Shown here piece after piece: positions 1 through 64,000 of a stretch of 64,000 bases of DNA. Location: the NCBI GenBank assembly GCA_964035015.1, contig OZ035997.1, positions 65,917,904 through 65,981,903 of the forward strand. The letters are read 5' to 3'. The number at the start of each line of letters is the position of its first letter. Position 1 is the first letter of the stretch. Origin of the DNA: Corallium rubrum. Taxonomy: Eukaryota > Cnidaria > Anthozoa > Scleralcyonacea > Coralliidae. Under the pieces are notes generated by a model. That model was given only the letters and a program-made list of their open reading frames with translations. It was not told where the DNA came from and searched no databases. Position numbers and translations under genes: made by a program.

Positions 1-65
1 AATGGACAGTTCCGGCGATGTCGTGGTTTGACCACTGAACTGAAATTGTTGCGTCTGTACTCTGT

Positions 66-585
66 ATGGTAAAGCAAAGCAATGCAAGGCAAAGCAGGCA
101 AAGCACCGCACATCAAAGCAAAGTAAAGCAAAGCAAAGCAAAGCACAGCGAAACGAAGCGAAACACAGCAAAGCAAATCAAAGCAAGGCACAGCGAAATA
201 AAGCATAGCACAGCACAGCACAGCACAGCACAGCAAACCACACACAGCAAAGTAAAGCACAGCACAGCAAAGCGAAGCGAAGCAAAGCAAAGAAAAACAC
301 TGCAAAGGACAGAAAAGGAAAGTAAAGCAAAGCAAAGCACAGCGAAACGAAGCAAAACACAGCAAAGCAAATCAAAGCAAGGCACAGCGAAACAAAGCAT
401 AGCACAGCACAGCACAGCACAGTAAAGCACAGCAAAGCGAAGCGAAGCAAAACAAAGAAAAATACAGCAAAGAACAGAAAAGTAAAGTAAAGTAAAGCAA
501 AGCAAAGCAAAGCAAAGCAAAGCAAAGCAAAGCAAAGCAAAGCAAAGCAAAGCAAAGCAAAGCAAAGCAAAGCAAAGCAAACAAC
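66..585. repeat. AGCAA/AGCAC pentanucleotide microsatellite
   Basis: About 520 bp of 5-bp units, mostly AGCAA with interspersed AGCAC and AGCGA variants. The last part (about 500-585) is nearly pure. The 5-bp period leaves open frames on both strands (Ser/Lys-rich forward, Leu/Cys/Phe-rich reverse), which are artefacts. The unit 2 counterpart is at 23437-23749 and is shorter. Confidence 0.95.
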
Positions 586-1136
586 ATCCCATATCTTCAA
601 GCGCGCTGTGATGCAGTTTTAATTAAACTAACGGAAACGAATTTGAAATTGATTGGTTTTGTTATTTGCCATTCTGAATATGAATGAGCTCAAGTCAGCG
701 TGTTTATGTTTGAACATTACATAGCGTACATTACATCGCTTTGCAATTACGGTAAAGATGAAATAATGATATATATATATATAAACAGAAAATTAGAAAA
801 CTGGTCGTCTTGAAATACCATTTGATTTCACCATAATATATTCTTGTAATTTGTTATTTATTTGAAGGAGAAAGCGAAACTCCATCGTGCTGAAACGCAG
901 CTACACAGCTTTCGTTGCTGTTTTTTAACCAAATTTTTCGAACTTGCCACGCCAAGTACCTACGACAAGTTACAGTTTGGTTTTTGAATATTTTATTATT
1001 CATGCTACTGTGTTAGGCCCGAATAATTTGTTTAATGTTTAATGATAATTTTTGCCACAAAATAAGCTAGTACATAATTAAGATATAATTAAAAGTGGCG
1101 AGGAAGTCTAAAATAGAAACCAAAATACTTTGGCCA

Positions 1137-1493
1137 TAATCCGTTTTCAAACGAAAACGGAGACTTTTTGATGCGGTTACGCCTTTCCTAAACACTAATT
1201 CGGCGTCTTCCCTGACCGAAAACGGAGTATTTCGAAAACGCTCTTCGGATCGGTGTTTTTCTGCACCAGTGTGTGGATGACAAAAACGAAGCTTTTGGAA
1301 ACCTATGATGTACGTCGCGATTATGTTATCTTGGTTTCAGTCACCTTTATAACTATTCATTCATACCCCTGTAAAGATCTTTTTAACGTTTTCATAAACG
1401 GCGAAAACGATTCGAAAACGATAGTGCACGTGGGTGGAAAACTTTTGATACGTTTTCGATACGAAGTCTCCGTTTTCGTTTGAAAACGGATTA
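1137..1493. mobile_element. TIR element with GAAAACG-rich interior
   Basis: The ends at 1137-1163 and 1467-1493 are a perfect 27-bp inverted repeat built around CCGTTTTC and GAAAACGG, and pairing runs about 3 bp further inwards. The interior is full of GAAAACG words. TA dinucleotides lie at both edges and could be a TA target duplication, but the palindromic edge hides the exact border. It has no transposase. The orthologous copy in unit 2 is 24377-24739, so the insertion predates the segmental duplication. Confidence 0.7.
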
Positions 1494-2361
1494 GTGTGGA
1501 CATGACCTTATCTTTAACAATTAGACAACGAGCCCGAGTTTTCTACGAGCGAATAGTCAACGAGGCGAACAAAAGTTAAATAAATTCTTGACCATAACAT
1601 ATTCTTTGAGGCTCGTTTAATATATTTTTTAACTGACAACAACAAACGTTCAACAGTCATTTCGGACATTTTTCTAGTCCCGTACGGTAAGTGATGGAAA
1701 AGTAAAGTTTTCTTGCATAATTTAACATGGATTTTTATTTACATTATTGAAACAATATATTTCCATTCATTTGATATGTAAAATTGACAAAACGTTGAAA
1801 GAAACATTCGTTTTAATTTGTAGACGACCTGTTTACATGACGAAATCTTGTCAATAGCATGCAAGCGTAATTTTGAAATGTGTTTTGTTTGCAGTTATTT
1901 CGTTTTAAACGAACACAGATAAACAATTTAACAATCTTACCATTAATAATTTCCATTATAACCATTTTGTAGCCGTTTTCGTTTTTTGTAGAACTTATAT
2001 ATTGCTTCGCCCAAATGTTGAATTTCTTCTTTCATTTGCCGACTCCGTTAAAATTTCGGCGCCATTGTTGCTTAACAGAACAACACTACGGATGTTGTCA
2101 TTGGTTAATTTCGTTAAAAGAAGGCTTTTCATTGGCTTATCGCCAGAGGTTTCTATCAGCGGATAGAAACTCCTGCGATAGCCAATGAGATTCAAGGATT
2201 TGTGATAGAAACTTGTGAATTTATACTAATAGAATTTAGACTACCTCTGACTTCCTCTACCGCTGTGTCTTTTTTCTGTTTTTGTATCAACCAGGAAGCA
2301 GAGGGTACTATGCTATCGTTAGTGAGTAGAATGTCTTCGGAGCCAGTGAGAACGCAGGGTG

Positions 2362-2775
2362 AAAAAACAACTGACTTGCCGACTGTAAACTGATTATGCC
2401 TTCGGAACAAATTAAAATCAAGCGTTAGACGATAATTAACGACTGATAACCGATTACTGTAGAATGTAAATCTCTTTTGTAGACGAAGTGATTAAAAATT
2501 ATTCTTTTCATGTTTTCCATAGAGTTAGAGAAACACGTCACTTTTAATTGTTATAATCCAAACAGTGAAATCAAAGTAGTGTGCTGCGTAGGCAGTGTTG
2601 AAACACAAATCGAAATATAGTAAGGTTTGAGAAGACAACTGACTTCCCGACTGTGAACTGATTATACCTTCGGAGCGAATTAAAATCCAGCATGAGACGA
2701 TAACTAACGACTGATAACCGATTAATGTAGAATGTAAATCTCCTTTCTAGAAGAAGCGACTAAAAATTATTGAAT
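2362..2775. repeat. Direct repeat of about 145 bp, two copies
   Basis: A segment beginning ACAACTGACTT and ending in ACTAAAAATTATT occurs at about 2362-2506 and again at about 2630-2775. Between the copies lies a block (about 2507-2625) that recurs at 22288-22400 and 25755-25870. Both copies are also present in unit 2 (about 25610-25755 and 25875-26010), so this small duplication is older than the large one. Confidence 0.7.
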
Positions 2776-3084
2776 GGTCGATGAAATAAACGAACTTCCT
2801 CTGGTACAAATTATCGTGACAGTCCGATTTTCCTGTCCTATATTTACTTCTTACAGTCCGATTTTCCTGTACTATATATACTTACTTACTATACTTACAA
2901 ACATTTTGTAAAAACGGGCGACGTTAAGGGTTGTTGCGTTCATGTAGTTCTATAGTGTATATATTTACATAAATACTTATCTCAAGGACTGTAATACTTT
3001 TTGTAACCTTTAGCGCCACATAATTTCCTAATCATCGCACCGATAATTATCATGCATGAGGGGCGATTTTCTTATTAATAGTAA

Positions 3085-3154
3085 TGAGGGACGTTTAGTC
3101 TAATTGTTCCTCATGAATACTGGAAGAGGAACGTGTAGAACTAAACGTCCCTCA
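3085..3154. repeat. Short inverted repeat
   Basis: TGAGGGACGTTTAG at 3085-3098 is the exact reverse complement of 3141-3154. It forms a 14-bp stem with a 42-base loop. A matching hairpin lies in unit 2 near 26644-26720. Confidence 0.6.
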
Positions 3155-3299
3155 TCCAGTATTAGGGAAGTTAAGCCCGATTTCCGATTCCAATACCAAG
3201 ACCAATACTAATAGCGCTATTCTGCACTTCCACTTCCGAATCGTTGTCATATTCAAAATCCGGTAATCTTGCTAAGTCGAATGCGAATACCGTAGAATT

Positions 3300-4024
3300 C
3301 CGAAAGTAACGGCCCGGAGAAAGTAACGTTGCATTTGTGACACTTTTCAAATTTCCCGAAAGTGTTGCCCCCCCTCACCCGAAAGTAGCACTCGTCCAAA
3401 GTTACGGCCCCTTCGAGTGTGGTGCATTTTTTTAATGTTTCAAATACATGTTTATCCAACAAAAAGGTAATGTTCGTATTAAAACTTAACTATGAACTTA
3501 AAGCTGAGGCGGAGATAACTAACTGCTTAGGGCCTCTTCATATGCTTCCGGTATGCGAGCTGGCCGGCTTAGCGAAATCTCGCCTCCTACTTATTTCTCT
3601 ATTGAAAATTCGTTGCATTCATACGAGAAACTGCCGGGTAAGGGGGGTGAAATTTTCCCCAATTTTCTTCGTACTGTATACCGAGATGAAGTCATTAAGG
3701 ACAAAAAGTTATCTTTTCCGATAAGATTTAAGGATAGTTGAAGATTTTATTCTTTATTAGAATATAAATCATAATTATATAATAAAAGGATTGATTTTGA
3801 AGCAGACAAACCTGTGCAATACGACAAACTTGTCATCTTTGATGGCTGATGTCTTGTCACGGATCGTCAGACAAGCGAATTTTATGCATGATTTCTCTTC
3901 GCGATAGGGGGATGAAAACTACCGTATGAACACAGGAAATTAGACTTCGTCTCGTTCGATGGGCCAGCTAATCTTATGGACCATATGAACCGGCGCTCGT
4001 CTAGTTCATGATATGGATGATATC
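3300..4024. other. Unit 1 spacer between blocks A and B; no gene seen
   Basis: This stretch contains scattered copies of a CCGAAAGTARCGGCCCC-like word (about 3299-3410). That word recurs in a tighter cluster at 26880-27030 in unit 2. Nothing else supports a gene. In unit 2 the corresponding interval is filled by the retroelement pile-up. Confidence 0.5.
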
Positions 4025-4113
4025 CTGATCGTTATCTAACAAATTTAACTACTGAGTATTCTAGAAGTACCAATTTATAATCTAACGTGCTGTGAGTGTT
4101 TTAAACAGCTTAA

Positions 4114-4420
4114 AGGTGACCTACTGTCCGTTCTGCGCATGACCGCAATGTTGTCCCCGAAACATGACTTTCGTAGATAATTACATGAAGTACTCAGCTC
4201 AATGTAAACCGTTAGGAACAACATGGCAGAAAACCAAGCGATTCGGCGAGGATATCTCCTCGGATTTCTTCTATTTCTCCTGAAAATGTTTTGTTTTCGG
4301 TACAAGTAATGAATGGGAACCAAAGAAAGCTTACAATCTTGAATGAGGTATTAGTATTTTTTGTAAATAAAGATGTAAACATTAGTTTCGTACATGCGCA
4401 GAACGGACTGTACGTCACCT
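4114..4420. mobile_element. 307-bp MITE with TTAA target duplication
   Basis: It is flanked by TTAA at 4110-4113 and 4421-4424. The ends are inverted repeats of about 28 bp with two mismatches, beginning AGGTGACCTACTGTCC on the left. The unit 2 locus at 36836-36839 keeps one TTAA and lacks the element, giving a clean empty site. TTAA duplication is typical of piggyBac-type and some other transposases. It encodes no transposase. Confidence 0.85.
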
Positions 4421-5318
4421 TTAAAAAACGCTTCGTTATTGGTCGTTTTTGCTTTGATTTATTTAATTTTAAATAAGAATGATAATTCTATATATAAGGT
4501 TCTCAAACAGATTAATAATTCATAAGATAATCAGCCAATCACAAGCGCTGAATTCTACCACGTGAAAGAACTTGAAATATACCAGGGAAGTACTGCATGG
4601 GAAGAGGACTAGAAATGTTATTTCCAGTCCAAGGAATAGAAAATAATATTTCTGGTCCTAGGACTTGAAATATGACGCCAAGAGTCATGGGAATAGATGC
4701 AACAAATCAACACACTTGTGATTCTTTTAATTTATCGCTCAATTCATAACACTCTATCACATCTTTTACTTGTAGTTATGAATAGTTACATTGCACGACC
4801 CACTTATATTTTTTGGCTGATACTGAATATCACGGTCGATTTCAACTTCTGATAGCTGATATGAATTAAAAGTTGACGATTCACTCTTCTTATTATGCTC
4901 ATTATTATCAAATTTCCGTTCAACTGGGCCTAATACCTTCGAGCACTTGGAAAGCGTTTGCACAACGGCTCGAAGTCTTCTTCATTGTCCACCATGCCGC
5001 CAATTCAACCTCAAACTCGTTTAACGAGGCACGAGTTACCAAAATACGCTTCATTTGCAATAAAATCAAATCATCAATAAACTCATTCACACAAACGGCT
5101 TTTTCATCCATCCACTAATTACTAATACACAAATTGATTTGGGAATACACTAAGAGATTTTGAGAAGTCGTTCAAAGGCCTCCAACTCGGACTAGACCGG
5201 GTTTTCAAGTACTTGCAATTCGTTCCAGTCCGAGGCGAAGTCCTCATTGTCGGCCTTTAAATATTACTTCTATGTCCATTAGTATACTTTTTGCAAAATT
5301 CTATCCCTATTAGTATTT

Positions 5319-6406
5319 TCCCCGAGCCCGGGCGGAGGGCCGAAGGCCCGGAGCCCGGTGAGGGTGCTAATCTCGACGTTTAGCAATTCTGAAACCTGTT
5401 TGTATATATGTTATCAAATCCACAACTTGCGCCGTTCGAATAGCTGGGTACTGGTAACTAACCTGTTAAATTATTCAAATTATTTAAATTTACGTCAGCA
5501 AATTATAATTTATAAGTTTGGTTGGATTACGAAATAGTTTTTCAACGATCATGACGAAAGAGATATTTGCCAGAAAAAATGGTTTCAGCTAAAATGTACA
5601 TTAATATTACTATGGAAAAAGACCAAAGAAAGAAGGCTAAGAAGAGATGTGGCAGCGAGAAAAAGACAACAATAAATACGACTTAAAACCACTGAAAAAA
5701 GCCTAAAAATTATAACGATAAAGACCGAAAACGATGCCGACCGAAATGTAACTGAAAGAAGAAGGATGTGTCCTGAAACTGTCAAAACCGGTAAAGAATT
5801 TTGCTCTGGTGTATTCTACATAACTCGAGAAGGAACGATGAAGAAATGTTGAAACAAACGGCTTTTTAGATCACGAAGAAAACTGAATGATGCCTTGTCA
5901 TATTTATGTGTCAACAACGAAAAAAGTAAGAAACCGCGAACGAGAAAAACAATCCGAAAAGAGTAAACTGAATTGGCAGTGTTTGTGGTGACAAAAGCAG
6001 AACAAGTTTAGCGGTAGGAGATTCGTATTTACCTGTTTAGCTAACCTAAAACGGAAGAAATCTTGAAAATGAAAATTGGTATAAATAATATATTGTCTAG
6101 AGTTGTCAGTTGAACTCTAGGACGTCGACATTGTGTCTTTTCTTGGCCACTGTTTATATCTATTTTTGAATGAAAATTTGTCATTTGGTTCATCTCGTTG
6201 GGGTTTTTTTAACATTGACTTTGCATGTTCTTTCGGTGTGTCAATACATGACTACAGATCAACCTTGCTAACTAATTGTCTGGGATGTTTTCTGATCTGT
6301 GTGTCATTAATACAACAAAAAAACCCAGAAATTAGGGGGGGGGGGGAGGGGTGTTAAAAAATGCATATAAAGCCGGCGAGGAGTTGTTGCGTTCATGTAT
6401 TTCTAG
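5319..6406 (+). mobile_element. Helitron-like non-autonomous element, copy 1
   Basis: Comparison with the empty site in unit 2 (junction at 37707/37708) places the ends at TC (5319) and CTAG (6403-6406) with no target-site duplication. The 5' end is strikingly GC-rich and self-complementary (GGGCCGAAGGCCC). The 3' end carries a poly-G run followed by a conserved tail ending TGTATTTCTAG. A second insertion with the same two ends lies at 59667-61191. TC...CTAG ends without duplication suggest a Helitron, but I see no clear 3' subterminal hairpin and no Rep/helicase, so the class is tentative. Confidence 0.6.
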
Positions 6407-6462
6407 TACTGAAATAAATAGGTTTTGTCAGTTTGGTTCACCTGTTTCTCGTTCTTTTGCAG

Positions 6463-6538
6463 CTAAAAACGGTTTTGCTAGTATACAAAAATGGCATCCG
6501 CTCAAGATAGTTTTGATGCGGGCAAAATGCGCCGTGAA
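6463..6538 (+). other. 5' coding exon of TPR-CHAT gene 1
   Basis: A pyrimidine-rich acceptor (TTTCTCGTTCTTTTGCAG, AG at 6461-6462) precedes a 76-nt exon. The exon has a 28-nt leader with an in-frame TAA, then an ATG at 6491 in the context CAAAAATGG. It encodes MASAQDSFDAGKMRRE and ends at a GTAAGT donor (6539). The same exon, acceptor, donor and reading frame are present in unit 2 (37764-37839), with one amino-acid change. It joins in phase 0 to the acceptor at 7267-7268. Because an acceptor precedes it, the true 5' end lies in a further upstream non-coding exon, or the transcript receives a trans-spliced leader. Confidence 0.7.
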
Positions 6539-9500
6539 GTAAGTAATTTAAATGAAAGTACTGCATGTTTTTAGAACTATAATTTTAAAAACAGACGAAG
6601 AATCTATTTTATTTTTTTTATCTTCATTTATTTATTTCAGTTCATTTATTCATCCATTTCAGTTTATTCATTCATTTATTCATTTATTTATTTCCTTTCT
6701 TTTCTCCTTACTTTTTTCTTCTTTCCTCCTTCCTTTTTCCCTTCTTTTCTATATTCGTTTCATTTCGGCAAATCTACACCCGTAAAAATCCCACACTTTG
6801 TTGGCAAGGTGAGTTTGCATCAGGTTTGTAGCAAGCCTGTTGACAAGTTGTTAAAAAATTGTAATTTTACCAAGCCAGAGCAGACTTCTTGTTGTCAACC
6901 TTTCAGTAATTTGTTAAGTGCAAAGCGGTAACAAGTTGTTGCAACAGTTTGTCAAAAGTCCGTTGAAGTCATCAACTTCGTTGCAAGTTGTTAACAACCT
7001 GTTACAGACATGCATGTTAACAAACTGGAAACAACCAGTGCAAATGCACTCCGCGGTAATGGCATGTTGTAAATGGTAAACAGACTCATCGCAACTTCCT
7101 TTCCTGGCGTTTTAGAAGGGGGCAATTTTTCTGTTATACTAGCTCAATTTGACTTCTTACACCACATTCTACTCTCTCTCTACCAATCCTGGGTTTAGTT
7201 CAAACGTCTGTTGGACACGTTTTGGTTAGCTTTTTTGCTCAATATAAATATTTTTAAACTGAAAACAGATTTTTCAAGCAAGAAACAGAAACCTTCACAT
7301 GGTAATCGAGTTCGTTGCTGAGACGGCAAAAATTCTACAACACAAAGGAAGACAGAATGACTTTGAATTTATAGTAGATAGATCAATTGAACTTCTTCAA
7401 GGTAACTTAATGTTAAAAACGCAAACGTTATTGTTGGTTTTTCAAAAATGTGATGGAAATAGAAAATCTTTGGATATGTTGAAGTACTATATTGAGCTCG
7501 AAAAATTATTAAGTATTTTAGTTGAGGAAAAGAGTTTGAGAATAATTCTTCTTCTTAGAATTGCAGAAATATATTTTAATAATTCACATTATACTAAAAC
7601 AATAGAATATACCCTAAGAGCTGAAAAGATTGCAGATGAACTTAAAGACAAATCAAGTAAAGTAATATGTTGCCAAAAATTAGGAAATGCGCGTTTACGG
7701 CTGGCGGAGTATAAAGAAGCCATTGGTTATTTCAATAAAAGTCTAGCAATCAGTACTGAAATGGGAGATCGGTCAGGAATAGCAAGCAACAATGGAAATT
7801 TAGGGAATATCTATATGAGTATTGGGCAATATGAAAAAGCCATTTACTATTACAATAAAGGTCTAGCAATTAGCACTGAAAGAGGAGATCGCTCAGGAAT
7901 AGCAAGTAACAATGGAAATTTAGGGCATGTCTATTTGAGTATTGGGCAATATGAAAAAGCCATTTATTATTGCAATAAAGGTCTAGCAATTAGCACTGAA
8001 ATAGGAGATCGGTCAGGAATAGCAAGTAACAATGGAAATTTAGGGAATGTTTATTCGAGTATGGGGCAGTATGAAAAAGCCATTTACTATTACAATAAAG
8101 GTCTAGCAATTAGCACTGAAATAGGACATCGCTCAGGAATAGCAATTAACAATGGAAATTTAGGGAATGTCTATTTGAGTATGGGGCAGTATGAAAAATC
8201 CATTTACTTTTGCAATAAAGCTCTAGCAATTAGCACTGAAATAGGAGATCGCTCAGGAATAGCAAGTAACAATGGAAATTTAGGGAATGTCTATTTGAGT
8301 ATTGGGCAATATGCAAAAGCCATTTACTATTACAATAAAGGTCTAGCAATTAGCACTGAAATAGGAGATCGCTCAGGAATAGCAAGAAACCATGGAAATT
8401 TAGGGAATGTCTATTTGAGTATGGGGCAATATGAAAAAGCCATTTACTATTACAATAAAGGTCTAGCAATTAGCACTGAAATAGGAGATCGCTCAGGAAT
8501 AGCAAGTAACAATGGAAATTTAGGGAATGTCTATTTGAGTATTGGGCAATATGAAAAAGCCATTTACTATTACAATAAAGGTCTAGCAATTAGCACTGAA
8601 ATGGGAGATCGCTCAGGAATAGCAAGAAACCATGGAAATTTAGGGAATGTCTATTTGAGTATGGGGCAGTATGAAAAATCCATTTACTGTTACAATAAAG
8701 GTCAAGTAATTAGCACTGAAATAGGAGATCGCTCAGGAATGGCAAGTAACAACGGAAATTTGGGGAATGTCCATTTGGGTATGGGGCAGTGTCAAAAAGC
8801 CATTTACTATTACAACAAAGGCCTAGCAATCAGCACTGAAATAGGAGATCGGTCAGGAATAGCAAGTATTAATGGAAGTTTGGGGAATGCATATTCTAAG
8901 ATGGGGCAGTTTCAAAAATCTCTTAAATGTTTTGGAGAAACACTTAAAATTAGTTTAGAAATTGGTGATCGAAGTTTGGAATGTATTTCTTTAGGAAACA
9001 TAGGGAACTCTTACTTGTCACTGTATTTGATTGTAACAGAAAATGTGAGCAATTTGAAAAAGGCTGTGTCATTTCTTAAGAGATCTGTTATGGGTGGTGA
9101 TAAGATTTTATTCGACTTGAGCATTGACAAAAATAAGATATCATTCACTAGTGAATACTTTCAACGATATGTGACTCTAATGTATTGTTTTATTTTGTTA
9201 GAACGCATTGAAGCAGCATTCTTAGTTATTGACCTTGGAAAGGCTAAGGCACTGCATGCTTTTATCGAGAAACGAAAGGAATCAGAGATTGATGACGTGG
9301 TCAATTATACCGGTGAGACCTGGGAAAATATTGACAAAAATGAAGAGAAATTAGAGATAGACAATATTGAGAAATGTATCCTGCTCAAGAAAAATAATTC
9401 CACTGTTTTATTTTACTCTTTTGATCTTAACCTTTTTCATGTATGGGTTTTAAATGGCGTGGATGACACTAAACACATTGTTTTGGAACGAAATAATGAG

Positions 9501-10796
9501 CTTACTTTACCTGAGAATTCTATTTTCGGTATTTTGAAAATATTGCTTCAGACTTATTCTGTTCATTTAAATCGTGATTCTTCCTTGTTTAAACTAAGTT
9601 CAAATTCTACTTCTAGTCGTCATAACATTGCGGAAATACCATGGAGCCAGATGTTAGTGAATGGGAAGTTTATTGATTCCAATAAAGGGTCAGAAAATTG
9701 TGAATTAGAGAACTCCGAAAACATACATTCGAAAAAGGCCCAGTCTTGCGAAAGCATATTTGTTCCCAACACACGCCAAGATTCTGAATCACAAATTAAA
9801 CATTTAGTACAACGCTACGAGCTGGCTGTTGACGTTGCCAAACAGAGGTCTCCAGCTAGACCTCCTTCTATTGAACAACATACTCTTATTTTACAGGAAT
9901 TGTTTCAGAAACTCATCAATCCTGTTAAGAATTTTATCAGAGGAAACAAACTAATTATTGTTCCTGACAAATATTTGTTTTTTGTGCCATTTTGTGCATT
10001 GAAAGATAAAAATGGTTCCTCGATATCACAAAATTACAGTGTTCAAATAACACCATCTCTGCACACTCTTTATGCTAACATGAAACAGCCGGATAAAGCT
10101 AGTCCAGGTTTTGCATTGTTTGTTGGAAATCCAACTATTGGCAAAGTTAGTTTTCGTGGCCTAGAAATTGAACCGGAACCGCTCCCATCCGCCACAGCTG
10201 AAGCGAAATGTCTTGCACCGTTTTTTGACGCTAAACCTTTGGTAGAAGGCAAGGCGACAAAGAAACTAGTTTTACAATTAATTCAAAACGCTGGCATAAT
10301 TCACATTGCTGCACACGGAGACAGAGATCGTGGTGAAATTCTTCTTGCTCCTAATCCTAATTCGACTAGACAAGGCTTACCCAAAGAAGAATCTTATCTT
10401 GTAAGAGAAGAAGATATTATTGAAATTCCCATAACTGCCCGGTTAGTTCTTCTATGTTGTTGTCATACAGGAAGAGGGAAAGTCTCCTCAGAAGGAGTCG
10501 TTGGTCTAGCACACTCATTTCTTGCAACCGGTGCTCGCTCCGTTCTTGCCACACTCTGGCCTATTAACGATGAAGGTACACAATTGTTTATGGAAAATTT
10601 CTATAATGAAATTTGCAACGAAACGTCGGCTTGTGAGGCTTTGAGAAGGACAATGAACATATTTCAACAACATGACGACCATATTTTTCGAGATCTACAG
10701 GTTTGGGCACCCTTTACTATCTACGGCGAAGACGTTAAGTTTTCGAAGCACGATATTGATGAAATAAAAACAAAATCTCGCGAAATGACCTTGTGA
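6491..10796 (+). CDS. TPR-CHAT protein (TTC28-like), copy 1
   Basis: Two coding exons: 6491-6538 and 7269-10796, with a 730-bp intron (GTAAGT...ACAG). The large exon also reads from an internal ATG at 7299 (1165 residues); the spliced model adds 26 residues. From that internal Met, residues 1-127 are a helical, TPR-like region. About 128-565 are eleven 40-residue TPRs of the GNLGNVYLSMGQYEKAI type. About 600-830 is a linker containing DLGKAKALHAF, and about 860-1150 is a CHAT domain. CHAT domains are caspase/separase-like (clan CD) peptidases. The likely catalytic residues are His1006 (IAAHG) and Cys1055 (third Cys of LCCCHTGRG, where LSACETGRG is usual). The expected role is an intracellular repeat-scaffold protease or signalling protein; its substrate is unknown. 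There is no signal peptide or membrane span. Copy 2 is at 37792-42300. Confidence 0.9.
7680..8994 (+). repeat. Coding tandem repeat of 120 bp (TPR array, copy 1)
   Basis: Eleven consecutive 120-bp units each encode one 40-residue TPR. The central units are almost identical at the DNA level. A two-unit (240-bp) pattern is visible: units 6 and 8 share an ARNH ending, and units 7 and 9 share an MGQYEK start. This indicates a recent two-unit duplication. The final units diverge and grade into a degenerate repeat. Confidence 0.9.
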
Positions 10797-11324
10797 TTGA
10801 ATTGATTGAAATTAGGAGTTAAAGTTATCTATATATAAAATGAAATTTAGATCTGAGAAGAAGATTATACATGGCACAGCTAAACAGAAGATCAAACTGA
10901 TAACAATTTGATAGGTGATGCAAAAGAAAGCAAATAGGCTATGATAAGAATTCAACATTAAAAGACAGAAGACATGTAAATGTCTATAAATATAAAGATA
11001 TTAGTTTAGGTATCCATAATTAGACCATTTGAAAAAACGATGATTTAGTGAGTGGCTAAAGAAAATGTAACCTTGGATTTAACCGTTTAGACCACAACAT
11101 TGCAAAACCAAAGACAATATTTAATTGGCGATTAACAGTCAGCATTTTCGCAGCATATTATCTAGGTAGTTTAAAACTCGTTTAAACACTGATTATCGTA
11201 AACAACCGTCAAACAGCGTTTCTACCATCAGTCCATTGTGTTTATATAGCGTATTTATACAATAGATATAGAGTAACTACTTACTCAGGATAAAACACTT
11301 TAGAGTTTACAATATTTTGTAGTT

Positions 11325-11595
11325 ATGTGCATGTGTCTTAAGGTATACTAACCCTCTGTTCAGACTACGGTGCTCGGGTACGTTGCTCGAGCACGGGACA
11401 CTGGTTCACATTCACGGTGCCTGGATCTGATAAGCGTTCACACCGAAAGCTTTTCATGGCTTTTGCAGCTATTTTGTCGCTTTACAAAGAACATTGAGTA
11501 AGAAGCGTGGGCACCACTTTGGGCACTGAAGACGTGTTCACATTAGTGCCCGTACCCACGGTGGCCAGTTTTGATTAGTTTGAGTTGGGCCCCGA
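11325..11595. mobile_element. Unit 1-specific insertion or replacement
   Basis: Relative to unit 2, about 270 bp here are unrelated sequence. The piece is richer in GC than its surroundings. It contains inverted-looking words (GGTTCACATTCACGG near the left, GTGTTCACATTAGTGCC near the right, GTGCTCGGGTACG with CGTACCCACGG). It is probably a small DNA element, but the borders and any target duplication are unclear. Confidence 0.4.
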
Positions 11596-14574
11596 AATAA
11601 TACACGTTTCTAGCATATTCACGGAGTATATCTTAGGCAGTTGAATCAAACAACAAGAATTCCACGTATACTCATACTCTGGCGAGTTATCTAAGCATTT
11701 GCAGACAAAGATAAAAGGTCTTTCTTTGTATAATATTATTACACGTTTTGCATAATATAATTAGAATTTTTGATCATTTGCAGATATGTTTCATATAACA
11801 ATAGTTTGTCTTTGACATCATGTTTGTTATTGTTACTTAAACACTATGAGCAATGCGCATCTCTCTGATTGGACCTTCACTTATACAGGATCCTCAAATA
11901 GTTTAGGTATATATAGTATTAGAATTAGGATTTATAATTAGCTTTTTGTATATATGAGAGTACTTGCATTACACTTCAGTTAGCTATATATCCATTAATA
12001 AAGGTGATATAGTTGTAATCTAGATATATCTTGTATATAGGTACAGCTGAGGGTAACGCAAATAGATCACGGCTGTTTAAATGGTATTATCTAATTGTTT
12101 GGTTATAAAATTCTTGGTAATACTTAGTTTTGATAATTAAATTTGGCAAAGCTTACCTCGTTCGGTGAGTGTAAAAAAGTAAGGTGCAGTGTTTTAGATC
12201 GAGCAAAGTGAAAAGGTAGTAAACTAAAATTCCAGTAAGATAAAAAAAAATCACTGTGGCAGTGAAAGTATTAACATATAGAAATAGAATTGTAATTTAG
12301 CAAAGTCAAGTAGTTTAGTTTTGAGTTTTCTCCTGTGTAAGTGTAAAGTGAGAATGTTTTGAAAGTATATGTCAACGATATATCTTATTTAGTTACTTGG
12401 TAAAACTAATTTGTTAATAGAATATTTTATCACAATTATACAATTCTGATATACACAATTACATAACGGTAAATGGTTTGAACCTAATAGTACTATTCTA
12501 GTACATGTTTCTGAAAGTTGATCGTCTAAGTTGATGTAATCTTGAGAAAGACTGTTGGTAGTGGTGTGAAGACGTTGTGTAGACGAACAAACTTTTAAAT
12601 AATGTGAATTATTTACTAAATGTTATAATCCACATATGAAATTAATAATGTTATTAATCATTAGTGGCGTAAACACCAACAATTATTGTACTATACTGTT
12701 TAAAAAAAAACTTCCATGAATGTTTCGTGTTTAAATGTTCTTAACTGATTCTGAACTATCTAGGCCACTGCTTTTAGTAATTATAATGGTAATATATTTA
12801 TCATTAATATCTTCGTTTTCACGCTCTATAGAATACCCTAAACCAAGTTTGCAAGTTGTAAAAAACATTTCTCGTGATGTAACTTTGCAAAAGTTAACTC
12901 AAGTAATAGCTGCATGTTAGTCACTGTCAAAATCAAATTCAGAAGTTGGCTTTTTGTTAAAAATTATGTGATGGGATACTTAATCTTTTGCAGCCTGTTA
13001 GCCATTTTAAAAATCTTATCTATCTTTTCTGGTTAACACCAGTTGAATTAAGCACAGAAAAATATCCTCAATGATTGTAAATGGTCGAGAAGCTATATTC
13101 TTGACCCTTTACAGCTTGTTGAAAACTTTAGGATTTTTTTCTGGCTAAGACCAGACGATTTTATGGAATACAATATATGGTCTTGGCTGTAAAACGTTAA
13201 CTTGATAAAATTTCAGAAATTTTCTCTGCCCATTTTGTTTCAAGTATGATGATGCATTCTCTTTAAAAACTCATTAATTATTCATGAAGATAACACAAAA
13301 GAAATCTGACTCCGTAGCTTTATTTCTGATAAAAAAAACCTCTTGATTTACATAAACTTTAGCCTTGATTTTATCGTCTTAGACAACATTGTTTTTCAAA
13401 ATTACCACGCCAATGAACTTACCAAATGGGTCGTTTCTAAAGCTATTCAAAACATTCGCAGTATTTGTTTATGAGATTTAAAATACTCGACTATCGCCTC
13501 GTGTTTCAAATTTGATAAGAAGTCACTGCTGCTCATGTTTTAAGTATTACTCCATGAACTGAGATATCTGCGCCTAATGTTTTAAGCAATTGTGCAATAC
13601 AATGTTTTTATTGGAGTGATAAAGATAATTCGAGCTGTTTGTCTAGTCAAATCAATGCTACTTAAACTTTGGAAATTATTCTTCGGATTTTGGAATCTTC
13701 CAGTGGTTACTTCGCCAAAGATAAAACAAACTGTGTGGTACTTGAATACAGAGGAAGTCAAGCTAACACCATTGGTCCAGGAAGACAACGTTTATTTGAG
13801 ACACTTGTGGCAATATTTAAATCTGCGCTTTCTGTTCCCTTGTTGACGCCTTCAAGGAAACCCAGATTGTTATATCGACGAGTTTCAAGACCTTTCCTAC
13901 GACAACAAATAAAGTACATAAAGAATATATCATATTTTAAAGCTTGAACTATGAAATTTATTCTTGATGATGAAGCTAAAGGTTCTTCTGTGTGAAACTG
14001 AAGTCAAAGATTCCGCTTCCACAAGTTGGTGCAACGGTATCTGATTGGTTCCTTTGCATACTTTGGTCTCCAGCCTTGTCTACATTATTAACTTGCTAAA
14101 TGGTTGGAATGATGACTGAAAATTTGAGCCGAATTCTCTGAATTATAACTTGAACTATATTACTAGTCAAATCGAACGACATTTGGTAAACTGACAACTG
14201 AATATTTACTACAAGCATTAAACTTTGATCTCTATGTTACCAAGCACTGAAATGTTCAACCAGCAACATATTTTCAGACATTCTTTATCTGGTTCGTACC
14301 TGTTGTTTATCATCATTGATTCATGGTATTAAACTAAGGATAAATATCTAAACAAAGCTTATCTGTGACTATCTTGACTCTGACTGTCTACAGATTATCT
14401 CAAGAATGTTTAACACATGGTTCTTCATATACTGAACTCCACTAACATTAACCGTCAAACAACAACACTTTGAGTAGTTTTATTTTGACGGAAACTGTCC
14501 TTGAACTGCCAACCTTCAGTTTACTCTATTTCAGCTATTGGATTATTTCTAGTTTTATTCTAAGCCTGGCGTTC

Positions 14575-15030
14575 GTCAGAAACTGAATATTAAACATGAA
14601 AGTATCAAGAGTAAAGTCTCGTTAGCAAGGAGAATACATCGCCTCTATTTTTTCAATATCACAAAAACTGGATTTAAACATGAAATAGCAACCACGATGT
14701 CAAGACTAAAGTTTGACTACCAAGGAATACGTTGCTTCTATTTATATGTTGTGTCAAAAAACTGAATATTAGACAAGTGAAGCAACCACATGCGTGCACT
14801 GTGAAGATCAAAGTCTGGCTTACAATTAGTACATTGGATTTATTTAGGCTCTTTTAGAAAACTGGATATTAAACATGAATGAACTGCCACACTAAAGTCT
14901 GATTTGCAAGGAGAATACATCGTTTTTATTTATCCTCAGTCAAAAAACTGAATATTAAACATGAAGCAAGCACCACAAAACTAAAGTCTGGTTTGCAAAG
15001 TGACAACATGGTTTTGGTTTATACTAGAGA
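14575..15030. repeat. Degenerate tandem repeat of about 100 bp, unit 1
   Basis: About five units each begin near AAACTGAATATTAAACATGAA-like sequence and continue with AAAGTCTGGTTTGCAAGG and ATACATCG-like words. The units are diverged from each other but well conserved against their counterparts at 46255-46710. The array is therefore older than the segmental duplication. Confidence 0.6.
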
Positions 15031-16339
15031 AACAGCTCTCAACTCCTTTATAGCAAACTGAAATAAACATCCAGCTTCATATTGCTTAATGATTTAGCTG
15101 TGGATAACATTTGCGGCCAAATTATTTCTTTTCCACAAAGTAAAATTCTTTTGTATAAATTTAGGCGGATTTCATTGGGAATCAAAACTTTTATCCGTTA
15201 TTTTTTGCAAAAAGCCAACCTCTGAATCGACGGAATAATTAAACACAAACATTCTGTCAGTCACCCAAACAAAAATTGCACGACATATCAACAAGATTAC
15301 AGATCTGTTAAATCTTGTGCGTTTTATAAATGTAGTTTTGACTATTATGTTTCTTTAATCGAAAATATACCAGAAAATTGCGGCCGTAATTTAACCATAA
15401 TACTTCGCAAACTTAGAGTATCTTAAAAAACAAATTAACAATATTTACTATTAATTCTTTGAATGTTTACATGGTGAAACATTTTAGCAGTAACGTAACG
15501 ATTTGTGGTAACACAAGTCTATTGTGTATTGCTTAGCTTTTGATCTGTGGATTCAAACCTTTATAAGATCAAATCTATTAAAGTTTGAAAAAATCCTGCG
15601 ATTTCACAGGAGAGTTAGCCATTGAATGGCACTTGGTTAGCTCTCCTCGATCAACAATCCTGATACCATTTTGTTATTTAATTAATTTTAGAATAAACGT
15701 ATTAGCACGTAACTACGCCATTGTGTTCTTACGTCATTCTGGTTGTTTATTTGTTTTGTTTATATTACATGAGCCTACACAATGTTGGCATTTGCTCTGA
15801 TCAAGGTCTGAGTCCACAGGTCGAAAGATCAGTGAAAAATAATAAACTTGGTAATTCTTGATTTCATAATAATGTTTATTATGTTAACATGGATTAATTA
15901 GGCAAAAACTCGTTTTCGATTAAACTTTATTTTTTTCAAGTCGTGATTTCTCAATAATTCCCCGAAGAAACAATGCTTACTACGCGAAAAAAATTATGGT
16001 TAAATTTACAAGTCATCAATTTTTTGGTACAGTTAAAAAGTGTGAGTTAATCTGATGTAATGCTGATGTATGGTATAGTTTAAATTAATCTTATGTATGT
16101 AACTGTAGCACTGAAATTTAATATTTTATTATAACCTGAACTCTAGATTTACATTAATATATACAATTTGGTTTAAAAACATTGAGTTTTCTTTTATATT
16201 ATTAGATAGAGATAATCTTGTATTTTTCTTAAACTTTTTTAAATGTATTGATAATAAAAAGGTGCAAAATATAAACACTTAAAAAGTGTGACAATTGCTG
16301 CATAATAAAATACATGGAAAAACTTCACAACTTTGAGAA

Positions 16340-16580
16340 GAAAATTGTAAATGCAAAAACGTTGTAGTACAATTGGTAAAGCTTTTGTTTGTTCAAAACA
16401 AGAAAAAAATTGTTCAAAAACCTCGGCTTCGCCTTGGTTTTCAACAAACGTCTCGGTGTTTGGATATCCTGATGAAACACTCCTCCTCGTGTATGATATA
16501 TTACATAATAAACACTCTTCTAATTTGGACAAAATATTTTAACTGTTATTGTTTCGCTCCCCGCAGGAACAAAACTATTG
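16340..16580. repeat. Dispersed module with CCTGATGAAACACTCCTCC core
   Basis: A block running from ACAAGAAAAAAATTG through CCTCGGCTTCGCCTTGG and GTTTGGATATCCTGATG to AAATATTTTAACTG is repeated at 56435-56605. In unit 2 it is separated from block C by about 8 kb of inserted sequence. A diverged relative lies near 54010-54150. It may be the end of a mobile element. Confidence 0.55.
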
Positions 16581-16697
16581 AAAAGGTGCGCAGGGGGGGG
16601 GGGGGGGGGGGGTGTGCATTAACGTTTTTTAATCAAGGGGTATTTACAAAATTCACGTAAAAAGGGGCGAGGGGTTATTGCGCTTATGTAATTCTAG
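16581..16697 (+). mobile_element. 3' end of a Helitron-like element with 20-G run
   Basis: A run of 20 G (16593-16612) is followed by the tail seen in the element at 5319-6406, GGGGCGAGGGG...TTATGTAATTCTAG, with CTAG at 16694-16697. The counterpart at 58615-58723 has the same tail, so this copy predates the segmental duplication. The GC-rich 5' end is not recognisable here. Confidence 0.5.
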
Positions 16698-17249
16698 TTA
16701 TATTGTATTTCAGAACCACAATAATAAGTCTCTTATGATGAAAATGTCCCGGGCCCTTCAGCAACAAACGTAAATTATTTTGTATATACAAACTCGAAAT
16801 CATGTCCTTCTACTGATAGTCCATTTTGGTCAGACAAATAATTCAGTGCGCCTCTTCAGGTACAGTTCCACAATTACCAATGACCAACCATGCACGTAAA
16901 GTGAGGACAAAAATCCCCTTGCATTTAAATAAATATTGAAAACAATATTAACGAACTACGAAGTTTAAGCTAAAAGGAACACCGCTGCAAAACGTTTGCG
17001 AATGCGTGAATTGCTAGAGTAAACATTGCAAGTGAAGTGGGAACTAGCCGTGGCAACAACAACCAGACAGTGAAGACTAAGTAAGACTCGACTATTCATT
17101 TGTGTTTTAAAAAAAGGGTAATGAAAATTACGAAGGGGTCCTTTCAGAATATGTTGCAATATTGACAAAGAAGTCATGCACAAATTACCTACCTAAACTT
17201 TTTCGTAGTAGTGGACTCTCGGAACAGTCCAAATATTTTTAGTGTTTTC

Positions 17250-17604
17250 CCCACTGATCTTAATAATAGACTCATTATACTGGATAGAGCATCCATTGTC
17301 TCGCGCCAGCCAAAAATTGAAGTCGGAAGTGAGGCGAAAAATCTCGCGGTTACCATATCCGTTGGGATCAACAATATTGCTCAATCATAGTTTTCGCCTC
17401 TGGTTTTCGCTTTAAATGATCGGATTTTTAACGAAAACCAGCTAAATTTGTAACATGTATCTGTCGCTATGGGAGAACTTAAAAGTGGCTGTATGAAAAC
17501 CAAGTGGGTCCTAAATGAAATGGTCGCCGCTAATTTATTCCGACTTCACAGCGAGCACCGGATGCTCTATTCTGTATAATGAGTTTATTATTTGAGATCA
17601 GTGG
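17250..17604. mobile_element. Foldback element with arms of about 45 bp
   Basis: 17250-17294 (CACTGATCTTAATAATAGAC...GAGCATCC) pairs imperfectly with 17560-17604. The arms enclose about 265 bp that contain a GTTTTCGCC...GGTTTTCGC motif. The orthologous copy is at about 59236-59600. It has no coding capacity. Confidence 0.6.
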
Positions 17605-17768
17605 TTTTCCCGCACGAGGTTGGATGTCGCGCAGGCGAAAAACGTCTGGCAGCGGTGTTGCTAAAAGGACCTATAATCAGCAGTGAACTCTATATATACC
17701 TGAAAGGCTGACTTCATTCAATTACTGGACGAAAATGTGAGGCAAAAATGGCGGACATTGTGAATTTT

Positions 17769-18660
17769 TGGACGTCAGTTTTAGGCCCTACGCGGTCAAC
17801 CTGGATGTCAGTTTTTGTCTTTTCTTTCGCGGCCGAACCACGAACGGTCGGTTGTCACTTCAGTTTGTATGAACGTTTCTCGAGCAGCGAAGTTGAACGT
17901 TTGGGTCGAAAGAGCAATGAACAAGTTCTTAACAATGTATACTGATGGAAATTTTGGCGAGATCGAGCAGTTTTTGTGGATTTTACCTAGCTTCAAATGA
18001 GGGCTATCCGAAATATTAGAGAGCTTAACCAAATACAACGCGAAGGTTAAGCTCAACGTCCTTAATACAAATAATACAATAGAATTTTCCTCACACAACA
18101 AAGAAGATGAATAATCTTTAATCCCAAGAGTTTAATCCCCCATCTTTATGACAACATTATTGATTAACTCGTGGAAGGGCGATCCCCGTAGTCGAGTTTG
18201 ACATCAAACTATGCAACGAATTCCTTTTAGAATTAGCTCTAAGGTTTTGGATGTCGAAAAACATACTTTAAGTATTCAACACTACGTAGATCTATGTACT
18301 ATTAAATGATTTGTGGCTTCTGCCAGATGCTGAACTTTACATTGCCGTCGTCGTCCTAGTTTGCATAAGTTCTCTATTCTCTATGAAAGTCATCAGGTAT
18401 ACTGTAAAGCGGTTAATTGACCATGAGTGGGACTCCCCGAAATATAAAACTCGACTAGGAAAGTCAGAAGCACCAACAAATACAAAGCAGAAACAAAATA
18501 AAATAAAAACAACATACGCAGGTCTTCCCCCCAAAGCAAATGACAACACTGCTCGTGTACGAGATGGTGTACGTTTGGGCCGCCTTTGGTTCGAGCACGA
18601 GCAAAAAGACTAAGACTGACATCCAAGATGACCACGTAGGGGCCTAAAACTGACGTTCAA
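17769..18660. mobile_element. Foldback element with arms of about 76 bp
   Basis: The left arm starts TTGGACGTCAGTTTTAGGCC (17769). The right arm ends at 18660 and is its imperfect reverse complement over about 76 bp, including GACATCCA and GGTTCG...CACGA words. The element is about 890 bp long and non-coding. The orthologous copy is at about 61283-62158, where one arm pair is better preserved. Confidence 0.65.
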
Positions 18661-18782
18661 GTTGCGTTATATATGGAAACGGTGATTTTGCAATCTCAGC
18701 GATCTTGGCGATCAGTATGCAACCCAACGGACCATTAAAACAATGGCTGCGGTCAACTATGGCCACCTTAGCGATCAATAAG

Positions 18783-19150
18783 CAGGGACGTAGCCAGGAG
18801 GGGGGTTAGCTGGGGGAGCCGCGGCTTCCCCCCTTGTGATATAAAACAACAGACATGTAACTACAAAACTGATGCAATATAAATTGTGTCAGGAAATAAA
18901 GTGTAAAGAGTGTATTCAATCTACTGAGTGTATGCATTTTGAGTATCTAGTATGTGACGTTTGCGTGTTTAGAGTATTTCATATGACGTTTTTTAACCTC
19001 TAGGGTCTGTAAAATCTTTCTCCAAAAGCCAAGAAATGGAATTTCAGCGACTCTCGATTTCAAAATTTCCCAGGGGAGTATGCCGCTGGACCCCCTAAAA
19101 ATTTATTTTGATTTCGGATCCCCCCTTTCAAAATCCTGGCTACGTCCCTG
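18783..19150. mobile_element. hAT-type MITE with 8-bp target duplication
   Basis: The ends are CAGGGACGTAGCCAGGA (left) and its exact complement TCCTGGCTACGTCCCTG (right). TCAATAAG is duplicated directly at both sides (18775-18782 and 19151-19158). An 8-bp duplication and CAGGG ends fit the hAT superfamily. It is 368 bp and non-autonomous. The unit 2 copy at 62283 is truncated by a deletion that also removes its 3' end. Confidence 0.85.
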
Positions 19151-19705
19151 TCAATAAGGAAACAACGACATGATTGTTGATAGCTGCGTTCGCCGAGCTA
19201 ATTTTTGAGCGATCACGGCGATCGTGGCGATTATATGGAAACCAGGCTTATGCGATTGTTTATCCTAAAATTTGGATGTATTATAAATACAGCACCATCG
19301 TAGTCCGTCACCTGAATCTTAAAGTCCCTATTGTCTGCCTCCCGATATGGCTTATGCAATGGTTATCCTTCATTTCTTGCCATGCACTAACTGGATTCAT
19401 GACTTCACTAAGACCCTAGATGCGTCTTGTTATTCGAATTAATGAATCAAGTCGAATTATTGCATCGATTTCTTCGAGCGTTGTTGCCGAATCACTGGCT
19501 TCTCTCCAGCCTTCCTCTATATTAAGTTGTACGAGAGACAGGCACATTTCAAAGTCTGCCCCTGTGACCACAGGTTCCACTGAGAATCGACCAGATAACA
19601 CATGTATGTACAAACAAAGACCCTGTAACCTGGTAAGTTTAATTGCTTTGAAAATCTATGTATTTTACGTCATAAATTCACACCAAACGAGTTGTAAATA
19701 ATTTG

Positions 19706-19718
19706 TGCTGACTCAGCA
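19706..19718. promoter_or_regulatory. MARE / AP-1-type palindrome
   Basis: TGCTGACTCAGCA is a perfect 13-bp match to the T-MARE consensus bound by Maf, NRF2-sMaf and related bZIP factors. It lies 28 bp before a candidate initiator ATG and is kept exactly in unit 2 (62765-62777). Binding is inferred from sequence only. Confidence 0.5.
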
Positions 19719-19746
19719 CATGACAGGCGGCGGTGAAATTTAATTT

Positions 19747-19796
19747 ATGAAACTCGCCGTTCTATACAGAAATGACAAGAACACTTTGCAGGAGAG
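19747..19796 (+). other. Candidate short first exon in block D, unit 1
   Basis: An ATG opens a 50-nt frame (MKLAVLYRNDKNTLQE plus two bases) ending at a perfect AG/GTAAGT donor. The unit 2 counterpart (62806-62855) keeps the ATG, length and donor with three base changes, one of them altering an amino acid. A MARE-like site lies just upstream. No downstream exon is visible, so this may be a 5' exon of a gene further along, a relic, or chance. Confidence 0.3.
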
Positions 19797-20690
19797 GTAA
19801 GTAAACTTTATTTCAACATTTACCATTAAATTTTAGCATTTTGACAAATTAAAACGATTTCGAAAGTTAACAAAAGAATACAGGGTGTACGCTTGGGCTG
19901 CTGTGGTTGGAGTTGTGAGTTAAACTAGCTTTTCCTTTAAACGATGTAGACGAAGAATGAGTAAAAGATATTACCACGAGAGGAGGTAATGTTCGTTTGA
20001 CGTTGCGACGTCTACTTATTCCCCCAAAACTTTATGTTTATATACAATATTCCGTACTGTATCAACGACTAAAACACTACAAAACATTTATATGGTAAAA
20101 GTTGTGGACTGTATAATTGCACAAAATACTGGCACTAGTATTGGGAGTGTTTAATTGAGATTGGTCGAGACTGGTTATCTGCCTACTTAATATATATACT
20201 GGATAGATTCGGGCGAAACGGGTGCATGGGGGAGAGTGTTGGAAATTACGTCATAGGAACGAAACGTGGGTTGCGTGACCGGAATCCAACCTGCTCACCA
20301 AACGCCCGCGATAGCCAATGGGAAGGGAGCAGTGTGATTGACATGTTTTGCATGTGTTCATTGTTGTTAGTAATAGTCTGTACGAGACAAGGTGATTTAG
20401 CGAGACGAGGAGCCATCAAATGATAGCGAGTGAAGAATTTTGTGTTCGAATCAGTGACTTTTCGTAGATACATACTGCAGGAGGCGAGTAATTTGCGAAA
20501 TTTCGCAACTAGAATCCTTTTGTTTAAAAGACGCGTCGTTGAATTTTCTGTCGTATTTCGTAAGGTCCCTAGTAAATATATAAGGCGAATATATTCAACT
20601 GAGAATTCAGCTTATCGAGTAGCTTGCCAACTATTTGCCGACCTCCTGATCTAAACAACCACTATTATCCAGGCATTCAGTCACATATTT

Positions 20691-21037
20691 ATTTGCATCA
20701 GGTATATCTACGATCCGCCAAATGCGTTGAAATAGTAAGCAAATATAAGCAGGTCATGCACCACTGGATTGCGATACGATTTTGTTTGATACTTTCAAAA
20801 TCGTCTCTGGGCAAATGTTCGAGAGTTGTTAGAGGAACCTTTATCTTGCATGTAATAGATTACATATTGACGAAATTGGCTGAAGTTGTATACCTCTACT
20901 TCAACAATTATTCGACTTGTAATAACAAGACATTATGTATTTTGAACTCACCATGACAGATGGGGGCTCAAACGTTGACAAGCGATAGCTGGAGAGATAT
21001 AGTGATTTGGCGGATCGTTGGTATGCCTGATTTAAAC
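20691..21037. mobile_element. Inverted-repeat element
   Basis: CGATCCGCCAAAT with upstream CAGGTATATCTA (left arm, to 20723) pairs with ATTTGGCGGATCGTTGGTA (from 21005). About 24 of 29 positions match. The left arm is also present at about 63775 in unit 2. It is non-coding, and the borders beyond the arms are uncertain. Confidence 0.5.
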
Positions 21038-21427
21038 AAATAAGAAAATAAATAATTTGAAAGTCGCTGTTGCTTAGATATTGAGATCGGAAAATAGTAG
21101 GCGGGATACTCAATTAGCGGTATTTTCCCTCTATATATTTACTGTTTAAAATTGCATGCCATTTCATAAAGGAAATATGTAAATTAGCCCTTAAGCGGCG
21201 GCATTATGTCATCACTTGTATGTTAAATTTGTCAATCTCTCGATTAGTTCACTCGGTGTTTTCGCAAAAAAGCGTACCTCCTTTTTAGCAATGTTAAACG
21301 ATGTAGGAGTTGTGAAGCAATGTGAAGCATCAAAAATTATTGTGTCAGAAAAATGATATATATTGCCATCAGACCCACGTATCATATTTTTTGCTGTAGA
21401 AATAAGGAATGGAAGAATCCTGACTTA

Positions 21428-21815
21428 GGGGCTATTTATATGGAGGCGAGCCAGCCCGCTTACCGGTATATCCTGGTAAGCGAGATGATTTCTGGCTCGC
21501 GTTTATATGAACGAATTTCATCTCGCCTACCGGGATGATTTTACAACAACGATAATAGTTGGTGTCGGCATCCCTTTAAAAAATCATCCCGGTAAGCGCG
21601 CCAGCCCGGTTAGCGACTATTTACATGGGAATTTTTCATCCCTCTTACCGAGATCTCGCCTCTTTCAAGTGCAGTGAGATCTCGCTAAACGGGCTACCCC
21701 GCTGGGCCATATAAACGCAGAGGAATTTTTAACAGGAAAATAATTACACAGTGAGATCTCGCTTACCGGGCTATCCCGCTTACCGGGCTGGCTCGCCTCT
21801 CATATAAACACCCCC
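21428..21815. mobile_element. MITE with TTA target duplication (PIF/Harbinger-like)
   Basis: TTA is duplicated at 21425-21427 and 21816-21818. The ends are GGGGCTATTTATATGGAGG and a complement of the form GGGGGTGTTTATATGAGAGG, with pairing continuing through GGCGAGCCAGCCCG. The interior repeats words such as GCTTACCGGGCTGGC and GAGATCTCGC several times in both orientations. It is 388 bp and non-coding. A 3-bp TWA duplication fits PIF/Harbinger. Confidence 0.7.
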
Positions 21816-21937
21816 TTACTGAACGTTTAAGTTTTTAAGTAGCATAGTTGTGTTTCAAGTAGCCGATTGTAAATTTAATACCTCAATGAGTGAGATTTAC
21901 AATTCTTTCTTAGAAAAAAGTCATTAATAAAGTTTCC

Positions 21938-21991
21938 ATTATTATTGTTGTTGTTGTTGTTGTTATTATTATTAGTAGTAGTAGTATTATT

Positions 21992-22080
<89 letters not shown>

Positions 22081-22081
22081 A

Positions 22082-22147
<66 letters not shown>

Positions 22148-22200
22148 TGTAATTATTATTATTCTTTTATTACTTATTATTACTATTATTTGAAATTGTT
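21938..22200. repeat. ATT trinucleotide microsatellite
   Basis: About 260 bp of mostly ATT with GTT and AGT variants at the left edge. The long leucine-only reading frame across it is an artefact. Confidence 0.95.
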
Positions 22201-22287
22201 ATTATTAATTGTTATTGTTGTAATTGTTGTAATTGCTATATTATTGTGTCGCCTAATGATGGCGTATTAGATGGCGTATCAATCTTT

Positions 22288-22522
22288 TCATGTTTTTCAT
22301 AGAGTTATAGAAACACGGCTTTTAATTATAATCCAAACAGTGAAATAAAAGTAGTGTGCTGCATAGGCAGTGTTGAAACACAAATAGAAATATAGTAAGG
22401 TTTGATATACTGCCGAAACATGGAACATATATAGGAGTCAAACGATTCCGCCGAATGCTCTTCGTTTCTCTCTTACGAAGAGTCCTATACGTTCCCTGTT
22501 TTGGCAGTTTATCAAACCTTAC
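22288..22522. repeat. Third copy of a block A module plus 128-bp hairpin
   Basis: The sequence from TTCATGTTTTTCATAGAG to GTAAGGTTTGA repeats modules at about 2507 and 25755. It then ends in an inverted repeat: GTAAGGTTTGATATACTGCC (22395 on) pairs with GGCAGTTTATCAAACCTTAC (to 22522), with the inner arm continuing (GGAACATATATAGGA with TCCTATACGTTCC). The copies in blocks A and A' have only the left arm and continue differently. This copy therefore probably shows the intact end of an element. Confidence 0.55.
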
Positions 22523-23345
22523 AATATTTTGATTTTATTAATTGTTATATTCTGTCTCTCAATATGAAAACATAAATATCATTAAACCGGAAATATCAGA
22601 CGTTCTCCCACATGTCATTATCACCTTCGTTACCATCACGTATTGCCATTGGCTAATAACTGAAACTTGTCGGGATGTGTATAATGTCTCTCTGCCCTTT
22701 TTCTCTTATCAGCCTCTTCTAATTCTGAACATTTTGACTATCTTCTTTTACTAGCATGGGAAAAATATAATAAAGCATTATTATTTTTTGTCTTTTTCAT
22801 TTTCCCAGAATTTGCAAGTTTAACTAAAAATTCGAGGAAAAGTCCCTACCTTAGCTCGGGAAATTCCCCACCACATCATATATATATTGGTAATATTTCA
22901 TAATTAATTCCAATAACATGCAGCTATTGGTCAATTTTTGTTACGTATACCCAACACGCGATACAATAGCTTATCAGTTTCTTCTGCTCGTCAAGGACGC
23001 AGGGTTCTGTAGTTGAGCATTTGGATGGTAATTATTGATATATACCTACTGAAGTTTCTTCGCAGACTCTGGTGAGCTGAACTTAACACAATTCATTGGA
23101 AGAGCATTACATTTTGACAATTTGTCCACTCATGACGGAACATCTTCTGTGAGATCTGTGTTTCCCCGAATGTAAGTATAATATCGAGACATTAGTCTTT
23201 CATGCATGGCTTTCCCAGACGTCTTCCGATCCCTTGACGCGTAAAATCGTCTGGCGTTAGTCAGAGTAAAAAGATCAATTTGTCCCACAACAACAAAGCG
23301 AATGAAAAGGTTAATGTATTTGAATGTTGTTATTTATATGTAAGA
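22523..23345. other. Spacer at the unit 1 / unit 2 boundary; no gene seen
   Basis: This AT-rich sequence is not repeated elsewhere in the window that I can detect. The junction with block A' is near 23350. It is the place to look for the duplication breakpoint. Confidence 0.5.
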
Positions 23346-23436
23346 TTAGTTCTAAGTATGAAAGGAATGGACAGTTCTGGCGTTGCTGCTTTTGACCACT
23401 GAACTGAAAATTGTTGCGTCTGTACTCTGTATGGTA

Positions 23437-23749
23437 AAGCAAAGCAAAGCAAAGCAAGGCAGAGCAGGCAAAGCACCGCACAGCAAAGTAAAGCAAAGCG
23501 AAGCAAGGCACAGCGAAAGGAAGCAAAGCACAGCAAAGGAAAGTAAGGCACAGCGAAACAAAGCATAGCACAGCAGACGAAACAAAGCATAGCACAGCAC
23601 AGCACAACACAGTAAAGCAAAGCACAGCAAAGTAAAGCACAGCAAAGCGAAGAGAAGCAAAGTAAAGAAAGACACAGCAAAGAACAGAAAAGGAAAGTAA
23701 AGTAAAGTAAAGTAAAGTAAAGCAAAGCAAAGCAAAGCAAAGCAAACAA
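23437..23749. repeat. AGCAA/AGCAC microsatellite, unit 2 copy
   Basis: This is the counterpart of 66-585 with the same unit types, about 310 bp long. It has lost much of the pure 3' run. Reading frames through it are artefacts. Confidence 0.95.
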
Positions 23750-23970
23750 CTTCCCATATCTTCAAGCACGTTGTGACGCAGTTTTAATTAAACTAACGCA
23801 AACGAATTTGAAACTGATTGGTTTTGTTATTTACCATTCTGAATATGAATGAGCTCAAGTCAGTGTCGTATACGTATTGTTCTTTGTGTTTATGATTGAA
23901 CATTACATAGCGTACATTATAATCATCGCTTTGCAATGACGGTAAAGATGAAATAATGATATAAATATAA

Positions 23971-23971
<1 letters not shown>

Positions 23972-24045
<74 letters not shown>
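23972..24045. repeat. (TA)n microsatellite
   Basis: About 74 bp of alternating TA. Unit 1 has only about 20 bp at the same place (near 768-785). Confidence 0.95.
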
Positions 24046-24046
<1 letters not shown>

Positions 24047-24376
24047 CAGAAAATTAGAAAACTGGTCGTATTTGATTTCACGATAATATATTCTTGTAAT
24101 TTGTTACTAATTTGAAGGAGAAGGCGAAAATCCATCGTGCTGAAACGCAGCTACGCAGCTTTCGTTGTTGTTTTTTAACCAAATGTTCGAATTTGCCTCG
24201 TCAAGTACCTGCGACAAGTTACAGTTTGGTTTTTGAATATTTTATTATTCATGCTACTTTGTTCGGCCTGAATAATATTTTTAATGATAATTTTTGCCAA
24301 AAAAAGCTAGTACATAATTAAAATATAATTAAAAGTGGCGAGGAAGTCTAAAATAGAAACCGAAATACTTAGGCCA

Positions 24377-24739
24377 TAATCCGTTTTCAAACGAAAACGG
24401 AGAATTTTTGATACGGTTAGACCTTTCGTACACATTAATTCGGCGTCTTCGGTGATCGAAAAAGGAGCATTTCGAAAACGCTCTTCGGACCGGTGTTTTT
24501 CTGCACCAGTGTGGATGGCAAAAACGAAACTTTTGGAAACCTATGATGTACGTCATTATTGTGTTTTCTTGGTTTCAGTCACCTTTAGAACTATTCATTC
24601 ATACCCCTGTATAGATCTTTTTGGCTTTTTGATAAACGAGGAAAACGATTCGAAAACAATAGTGCATGTGAGCGGAAAACTTTTGATACGTTTTCGATAC
24701 GAAGTGTCCGAGTGTCCGTTTTCGTTTGAAAACGGATTA
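24377..24739. mobile_element. TIR element, unit 2 copy of 1137-1493
   Basis: It has the same CCGTTTTC...GAAAACGG ends and GAAAACG-rich interior as the unit 1 copy. The right arm carries a small internal duplication (GTGTCCGAGTGTCCG). It is non-coding. Confidence 0.65.
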
Positions 24740-26188
24740 GTGGGGACATGACCTTACATTTAACAATTAGACCACGAGCCCGAGTTTTCTATGAGCGAAT
24801 AGTCAACGAGGCGAACAAAAGTTAAATAAATTCCTGACCATAACATATTCTTTGAAGCTCGTTTAATATATAAACTGCCAACAGCAAACGTTCAACAGTC
24901 ATTTCGGACATTTCTTTAGTCCCGTACGGTAAGTGATGGAAAAGTAAAGTTTTCTTGTATAATTTAGCATGGGTTTTCATGTACATTACTGAAACAATAT
25001 ATTTCCATTCATTTGTTATGTAAAAGTGACAAAACGTTGAAAGAAGCATTCATTTTAACTTGTAGACGACCTGTTTAGCTACATGACGAAATCTTGTCAA
25101 TAACATGCAAGTGTAATTTTGAAATGTGTTTTGTTTGCAGTTATTTCGTTTTAAACGAATACAGATAAACAATTTAACAATCTTACCATTAATAATGTCC
25201 ATTATAACCATTTTGTAGCCGTTTTCGTTTTCTGTAGAACTTATATACTGCTTCGCTTAAATGTTCAATTTCTTCTTTCATTTGGCCACTCCGTTGTAAT
25301 TTCGGCGCCATGTTGCTTAACGGAACAACACTATGAATGTTGTCATTGGTTAATTTCGTTAAAAGAAGGCTTTTCATTGGCTTATCGCCAGAGCTTTCTA
25401 TAAGCGGATAGAAACTCCTGCGATCTAGCCAATGAAATTCAAGGATTTGTCATAGAAACTTTTAAATTTATACTAATAGAATTTAGACTACCTCTGAATT
25501 CCTCTACCGCTGTGTGTTTTTTCTGTTTTTGTATCAACCGCGAAGCAGTGGATACTATGCTATCGTGAGTGAGTAGAATGTCTTCGGAGCCAGTGAGAAT
25601 GCAGGGTGAAAAGACAACTGACTTACCGACTGTAAACTGATTGTACCTTCGGAGCGAATTAAAATCCAGCTTGAGGCGATAACTTACGACTGATAACCGA
25701 TTACTGCAGAATGTAAATCTCTTTAGTATAGACGAAGTGATTAAAAATTATTCTTTTCATGTTTTCCATAGAGTTATAGAAACACGACTTTTAATTGTTA
25801 TAATCCAGTGAAAATCAAAGTAGTGTGCTGCGTAGGCAGTGTTGAAACACAAATCGAAATATAGTAAGGTCTGAGAAGACAACTGACTTACCGACTGTAA
25901 ACTGATTATGCCTTCGGAGCGAATTAAAATCCAACGATAACTAACGACTGATACCCGATTAATGTAGAATGTAAATCTCCTTTCTAGAAGAAGCGACTAA
26001 AAATTTTGTATGGTCGATGAAATAAACGAACTTCCTCTGCTACAAATTATCGTGACAATCCGATTTTACTTTACTATATTTACTTCTTACAGTCCGATTT
26101 TACTGTACTAAATAAACTTACTTATTATACTTACAAAAATTATGTAAAAACGGGCGAAGTTAAGGGTTGTTGCGTTCATCTAGTTCTA

Positions 26189-26539
<351 letters not shown>

Positions 26540-26879
26540 TTATCTCAAGGACTGTAATTATTTTTGTCACCTTTGGCGCCACATAATCTCCTATATCATC
26601 GCCCCGATAATTAACATGATGGACAATTTTCTCATTAATAGTAATGAGGGACGTTTAGAATAATTGTTCCTCGTGAATACTGGATGAGGGACGTGTATAG
26701 AACTAAACGTCCCTCATCCAGTACCAGGGACGTTAAGCCCGACTTCCGATGGGAATACCCGCAATACCGCTATTCTACACTTACACTTCCGATTCGTTGT
26801 CATATTCGAAATCCGATAAGCATGCTAATTCGAATGCGAATACCATTGTCCTCGTATTTATTTCGTTATACCTTTCTCC

Positions 26880-27030
26880 TGACGCCGAAAGTGCAATGCC
26901 AATTCCTAACGTATTTCAACCATCCAAAAGTAGCGGCCCCCCGAAAGTAGCCACCCACGAAAGTAGCGGCCCCCAAGGGCTGCTAAACCCGAAAGTAACC
27001 AGGGCCGTTACTTTCGGATTCTGGGTAATA
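26880..27030. repeat. Cluster of CCGAAAGTAGCGGCCCC words
   Basis: At least four copies of a GAAAGTARC(GG)CC word occur within 130 bp. The last (GGGCCGTTACTTTCGG) is inverted. The same word occurs more loosely at 3299-3410 in unit 1. Its function is unknown. Confidence 0.5.
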
Positions 27031-27080
27031 TAAACCTCGAAGACGACGTTCTTCTGGAAGCATATGATGACAACATTATA

Positions 27081-27101
27081 GATGGATGGATGGATGGATG
27101 G

Positions 27102-27137
<36 letters not shown>

Positions 27138-27239
27138 ATGGATGGATGGATGGATGGATGGATGGATGGATGGATGGATGGATGGATGGATGGATGGATG
27201 GATGGATGGATGGATGGATGGATGGATGGATGGATGGAT
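27081..27239. repeat. (GGAT)n microsatellite
   Basis: About 160 bp of GGAT units. It abuts the 3' end of a minus-strand LINE (its TCCA-rich tail on that strand). It is best explained as expansion of the simple-repeat tail that CR1/L2-type LINEs carry. Confidence 0.9.
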
Positions 27240-27397
27240 TTGATTTTTGATTTGATTTGAGATCTTTATTTAAACACGGTTGTTTTATCAAGTAATAACA
27301 CAATAGTATAAATACAATAAATATTATATACTTGCTCTTCCTAAAAGCCGTGTGCTAATTAGAATATATATACAAATACTTATAAATAAAGAACATT

Positions 27398-28004
27398 TCA
27401 GTTGGCACAGATAATATGGTCAGTTGATTGAAATCTTTTTATAAAGCTTTTTAATGATGGTGCCTTTTTTACTTGATCGGGTAAAGAGTTCCATAATTTA
27501 ATACCGGTAAAGGCAAAACTTGAATTATAGTAATCTGTTCTATTACTTGGGAGTTCAAGGTTTAATTTAGACCTTCTAAGCTTATAAGTAATATTGGGCA
27601 TTTCACTCGATTACATAGCGTGTACTAAGGATTTAGGGTATATGTAAAGATTTCCCGTAAGTATGATGGAGCAATACCATTTACTATTTTATACATCAGA
27701 ATTGCCTTTTGTTTCTCTCGCATCTCTTTTATATTCATCCATCCTAGCTCTTTTAGAATTTGCGCGGATGGTGTTGATATTGGAGCTCCCGTAATAATGC
27801 GGGCTGCTCTGTTTTGAAGGGGTTTTTTTCTAGTGTAACACCAATGCTATCCCAAACAATAGAGCAATATATGAAATATGGTTCTATAATCGCTCTGTAT
27901 AGAGACATTAGGTTTTCTTGATTAAAAATATTTTTGACCCGTCTCAGGGCTGCAAGATTACGGGAAACTTTTACACGAATAGCATATATATATGAGTATC
28001 CCAC
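27398..28004 (-). pseudogene. LINE-B C-terminal region
   Basis: Pieces in two frames (27753-28004 and 27398-27601) match the post-RT region: a segment with LYRAIIEPYFIYCSIVWDS and the terminal FAFTGIKLWNSLP motif characteristic of CR1/Jockey C-termini. Frameshifts lie between them. Confidence 0.75.
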
Positions 28005-28704
28005 GTTAAATTTTCATCTACCTCAACTCCCAAGCATTTAACTGAAGGAACTTGACTTAGTGAAATACCATTTACTGGCAACATAATAGAGGCCTCAAAG
28101 GTCGCCAATCTTTGTCTAGAACCAATTAACATAAATTCAGTTTTGAGGACATTCAATGTTAATTTATTGGCACAAAGCCATTCAAATATATTTTCCAGGT
28201 CAGAAGTCATTTCCTTTTGAATCGTTTCTAAATTGCAACCAGTAAAGGTCATATTAGTATCGTCAGCAAATAGTCTACCAACACTATTCTCCAAGCATTT
28301 CGGTAAGTCATTTATATATATAGTAAAAACAGGATTGGCCCCAGAATAGAACCCTGGGGAACGCCGCATGTAATGAATTCTTCCTTGGAGTAAACGCCAT
28401 TAACATAACAAACTTGTGTCCTATTTGACAAGTAGGACTTAAACCATTCAAGACTTCCTTCATTTAATCCATAACAAGCCAATTTCATCAGTAAAATTTC
28501 ATGGTCGATAGTATCGAAAGCTTTATTTAAGTCTAAAAATATTACACCGTTGACCATTCCCTTGTCAATATTAAAACACCATTGGTTTGTCATGTCAAGT
28601 AGCGCTGTCAAGGTTGAATGAACTGCACGGAAACCGGACTGCCTAGAGTTAATGATCTCATATTTAGACAAATAATCATAGACTTGGTTATAGATCGTTT
28701 TCAT
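27971..28704 (-). pseudogene. LINE-B reverse transcriptase palm fragment
   Basis: Two overlapping frames share the RT core. One carries QSGFRAVHST, DLNKAFDTIDH and GVPQGSILGP (28312-28704). The next carries INDLP and the catalytic FADD motif (27971-28369). A frameshift near 28330 separates them, so no full-length RT is encoded. Motif spacing fits the non-LTR RT of CR1/Jockey elements. Confidence 0.85.
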
Positions 28705-28856
28705 CTGACGTCACGGCGGCCATATTGGTGTACCAAAACAATGAAATGGCGGCCATATTGGTGTACGGTATGGGAATTAGCTCTTTCTTATTCAAATATT
28801 TCGTATTGTTTCATCACCCCAATGGGGCAACCGATCACGTGAGTGAAAACGATCTA
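28691..28856. mobile_element. 166-bp MITE with TA target duplication inside LINE-B
   Basis: TA at 28689-28690 and 28857-28858 flank ends TAGATCGTTTTCA and TGAAAACGATCTA. The element interrupts the LINE-B reverse transcriptase frame. The interior repeats GGCGGCCATATTGGTGTAC directly (about 28717 and 28748). TA duplication suggests Tc1/mariner mobilisation. It is non-coding. Confidence 0.75.
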
Positions 28857-28993
28857 TACATTAGTCTCTCGGACAAACGTGCAATAGTGGATAATACGGA
28901 AATTGGCCTATAATTATTTGCATCATCTCTCTCCCCCGATTTATGCAATGGAAACACCTTTGCGATTTTCCAATTATTTGGAAAAATCTTTGT

Positions 28994-29797
28994 CTAAATT
29001 GAAAGGTTGAAAAGCTCAGTAAGTGATTTGTAAATATAAGGAGCAGCTATTTTCAATAATTTGTTTGAAATTTTGTCAAAACCTGAAGCTTTAGGTAAGT
29101 TTAACTTATTTATCAATTTTAATACTTTTTGAGGATCAACATTTTGAAACTCAAATGTCGACTTAACATTTTTCATATAATCGCGAGGTATCTTTCCATC
29201 ATTTAAAGAGGGAACTTCAGATGCTAGATTAGGGCCAATTTTGACAAAGTGCTTATTGAGATAGTCACCTATATCAGATGGTTTAGTTAAATCTTGATCT
29301 GAATCAGATGACACTTTATTTATCTCAATATTTTCAAATTTTTTGCCCATTGCATTGTTCAAAATTTTCCATGTTTCCTTAGCGTTGTTGGAATTTTTGT
29401 TTATTTCATTACAGAAATATTCCTTTTTAACCTTCTTGATTTTATTGTTTACTAAATTACTTTGTTTCCTGTAGGCAAGCCAAGTTTCGGAATTATCAGA
29501 TAAAATGGCTTTTTTCTTAAGCCTATCTTTATCAAACATTAACTTCTTTACTTCGGAATTGAGCCAGGGGCAAGGTCTATTTCGAACTCTGAAGCTACGT
29601 CGAGGTGCATGTTTGTCAACCACACCAAGGAAAACAGACGTCCATGCTTCACATGCGTCATTGACGTCTGCAAACGTATTTATTGAAGGCCAACAAACAC
29701 GTTTTAAATTTAACTTAAAATTCGTTTCATCAAAGTTCTTAAAATTTCGACATTCAGTGTAGTGTGGTTGACACTTAGGTAAGCCAAAGTAAGACAT
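28994..29797 (-). pseudogene. LINE-B ORF2 fragment, endonuclease-RT linker region
   Basis: This 267-residue open stretch includes KHAPRRSFRVRNRPCPWLN and a basic KIKKVKKEYFCNEI region. Both are typical of the segment between the apurinic endonuclease and the reverse transcriptase in CR1/Jockey ORF2. It ends near FDKISNKLLKIAAP, the beginning of the RT fingers. The next RT motif (NYRPISVLSTIAR) continues in another frame at about 28860-28990. It is a relic of a larger polyprotein, not a host gene. Confidence 0.8.
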
Positions 29798-30280
29798 CTA
29801 TTTACTAACTTTAAAATGTGCCTATTACGTCTATTTTCCAAGCTGTCCCATTTGAGGCTTTCAAGGGCGACATCGCTACTAGAGGTCTTCAGAACAATTC
29901 TGGCGTCACGTCTCTGAAGGCGTTCCAAGGCATTATTGTCATTTCTGTTACAGCAGGCCCAGGTACAATCACAGTAGTCAAATATCAGTAATATAAACGA
30001 TTTAAATATCTTGTTTGCTGAGTACGTTGTCAACTCCTTTCTTAGCCTACCAAGTAGTCCAATTCTCCTGCTAGCCTTGGACACGATATAGGTTACTTGA
30101 GATTTCCATGATAGCTTATCGTCCATAACAACACCTAAGTACTTATACTCCTTCACACGCTTTATTTGGTTTTGACCAATAGTTATAGTGAAATTTTCCA
30201 CTTTAGCTAAGTTACCACTTGTTCCAAACAGCACCACTTCAGTCTTTTTAACATTCAGGAATAAAAGATTGTTCTGTAAC
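29798..30280 (-). mobile_element. LINE-A, 3' part (C-terminal domain)
   Basis: The minus-strand frame (29710-30237, of which the part above 29798 belongs to LINE-A) encodes KEYKYLGVVMDDKLSW and ALERLQRRDARIVL motifs of the region after the RT. The frame runs by chance into LINE-B at its end. LINE-A is split by the LTR element: its upstream RT part is at 36305-36755. Confidence 0.8.
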
Positions 30281-30420
30281 TGTCAACATATTACGACATT
30301 CCCCGATCACCTCCTGAGGGATGGTGAGTAAGATGCAGAAGGACAACACGAGGGGGAATAAAGTGGTTATGAACCAACTATGAACAAGAGTTGAGGCTAC
30401 TTTTATTTACACGCATAACA
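30281..30420 (+). repeat. 5' LTR
   Basis: 140 bp, starting TGTCAACATATTACG and ending CGCATAACA. It differs from the 3' LTR at three positions by hand alignment. It is very short for a Gypsy LTR. Confidence 0.9.
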
Positions 30421-30440
30421 TGGTGTAAGGAGTGGGGTAG
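30421..30440 (+). promoter_or_regulatory. Primer-binding site
   Basis: TGGTGTAAGGAGTGGGGTAG starts directly after the 5' LTR. It begins with TGG, as expected for pairing with the CCA end of a tRNA primer. The tRNA is not assigned with certainty. Confidence 0.6.
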
Positions 30441-30644
30441 GACGCCCAGACAACCAAGAAGACCACAGAATCATTCTCCGAGCCCAAACTCGAGACCACA
30501 GCCAATACAACATCAAAACTGTAAGCATATTTACGAAGCTAAATTACTATCATTTCTCCGCCGCCATTTCTTTTCTGTTAGCCCAGATCATTCGCTTTTG
30601 TTTTGTTTTCTATTGGCAATACTATATCCAAACTGATCCAAACC

Positions 30645-32148
30645 ATGCCTAAAAACGAAAAGCCAATATTGGACGTGCAAGCAGTTCGAGCGAACGGAGA
30701 TCACTTTAGACACTGGGAAACCAGATTTCATGACTATTGTCTGCTCGAAGGATACAGAGATCCAACAAAGAACAGAACCACCGAAACAAATGCGCATTAT
30801 ATCGCCGCTAAAAGACCGTTCGAAGTAGCTGTACTCCGAACGGCGATACCGAGCTCGGAATGGAACACACTCGACGATGTCATCGCCCAAAAAATCCCAG
30901 AAGAAGACCAAAGTAAACCATGGATTTGGCTTAAAAAATCAAGGAACACTACGTCGGAGCGAGCACTTTGATGCAGGACCCCGCTATCACTTCTGGGTAA
31001 AGTTGTCCCAACCAGCAACAGCCCCAATAACAGCTTGGGAAACTATGGTTCGCACTGCCGCAGGACGCTGTTCTTTTGGTGCTCAAGCCGATGAATTTAT
31101 GCGTGATAAATTTCTATTCAGTCTCAACGAATCTTTCAGCCATTTCCGTGAGGACATCTTCTATCGTGATGGCCAAAGAAAGCCAGAGGACCCACAGTTT
31201 ACTCTTGCCTTTGTGGTCAGCCAGGCCTTATCGTATGAGGCTGCTCAGAGCACAAACAGATTACTACAAAATCCTACTACTGAGGAACAAATTCACTATA
31301 CCACAACTCGCAGTTCCAACAGAGGTCCATTCGCACCAAAGCTTTCATCTAAGACAACCAATCCAGGTATACCCAGAAAGTCATGTTGGTATTGTGGTAA
31401 CAAAGTAAATCACCCACGTGAATCATGTCCAGCTTATGGACAAACCTGCAACTATTGTCGAAAGACTGGCCATTTTGCAAAAGTATGCATGCAAGTCACA
31501 AAAGACAAAGCTACTCGACCCAGTCTCCCCAAGGTCACTCCACTAAAACAAGAAAAAGTCAGAAGGATCAACAATGAAGAATCACAACCTTGGCCCCTCT
31601 ATGGAGAAGCTGTTCAACATGAACATTGTTTCACCTTTTCACACCAAGAGCAGCCAGACACCTCGGAGATGAGCCATTCACATCCTAACTCAAAAGGATA
31701 CTTTGTAACGCTTCAACCATATGCTGGACCACCCATCCACCCAATCGGCCAAGTTACACTCAAGGCTAGTAGAGGACCGCATACTGATACTCTCACCTTT
31801 CAAGTCATAGATACGAGCCAACCAGCACTTCTCAGCGTCAGTGCCAGCAAACAGTTGGGCGCACTATCACTTCATGCTGATTTCGTTCACAAATGCTCTT
31901 CTATTGGCTCATCGATCACACAAGACACCATAGACTCAGCAATAGGACCACCTCCACCCACACCCGACACTTCCAACAGATCGTGGCCACCTCTTGGATC
32001 ACTTACAATGGACTTCATCACTCAACAATGTCCATCATTGTTCACAGGAACTGGATACCTTGGTCCGCCTGTAGACTTTGATCTTGATCCGAATGTCCAG
32101 CCTACCCAGGCACCCACCCACCGCCAGCCAGTCTCCAAGCTAGAATAG
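30645..32148 (+). pseudogene. gag and protease remnant of the LTR element
   Basis: The reading starts at an ATG at 30645, shifts frame near 30935 and again near 30985, then runs to a TAG at 32146. The C-terminal part of gag has two zinc knuckles (CWYCGNKVNHPRESC and CNYCRKTGHFAKVC). Downstream sequence resembles the flank of a retropepsin (QPALLSVSASKQLGAL), but the catalytic DTG/DSG triplet is not recognisable. The protease core is therefore deleted or lost. Confidence 0.8.
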
Positions 32149-32914
32149 ATCAAAGCAGCACTGGATGCCTATGAAACCTCTGGTCAACTCATTCGGGTTT
32201 CCCAACCAACAGCGTGGATATCCAACATGGTTGTACGAGACCTCCAACTCCAACCAAACCCGGGAAACTGCGAGTATGCTTAGACCCATCCCAAACCCTA
32301 AACAAGGCCATACGTCGACCGAAATACACCATCCCTACACTGGAAGAGAACTTGCACAAGTTACACAACATGAAACACATGACAGTCATCGACATGAAAG
32401 AGGCATTCCAGAACATTCCATTAACTTTGCGCTCTTCTTTGATGACAACCATGTCCACACCTTGGGTCGGTACAGGTGGACCCGGCTTCCTTTTGAGATA
32501 TCGTCTGCTTCAGAAGAATGGCAACGCAGAATTCACATGGTTCTTGAAGGCCTTAAGGTCATTAGCATTGCTGACGACATCCTCGTTCCAGGTTGTGGCA
32601 AAACAGAGAAGGAGGCGCAGATCGATTACGACTGAAATTTAATTGCAGTGCTCGAAAGCCTGGAGAAAAACCACGTCAAGATTAACCTCACCAAGATGAA
32701 ATTTTTGACACGAAGGGCAACCTTCATGGGCCATTTAATCACTCCAGATGGCCTTTAGCCTGATCCGACAACAGTTCAAGCTGTTTCGCACTTACCAACA
32801 CCTCAAGATAAGCAGGGAGTCCGCCGTTTCCTCGGAGCCGTCAACTACCTGAGCAAATTTTGCCCCCAGTTAAGCAGCGTTACACAGCCTTTACGCAACC
32901 TCACGAAAGGTGAT
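32149..32914 (+). pseudogene. Reverse transcriptase remnant of the LTR element
   Basis: RT motifs are scattered over frames: LRVCLDPSQTLNKAIRRP and TVIDMKEAFQNIPL in one (32214-32642), RLPFEISSASEEWQRR and the catalytic IADDILV in another (32165-32635). A further in-frame TAG lies near 32756, in place of the usual Lys of the GLKPD motif. It is not translatable as one protein. Confidence 0.85.
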
Positions 32915-33713
32915 GTGCCATTCCTGTGGTCGACCCAACACCAGAAAGCGTTCGACGAAACCAAGACTCTGGCTACTTCAGCACCTTGTCTTAAATACTA
33001 CGATGTGAATGCGCCAGTGATACTCCAAGTAGATGCTTCCGACTATGGCTTAGGAGCAGCCCTTCTTCAACCTTCTCAACAAAACAGCGACGGTAGCTTT
33101 GACGAGACATCTCTCCAGCCTGTCGCCTACAGCTCCAAAAGCTTGACCGCCACCGAACGATACGCGCAAATAGAAAAAGAGTGCCTCGCTATCGTTGAAG
33201 CTTTTAACAAGTTTGACCAGTGGCTTCTCGGTAAAGCTAACATCATAGTGCATACTGATCACCAACCTCTTCAGTCCATATTTCAAAAAGATCTGGCTGC
33301 AACCCCGAAACGACTACAGAAAATGATGCTCTTCTTGCAGCGTTACAACTTTACTGTCTTATACAGAAAGGGTTCCTCACTCTACCTGGCAGATACCCTC
33401 TCTAGAGCTCCTTGCAAAGAAATCGATTCTACTTTGGAAAATTTCGACACCTTTAAAGTTTTCCGAACACACCTTGCCCAGCTTGATGCAGTCTCTACTG
33501 CTCTTACTGACACTACTCGCGAGCAATTACGTGCAGCAACCGCAGCGTGCGCAGACATACAGCTTCTTGCACATCACATCATCCATGGTTGGCCTCCAAC
33601 GAAGCATCACTTGCCCAAACAACTCCAACTTTTCTGGAATTTCAGAGATGAGCTCAGCATAGGCGATGGTTTAATTCTCAAATCAGCTCGCGCCATCGTA
33701 CCGTCTTCTCATA
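32915..33713 (+). pseudogene. RNase H domain remnant
   Basis: This open stretch has LQVDASDYGLGAAL, QPVAYSSKSL, ERYAQIEKECLAIV and HTDHQPLQSIF, the standard Ty3/Gypsy RNase H motifs with Asp/Glu/Asp in place. ADTLSRAP then leads into the connection to integrase. The frame is cut by the MITE at 33714. Confidence 0.85.
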
Positions 33714-34836
33714 GCCAGAAATTCAAGACATTTGCAATGAGCATGTACGAACTTTAAAAAACAAAATGGCCGAAACGCTACAAAGGAATAGTATAGAGGG
33801 CGTCATTTTTTGTAAATTTAAGCCAGTTCAATCGCTGTTACAAATTTGCCTCACTAATTTTGAACATAACAAAACATTTGTAGTCAAATAAGATAAATAT
33901 CATGTCATATTATTACCTCCTAGTACGTCCATTTCTTTATCCGTATTGCACAGATCTTGCTCCTATGAATTGTATACAATGTGCCCAATTTCCGCGAAAA
34001 CGGCCAGTTTGGTTCTAAATTTTACGACCCGTTTCATTTCTTGTCAAATTTGCCTCACTTCCCTCGTCAACTTCACATCATCAAGTATTCCTTCTGTTAT
34101 TTTCGAAGTGATCTGATGTATTTTAGATCGTCCATTTTTGCCGAGAAATGCAGTAAAGATTGAACGTGAATTGTCCACAAACGATAATTTTCATGTTAGC
34201 GAAGACGCGATAAACATGTGAAAACAACATCTGTCCATTTTAAAAAGCCGGCCATATTTGATCAAAACGAAGCCCAGAATCAGGGATTTCTATGAGCAAT
34301 GATGGTTAGTATGGGTGAATACGCTGTTGCCTCGTTTTACCCCTTGTGATGCCGTATACCCTATGCTTTCTCCGCGCCAAATGAGTGATATGGCAAATAT
34401 TGAAAGAATATGACAATTAAGATGTTAAAAAAATAATTGTTCCTCTTGCAGATATATATTCTTAAAAGACATTCAGTGATTCACAGAATCACTGTATAAT
34501 TTAAATAATTCACACATCACATGTTGGGTAAAATTCGTCAAAGTTTACTTACATGGTGTCGTTTTCTTCGCCCAATGATTCGCTCAGCAGAATAGAATTT
34601 AGAATTTATCTCTTTGCTGTCGTGTTGTACAACACAGCAGAGGAAAACGAGTTTAATTGCGTGTAGTCGACACGGCTTCCCCTTGTGCTGGCGGCCATTT
34701 CGCCTCCTTCGCTATGAATTTTATGTGAAGTTCGAAGTAATCAAACGCTAAGCCGCTGGGAAAATCATGGCAGGCGCGTCCAATTTTCACACGCAAAACC
34801 GCTGTCTCCGACAGGCGCATGTCTTGAATTTCTGGC
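33714..34836. mobile_element. 1.1-kb TIR element inside the LTR retrotransposon
   Basis: GCCAGAAATTCAAGACAT at 33714-33731 is the exact reverse complement of 34819-34836. The element separates the RNase H and integrase frames. CAT occurs at both outer edges and may be the target duplication. I recognise no transposase. Confidence 0.8.
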
Positions 34837-34837
34837 C

Positions 34838-36022
34838 ATGCTACGTCCAAAGATACTTCACAAGATTCGCCAATCACACAGAGGTTCAGAATACTGCCTT
34901 CGTTTTGCTCGAGAAGCCGTCTTCTGGCCTGGAATGGTAAAAGACATAGAACATACCTGCTCCAGCTGTATTACCTGTACCAAATATGGAAAGCAAGCAA
35001 CCGCAGAACCCATGTTATCCCACCCAACACCTACACGCCCTTGGCAAATCGTATCGCAAGACCTATTTGAGCTCAAAAACCACCATTACCTTGTCACCGT
35101 GGACCACTACAGCGACTTCTACGAGTTAGATTATCTTCCAAACACTCTATCAACTACGATCATCCAGCACACGAAAGCACATTTTGCTCGACATGGCATT
35201 CCACTGCGTTGCATCACAGACAACGGCCCACAATTTATCTCAAAAGAATACAAGCAATTTTCACAATGCTATGGTTTTCAACACATCACCGCGTCGCCAT
35301 ACTGGTTGCAAAGTAACGGTAAGGCAGAGGCCGCTGTCAACGATGCAAAATCGATCTTGAAGAAATCAGAAGATTACCACCTTGCTCTTCTTAACATACG
35401 CAACACCCCACCACGTGGACATTCTTTCTCTCCAGCGCAGCGTCTGATGGGGAGGCGCACTCGCTCCACCCTTCCACTAACTGAGGAGCTTCTCAGGCCT
35501 GGCACACCGGATCCTAAAATCGTATCCCAACAGATCACCGACCGCCGTGCAACATCGAAAATCTCCTATGACAAGTTGGCACAATCTCCTTTACCCCCTT
35601 TAGCTCCTGGATCATATGCGTATGCAAAACCACGACCCACACAGCGGGGAGAGCCGTGGGCTAACGGACAAATCACCGACTCACCTACTCCACGTTCCTA
35701 CAACCTGAACACGGGAAGTCGCATTCTTCGTCGAAATCGCACCCAGTTACGACCAGCAGCAGCTCCGACCAATTTACCTGAACATCATCCATTAACCCAA
35801 CCACTGACCAACACAAATCAACACAGTCCAGAACCAAGCGAGGCTCTACCTGCTACGCCACCATCTACCGAAACCACACCAGACCAAACCAATGCCCAAA
35901 ATCATGTTCTTCAACAATCAATTGGGTCAACGCAACCATCTTCTACCCAATCTGGCAGACGTATACGCACACCCAGCAGATTTAAAGACTACGCGCTTTA
36001 CGAACTGTCTTTGCGCAAATAA
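34838..36022 (+). pseudogene. Integrase remnant of the LTR element
   Basis: This 394-residue open stretch has a partial HHCC zinc-binding region (CSSCITC), then the DDE core: Asp in SQDLFEL, Asp in TDNGPQF and Glu in NGKAEAAV. The tail is rich in Pro, Thr and Gln, without an obvious chromodomain. The frame is open but is cut off from the rest of pol. Confidence 0.85.
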
Positions 36023-36152
36023 AAGACTTTATCATATAACAAGGGCAGGCCACATTTTGCTGCCTACCCACCTATTACTTTCGTTGCTTATTTTAGACGC
36101 ATTGTATTGACTATGCATTTGTTGAAATTCAAGTTACATTTAGTTTTGTTTA

Positions 36153-36164
36153 GAGGAAGGGGGA
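36153..36164 (+). promoter_or_regulatory. Polypurine tract
   Basis: The purine-only run GAGGAAGGGGGA directly precedes the 3' LTR, as expected for the plus-strand primer of a retrotransposon. Confidence 0.7.
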
Positions 36165-36304
36165 TGTCAACATATTACGACATTCCCCGATCACCTCCTG
36201 AGGGATGGTGAGTAAGATGTAGAAGGACAACACGAGGGGGAATAAAGTGGTTATGAACCGACTATGAACAAGAGTTGAGGCTACTATTATTTACACGCAT
36301 AACA
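36165..36304 (+). repeat. 3' LTR
   Basis: 140 bp, TGT...ACA, nearly identical to the 5' LTR (three differences by hand alignment). Confidence 0.9.
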
Positions 36305-36755
36305 TCATTTACTATTGCTAACTGTGAATTTAATGTGGATTCAATGACTTCCGGACACTTTGCAGAGAAAAACAGAACCGTATCATCGGCATACATCAAG
36401 ACACTACACCGGACGATACAATCCGGTAGATCATTAATAAAAAGAACGAACAAAAGCGGGCCAAGTATAGATCCCTGTGGTACACCAGTGGAGATTTTAC
36501 AAGGAACGGAGAAGGAATTTTCGTACTGAACAACTTGACTTCGATTATTAAACTAGTCTCTGAACCATAATAATTCTGAATTCCGTATACCATAACGAGA
36601 CAATTTTTCAATTAACAAACCATGGTCCACGGTGTCGAAAGCTTTCCTTAAGTCTATGAATACGGAGCCAGTTAACATTCCTTGGTCCATCGATCGACGA
36701 ATTGAATCAGATAAAGAGATAGTTGCTAGTTCAGTCGAATATCCCTTTCTAACAA
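36305..36755 (-). mobile_element. LINE-A, RT part upstream of the LTR insertion
   Basis: The minus strand encodes KAFDTVDHGLL, GVPQGSILGPLLFVLFINDLP and the catalytic YADD motif in two frames. It belongs to the same LINE as 29798-30280, from which it is separated by the LTR element. It joins block B' at about 36760. Confidence 0.8.
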
Positions 36756-36764
36756 ATTTATATA

Positions 36765-37763
36765 TCTAACAAATTCAACTAGTATTCTAGAAGTACCAGT
36801 TTGTAATCTAGCGTGCAGCGAGTTGTTTGAACAGCTTAAAAAACGCTCCGTTATTGGTCGTTCTTGCTTTTATTCATTTAATTTTAAATAAGAATGATAA
36901 TTCTATATATAAATTTCTCAAACTCATTAATAATTCATGAGATAATTAACCAATCACAAGTGGTGAATTCTACCACGTGAAAGGACTTGAAATACCAGGG
37001 AAGTGCTGTTATTTCCAGTCCAAGGACAAGAAAATAATATTTCTAGTCCTAGGACTTGAAATATGACGCCAAGAGTCATGGGAATAGAGAAAACAAATCA
37101 ACACACTTCTTTTAATTTATCACTCATTCATAACACTCTATCACATCTTTTACTTGTTATTATGAATAGTTACATTGCACGATCCACTTATATTTATTGG
37201 CTGATACTAAATATCACGGTTAATTTCAACTTCTGATAGCTGATATGAATTAAAAGTTGACGATTCACTCTTCTTATTATGCTCATTATTATCAAATTTC
37301 CGTTCAACTGGGCCTAATACCTTCGAGCACTTCGAAAGCGTTTGCACAATGGCTCAAAGTCTTCTTCGTCCTCCGCCATGCCGACAATTCAACCTCAAAC
37401 TCGTTTAACGAGGTAGCTACGAGTTACCAAAATACGCTTCATTTGCAATTAAAATCAAATCATCAATAAACTCATTCAGACAAACGGCTTTTTCATCCAT
37501 CCACTAATTACTAATACACTAATTAATTTGGGAATACACTAAGTGATTTTGAGAAGTCATTCAAGGGCCTTCAATTCGGACTAGACTGGATTTTCAAGAA
37601 CTCGAAATTCGTTCCAGCCCTAGGCGAAGTCCTCATTGTCGGCATCTAAATATTACTTCTATGTTCGTTAGTATATTTTTTGCAAAATGCTGTCCCCATT
37701 AGTATTTTACTGAGGTAAATAGGTTTTATCAGCTTTGTTCACCTACTTCTCGTTCTTTTGCAG
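36765..37763 (+). repeat. Segmental duplication block B', unit 2
   Basis: This is the counterpart of 4025-6460. It shows the empty sites for the TTAA element (36836-36839) and the Helitron-like element (37707/37708). No gene lies upstream of the exon at 37764. Confidence 0.8.
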
Positions 37764-37839
37764 CTAAAAACGGTTTTGCTGGCATACAAAAATGGCATCC
37801 GCTCAAGAAAGTTTTGATGCGGGCAAAATGCGCCGTGAA
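37764..37839 (+). other. 5' coding exon of TPR-CHAT gene 2
   Basis: It has the same 76-nt exon structure as 6463-6538: acceptor CTTCTCGTTCTTTTGCAG, an in-frame TAA in the leader, ATG at 37792, MASAQESFDAGKMRRE, and a GTAAGT donor at 37840. It joins in phase 0 to 39133. Conservation of both splice sites and frame in two copies is the main support. Confidence 0.7.
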
Positions 37840-40800
37840 GTAAGTAATTTAAATGAAAGTACTGCTTGTTTTTAGCACTATTTCAAAAACAGACAAAGAA
37901 TCTATTTTATTTTTTTATATTCATTTATTTATTTCAGTTCATTTACTCATTTCAGATTATTCATTCATTTATTCATTTATTTACTTCCTTCCTTTTCTCC
38001 TTCCTTTTTTCTTCTTTCCTCCTTCCTCTTTCCCTCCTTTTCTATATTCGTTTAATTTAGGCAAATCTACACCCATAAAAATCTCACAGCTTATTGACAA
38101 GATGAGTTTGCAACAAGCTTGTAGCAAGCCTGTTGACAAGTTGTTAACAAGTTTTGTTATATACCAAAGACTTTCGTTCGCCAAAGATGAAATCCTATTG
38201 GTCAAATCGTGGTCACGCGTTGTTCAACAAACTCAACGTTTCTTTCTGCCGAGGGAAACATTGCACTGTTTCCCTCTGATGTCATGATTATTGCATCAGA
38301 TCAAGAACTTTGGATTTTTCGGAACATTTTGAAAACAAGAGCTTGTTTCGAGCTTGTTTGGGAAGAAATAGTCCATTTTCCAAAGGAAAGAATATCTATA
38401 CACATCTTCAAAGAAGGTCTGAAGAAAACCTGGATAAATTTAAAGCTGTTCTTTGTACTTGTTGAGTCTAGTGTATTTGTTTAATTGAATTGAAATTACG
38501 AAGACAAAGTCAAAGTGTTTTGGAAAATCTTTTTGTCTTTTCAAGTTTCGAGTCAACTTGGTATTTTGTATTTTAAAAGTCTTTGGTATATAACAAAACG
38601 CTTGTTGACTTTTGCCTCGAGAAACATCGAGTTTTACGGTCCCTCAGGCTTCAATGTCACCCTCGGGTGACATTGAATCCTTTGGGTCCGTAAAACTCGA
38701 TGTTTCCCTCGGCGCCAGTGAACAATTTTATACTAATTTTATCACGCCAGTGCAGACTTCTTGTTGTCAACCTTGCAGAAATTTGTTAAGTGCAAAGCGG
38801 TAACAAGTTGTTGCAACAATTTTTCAATAGTCCGTTAATTGAAGTCATCAACTTTGTTGCAAGTTGTTAACAATCTGTTACCGACATGGATGTTAACAAA
38901 CTAGAAACAACCACCACAAATGCATTCCAGTAATGGCATGTTGTAAACGGTAAACGACCGTTTTATCGTGTAGTTTAGAAGGGGACAATTTTTCTGTGAT
39001 ACTAGCTCAATTTCATTTCTTACCCCACATTCTACTTTATCTCTACCAAACCTCGGTTTAGCACAAACGTCTGTTGCACACGTTTTGGTTACCTTTTTTG
39101 CCCTATATAAATATTTTTTAAACTGAAAACAGATTTTTCAAGCAAGAAACAGAAACATTGACATGGTAATTGAATTCGTTGCTGAGACTGCAAATATTCT
39201 ACAAGACAAAGGAAGAAAGAATGACTTTGAAAATATAGTAGATAGATCTATTGAACTTCTTCAAGGTAACCTAATGTTTAAAGGATTAATGTTAATGTTG
39301 GTTTTTCAAAAATGTGATGGAAATAGAGAATCTTTGGATATGTTGAAGTACTATATTGAGCTCGACAAATTATTAAGTCTTTTAGTTGAGTTAAAGAGTT
39401 TAAGAATGGCTATTCTTCTGAGAATTGCAGAAATATATCTTAATACTTCACATTATAGTAAAACATTAGAATATACCCTAAGAGCTGAAACGATTGCAGA
39501 TGAAATTAAAGACAAATCAAGCAAACTAATATGTTACGAAAAATTAGGAAATGCGCGTCTAGGCCTGGCGGAGTATAAAGAAGCCATTGGCTATTTCAAT
39601 AAAGGTCTAGCAACCAGTACTGAAATGGGAGATTGGTCAGGAATAGCATGTAACAATGGGAGTTTAGGGAATGCCTATCTTAGGCTGGGGCAGTATGGAA
39701 AAGCCATGAACTATTACAATAAAGGTCTAGCAATTAGCACTGAAATAGGAGATCGGTTAGGAATAGCAAACAACAATGGAAATTTGGGGAATGTCTATAT
39801 GAGTATGGGGCAGTATGAAGATGCCATTTACTATTACAACAAAGGTCTAGCAATTAGCACTGAAATAGGAAATCGGTCAGGAATAGCAAGTAACAATGGA
39901 AATTTAGGGAATGCCTATCGTCGTTTCGCGAAGTATGAAAAAGCTATTGACTATTACAATGAAGGTCTAGCGGTTAGCACTGAAATAGGAGATCGGTCAG
40001 GAATGGGAAGTAACAATGGAAATTTAGGGAAAGTCTATTTCAGTATGGGGCAGTATGAAAAAGCCATTTACTATTGCAATAAAAGTCTAGCAATTTGCAC
40101 TGAAATAGGAGATCGGTCAGGAATAGCAAATAACAATGGAAATTTGGGGAATGTATATTTGAGTATGGGGCAGTATGAAAAAGCTACTGACTATTACAAT
40201 GAAGGTCTAGCAATTAGCACTGAAATAGGAGAACGGTCAGGAGTAGCAAGTAACAATGGAAATTTAGGGAATGTCTATTTGAGTATGGGGCAGTGTGGAA
40301 AAGCCATTTACTATTACAACAAAGGACTAGCAATCAGCACTGAAATAGGAGATCGGTCCGGAATAGCAAGTAACAGTGGAAGTTTAGGGAATGCATATTC
40401 TAAGATGGGGCTGTTTCAAAAATCTCTCAAATCTTTTGGAGAAACATTTAAAATTAGTTTAGAAATTTGTGATCGAAGTTTGGAATGTATTTCTTTAGGA
40501 AACATAGGGAACTCTTACTTGTCACTGTATTTGTTTGTAACAGAAAATGTGAGCAATTTGAAAAACGCGGTGTCATTTCTTAAGAGATCTGTTATGGGTG
40601 GTGATAAGATTTTATTCGACTTGAGCATTGACAAAAATAAGATATCATTTACTAGTGAATACTTTCAACGATATGCGGCTCTAATGTATTGTTTTATTTT
40701 GTTAGAACGCATTGAAGCCGCATTTTTAGTTATTGACCTTGGAAAGGCCAAGGCACTGCATGCTTTTATCGAAAAACGAAAGAAATCAGAGATTGATGAC

Positions 40801-42300
40801 ATGGTCAATTATACACGTGAGACCTGGAAAAATATTGACAAAAATGAAGAGAAATTAGAAATAGACAATATTGAGAAAGGTATCCTGCTCAAGAAAAATA
40901 ATTCTACTGTTTTATTTTACTCTTTTGAGCTTAAGTTTTTTCATATATGGGTTTTAAATGGCGTGGATGACACTAAACACATTGTTTTGGAACGAGATAA
41001 TGAGCTGACTTTACCTGAGAATTCTATTTTCGGTATTTTGAAAACATTGCTTCAGACTTATTCTGTTCATTTAAATCGTGATTCTTCCTTGTTTAAAGTA
41101 AGTTCAGATTCTACTTCTAGTCGCCATAACATTGCGGAAATACCATGGAGCCAGATGTTAGTGGATGGGAAATTCATTGATTCCAATAAAGGATCAGAAA
41201 ATTGTGATTTAAAGAACTCGGAAAACATACCTTCGAAAAAGGCCCAGTCTTGCGAAAGCATATTTGTTCCCAACACACGCCAAGATTCTGAATCAATAAT
41301 CAAAAATTTAGTGCAACGCTATGATCTGGCTGTTGACGTTGCCAAACTAAGGTCTCCGGCTAGACCTCCTTCTATTGAACAACATACTCTTATTTTACAG
41401 GAATTGTTTCAGAAACTCATCAATCCTGTTAAGAATTTTATCAGAGGAAACAAACTAATTATTGTTCCTGACAAATATTTGTTTTTTGTGCCATTTTGTG
41501 CATTGAAAGATAAAAATGGTTCCTCGATATCACAAAATTACAGTATTCAAATAACACCATCTCTGGACACTCTTTATGCTAACATGAAGCATCCAGATAA
41601 AGCTAGTCCAGGTTTTGCATTGTTTGTTGGAAATCCAACTATTGGCAAAGTTAGTTTTCGTGGCCAAGAAATTGAACCGGAACCGCTCCCATCCGCCACA
41701 GCTGAAGCGAAATGTCTTGCACCGCTTTTTGACGCTAAACCCTTGGTAGAATGCAAGGCGACAAAGAAACTAATTTTACAATTAATTCAAAACGCTGGCA
41801 TAATTCACATTGCCGCACACGGAGACGGAGATCGTGGTGAAATTCTTCTTGCTCCTAATCCTAATTCGACTAGACAAGGCTTACCCAAAGAAGAATCTTA
41901 TCTTGTAAGAGAAGAAGATATTATTGAAATTCCCATAACTGCCCGGTTAGTTCTTCTATGTTGTTGTCATACAGGAAGAGGGAAAGTCTCCTCAGAAGGA
42001 GTCGTTGGTCTAGCACGCGCATTTCTTGCAGCCGGTGCTCGCTCCGTTCTTGCCACCCTCTGGCCTATTAACGATGAAGGTACACAATTGTTTATGGAAA
42101 ATTTCTATGATGAAATTTGCAACGAAACGTCGGCTTGTGAGGCTTTGAGAAGGTCAATGAACATATTTCAACAACATAAAGATCATATTTTTCGAGATCT
42201 ACAGGTTTGGGCACCATTTACTATCTACGGCGAAGACGTTAAGTTTACCAAGCACGATATTGATGAAATAAAAACAAAATCTCGAGAAATGACCTTGTGA
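37792..42300 (+). CDS. TPR-CHAT protein (TTC28-like), copy 2
   Basis: Coding exons are 37792-37839 and 39133-42300, with a 1293-bp intron enlarged by an inserted element. From the internal ATG at 39163 the large exon gives 1045 residues; splicing adds 26. Domain order is as in copy 1: N-terminal helical region, eight 40-residue TPRs, linker, CHAT domain with His886 (IAAHG) and Cys935 (LCCCHTGRG). It is shorter than copy 1 by exactly 120 residues, or three TPR units. By hand count the first 127 residues are about 80% identical to copy 1 and the last 330 or so about 95%. The TPR units are more varied than in copy 1. The frame is intact, so both paralogues look functional. The substrate and partners are unknown. 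Confidence 0.9.
38151..38599. mobile_element. MITE in intron of gene 2
   Basis: The ends GTTTTGTTATATACCAAAG and CTTTGGTATATAACAAAAC are inverted repeats (about 24 bp with the adjoining ACTTT/AAAGT). The 449-bp core and adjoining hairpin (38621-38706) are absent from the intron of gene 1. The total inserted length is about 580 bp. It is non-coding. Confidence 0.75.
38621..38706. repeat. Nested hairpin in intron of gene 2
   Basis: GAAACATCGAGTTTTACGG (38621-38639) pairs perfectly with 38688-38706. Inside it a second hairpin forms from TCAATGTCACC and GGTGACATTGA. A related GAGGGAAACATTG word occurs near 38250 within the MITE, so the two are probably one composite insertion. Confidence 0.7.
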
Positions 42301-42789
42301 TTGAATTGATTGAAATTAGGAGTTAAAGTTATCTATATATAAAATGAAATTTAGATTTGAGAAGAAGATTATACATGGCACAGCTAAACAGAAGATCAAA
42401 CTGATAACAATTTGATAGGTGATGCAAAAGAAAGCAAATAGGCTATGATAAGAATTCAACATTAAAAGACAGAAGACATGTAAATGTCTATAAATATAAA
42501 GATATTAGTTTAGGTATCCATAATTAGGCCATTTTAGAAAACGATGATTTAGTGAGTGGCTAAACAAGATGCAAAGCCAAAGACAATATTTAATTGTCGA
42601 TTAACAGTGAGCATTTTCGCTACTTAATATCTAGGTAGTTTAAAACTCGTCTTAACACCGATTATCGTAAACAACCGTCAAACAGCGTTTCTACCATCAG
42701 TCCATTGTGTTTATATAGCGTATTTATACAATAGATAGAGTAACTACTTACTCAGGATAAAACACTTTAGAGTTTACAATATTTTGTTG

Positions 42790-43150
42790 GTATATGCAGG
42801 TTAAGTTACATAAAAGATAATGTAATTAATATTATAAGTAGGGATTATTGAACCGACCTTGGTAAATTAGTTGTTTTATAAACCGAGGACGTATAATATC
42901 TTTCTTATTATCCAAGGAAGTCGGTTTTCTCTTGGAAAATTAATTTGACGTAAGTAATGGGCAAGACTGCTGTATATAGGTTATATCACCGATTTTCGGG
43001 ATATTCGTGATATATGTTCCGCGATAGATCAAAGAAAACCGACTTTGTTGGCTAATAATTAAGAATGGTTCTTTACTAATCTGCCTAAAAAATAATTAAA
43101 ATTCAAAGTTTTTTTAATTTTAATATGAAAGTTGTTATAGATTTTAGCAC
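42790..43150. mobile_element. Unit 2-specific insertion or replacement
   Basis: This replaces the unrelated segment at 11325-11595 in unit 1. It contains the inverted words AAGTCGGTTTTCT (42918-42930) and AGAAAACCGACTT (43033-43045), and AACCGACCTTGG near the left end. The borders are uncertain. Confidence 0.4.
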
Positions 43151-46100
43151 TTAATAATACACGTTTCTAGCATATTCACGGGGTATATCTTAGGCAGTTG
43201 AATCTAGCAAGAAGAATTCCACGTATACTCATACTCTGGTCGTTTAACTTAAAGTAGCTTTCAAAATTTACAGGCGAGTTATCTAAGCATTTGCAGACAA
43301 AGATACAAGCTCTTTCTTTGTATAATATTATTACACGTTTTGCATAATATAATTAGAATTTTTGATCATTTGCAGATATGTTTCATGTAAAATAATTTGT
43401 CTTTGATATCATGTTTGTTATTGTTACTTAAACACTATGAGCAATGCGCATCTCTCTGATTGGACCTTCACTTATACAGGATCATCAAATAGTTTAGGTA
43501 TATATAGTATTAGAATTAGGATTTATAATTAGCTTTTTGTATATATGAGAGGACTTGCATTACACTTGAGTTAGCTATATATCTATTAATAAACGTGATA
43601 TAGTTGTAGTCTAGATATATCTTGTATATAGGTACAGCTGAGGGTAACACAAATAGATCACTGTTGTTTAAATGGTATTGTGAAATTCATTACTAATTCA
43701 TGAGTTTTGCAGCCAATCCAATTTCAGAAATTACGTCACATGTATACCCCTGTAAACCCCATACAAACTAAAACCAGTGATGCTAATTAGTTACAACCAC
43801 TAGTGGATGTATACTCTTCTGTATAGTTTTGATAATTAAAATTGGCAAGGCTTAACTCGTTCGGTGAGTGTAAAAACGTAAGGTGCAGTGTTTCAGATAG
43901 AGCAAAGTGAAAAGGTAGTAAACTAAAATTCCAGTAAGATAAAAAAATCACTGTGGCAGTGAAAGTATTAACATATAGAAACAGAATTGTAATTTAGCAA
44001 AGTGAAGTAGTTTAGTTTTGAGTTTTCTCCAGTATAAGTGTAAAGTGAGAATGTTTTGAAAGTATATGTCAACGGTATATCTTATTTAGTTACTTGGTAA
44101 AACTAATTTGTTAATAGAATATTTTATCACAATTATACAATTCTGATATACACAATTACATAACGGTAAATGGTTTGAACCTAATAGTACTATTCTAGTA
44201 CATATTTCTGAAAGCTGATCGTCTAAGTTGATGTAGTCTTGAGAAAGACTGTTGGTAGTGGTGTGAAGACGTTGTGTAGACGAACAAACTTTTAAATAAT
44301 GTGAATTATTTACTAAATGTTATAATCCACATATGAAATTAATAATGTTATTAATCATTAGTGGCGTAAACACCAGCAATTAATGTACTATACTGTTTAA
44401 AAAAAGCTTCCATGAATGTTTCGTGTTTAAATATTCGTAACTGATTCTGAACTATCTAGGCCACTGCTTTTAGTAATTATAATCTTAATATATTAATCAT
44501 TAATATCCACGTTTTCACGCTCTATAGAATACCCTAAACCAAGTTTGCAAGTTGTAAAAAACATTTCTCATGATGTAACTTTGCAAAAGTTAACTCAAGT
44601 AATAGCTGCATGTTAGTCACTGTCAAAATCAAATTCAGAGGTTGGCTTTTTGTGAAAAATTATGTGATGGGATACTTAACCTTTTGCAGCCTGTTAGCCA
44701 TTTTAAAAATCTTATCTATCTTTCCTGGTTAACACCAGTTGAATTCAGCACAGAAAAAGATCCTCAATGATTGTAAATGGTCGAGAAGCTATATTCTTGA
44801 CCCTTTACAGCTTGTTGAAAATTTTGGGATTTTTTTCTGGCTAAAACCAGACGATTTTATAGAATACAATATATGGTCTTGGCTGTAAAACGTTAACTTG
44901 ATAAAATTTCAAAAATTTTCTTTGCCCATTTCGTTTCAAGTATGATGATGCGTTCTCTTTAAAAACTCATTAATAATTCATGAAGAAAACACAAAAGAAA
45001 TCTGACTCCGTAGCTTTATTTCTGATAAAAAAAACCCCTCTTGATTTACATAAACTTCAGCCTTGATTTTCTCGTCTTAGACAACACTGTTTTTCAAAAT
45101 TACCCGGCCAATGAACTTACCAAATGCGTCGTTTCTAAAGCTATTCAAAACATTCGCAGTATGTGTTTATAAGATTTAAAATACTCGACTATCGCCTCGT
45201 GTTTCAAATTTGATAAGAAATCACTGCTGCTCATGTTTTAAGTATTACTCCATGAACTGAGATATCTGCGTCTAATGTTTTAAGCAATTGTGCAATACAA
45301 TTCTTTTATTGGAGTGACAAAGATAATTCGAGCTGTTTGTCTAGTCAAATCAATGCTGCTTAAACTTTGGAAATTATTCTTCGGATTTTGGAATCTTCCA
45401 GTGATTACTTCACCAAGGATAAAACAACCTGTGTGGTACTTGAATATAGAGGAAGTCAAGCTAACACCATTGGTCCAAGGAAGACAAACGTTTGTTTGAG
45501 ACACTTACCGTAATAATTAAATCTGTGCTTTCTGTTGCTTTGTTGACGCCTTCAAGGAAACCCAAATTGTTATATCGACGAGTTTCAAGACCTTCCCAAT
45601 ATAAAATATCATATTTTAAAGCTTGAACCATGAAAATTATTCTTGATGATGAAGCTAAAGGTTCTTCTGTGTGAAACTGAAGTCAAAGATTCCGCTTTCA
45701 CAAGTTGGTGTAATGGTATCTGATTGGTTGCTTTGCATACTTTGGTCTCCAACCTTGTCTACATTATTAACTTGCTAAATGGTTGGAATGATGACATAAA
45801 ATTTGAGCCGAATTCTTTGAATTATAATTTGAACTATTTTACTAGTCAAATCAAACGACATTTGGTAAACTGACAACTGAATATTAACTACAAGCATTAA
45901 ACTTTGATCTCTATGTTACCAAGCACTGAAATGTTCAACCAGCAACATATTTTCAGACATTCTTTATCTGGTTCGTACCTGTTGTTTATCATCAATGATT
46001 CATGGTATTAAACTTAGGATAAATATCTAAACAAAGCTTATCTGGGACTATCTTGACTCTGACTGTCTACAGATTATCTCAAGAATGTTTAACACATGGT

Positions 46101-46254
46101 CCTTCATATACCTGAACTCCACTAACATTAACGGTCAAACAACAACACTTTGAGCAGTTCTATTTTGACGGAAGCTGTCCTTGAACTGGCAACCTTCAGT
46201 TTACTCTATTTCATATATTGGATTATTTCTAGTTTTATTCTAAGCCTGCCGTTC

Positions 46255-46710
46255 GTCAGAAAACTGAATATTAAACATGAAAGTATCAAGAGTAAAGTCT
46301 CGTTAGCAAGGAAAATACATCGCCTCTATTTTTTCACTATCAAAAAACTGGATTTAAACATGAAATAGCAACCACGATGTCAAGACTAATGTTTGACTAC
46401 CAAGGAATACGTTGCTTCTTTTTTATTTGTTGTGTCAAAAAACTGAATATTAGACAAGTGAAGCAACCACATGCGTGCACTGTGAAGATCAAAGTCTGGC
46501 TTACAATTAGTACATTGGATTTATTTAGGCTCTTTTAGAAAACTGGATATTAAACATGAATGAACTGCCACACTAAAGTCTGATTTGCAAGGAGAATACA
46601 TCGTTTTTATTTATCCTCAGTCAAAAAACTGAATATTAAACATGAAGCAAGCACCACAAAACTAAAGTCTGGTTTGCAAAGTGACAGCATGGTTTTGGTT
46701 GATACTAGAG
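46255..46710. repeat. Degenerate tandem repeat of about 100 bp, unit 2
   Basis: This is the counterpart of 14575-15030, with the same unit order. Confidence 0.6.
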
Positions 46711-48061
46711 AAACAGCTCTCAACTCCTTTATAGCAAACTGAAATAAACATCCAGCTTCATATTGCTCAATGATTTAGTTGTGGATAACTTTTGCGGCCA
46801 AATTATTTCTTTTCTACAAAGTAAAATGCTTTTGTATAAATTTAGGCGGATTTCATTGGGAATCAAAACTTTTATCCGTTATTTTTTGCAAAAAGCCAAC
46901 CTCTGAATAGACTGAATAATTAAACACAAACATTCTGTCAGTCGCCCGGCAAACAAAAATTGCACAACATATCAACAAGATTACAGATCTGTTAAATCTT
47001 GTGCGTTTTATGTATGTAGTTTTGATTATTATGTTTCTTTAATCGAAAATATACCAGAAAATTGCGGCTGAAATTTAACCATAATACTTCGCAAACTTAG
47101 AGTATCTTAAAAAACAAATTAACAATATTTACCATTAATTCTTTCAATATTTACATGGTGACAAATTTTAACAGAAACGTAACGATTTGTGGTAACACAA
47201 GTCTATTACTTATTGCTTAGCTTTTGATCTGTGGATTCAGACCTTTATCAGATCAAATCTATTAAAGTTTTAAAAAAATCCTACGATTTCACAGGAGAGT
47301 TAGCCATGGAATGGCACTTGGTTAGCTCTCCTCGATCAACAATCCTGATTCCATTATGTTATTTAATTAATTTTAGAATAAACATATAAGCACGAAACTA
47401 CGCCATTGTGTTCTTACGTCATTCTGGTTGTTTCGTTGTTTTGTTTTGTTTATATTACCTGAGCTTACACAATGTTGGCATTTGCTCTGATGAAAGTCTG
47501 AGTCAACAGGTCAAAAGATCAGCAAAAAATAATAAACTTGGCAATTCTTGATTTTATAATAATGTTTAGTATGTTAACATGGATTAAGTAGGCAAAAACT
47601 CGTTTTCCATTAAACTTTATTTTTTTCAAGCCGTGATTTCTCAATAATTCCCTGAAGAAACAATGTTTACAACGCGAAAAAAAATTATGGTTAAATTTAC
47701 AAGTCATCATTTTTTTGGTACAGTTAATAAGTGTGAGTTAATCTGATGTAATGCTGATGTATGGTATAGTTTAAATTAATCTGATGTATGTAGCTGTAGC
47801 TCTGAAATTTAATCTTTTATAATAACTCGAACTGCATCAGAACAACTCTAGATTTACATTAATATATACAATTAGGTTTAAAAACATTGAGTTTTCTTTT
47901 ATATTATTAGATAGAGATAGTCTTGTATTTGTCTTAAACTTTTTTCAATGTATTCATAATAAAAAGGTGCAAAATATAAACACTTAGAAATTATGACATT
48001 TGCTGCATAATAAAATACATGGAAAAACTTCACAACTTTGAGAAGAAAAGTGTAACTTTAT

Positions 48062-50891
48062 TGTAAATGCAGAAAAGATGTAATACAATGCAAATTTTAT
48101 CAGGTTGAGTATTAAGCATTGATTCTCAAAATGGTTATGCGGATTTTGAAGGTTAGGCAGTTTCCCCAAAGTTCCTCAAGCTTATGCACTATATGACTTT
48201 TATCAGTTTTCGATTATCACGGTTTTCATAATAGTGTTAATTGTTGAAACATTTTGAAAATCAAGGCCTTGTTTAAAGATTGTCTCGTAGTGGGGGAGGG
48301 GGGTCTGCAGGAATGCCCCCGGAGAAAATTTAATATTCAGAGTCTCGGAAAAGCCATTTCCTGCATTCTGAAAGGTGATTTTTAGGAACACTGAAGGTTA
48401 TCAAAAGGTCATCAAAACTTGTTAAAATACAACACATTTCTGACCACTTTCCTATGTCCAGGGGCGGATCTAGAAATTTTTAAAATTAGAGTCTCTGAAA
48501 ACGCATTTCCTGCATTTTGAGAGTGATCTAGAGTTATATTGTAGGATCGTTTTATACATGTTTTTCACCGAGATCTTTGTATAAATTTTACTCAAATCAA
48601 AATTTTTCTTTTCTCTTTCAAGCCAAGATCTTCTAGTTATTCAATAAAATGTTTTGGAGTAATTGATCCAATATGAATCGCAATGTATGTTTAACTAGCT
48701 TTGTGTGACATATAAACTAACCACTAGTCAAGCAGCTAGGTATCCTTTGGCCATTATTTAGAATTCTATTGAGTATTCCGTCTAATGCCAGCCAATTTTT
48801 TCTTGAAACAAGAATAATCAAAGCAACCCTGCTAGTGTAATATTAATATTAACAATTTATAGGTGTCAGCTAGCATTTGTCAGATCACTGTTTGGAACTC
48901 CAGTCTCCAGATCAGGAGTCCCTTTACGTTTTTATATACTGTCTTTCCCTCGATAAAGCGAGAATAACAACAATGGAGTTGATGAGAGCCAGAAGATGTA
49001 AACTGAGTTATAGTAAATAGACTCGTAAATATCGTCGCTCAATACAGTCTGTCAAACGATTAAGAGAGTGTTAAATCACCGACTGACAAGTCTCCGAGTC
49101 TTGCAGATAATATTTCAAAGTTGAACCATGATAGAAATGCTGTGTTTCAGTCGATGAGGATTATAAACAATGTATTGAGTGAGAGAGGTCGCGGCTCTCG
49201 GTTTCATCTCATGCTTGTTCTTCAATTTGATCGATGCTTTAAAAATTTATATAGTCTGAGTATAAACACCACACACTCCTACAGTATAAACTAGCGTCTG
49301 ACGATCAACAATTTTAGTAGAGAGGAACTCGTAATATAAATAAAGAAACCAAACAAACCAACATCTTTTCCTTAATTTTCTTGTGAACTTATCATTTAGT
49401 ATTTGTACACATCTGTCACAGGCACTCTGAAGAACTGGGTCAAGACAGACTGACGTGCACTACCGACTACCACTACCGGAGCCAACTAGATTTGATTGCA
49501 TTATTTCGCAATAAAATTGTAACAAGATATGGCAAGGGTGTCTGACCGTGGCTCCCGCCAAATTCAGCCACTCTATTCTGGCTCTTTGATTGGTTTGCAC
49601 CCCTTAAATAGTCCGCTGACCGTGGCTGAATTTAGCAGATCGCCCCGCTGACCGTGGCTGAATTTAGCAGAAGTGTTCTCCAATTTCTTCAGCGAATTCG
49701 TAGCACGTTCGGTAACTTTTTCGGCCACTCTCGCCACATTCTCGGACTTCTAACTACTTGAGACCGATTGCAGTGCAACGGATTGTCAAGGATGCGAAAA
49801 TCCGCTGCTATTTTGACAATCGGTTTAGTATTTTTACGGTGGTTAATGTCGTCCTTACGTCGACTATCCTTTTGTTATTAGTAGTTTCTATTTTTGAAAT
49901 ACCAATTATATTATTTAATTTGGAATAATTTGGAAAATATGACCATGGCTCAAGCCACGCTCGCACCCCTCTAGATCCGCCCCTGATGTCGGAACTTATC
50001 AGTATGCCTAACATATTAATGCTGCTGTTACAGTACTGCCTAGTGGGTTAGGACTATCCCATGAAAGCATTTATTAGCAACATTAATTTTAGTGAAAGAA
50101 CAGTTAATATCATCAATAGAAATGCTGGACAATATTGTTAATTATTTAAGCATTTTAATTTCAAATGTTTGAAACAAAAAGTGGGGGTGAGTTAAGTATA
50201 TATATTTCTTCATTTGTTTGTACTTCAGCGAAAACAAACTTTCTCTGGGGAAAGGAGAGCAAAATCAATTCTTAGAGAGCTCAAGGTGGGAGCAAGGCTT
50301 GGGGGAGGGCCTTCCCTCATTTAACTTGTATGTTAAAAAAGGCCCTGGTAAATGCAGAAAAGATGTAATACAGTACAAATTTTATCATGTTTAATAGGCC
50401 ATATTCATAAATGGCCGTGGAATTAATATTCTTTTATATTGATAAAAATTAGCCCCTTTGAACTCGTTTTCATGCGCCCGAAATTTAAAAGAATCTTTAC
50501 TCTAAAACGAGGTCAGAGGGGCTAATTTATATGCACGTAAAAGGATTTTAAATCGTAGGCCATTTATATTAAACATTTATCGGCAATTTATTGAATGAAA
50601 GAGAAGTTGGGTACTGAGTGTTGTGTATTGTTCATAGTTGTAAACACATTTGCTTCAACCTTTTGTAAAAAGCATGATTTCTCGTGTAATTTTGAAAAAA
50701 CGTATTTGTCTTTTCTAAATTGTCTTAAAAATCATGATATAACAGTATACAGAAGGCCTGACTGATTAAAGGTAAGTTATGTAATATGATATTTTATATG
50801 GTTTACGTAATATGAGTTTGTCAAAATTTCTAATAGGCTTATCTGGAAGATGTTGTTGTTTGCAGTAGGTAACAGAGTGCTTGATAGCTTC

Positions 50892-50893
<2 letters not shown>
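48062..50893. other. Unit 2 accessory stretch; no gene seen
   Basis: A sequence of about 36 bp (TAAATGCAGAAAAGATGTAA and on) occurs at 48063 and again at about 50352, bracketing 2.3 kb. Inside lies the TIR element 48459-49985. The flanks from 50390 to 50893 show no gene. Confidence 0.5.
48459..49985. mobile_element. 1.5-kb TIR element with 5-bp target duplication
   Basis: CAGGGGCGGATCTAGA (48459-48474) is the exact reverse complement of 49970-49985. ATGTC flanks both ends directly (48454-48458 and 49986-49990). The interior has a direct repeat of CTGACCGTGGCTGAATTTAG near 49615 and 49650. I recognise no transposase. Confidence 0.75.

Positions 50894-50955
<62 letters not shown>
50894..50955. 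repeat. (TA)n tract, left flank of the ribozyme array
   Basis: About 60 bp of alternating TA directly abuts the first hammerhead monomer. Confidence 0.95.
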
Positions 50956-50958
<3 letters not shown>

Positions 50959-51506
50959 CAATCTACAGACACGTGTTTCGCTGTACTACACTCATCAGTG
51001 TAGCTTGGAACAATCTGAATGAATTTCATCAATTACTTATACACATGCGATCGTCGATGACAACCGCATGTGGTGAAGTACATTCAGATAGCGTGAAGTG
51101 CGCATGGGCCCAGAGTGCTCAAACTTCCACAAGGGTAGTGAGCGTTGCATTATCGCTAATAGGTACCCACGGCAACTTCACAGAGTGCTCAACAACACCG
51201 AAGTGATGGAGCGTACATAGTTCAATCTACAGACACGTGTTTCGCTGTAGCTTGTAGCTTGTATCAGTGTAGCTTGGAACAATCTGAATGAATTTCATCA
51301 ATTACTTATACACATGCGATCGTCGATGACAACCGCATGTGGGACAGCATTGGTGAAGTACATTCAGATAGCGTGAAGTGCGCATGGGCCCAGAGTGCTC
51401 AAACTTCCACAAGGGTAGTGAGCGTTGCATTATCGCTAATAGGTACCCACGGCAACTTCACAGAGTGCTCAACAACACCGAAGTGATGGAGCGTACATAG
51501 TTCAAT

Positions 51507-51548
51507 CTACAGACACGTGTTTCGCTGTACTACAGCTCATCAGCGTAG
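51507..51548 (-). ncRNA. Hammerhead ribozyme, monomer 3
   Basis: The full core is present. Stem I has one G-U wobble at the CUGAUGA side (CUACG with UGUAG). Confidence 0.75.
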
Positions 51549-52058
51549 CTTGGAACAATCTGAATGAATTTCATCAATTACTTATACACATGCGATCGTC
51601 GATGACAACCGCATGTGGGACAGCATTGGTGAAGTACATTCAGATAGCGTGAAGTGCGCATGGGCCCAGAGTGCTCAAACTTCCACAAGGGTAGTGAGCG
51701 TTGCATTATAGCTAATAGGTACCCACGGCAACTTCACAGAGTGCTCAACAACACCGAAGTGACGGAGCGTACATAGTTCAATCTACAGACACGTGTTTCT
51801 CTGTACTACAGCTCATCAGTGTTGCTTGGAACAATCTGAATGAATTTCATCAATTACTTATACACATGCGATCGTCGATGACAACCGCATGTGGGACAGC
51901 ATTGGTGAAGTACATTCAGATAGCGTGAAGTGCGCATGGGCCCAGAGTGCTCAAACTTCCACAAGGGTAGTGAGCGTTGCATTATCGCTAATAGGTACCC
52001 ACGGCAAATTCACAGAGTGCTCAACATCACCGAAGTGATGGAGCGTACATAGTTCAAT

Positions 52059-52100
52059 CTACAGACACGTGTTTCGCTGTACTACAGCTCATCAGTGTAG
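52059..52100 (-). ncRNA. Hammerhead ribozyme, monomer 5
   Basis: Minus strand, 42 nt: CUACA, CUGAUGA, stem II GCUGU-AGU-ACAGC, GAA, then AC-ACGU-GU as a two-pair stem III, cleavage triplet GUC, then UGUAG pairing with CUACA as stem I. Cleavage is predicted between the complements of 52064 and 52063. Stem III is part of the self-complementary ACACGUGU, so two ribozymes can pair to make a dimeric, more stable active form. Stem I may extend by about three further pairs after a G-A mismatch. Confidence 0.85.
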
Positions 52101-52334
52101 CTTGGAACAATCTGAATGAATTTCATCAATTACTTATACACATGCGATCGTCGATGACAACCGCATGTGGGACAGCATTGGTGAAGTACACTCAGATAGC
52201 GTGAAGTGCGCATGGGCCCAGAGTGCTCAAACTTCCACAAGGGTAGTGAGCGTTGCATTATCGCTAATAGGTACCCACGGCAACTTCACAGAGTGCTCAA
52301 CAACACCGAAGTGATGGAGCGTAGATAGTTCAAT

Positions 52335-52376
52335 CTACAGACACGTGTTTCGCTGTACTACAGCTCATCAGTGTAG
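52335..52376 (-). ncRNA. Hammerhead ribozyme, monomer 6
   Basis: The core, stems and GUC triplet are identical to those of monomer 5. Confidence 0.85.
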
Positions 52377-52885
52377 CTTGGAACAATCTGAATGAATTTC
52401 ATCAATTACTTATACACATGCGATCGTCGATGACAACCGCATGTGGGACAGCATTGGTGAAGTACATTCAGATAGCGTGAAGTGCGCATGGTCTAGAGTG
52501 CTCAAACTTCCACAAGGGTAGTGAGCGTTGCATTATCGCTAATAGGTACCCGAGGCAACTTCACAGAGTGCTCAACAACACCGAAGTGATGGAGCGTACA
52601 TAGTTCAATCTACAGACACGTGTTTCGCTGTACTACAGCTCATCAGGGTTGCTTGGAACAATCTGAATGAATTTCATCAATTACTTACACACCTGCGATC
52701 GTCGATGACAACCGCATGTGGGACAGCATTGGTGAAGTACATTCAGATAGCGTGAAGTGCGCATGGGCCCAGAGTGCTCAAACTTCCACAAGGGTAGTGA
52801 GCGTTGCATTATCGCTAATAGGTACCCACGGCAACTTCACAGAGTGCTCAACAACACCGAAGTGACGGAGCGTACATAGTTCAAT

Positions 52886-52927
52886 CTACAGACACGTGTT
52901 TCGCTGTACTACAGCTCATCAGTGTAG
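52886..52927 (-). ncRNA. Hammerhead ribozyme, monomer 8
   Basis: The core, stems and GUC triplet are identical to those of monomer 5. Confidence 0.85.
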
Positions 52928-53161
52928 CTTGGAACAATCTGAATGAATTTCATCAATTACTTATACACATGCGATCGTCGATGACAACCGCATGTGGGAC
53001 AGCATTGGTGAAGTACATTCAGATAGCCTGAAGTGCACGTGGGCCCAGAGTGCTCAAACTTCCACAAGGGTAGTGAGCGTTGCATTATCGCTAATAGGTA
53101 CCCACGGCAACTTCACAGAGTGCTCAACAACACCGAAGTGATGGAGCGTACATAGTTCAAT

Positions 53162-53203
53162 CTACAGACACGTGTTTCGCTGTACTACAGCTCATCAGTG
53201 TAG
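53162..53203 (-). ncRNA. Hammerhead ribozyme, monomer 9
   Basis: The core, stems and GUC triplet are identical to those of monomer 5. The flanking stem I extension has one base change (GGAGC for GGAAC on the plus strand). Confidence 0.85.
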
Positions 53204-53437
53204 CTTGGAGCAATCTGAATGAATTTCATCAATTACTTATATACATGCGATCGTCGATGACAACCGCATGTGGGACAGCATTGGTGAAGTACATTCAGAT
53301 AGCGTGAACTGCGCATGGGCCCAGAGTGCTCAAACTTCCACAAGGGAAGTGAGCGTTGCATTATCGCTAATAGGTACCCACGGCAACTTCACAGAGTGCT
53401 CAACAACACCGAAGTGATGGAGCGTACATAGTTCAAT

Positions 53438-53479
53438 CTACAGACACGTGTTTCGCTGTACTACAGCTCATCAGTGTAG
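53438..53479 (-). ncRNA. Hammerhead ribozyme, monomer 10
   Basis: The core, stems and GUC triplet are identical to those of monomer 5. This is the rightmost copy; its monomer runs into the right TA tract at 53700. Confidence 0.85.
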
Positions 53480-53700
53480 CTTGGAACAATCTGAATGAAT
53501 TTCATCAATTACTTATACACATGCGATCGTCGATGACAACCGCATGTGGGACAGCATTGGTGAAGTACATTCAGATAGCGTGAAGTGCGCATGGGCCCAG
53601 AGTGCTCAAACTTCCACAAGGGTAGTGAGCGTTGCATTATCGCTAATAGGTACCCACGGCAACTTCACAGAGTGCTCAACAACACCGAAGTGATGGAGCG

Positions 53701-53703
53701 TAT

Positions 53704-53763
<60 letters not shown>
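53701..53763. repeat. (TA)n tract, right flank of the ribozyme array
   Basis: About 60 bp of TA with ACATG and TGTA interruptions, directly following the last monomer. Confidence 0.95.
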
Positions 53764-54238
53764 CAAACTCATTAATAATTTATGAGATAATCAGCCAATT
53801 ACAATAGTTCATTCCATCACTGATTGAAGTTGGATACTCAAGTAAAACCCTTGATATTAGATGAAAACCGGTGTTCTTCTAATTCTTAAGATCTCAATTA
53901 TCTACGCAAAATAAACAAGTTGTTGTATGAATAAATTTTGCACACACTCATGAATAAAATCCCACAAGGGTTTACTTTAATTGCATTTTCCAATTGAAAT
54001 CGCTCGGTTGAGATGCCATATCAACAACTCGTTTATCCTGTTTTATCAGGGGAAACCAAACACTTGAAAACAATAAAATCATTTAATTTGGTCTTTCGCC
54101 TTGTGCTTACATCATTTTTTTCTCGTGTTGGGATCCCCTGATGAAACATACAAACTTGTGTGTGTGTGGACGGACCATACGCGGTGAAGATTGTGGGCAC
54201 TGGGTACCAAAGCTCGAAAGTAGGAAAAAGCAATAGTA

Positions 54239-54380
54239 AAGGCGGTTTTCCACTAGGCGACATTTGTCGACGACTCGACATTTTTCTTTTGTCTTGGCTA
54301 ATTAGTTCCACTCGAGAGCTTGCGAGACAGAAGAAAATGTCGCTTCGCGCGACATTTTTCGCCTAGTGGAAAACCGCCTT
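54239..54380. mobile_element. 142-bp MITE
   Basis: AAGGCGGTTTTCCACTAGGC at the left end is exactly complementary to the right end (GCCTAGTGGAAAACCGCCTT). The next bases GA/TC also pair. The interior repeats CGACATTT words in both orientations. It is too short to code. Confidence 0.75.
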
Positions 54381-55984
54381 AAAACTGGTCAAGAAAACCG
54401 ACGAAGATAAAGTTTAAACTTACCGTAAAAATATAGAGCAGCCGCTCTCAGTGATCACGAACATTTAGTAGCAATACTGTTCGAGTTTCTCTGTTTACAT
54501 CCTATCACTGTTAAGTTTGTTTTCTATTTTGTGTGTTCTTAATATTAATAGTATTTTAAACGTATATTCGTTTCACGTTTTGGCTTGCCCGTCTTCTTTT
54601 AAACAATTTTCTTATTGTAAACCACTTGTGACTTAGCGTAGCTTGTCTATAACTTGGCATAAAAATCGGAAAAGGAGAAATTTTGCTTCTGTAGAACGTA
54701 TAAATGCTGTTTAAATATGTCTTAACATGTAGGTGAATTGGTGAAAACAGTTTCAGCACAGTGGTTTTTGTTATATTAGTTTATGGGTGTTCAGACATAT
54801 TTATGTTGACCCGTTGCTAGGGAAAACTTGATTTGACCACAGAGCTTCTAGAGCTTTACAAATTTGATCTCCGTGCTAGAAATGCTAGATATTCTGCACG
54901 TAGTATATATGAATGAAGTTCTTTCGTTTGATTACGTCATACAGTGTCGTCATTATGACGTCATTGAGATAAGAAAAAACCTATAATTTCCGCCAACTTA
55001 AAGGTTTTGCTAACTAAAGAAGTTTCACTAGAACCAGACTTGTTATGTGGAAAAAAGTACCCATGCGTTTCTCAATTGAGCAAATCTTAATGACTTCATG
55101 GCCGTTTTAATGAAATTTTAAGGGATATTTAAAAAAATAAAACAGAATATCTTTGTCATTTTTAGTTTATTCATAAAATCCATGCGTCCTTTTTGGGAGA
55201 CATGTTTTCCCTAGGTGTAAACGAAAGAAAAGTAACGATTCGATAAATACTCGCAGAAATTATAGGAATCTTGTGAGCTCATGTTTTTACGACTGAATGC
55301 CACTCAACCAAGCCTGAAAGAATCAGGCGCGAGCCCTCCTCTTGCCTCCTGCCTGATCGGAGCTTGCCAGCTAAATTGCGAGTTCAGCCGTGGTTTCAAG
55401 CCAAGAATGCTCGAAAATCGTCTTGTTCTACATACAAAGCTCTGCGGATTTCTAAATTCCAAATCAAATCAAATATCTCGACGTGACGACGTCCTTCGTT
55501 TATTTTTCCATCTATCGTCGTCTGTGTACCGAAGTTCTTCAACTCTTCAAGTGTTTTTGCCAGAACATTCTACAGCAAAGGAATAGTTTTCTTTTGTTTT
55601 GTTTTGGTACTTTTTCTCACAAACTTGCTCGCCTCTTTTCGGGTTTTTTTGGTTATCGTTTTATACCTTTATGCAGTGTATAAGTACAAAAACACGTTTT
55701 TGTGAAAAGATTTCTCCGACTGGAAGTAATGTCCTTAACAACCGGTTACCTAGCAACGAAATACGTCCGAACACCCTTAAAGGAATTTGAAATGCCATCA
55801 ATGAATATAGTCGTGTCAGGCAGTTGTTTGAGAAGTTTTCAATCTATTGTTTTTCAGTGGAAAATGAAAATATTTTTGATGCTCTAGCAATGCTTCTTGT
55901 TAAAAACATCAGGAAGAAATGGAAAGAAAGAACTGCAAAATATAAACTTCATATTTTTTTTAAACTTTAACACTTCACTGTTAT

Positions 55985-56125
55985 TTTGAAGGAATTCATT
56001 TAACTCCAAAAAAGGAGTTACAAAAAAAGATTCAAAATAACACCCTTTTCGGAGTTGAATATGACTCCTTTTCTGGAGTTAAATGAATTCCTATATTTTG
56101 GAGTTAAAATACCCATATTAGGGAG
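55985..56125. repeat. Cluster of GGAGTTAA-type words
   Basis: At least five GGAGTT words in direct and inverted form, mostly followed by A(A)(A), including a hairpin of GGAATTCATTTAACTCC with GGAGTTAAATGAATTCC. A second cluster lies at 58140-58365 across the long microsatellite. Confidence 0.6.
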
Positions 56126-56149
56126 TAAAAAAAAAGTTGCATCTCACCA

Positions 56150-56240
56150 GAATCAATCTCCTGACGTCGATTATACAGGGCTTGTCTAGAAGTCAACTTA
56201 CCTTAACCACTGCGCCATCCGAGCTTGCTTATAGTAAAGA
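56150..56240 (-). other. tRNA-like relic (SINE head candidate)
   Basis: The minus strand reads GGATGGCGCAGTGGTTAAGG, which contains a perfect internal A-box (TGGCGCAGTGG). A degenerate B-box (AGATTGATTCT) follows about 60 nt later. The usual anticodon arm is not recognisable, so this is more likely a tRNA-derived SINE or pseudogene than a tRNA gene. Confidence 0.35.
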
Positions 56241-56434
56241 CTAAGATTTATTGTTTATAACCTAATTTTTGGCAAGGACCAAACTCTCAAACTCATTGAT
56301 ACTTCATGAGCCAAAAACAAAGGAAATTTTCACCTCTTCAAAAGCCAACTTTCGCCTCGAAGGATATCCATTTCGCCTCGAAGATAAAGATTTGGTTGTA
56401 TAGAGGAGGCCATTAAATGACAATGGATTGTTAA

Positions 56435-56605
56435 AATTTTTGTTTATTCAAAACAAAAAAAAATGTTCAAAAACCTCGGCTTCGCCTTGGTTATCAACAA
56501 ACGTCTCGGTGTTTGGATATCCTGATGAAACACTCCTCCTCGTGTATGATATTTTACATAATAAACACTCTTCTGCTTTGGACAAAATATTTTAACTGTT
56601 TTTCC
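56435..56605. repeat. Second copy of the CCTGATGAAACACTCCTCC module
   Basis: This is the counterpart of 16340-16580, very similar through CGTGTATGATAT and AAATATTTTAACTG. It marks resumption of unit colinearity after the 8-kb accessory stretch. Confidence 0.6.
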
Positions 56606-56623
56606 CAGTGAAGTGAAAAGAAA

Positions 56624-57522
56624 AACAAACAAACAAACAAACAAACAAACAAACAAACAAACAAACAAACAAACAAACAAACAAACAAACAAACAAACAA
56701 ACAAACAAACGAACGAACGAACGAACGAACGAACGAACGAACGAACGAACGAACGAACGAACGAACGAACGAACGAACGAACGAACGAACGAACGAACGA
56801 ACGAACCAAACCACACCAAACCAAACCAAACCAAACCAAACCAAACCAAACCAAGCCAAGCCAAGCCAAGCCAAGCCAAGCCAAGCCAAGCCAAGCCATG
56901 CCAAGCCAAGCCAAGCCAAGCCAAGCCAAGCCAAGCCAAGCCAAGCCAAGCCAAGCCAAGCCAAGCCAAGCCAAGCCAAGCCAAGCCAAGCCAAGCCAAG
57001 CCAAGCCAAGCCAAGCCAAGCCAAGCCAAGCCAAGCCAAGCCAAGCCAAGCCAAGCCAAGCCAAGCCAAGCCAAGCCAAGCCAAGCCAAGCCAAGCCAAG
57101 CCAAGCCAAGCCAAGCCAAGCCAAGCCAAGCCAAGCCAAGCCAAGCCAAGCCAAGCCAAGCCAAGCCAAGCCAAGCCAAGCCAAGCCAAGCCAAGCCAAG
57201 CCAAGCCAAGCCAAGCCAAGCCAAGCCAAGCCAAGCCAAGCCAAGCCAAGCCAAGCCAAGCCTAGCCTAGCCAAGCCAAACCAAAACGGAACGGAACGGG
57301 ACGGGATGAGACGGGACGGGACGGGACGGACCAAAACGAAACGGAACGAAACGAAACGAAACGAAACGAAACGAAACGAAACGAAACGAAACGAAACGAA
57401 ACGAAACGAAACGAAACGAAACGAAACGAAACGAAACGAAACGAAACAAAACAAAACAAAACAAAACAAAACAAAACAAAACAAAACAAAACAAAACAAA
57501 ACAAAACAAAACAAAACAAAAC

Positions 57523-57553
<31 letters not shown>

Positions 57554-57794
57554 CAAAACAAAACAAAACAAAACAAAACAAAACAAAACAAAACAAAACA
57601 AAACAAAACAAAACAAAACAAAACAAAACAAAACAAAACAAAACAAAACAAAACAAAACAAAACAAAACAAAACAAAACAAAACAAAACAAAACAAAACA
57701 AAACAAAACAAAACAAAACAAAACAAAACAAAACAAAACAAAACAAAACAAAACAAAACAAAACAAAACAAAACAAAACAAAACAAAACAAAAC
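56624..57794. repeat. Graded tetra- to pentanucleotide microsatellite
   Basis: Successive near-pure blocks: AAAC (56624-56708), GAAC (56709-56806), CCAAA (56807-56850), CCAAG (56851-57265, about 82 units), a short mixed ACGGG/CGGAA stretch (57280-57334), ACGAA (57335-57445) and ACAAA (57446-57794). Open frames in several phases on both strands (up to 452 residues) are artefacts of the stop-free repeats. Confidence 0.95.
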
Positions 57795-58139
57795 AGAATC
57801 ATGCTCCAACAATATTTATACTCACACTGGACATTCTTTCGTATTGGCCCAGTATATTTCCAAACAGCACTGCAGTTTTTATCGCAAGGCTAGTTACCTT
57901 GAACAGCTTGAAATTTTTTGGAACACCACATTTGAAATTTAACATATATCCATAATTTAAATAGCTGAAAGTGCTTGACTTCAGGTCTAATTCTTATTAT
58001 TCTCTCCAAGAACAGAAAACTTTATAAACTTAATTCTGCTCCAAGATAGTAAACTATACTTCATCAAATTAATTTCTTCTACAGCACTTTATGAACTTCA
58101 GCCAGAAAACGTGAACCGCACGCGGATGGGGATCCTAGC

Positions 58140-58365
58140 GGACAAGATCGAATTTAACTGATTAACCCCAAATACGGAGTTATATTAACTCACTGCAATT
58201 TGACCCCGCCAAAAGAGGGTCAAAATTGCATTACTAATCAATTACAATCCTATTAACTCCACTAAAGAGTTAATTTAACTCTAAAAATAAAGTTAAAATA
58301 ACTCCACAATTTTAACTTCCCTTCTACTCCATTTTGGGGGAGTTAAATAACACCCTGGAAGTAAC
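58140..58365. repeat. Second cluster of GGAGTTAA-type words
   Basis: It contains repeated TTAACTCC, GGAGTTA and AACTCT words. It also has a hairpin from GCAATTTGACCC and GGGTCAAAATTGC (about 58196-58230). It resembles 55985-56125 on the other side of the microsatellite. Confidence 0.55.
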
Positions 58366-58374
58366 ATTGTTTCT

Positions 58375-58445
58375 TCAGTAGCCTGGTGGTAACATCGTCG
58401 GTTGGCATGCGAACGTGATCGAGTTCAAACCGTGGATGCGACGTG
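58375..58445 (+). other. tRNA-like relic (SINE head candidate)
   Basis: TAGCCTGGTGGTAAC resembles an A-box (one mismatch) and GAGTTCAAACC resembles a B-box, spaced about 45 nt apart as in tRNA-derived promoters. No complete cloverleaf is evident. Confidence 0.35.
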
Positions 58446-58614
58446 GAATTTTATTTATCTCAACATTTTTACGAAATATTATCTTAAATTTTCCTATGTT
58501 TCTCTGTACTTTTTTCTTTAAAAAATAGTGTTAAACATTTTTTTTCTCTAATATTTTATTAGAATTAAAACTATATTTTGACGTTTGTTCCGGCAGGAGT
58601 GGCTATTTCCAGAC

Positions 58615-58723
58615 CCTAATGAAAAGGAGCGTAAGGGGGGTTGCATTAACGCCTTTTAATAGCGGTATTTACAAAAATTCATGTAAAAGCGGGCGATGGG
58701 ATATTGTGTTTATGTATTTCTAG
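58615..58723 (+). mobile_element. 3' end of Helitron-like element, unit 2 copy
   Basis: This is the counterpart of 16581-16697, with a run of only 6 G. The tail GCGGGCGATGGG...TTTATGTATTTCTAG ends at CTAG (58720-58723). Confidence 0.5.
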
Positions 58724-59235
58724 TTATATTGTCATGAAAATGTCCCGGGCCGTTCAGCAATAAACGCAAAATATTTTCTTTATACAAACTCGAAATCATG
58801 TCCTTCTTCTGATAGTCCATTTTAGTCAGACAAATAATTCAGTGCGCCTCTTGAGGTATAGTTCCACAATTACCAATGACCAACCGTGCATGTAAAGTAA
58901 CAAAAATCCCCTTGCATTTACATAAATATTGAAAACAATATTAACGAAGTTTAAGCTAAAAGGAACACCGCTGCCAAACGTTTGCGCATGCGTGAATTTC
59001 CTAGAGTAAACATTGCAAGTGAAGTGGGAACTAGCCGTGGCAACAACAACCAGACATTGAAGACTAAGTAAGACTCGACTATTCATGTGTTTTAAAAAAA
59101 GGGTCATGAAAATCACGAAGGCGTCCTTTCAGAATATGTTGCAATATTGACATGCAAAGAAGTCATGCACAAATTACCTACCTAATCTTTTTCGTAGTAG
59201 TAGACTCTCGGAACAGTCCAAATATTTTAGTGTTT

Positions 59236-59600
59236 TCCCCACTGATCTTAATAATAGACTCATTATACTGGATAGAGCATCTATTGTTTCGCGCCAGCCA
59301 AAAATTGAAGTCGGAGGTGAGGCTAAAAACCTCGCGGCGGCCATATCCAGTGGGATCAACAATATTGCTGAATCATAGTTTTTGCTTCTGGTTTTCGCTT
59401 TAAATGATCGGATTTTTAACAAAAACCAGCTCAATCTGTAACATGTATCTGTCGCTATGCATGGGAGAACTTAAAAGTGGCTGTATGAAAGCCAAGTGGG
59501 TCCTAAATGAAATGGTCGCCGCGAATTTATTCCCACTTCACAGCGAGCACCGGATGCTCTATCCAGTATAATGAGTTTATTATTTGAGATCAGTGGTTTT
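59236..59600. mobile_element. Foldback element, unit 2 copy of 17250-17604
   Basis: The same arms (CACTGATCTTAATAATAGAC and its imperfect complement) enclose similar sequence. Confidence 0.6.
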
Positions 59601-59666
59601 CCGCACGAGGTCGGATGTGGCACTGGCGAAAAATGTGTGCCAGCGGTGTTGCTAAAAAACCTATAA

Positions 59667-59785
59667 TCCCCGAGCCGGGCGACGGGCCGAAGGCCCGGAG
59701 CCCGGTGAGGGTGCTAATCTCGACACGCGTGGAGTTCATTTTACACGCGTGTAGAAAAAGCAAGGCAGACGAAAATCTGGAAGCT

Positions 59786-59855
<70 letters not shown>

Positions 59856-61191
59856 GTCGTAGGGTGTCGTGCGCTAAGAATTGTTGGATACTGGTGACTG
59901 ACAAATGCTGACAATGAAGCACTACAAAATTTTAAACTACTGTAAATCTATGGCTATATTTTGCGAAACGAAATTTTTTCGTTTAAAGAAACGAAATGGA
60001 GCCCGCTCTACTAAAACAACAAACAGCGGTTTAATATATCTTGAAGAGAAACCAGAAAACCTGAAGATACTCGACCTGAATTGGCAGTGTTTGTGGTAAC
60101 TCAGGTGGGGGATTTGTATATTTATTTTGCTGATTGGATTCATTGTATTAAGTGCCAAGTCCGGCAATACGTTTAAATAAAAGCCCTTTTATAGTCACTC
60201 GTCCGTTAAACTTAATCTAGCATCTATTATATAAAGTTTAATACATTGTGTTGTTTTCATGTTTTCGTTTAAACCTAAATGATATACAGCTCCACTTATA
60301 TTCGTACTTACCTTTTTACCCTAACTTGTAAAACTTATCTGGACGTGGTGTTTTTCATTGACTATGTATATGCACTTCTTATTATTTATAATACTCATGA
60401 GCCGACTTTGCCGATTTTCTAGGCAGTATTTCCAAATTTTCGCCAGAAACGTTGTCTGTTTAATATTTCTTTCTGGAATCCGATTCTACTGAATTGTTTT
60501 TATCTCAGACTTTATATTATAAATGTAGTTTTGGAGCTGTTAACTTTTAATTCTGCCTTTGCAAAACATGTGTGCAGAACAGCAGAGGGAAGCCATTTGA
60601 AGACTTGCTAAAAATAATTCCCTTGGAAACCTATAAACAATGAATATATGTTTTATAGCTATAGTTCAATTAATGAAACCTAAGTTTTGCTTTCATATGC
60701 TCAATTTTCAAATCAGAAATCTGAAAGTAAACAGTTAGTCACCCTATAAATGCATATCGACAGCCTACTAACATTATTGCCTAAGTCACTTTTAGACATT
60801 TTGAGAAAACACAAAAAACATTTATAAAATTTTGTAAAACTCGTATGCTGCCGCGATTTTTTTTACAAATCTAACTAAAACTACAGCAAATAAAATCAAA
60901 TAAAATACATAACTTTGCACAGAAGAATGCGGCCCCCCAGAAGATTTGACTTATGCAAAAATCTCAAATTTGACAAAAATTGACTTAGGCAAAAATGTTA
61001 GTAGGCTGTCGATATCAGGAGGGCTTTAATATTTTAATCAGGGGGTGTGTTTCAAAAATACATATAAAATTTAAAGATGATCTGTGTGTCACTAATACAA
61101 CAAAAACCAGAAATTAGGGGAGGGGGGGGGGAGGGGGGGTTAAAAATGCACATAAAGCAGGCGAGGGTCTGTTGCATTCATGTATTTCTAG
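59667..61191 (+). mobile_element. Helitron-like non-autonomous element, copy 2
   Basis: The ends match those of 5319-6406: TCCCCGAGCC with GGGCCGAAGGCCC at the 5' side, a G-rich run (about 61119-61138) and a TGTATTTCTAG terminus. The empty site is at about 17676/17677 in unit 1. The interior is only partly shared (GAATTGGCAGTGTTTGTGGT) and includes a TA tract. No Rep/helicase frame is present. Confidence 0.6.
59789..59854. repeat. (TA)n microsatellite
   Basis: About 66 bp of TA inside the Helitron-like element. No hammerhead motif flanks it. Confidence 0.95.
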
Positions 61192-61282
61192 GAAGCAGTG
61201 AACTCTATATATACCTGGAAGGCTGACTCCATTCAATTACTGGACGAAAATGTGAGGCAAAAATGACGGACATTGTGAATTT

Positions 61283-62158
61283 TGGACGTCAGTTTTAGGC
61301 CCTACGCGGTTGACCTGGATGTCAGTTTTTGTCTTTTCTCTCGCGGCCGAACCACGAACGGTCGGTGTCACTTCAGTTTGTATGAACGTTTCTCGAGCTT
61401 CGAAGATGAACCTTTGGGTCGAAAGAGCAATGCACAAGTTCTTAACAAATGTATACTGATGGAAATTTTGGCGAGATCGAGCAGTTTTTGTGGATTTTGC
61501 CTAGCTTCAAATGAGGGCCATCCGAAATATTAGAGACCTTAACCAAATACAACGCGAACATTAAGCTCAACGTCCTTAAAACAAATAATACAATCGAATA
61601 TTCCTCACACAACAAAGAAGATGAATAATCTTTAATCCCTAGAGTTTAATCCCCCATCTTTATGACAAGATTATTGATTGTGAAAGGGCGATCCCGGTAG
61701 CCGAGTTTGACATCAAACTATTCAACGAATTCCTTTTAGAATTAGCTCTAAGGTTTTGGATGTCGAAAAACATACTTTAAGTATTCAACACTACGTAGAT
61801 CTATGTACTAGTAAATGATTTGTGAGTTCTGCCAGATGCTGAACTTTACATTGCCGTCGTCGTCCTAGTTTGCATAAGTTCCCTATTCTCTATGAAAGTC
61901 ATCAGGTATACTGTAAAGCGGTTAATTGACCGTGAGTGGGACTCCCCGAAATATATAGTTCAAACTCGACTAGGAAAGTCACAAGCATCAACAAATACAA
62001 AGCAGAAACAAAATAAAATAAGAACAACATACGCAGCCCCTCACACTGCTCGTGTACGAGATGGTGTACGTTTTGGGCCGCCTTTGGTTCGGCCACGAGC
62101 AAAAAGACTAAGACTGACATCCAAGATGACCACGTAGGGGCCTAAAACTGACGTCCAA
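61283..62158. mobile_element. Foldback element, unit 2 copy of 17769-18660
   Basis: The same GGACGTCAGTTTTAGG arms. GGCCGAACC and GGTTCGGCC pair better here than in unit 1. Confidence 0.6.
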
Positions 62159-62282
62159 GATGCGTTTTATATGGAAACGGTGATTTTGCAATCTCAGCGA
62201 TCTTGGCGATCAGTATGCATCCCAACAGACCATTAAAACAATGGCCGCGGACAACCATGGCCGCCTTAGCGATCAATAAGCA

Positions 62283-62560
62283 GGGACGTAGCCAGGAGGG
62301 GTGGGGGGGAGTTAGCTTGGGGAGCCGCGGCTTCCCCCCTTTTGATATAAAACAACAGATATGTAACTACAAAACTGATGCAAATAAATGGTGTGAGGAA
62401 ATAAAGTGTAAACAGTGTATTCAATCTACTGAGTCTATGCATTTTGAGTATCTAGTATGTGACGTTTGTGTGTTTTAAGCATTTTATATATGGTGTTTTT
62501 TAACCTTTAGAGTCTGTAAAATTTTCCTCCAAAAGCCAAGAAATGGCATTTCAGAATTTC
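62283..62560. mobile_element. Truncated hAT-type MITE
   Basis: It begins CAGGGACGTAGCCAGGA like 18783 but lacks the right terminal repeat and the second TCAATAAG. A deletion of roughly 450 bp relative to unit 1 ends near the sequence matching 19510. Confidence 0.7.
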
Positions 62561-62764
62561 CTGGGAGCCTTCCTCTATTTTAAGTTGTACAAGAGACGGG
62601 CACATTTCAAAGTGTGCCTCTGTGACCAGAGGTTCCACTGAGGATCGACCAGATAACACGTGTATGTACAAACAAAGATCCTGTATACTTTGTAAGTTTA
62701 ATTGCTTTGAAAATCTATCTATTTTACGTCATAAACTCACACCAAACGAGTTGTAAATAATTTG

Positions 62765-62777
62765 TGCTGACTCAGCA
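62765..62777. promoter_or_regulatory. MARE / AP-1-type palindrome, unit 2
   Basis: TGCTGACTCAGCA is identical to 19706-19718, while neighbouring bases have diverged. Confidence 0.5.
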
Positions 62778-62805
62778 CGTAACGGGTGGCGGTGAGATTT
62801 AATTT

Positions 62806-62855
62806 ATGAAACTCGCCGTACTATACAGAAATGACAACAACACGTTGCAGGAGAG
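62806..62855 (+). other. Candidate short first exon in block D', unit 2
   Basis: This is the counterpart of 19747-19796: ATG, a 50-nt frame (MKLAVLYRNDNNTLQE) and an AG/GTAAGT donor. A downstream exon may lie outside the window. Confidence 0.3.
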
Positions 62856-64000
62856 GTAAGTAAACTTTATTTCAACATTTACCGTTAAGTTTTAGCATTT
62901 TGACAAATTAAAACGATTTCTAAAGTTGACAAAAGAATACAGGGTGTACGCTAGGGCTGCTGTGGTTGGATTTGTGGGTTAAACTAGCTTTTCCTTGAGA
63001 CGGTGTAGACGAAGAATGGGTAAAAGATATTACCTCGAGAGGAGGTAATGTTCGTTTGACGTTGCGACGTCTACTTATTCGCCAAAATCTTTATGTTTAT
63101 ATATAATATTCCGTACTGTATAAACGATTAAAACACTACAAAAGATTTATATGGTAAAAGTTGTGTACGGTATAATTGCACAAAAGACTGGCACTAGTAT
63201 TGGGAATGTTTAATTGAGATTGGTCGAGATTGGTTATCTGACTACTTAATATACTGGATAGATTCGGGCGAAATGGGTGAATGGAGGAGAGTGTTGGAAA
63301 TTATGTCATAGGAACGAAAATTAGGTTGCGTGACCGGAAACAAGCCTGCTCACCAAACGCGCGCGATAGCCAATGTGAAGAGAGCAGGGCGATTGACGTG
63401 TTTTCTGATGTTGATTGTTGTTAGTAGTAGTCTGTACGAGAGAAGGTCAAGTTAATTTAGCGAGACGAGGCATCGAGTGATAGCAAGTTAAGAATATTAT
63501 GACTAAATATCGTTCATTTTGTGTTCGAATCAGTGACTTTTCGTAGATACACTGCTCCATGAGGCGAGTAATTTTCGAAAGTTTCGCAACTAGAATCCTT
63601 TTGTTTAAAAGACGCGTCGTTGAAGTTTCGTCGTATTTCGTAAGATCCCCAGTAAATATATAAGGCGAATATATTAAAGTGAGAATTCAGCTTATCGAGT
63701 AGCTTGCCAACTATTTGCCGACCTCCTGATCTAAACAACCACTATTATCCAAGTATTCAGTCACCTAATTATTTGCATCAGGTATATCTACGATCCGCCA
63801 AATTGTGTTGAAATAGTAAGCAAATATAAGCAGGTCATGCACCACTGGATTGCGATAGGATTTTGTTTGATACTTTCAAAATCGTCTATTGGCAAATGTT
63901 CGAGAGTTGTTAGAGGAACCTTTATCTTGCATGTAATAGATTACATATTGACCAAATTGGCTGAAGTTGTATTCCTATAATTCAACAATTATCCGACTTG

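Follow-up and report, generated by a model that had tools for sequence, protein, structure and literature searches.

Tandem type I hammerhead ribozymes between TA tracts in Corallium rubrum: a candidate non-LTR animal retrozyme array

Non-LTR retrozymes of animals have neither LTRs nor PBS and PPT. Those of cnidarians are tandem repeats of approximately 220–350 bp that carry type I hammerhead ribozymes (HHRs) and, according to the sections of the literature drawn on here, occur in Acropora millepora and other stony corals as well as in jellyfish and sea anemones (PMC7229834). The A. millepora elements, with repeats of 220–240 bp, yield both linear and circular RNA; repeats in jellyfish and sea anemones measure approximately 230–350 bp, and published retrozyme arrays reach 62-mers (PMC7229834). 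Tandem type I HHRs are also found in newt and axolotl, in repeats of approximately 330–350 bp characterized by a palindromic tetraloop, a very short stem III (a single pair in Amex1) and possible dimeric action (PMC7229834). HHR-bearing Penelope-like elements (PLEs) combine type I HHRs, tandem copies and coding capacity with an AT-rich target and with internal initiation by the reverse transcriptase (RT), which sets the ends of the copies (PMC11167929), and their HHRs are described as minimal, i.e. without helix III nucleotides or contacts between loops 1 and 2 (PMC7761336; PMC7229834). In the PLE of Anolis, the RT starts at an internal RNA site and cuts AT-rich DNA, and cleavage by the HHR is not needed for insertion in vitro (PMC11167929). 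Finally, the non-autonomous LTR retrozymes of plants produce HHR-processed circles and have type III HHRs, a dimeric layout with LTRs, PBS and PPT, and 4-bp target duplications (PMC7761336; PMC7229834).

Within a stretch of 64,000 nucleotides of Corallium rubrum DNA (the window, i.e. everything analysed here), tandem repeats occupy positions 50953–53706, with a period of 276 bp, 10.0 copies and 96% matches in TRF, which bears out the ten direct monomers of about 276 bp described in the initial annotation. Monomer alignment gives lengths from copy 1 to copy 10 of 264, 280, 276, 276, 276, 275, 276, 276, 276 and 279 bp, the last of which includes TA from the flank; the RNA sense is the minus strand. 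Like the cnidarian non-LTR retrozymes (PMC7229834), the array shows four features of this animal class, i.e. an HHR (of type I), short tandem repeats present in multiple copies, an apparently non-coding unit with a GC content below 50% (46%) and a self-paired predicted circle. A unit of 276 bp present 10.0 times lies within the range of the multi-copy animal retrozymes (approximately 150–450 bp); it is longer than that of A. millepora, to which it is likened by description rather than by sequence, and smaller than those of newt and axolotl, with which it has the short stem III, here of two pairs, and the palindromic tetraloop in common. It differs from the plant elements in its type I HHRs and its ten units. 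The retrozyme-type pattern recognized in the initial annotation, a short repeat in tandem that bears type I HHRs and has no recognizable coding, thus agrees with the published descriptions as far as these are cited here, and we consider the array very probably a non-LTR animal retrozyme. Among mobile elements driven by ribozymes, still a young class, it is a further candidate and a well-preserved one. Mobility, the formation of circular RNA and the use of a Penelope RT are what we infer for it.

By its sequence, the minus-strand motif has the layout of a type I hammerhead. Monomer alignment confirms the conserved order that had been proposed for this strand: intact copies read CUACA, CUGAUGA, stem II, GAAA, stem III, GUC and UGUAG, with a stem II of five pairs and a three-base loop, and a stem III that is opened by GAAA and consists of two pairs and an ACGU tetraloop. 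Stem I is extended beyond an internal loop by an outer GUUC/GAAC pairing. A descriptor demanding the full core, at least four, three and two pairs in stems I, II and III, respectively, A15.1–U16.1 and a non-G cleavage base is passed by copies 3, 5, 6, 8, 9 and 10 and failed by copies 1, 2, 4 and 7. Intact HHRs, all on the minus strand, are those of copy 5 (52064–52095, from C3 to the cleavage-site C17), copy 6 (52340–52371), copy 8 (52891–52922) and copy 10 (53443–53474); copy 9 (53167–53198) retains core and inner stems and has lost one outer pair of stem I. These five copies are intact in their core, in the inner part of stem I and in stem II, and copy 3 (51512–51543) passes the descriptor with a U–G wobble at the first pair of stem I, so that the six intact copies counted in the initial annotation stand if this wobble is accepted and become five otherwise. 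The core is also kept in copy 1 (50963–51003), where stem II is altered, in copy 4 (51773–51850), where one pair of stem I and the first pair of stem II are broken, and in copy 7 (52617–52665), where two pairs of stem I are broken; in copy 2 (51217–51290) a rearrangement has broken both core and stem II.

At the level of the whole unit, a consensus RNA circle of 276 nt, cut after GUC, is predicted to be unusually self-paired, with a folding energy of -91.1 kcal/mol (z -4.7 against 200 shuffles) and 70% of its bases paired; the circle of the opposite strand reaches z -2.8. The active HHR fold itself is predicted to be unfavoured by energy models alone, which ignore tertiary contacts. In the isolated 64-nt motif the minimum-energy structure is not the HHR, with pair probabilities of at most 0.005 for stem III and 0.32 for the first pair of stem I, and a circle constrained to form stems I, II and III is less stable by 5.2 kcal/mol (-85.9 versus -91.1). 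Since stem III and its ACGU tetraloop lie within the palindrome ACACGUGU, neighbouring ribozymes could pair as a dimeric HHR, and in a long transcript adjacent HHRs could be joined in this way through ACACGUGU. Such a dimer, as drawn, comes to -27.2 versus -22.4 for two monomers; the best cofold of two HHRs (-33.4) has a pairing other than that of the drawn dimer.

Both ends of the array adjoin TA tracts, a (TA)31 tract at 50894–50955 on the plus-left side and a further TA tract at 53701–53763 on the plus-right side, as delimited by TRF and comparison of the ends. In the rest of the window, with array and flanks set aside, TA tracts of at least 20 bp make up approximately 0.5% of the sequence. 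On the left, the unit is entered at GTTCAATC, which lies 12 nt from the cut made by the ribozyme, or 15 nt if an ATA that may be part of the flank is included; on the right, it is left at GGAGCGTA, i.e. at the same position of the unit. For ends placed at random, an agreement to within 8 nt would arise only about 6% of the time. At the nine inner junctions the sequence reads GGAGCGTACATAGTTC, with GGAGCGTAGATAGTTC at one of them. The breaks thus fall in TACATA, 12–15 nt past the cut and not at the cleavage site, so that each copy is continuous across the cut, as a circular or uncut template predicts. Target-site duplications, which in non-LTR animal retrozymes exceed 4 bp where they occur, would be masked here by the TA tracts on both sides. 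Ends of a carrier transposon were considered for the array flanks and rejected, since 49990–50893 and 53764–54700 have a single match to each other, which is inverted, 12 bp long and has an E value of 0.10. For cnidarian retrozymes, the cited sections of PMC7229834 make no mention of (TA)n flanks or same-phase ends, and we found no mention of (TA)n as a target of animal retrozymes in the titles and abstract openings of the open-licence papers listed for this subject.

How could such an array have formed? Judging from the motif and its spacing, minus-strand transcripts of the array would be cut after GUC at each intact HHR, giving RNAs of 276 nt. A host RNA ligase could then close these into highly self-paired circles, as reported for other animal retrozymes, and the RT of another element, most likely a Penelope-like one, would copy a circle repeatedly from a nick in AT-rich DNA, with repeated rounds leaving many units in one event. 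Copying round and round at an AT-rich nick is suggested by the star-like divergence of the copies (see below) taken together with the same-phase ends and the (TA)n flanks, and the features of the array would fit a target-primed reverse transcription of the rolling-circle type into AT-rich DNA, which one locus cannot prove. The nearest precedent that we found for the ends is, by analogy, the PLE RT of Anolis, where the start lies approximately 85–92 nt past the cut (our subtraction of the cut site at 26 from the start at 111–118; PMC11167929), compared with the 12–15 nt seen here. In its most specific form, i.e. a circular RNA copied for about ten rounds from a (TA)n nick, with a fixed start 12–15 nt past the cut (at UAUGUA) and next to a CCAAT/TATA-like module that then came to drive the array in the ribozyme sense, this scenario is a tentative one that we put forward as rather doubtful in its full detail. 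If true, it would be a retrozyme counterpart of internal initiation by PLE RTs and would tie retrozymes to that class of enzymes. What may be new is that an integration into (TA)n would be recorded here with its internal phase fixed, although a single locus cannot establish this; should the same ends be common to other copies, the question of which RT moves animal retrozymes would become testable from genome sequence.

An alternative explanation of these ends is an extrachromosomal DNA circle of whole units that integrated via (TA)n microhomology, with no reverse transcription of a circular RNA. A single opening of one circle would suffice to give same-phase ends in TACATA and 10.0 units, and the rarity of such agreement between random ends speaks for it as well. 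Yet it leaves the ribozyme of the unit unexplained, and a cDNA with (TA)n microhomology at both ends would look identical; we regard this alternative as unlikely, if still worth taking seriously.

The module invoked above for driving a retrozyme array borders the right TA tract on its outer side, at 53764–53804 on the minus strand, i.e. just upstream of the array in the ribozyme sense. Motif searches identified in it an ATTGG box, the near-palindromic CTCATAAATTATTAATGAG and TATATA, and on the minus strand ATTGG, near-palindrome, TATATA and array follow one another as they would in a promoter directed into the array. Allowing at most three mismatches, the pattern AAACTCATTAATNATTNATGAG matches ten times in the window compared with 0.05 expected. 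Three of these matches are the reverse reading of the near-palindrome, which leaves seven places, and because 4505 and 36920 as well as 13267 and 44963 lie in paralogous segments, about five places are independent. ATTGG stands at a fixed distance in four of the seven (the longer pattern has four matches, with 0 expected), and TATATA continues three of these four. From this arrangement we infer that the module may act as a promoter in the ribozyme sense. It could just as well be a fragment of some other dispersed repeat, and it would provide a source, already in place, of the right TA tract. A comparable repeat was not found in the left flank, where the best other match has an E value of 0.63. 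The dispersed motif, AAACTCATTAATAATTCATGAG, is located at 4505, 13267, 36920, 43683, 44963, 53765 and 56289, and is missing at 12092, the counterpart of 43683 in the other of two paralogous copies described below.

The history of the array can be read from the differences among its copies, which deviate from their consensus by approximately 1%. Excluding gaps, there are 30 substitutions, 28 of them distinct; the count includes four that fall within the rearrangement of copy 2 and one in copy 10, at the edge of the array. No fewer than 26 of the 28 distinct substitutions are confined to one copy, and the remaining two are common to non-adjacent copies (3 and 7; 4 and 7). Distance along the array and difference between copies show no positive relation (Spearman -0.30, or -0.49 without copy 2). 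In simulated single bursts, singletons average 0.985, and 5.6% of 500 runs have a share as low as that observed. Gradual growth, simulated at three rates with 500 runs each (196, 237 and 133 kept), gives averages of 47–52%, and a share as high as that observed occurs in 2 of 196, 0 of 237 and 1 of 133 kept runs (3 of 566). The star-like divergence and the rarity of gradual runs with so many singletons therefore favour, as far as these sequences and simulations go, an origin of the copies in one burst. The two common substitutions, together with the few burst runs that have so few singletons, make some later exchange among copies likely. When the rearrangement in copy 2 and the edge base are disregarded, 25 substitutions remain, every one of them in copies 3–9 (51497–53427). 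Two substitution-free end copies would have a probability of 0.003 under uniform mutation, in a pattern spotted after the fact and with an overall test that is not significant (p 0.16); they are not what one would expect of an ageing satellite array.

The HHR was also considered as a substitution-poor region and rejected as such: without copy 2 it carries 0.0117 substitutions per site versus 0.0101 in the rest of the unit (Fisher p 0.81), and with copy 2 the values are 0.0175 and 0.0091. Since its density is no lower than elsewhere, purifying selection on the ribozyme is not seen in this array. This is one of the observations that would suit a satellite DNA with a relic hammerhead, grown by unequal crossing-over without circles and now immobile, as would the damage to four of the ten HHRs and the two substitutions common to several copies. 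Integrated retrozyme copies, however, are expected to decay anyway, and the star-like divergence, the relation between distance and difference, which is not positive, and the singleton share so seldom produced by gradual growth all stand against a relic satellite, which we therefore judge improbable.

With respect to coding content, the array frames of at least 60 amino acids are on the plus strand and reach a maximum of 131 amino acids, with two minus-strand frames of 61 and 63 amino acids touching the left edge of the array. A Pfam scan of three array frames gave no match, and one plus-strand frame of the unit, used as protein bait, yielded no candidate homologue. In 20 frames from the window scanned with Pfam, six have TPR-CHAT, RVT_1, RNase H or integrase domains, RVT_1 being present in two LINE-like frames that overlap each other and gypsy-type domains in a further two, and no family is labelled Penelope, in agreement with the earlier remark that the window holds no Penelope-like RT. 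Could the array nevertheless be a PLE fragment (a pseudo-LTR) rather than a separate non-autonomous retrozyme? PLEs do have type I HHRs and tandem copies, and one that was tested cuts AT-rich DNA (PMC11167929), but the limited size of the array frames, the missing Penelope label in the 20 scanned frames and the fuller motif, whose stem III has two pairs and a tetraloop and whose stem I has an internal loop, set against the minimal HHRs reported for PLEs in the cited sections (PMC7761336; PMC7229834), make this a very improbable reading.

The initial annotation had proposed a covariance search for the HHR. At the gathering cut-off Rfam returned no match in the whole window. Below it there were 23 matches, including Hammerhead_1 on copy 1 (22.4 bits, cut-off 34), Hammerhead_3 on copy 7 (18.9 bits) and HH9 on copy 3 (18.5 bits), and in a separate scan of 101 bases from copy 10, HH9 scored a likewise sub-threshold 21.3 bits (E 0.0018, 53421–53491). 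These sub-threshold HHR families fall at the expected place and on the expected strand, and the HH9 alignment reaches the outer stem I. Independent of covariance models, the descriptor is expected to match on average 0.02 times per window (from both strands of 100 dinucleotide-shuffled versions of the whole window) and has no match in the window outside the array. As the ten copies are one repeated sequence, they count as a single observation at a chance rate of approximately 0.02, i.e. about fifty times that rate. A merely accidental resemblance to an HHR would suit the Rfam scores under the gathering cut-offs, but given six descriptor matches with 0.02 expected and no others in the window, it is the least credible of all alternatives. 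An exact 25-base stretch of the HHR had no match in the collections viral_contigs and genome_contigs, and a gapped HHR pattern had none in viral_contigs; as the two collections consist largely of viral and prokaryotic sequences, little can be concluded from this with regard to animals.

At the larger scale, the window contains two diverged copies of a TPR-CHAT-bearing segment, unit 1 (1–20919) and unit 2 (23366–64000), the latter harbouring the candidate retrozyme array. Among eleven paralogous segments of at least 400 bp, ten are approximately 6–12% diverged (about 88–94% identical) and the eleventh, in simple repeats, approximately 20%. Homology breaks at 16372 in unit 1 and at 48089 and 56427 in unit 2, i.e. 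an entire 8.3-kb block (48090–56427) is missing from unit 1. With low complexity masked, the only match of this block in bases 1–30280 is 42 bp long (53763–53804) and belongs to the dispersed motif; Pfam domains were not found in ten frames from the block. It had been argued that the array, being absent from unit 1, arrived after the duplication. The argument from an empty site in unit 1 does not hold as stated, because the whole block is absent there, but a later arrival is still likely from the sequence divergence, since the copies differ from their consensus by only about 1% compared with approximately 6–12% in ten of the eleven paralogous segments.

A number of further observations concern the surroundings. 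The number of TPR units differs between the paralogues, with 120-bp repeats at 7710–8908 and 39572–40422, and for the best 120 of 655 relatives of the TPR-CHAT protein the named organisms are Dendronephthya gigantea or Paramuricea clavata. A Ty3/gypsy-type element at 30281–36305 has direct repeats of 141 bp at its ends, which are 97.9% identical, and pol pieces at 32759–33757 and 34718–36022. The best 120 of 462 relatives of the gypsy integrase include one 97% match over 75% of the query; the top match with an organism name is Oculina patagonica (71%), and Hydractinia, Paramuricea, Dendronephthya, Acropora, Saccoglossus and two fishes are also represented. The named relatives of both proteins suggest an anthozoan host. 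The two overlapping frames with LINE-like RVT_1 fragments are located at 27971–28710 on the minus strand. A 44-bp direct repeat (93%) at 48063–48106 and 50348–50391 flanks 2.2 kb, and one of its copies spans the left breakpoint of the block found only in unit 2. To the right of the array, a MITE-like short element with inverted ends AAGGCGGTTTTCCACTAGGCGA was seen by eye at 54239–54380, and a low-complexity tandem tract at 56623–57795 is composed of AAAC, CCAAG and CAAAA units.
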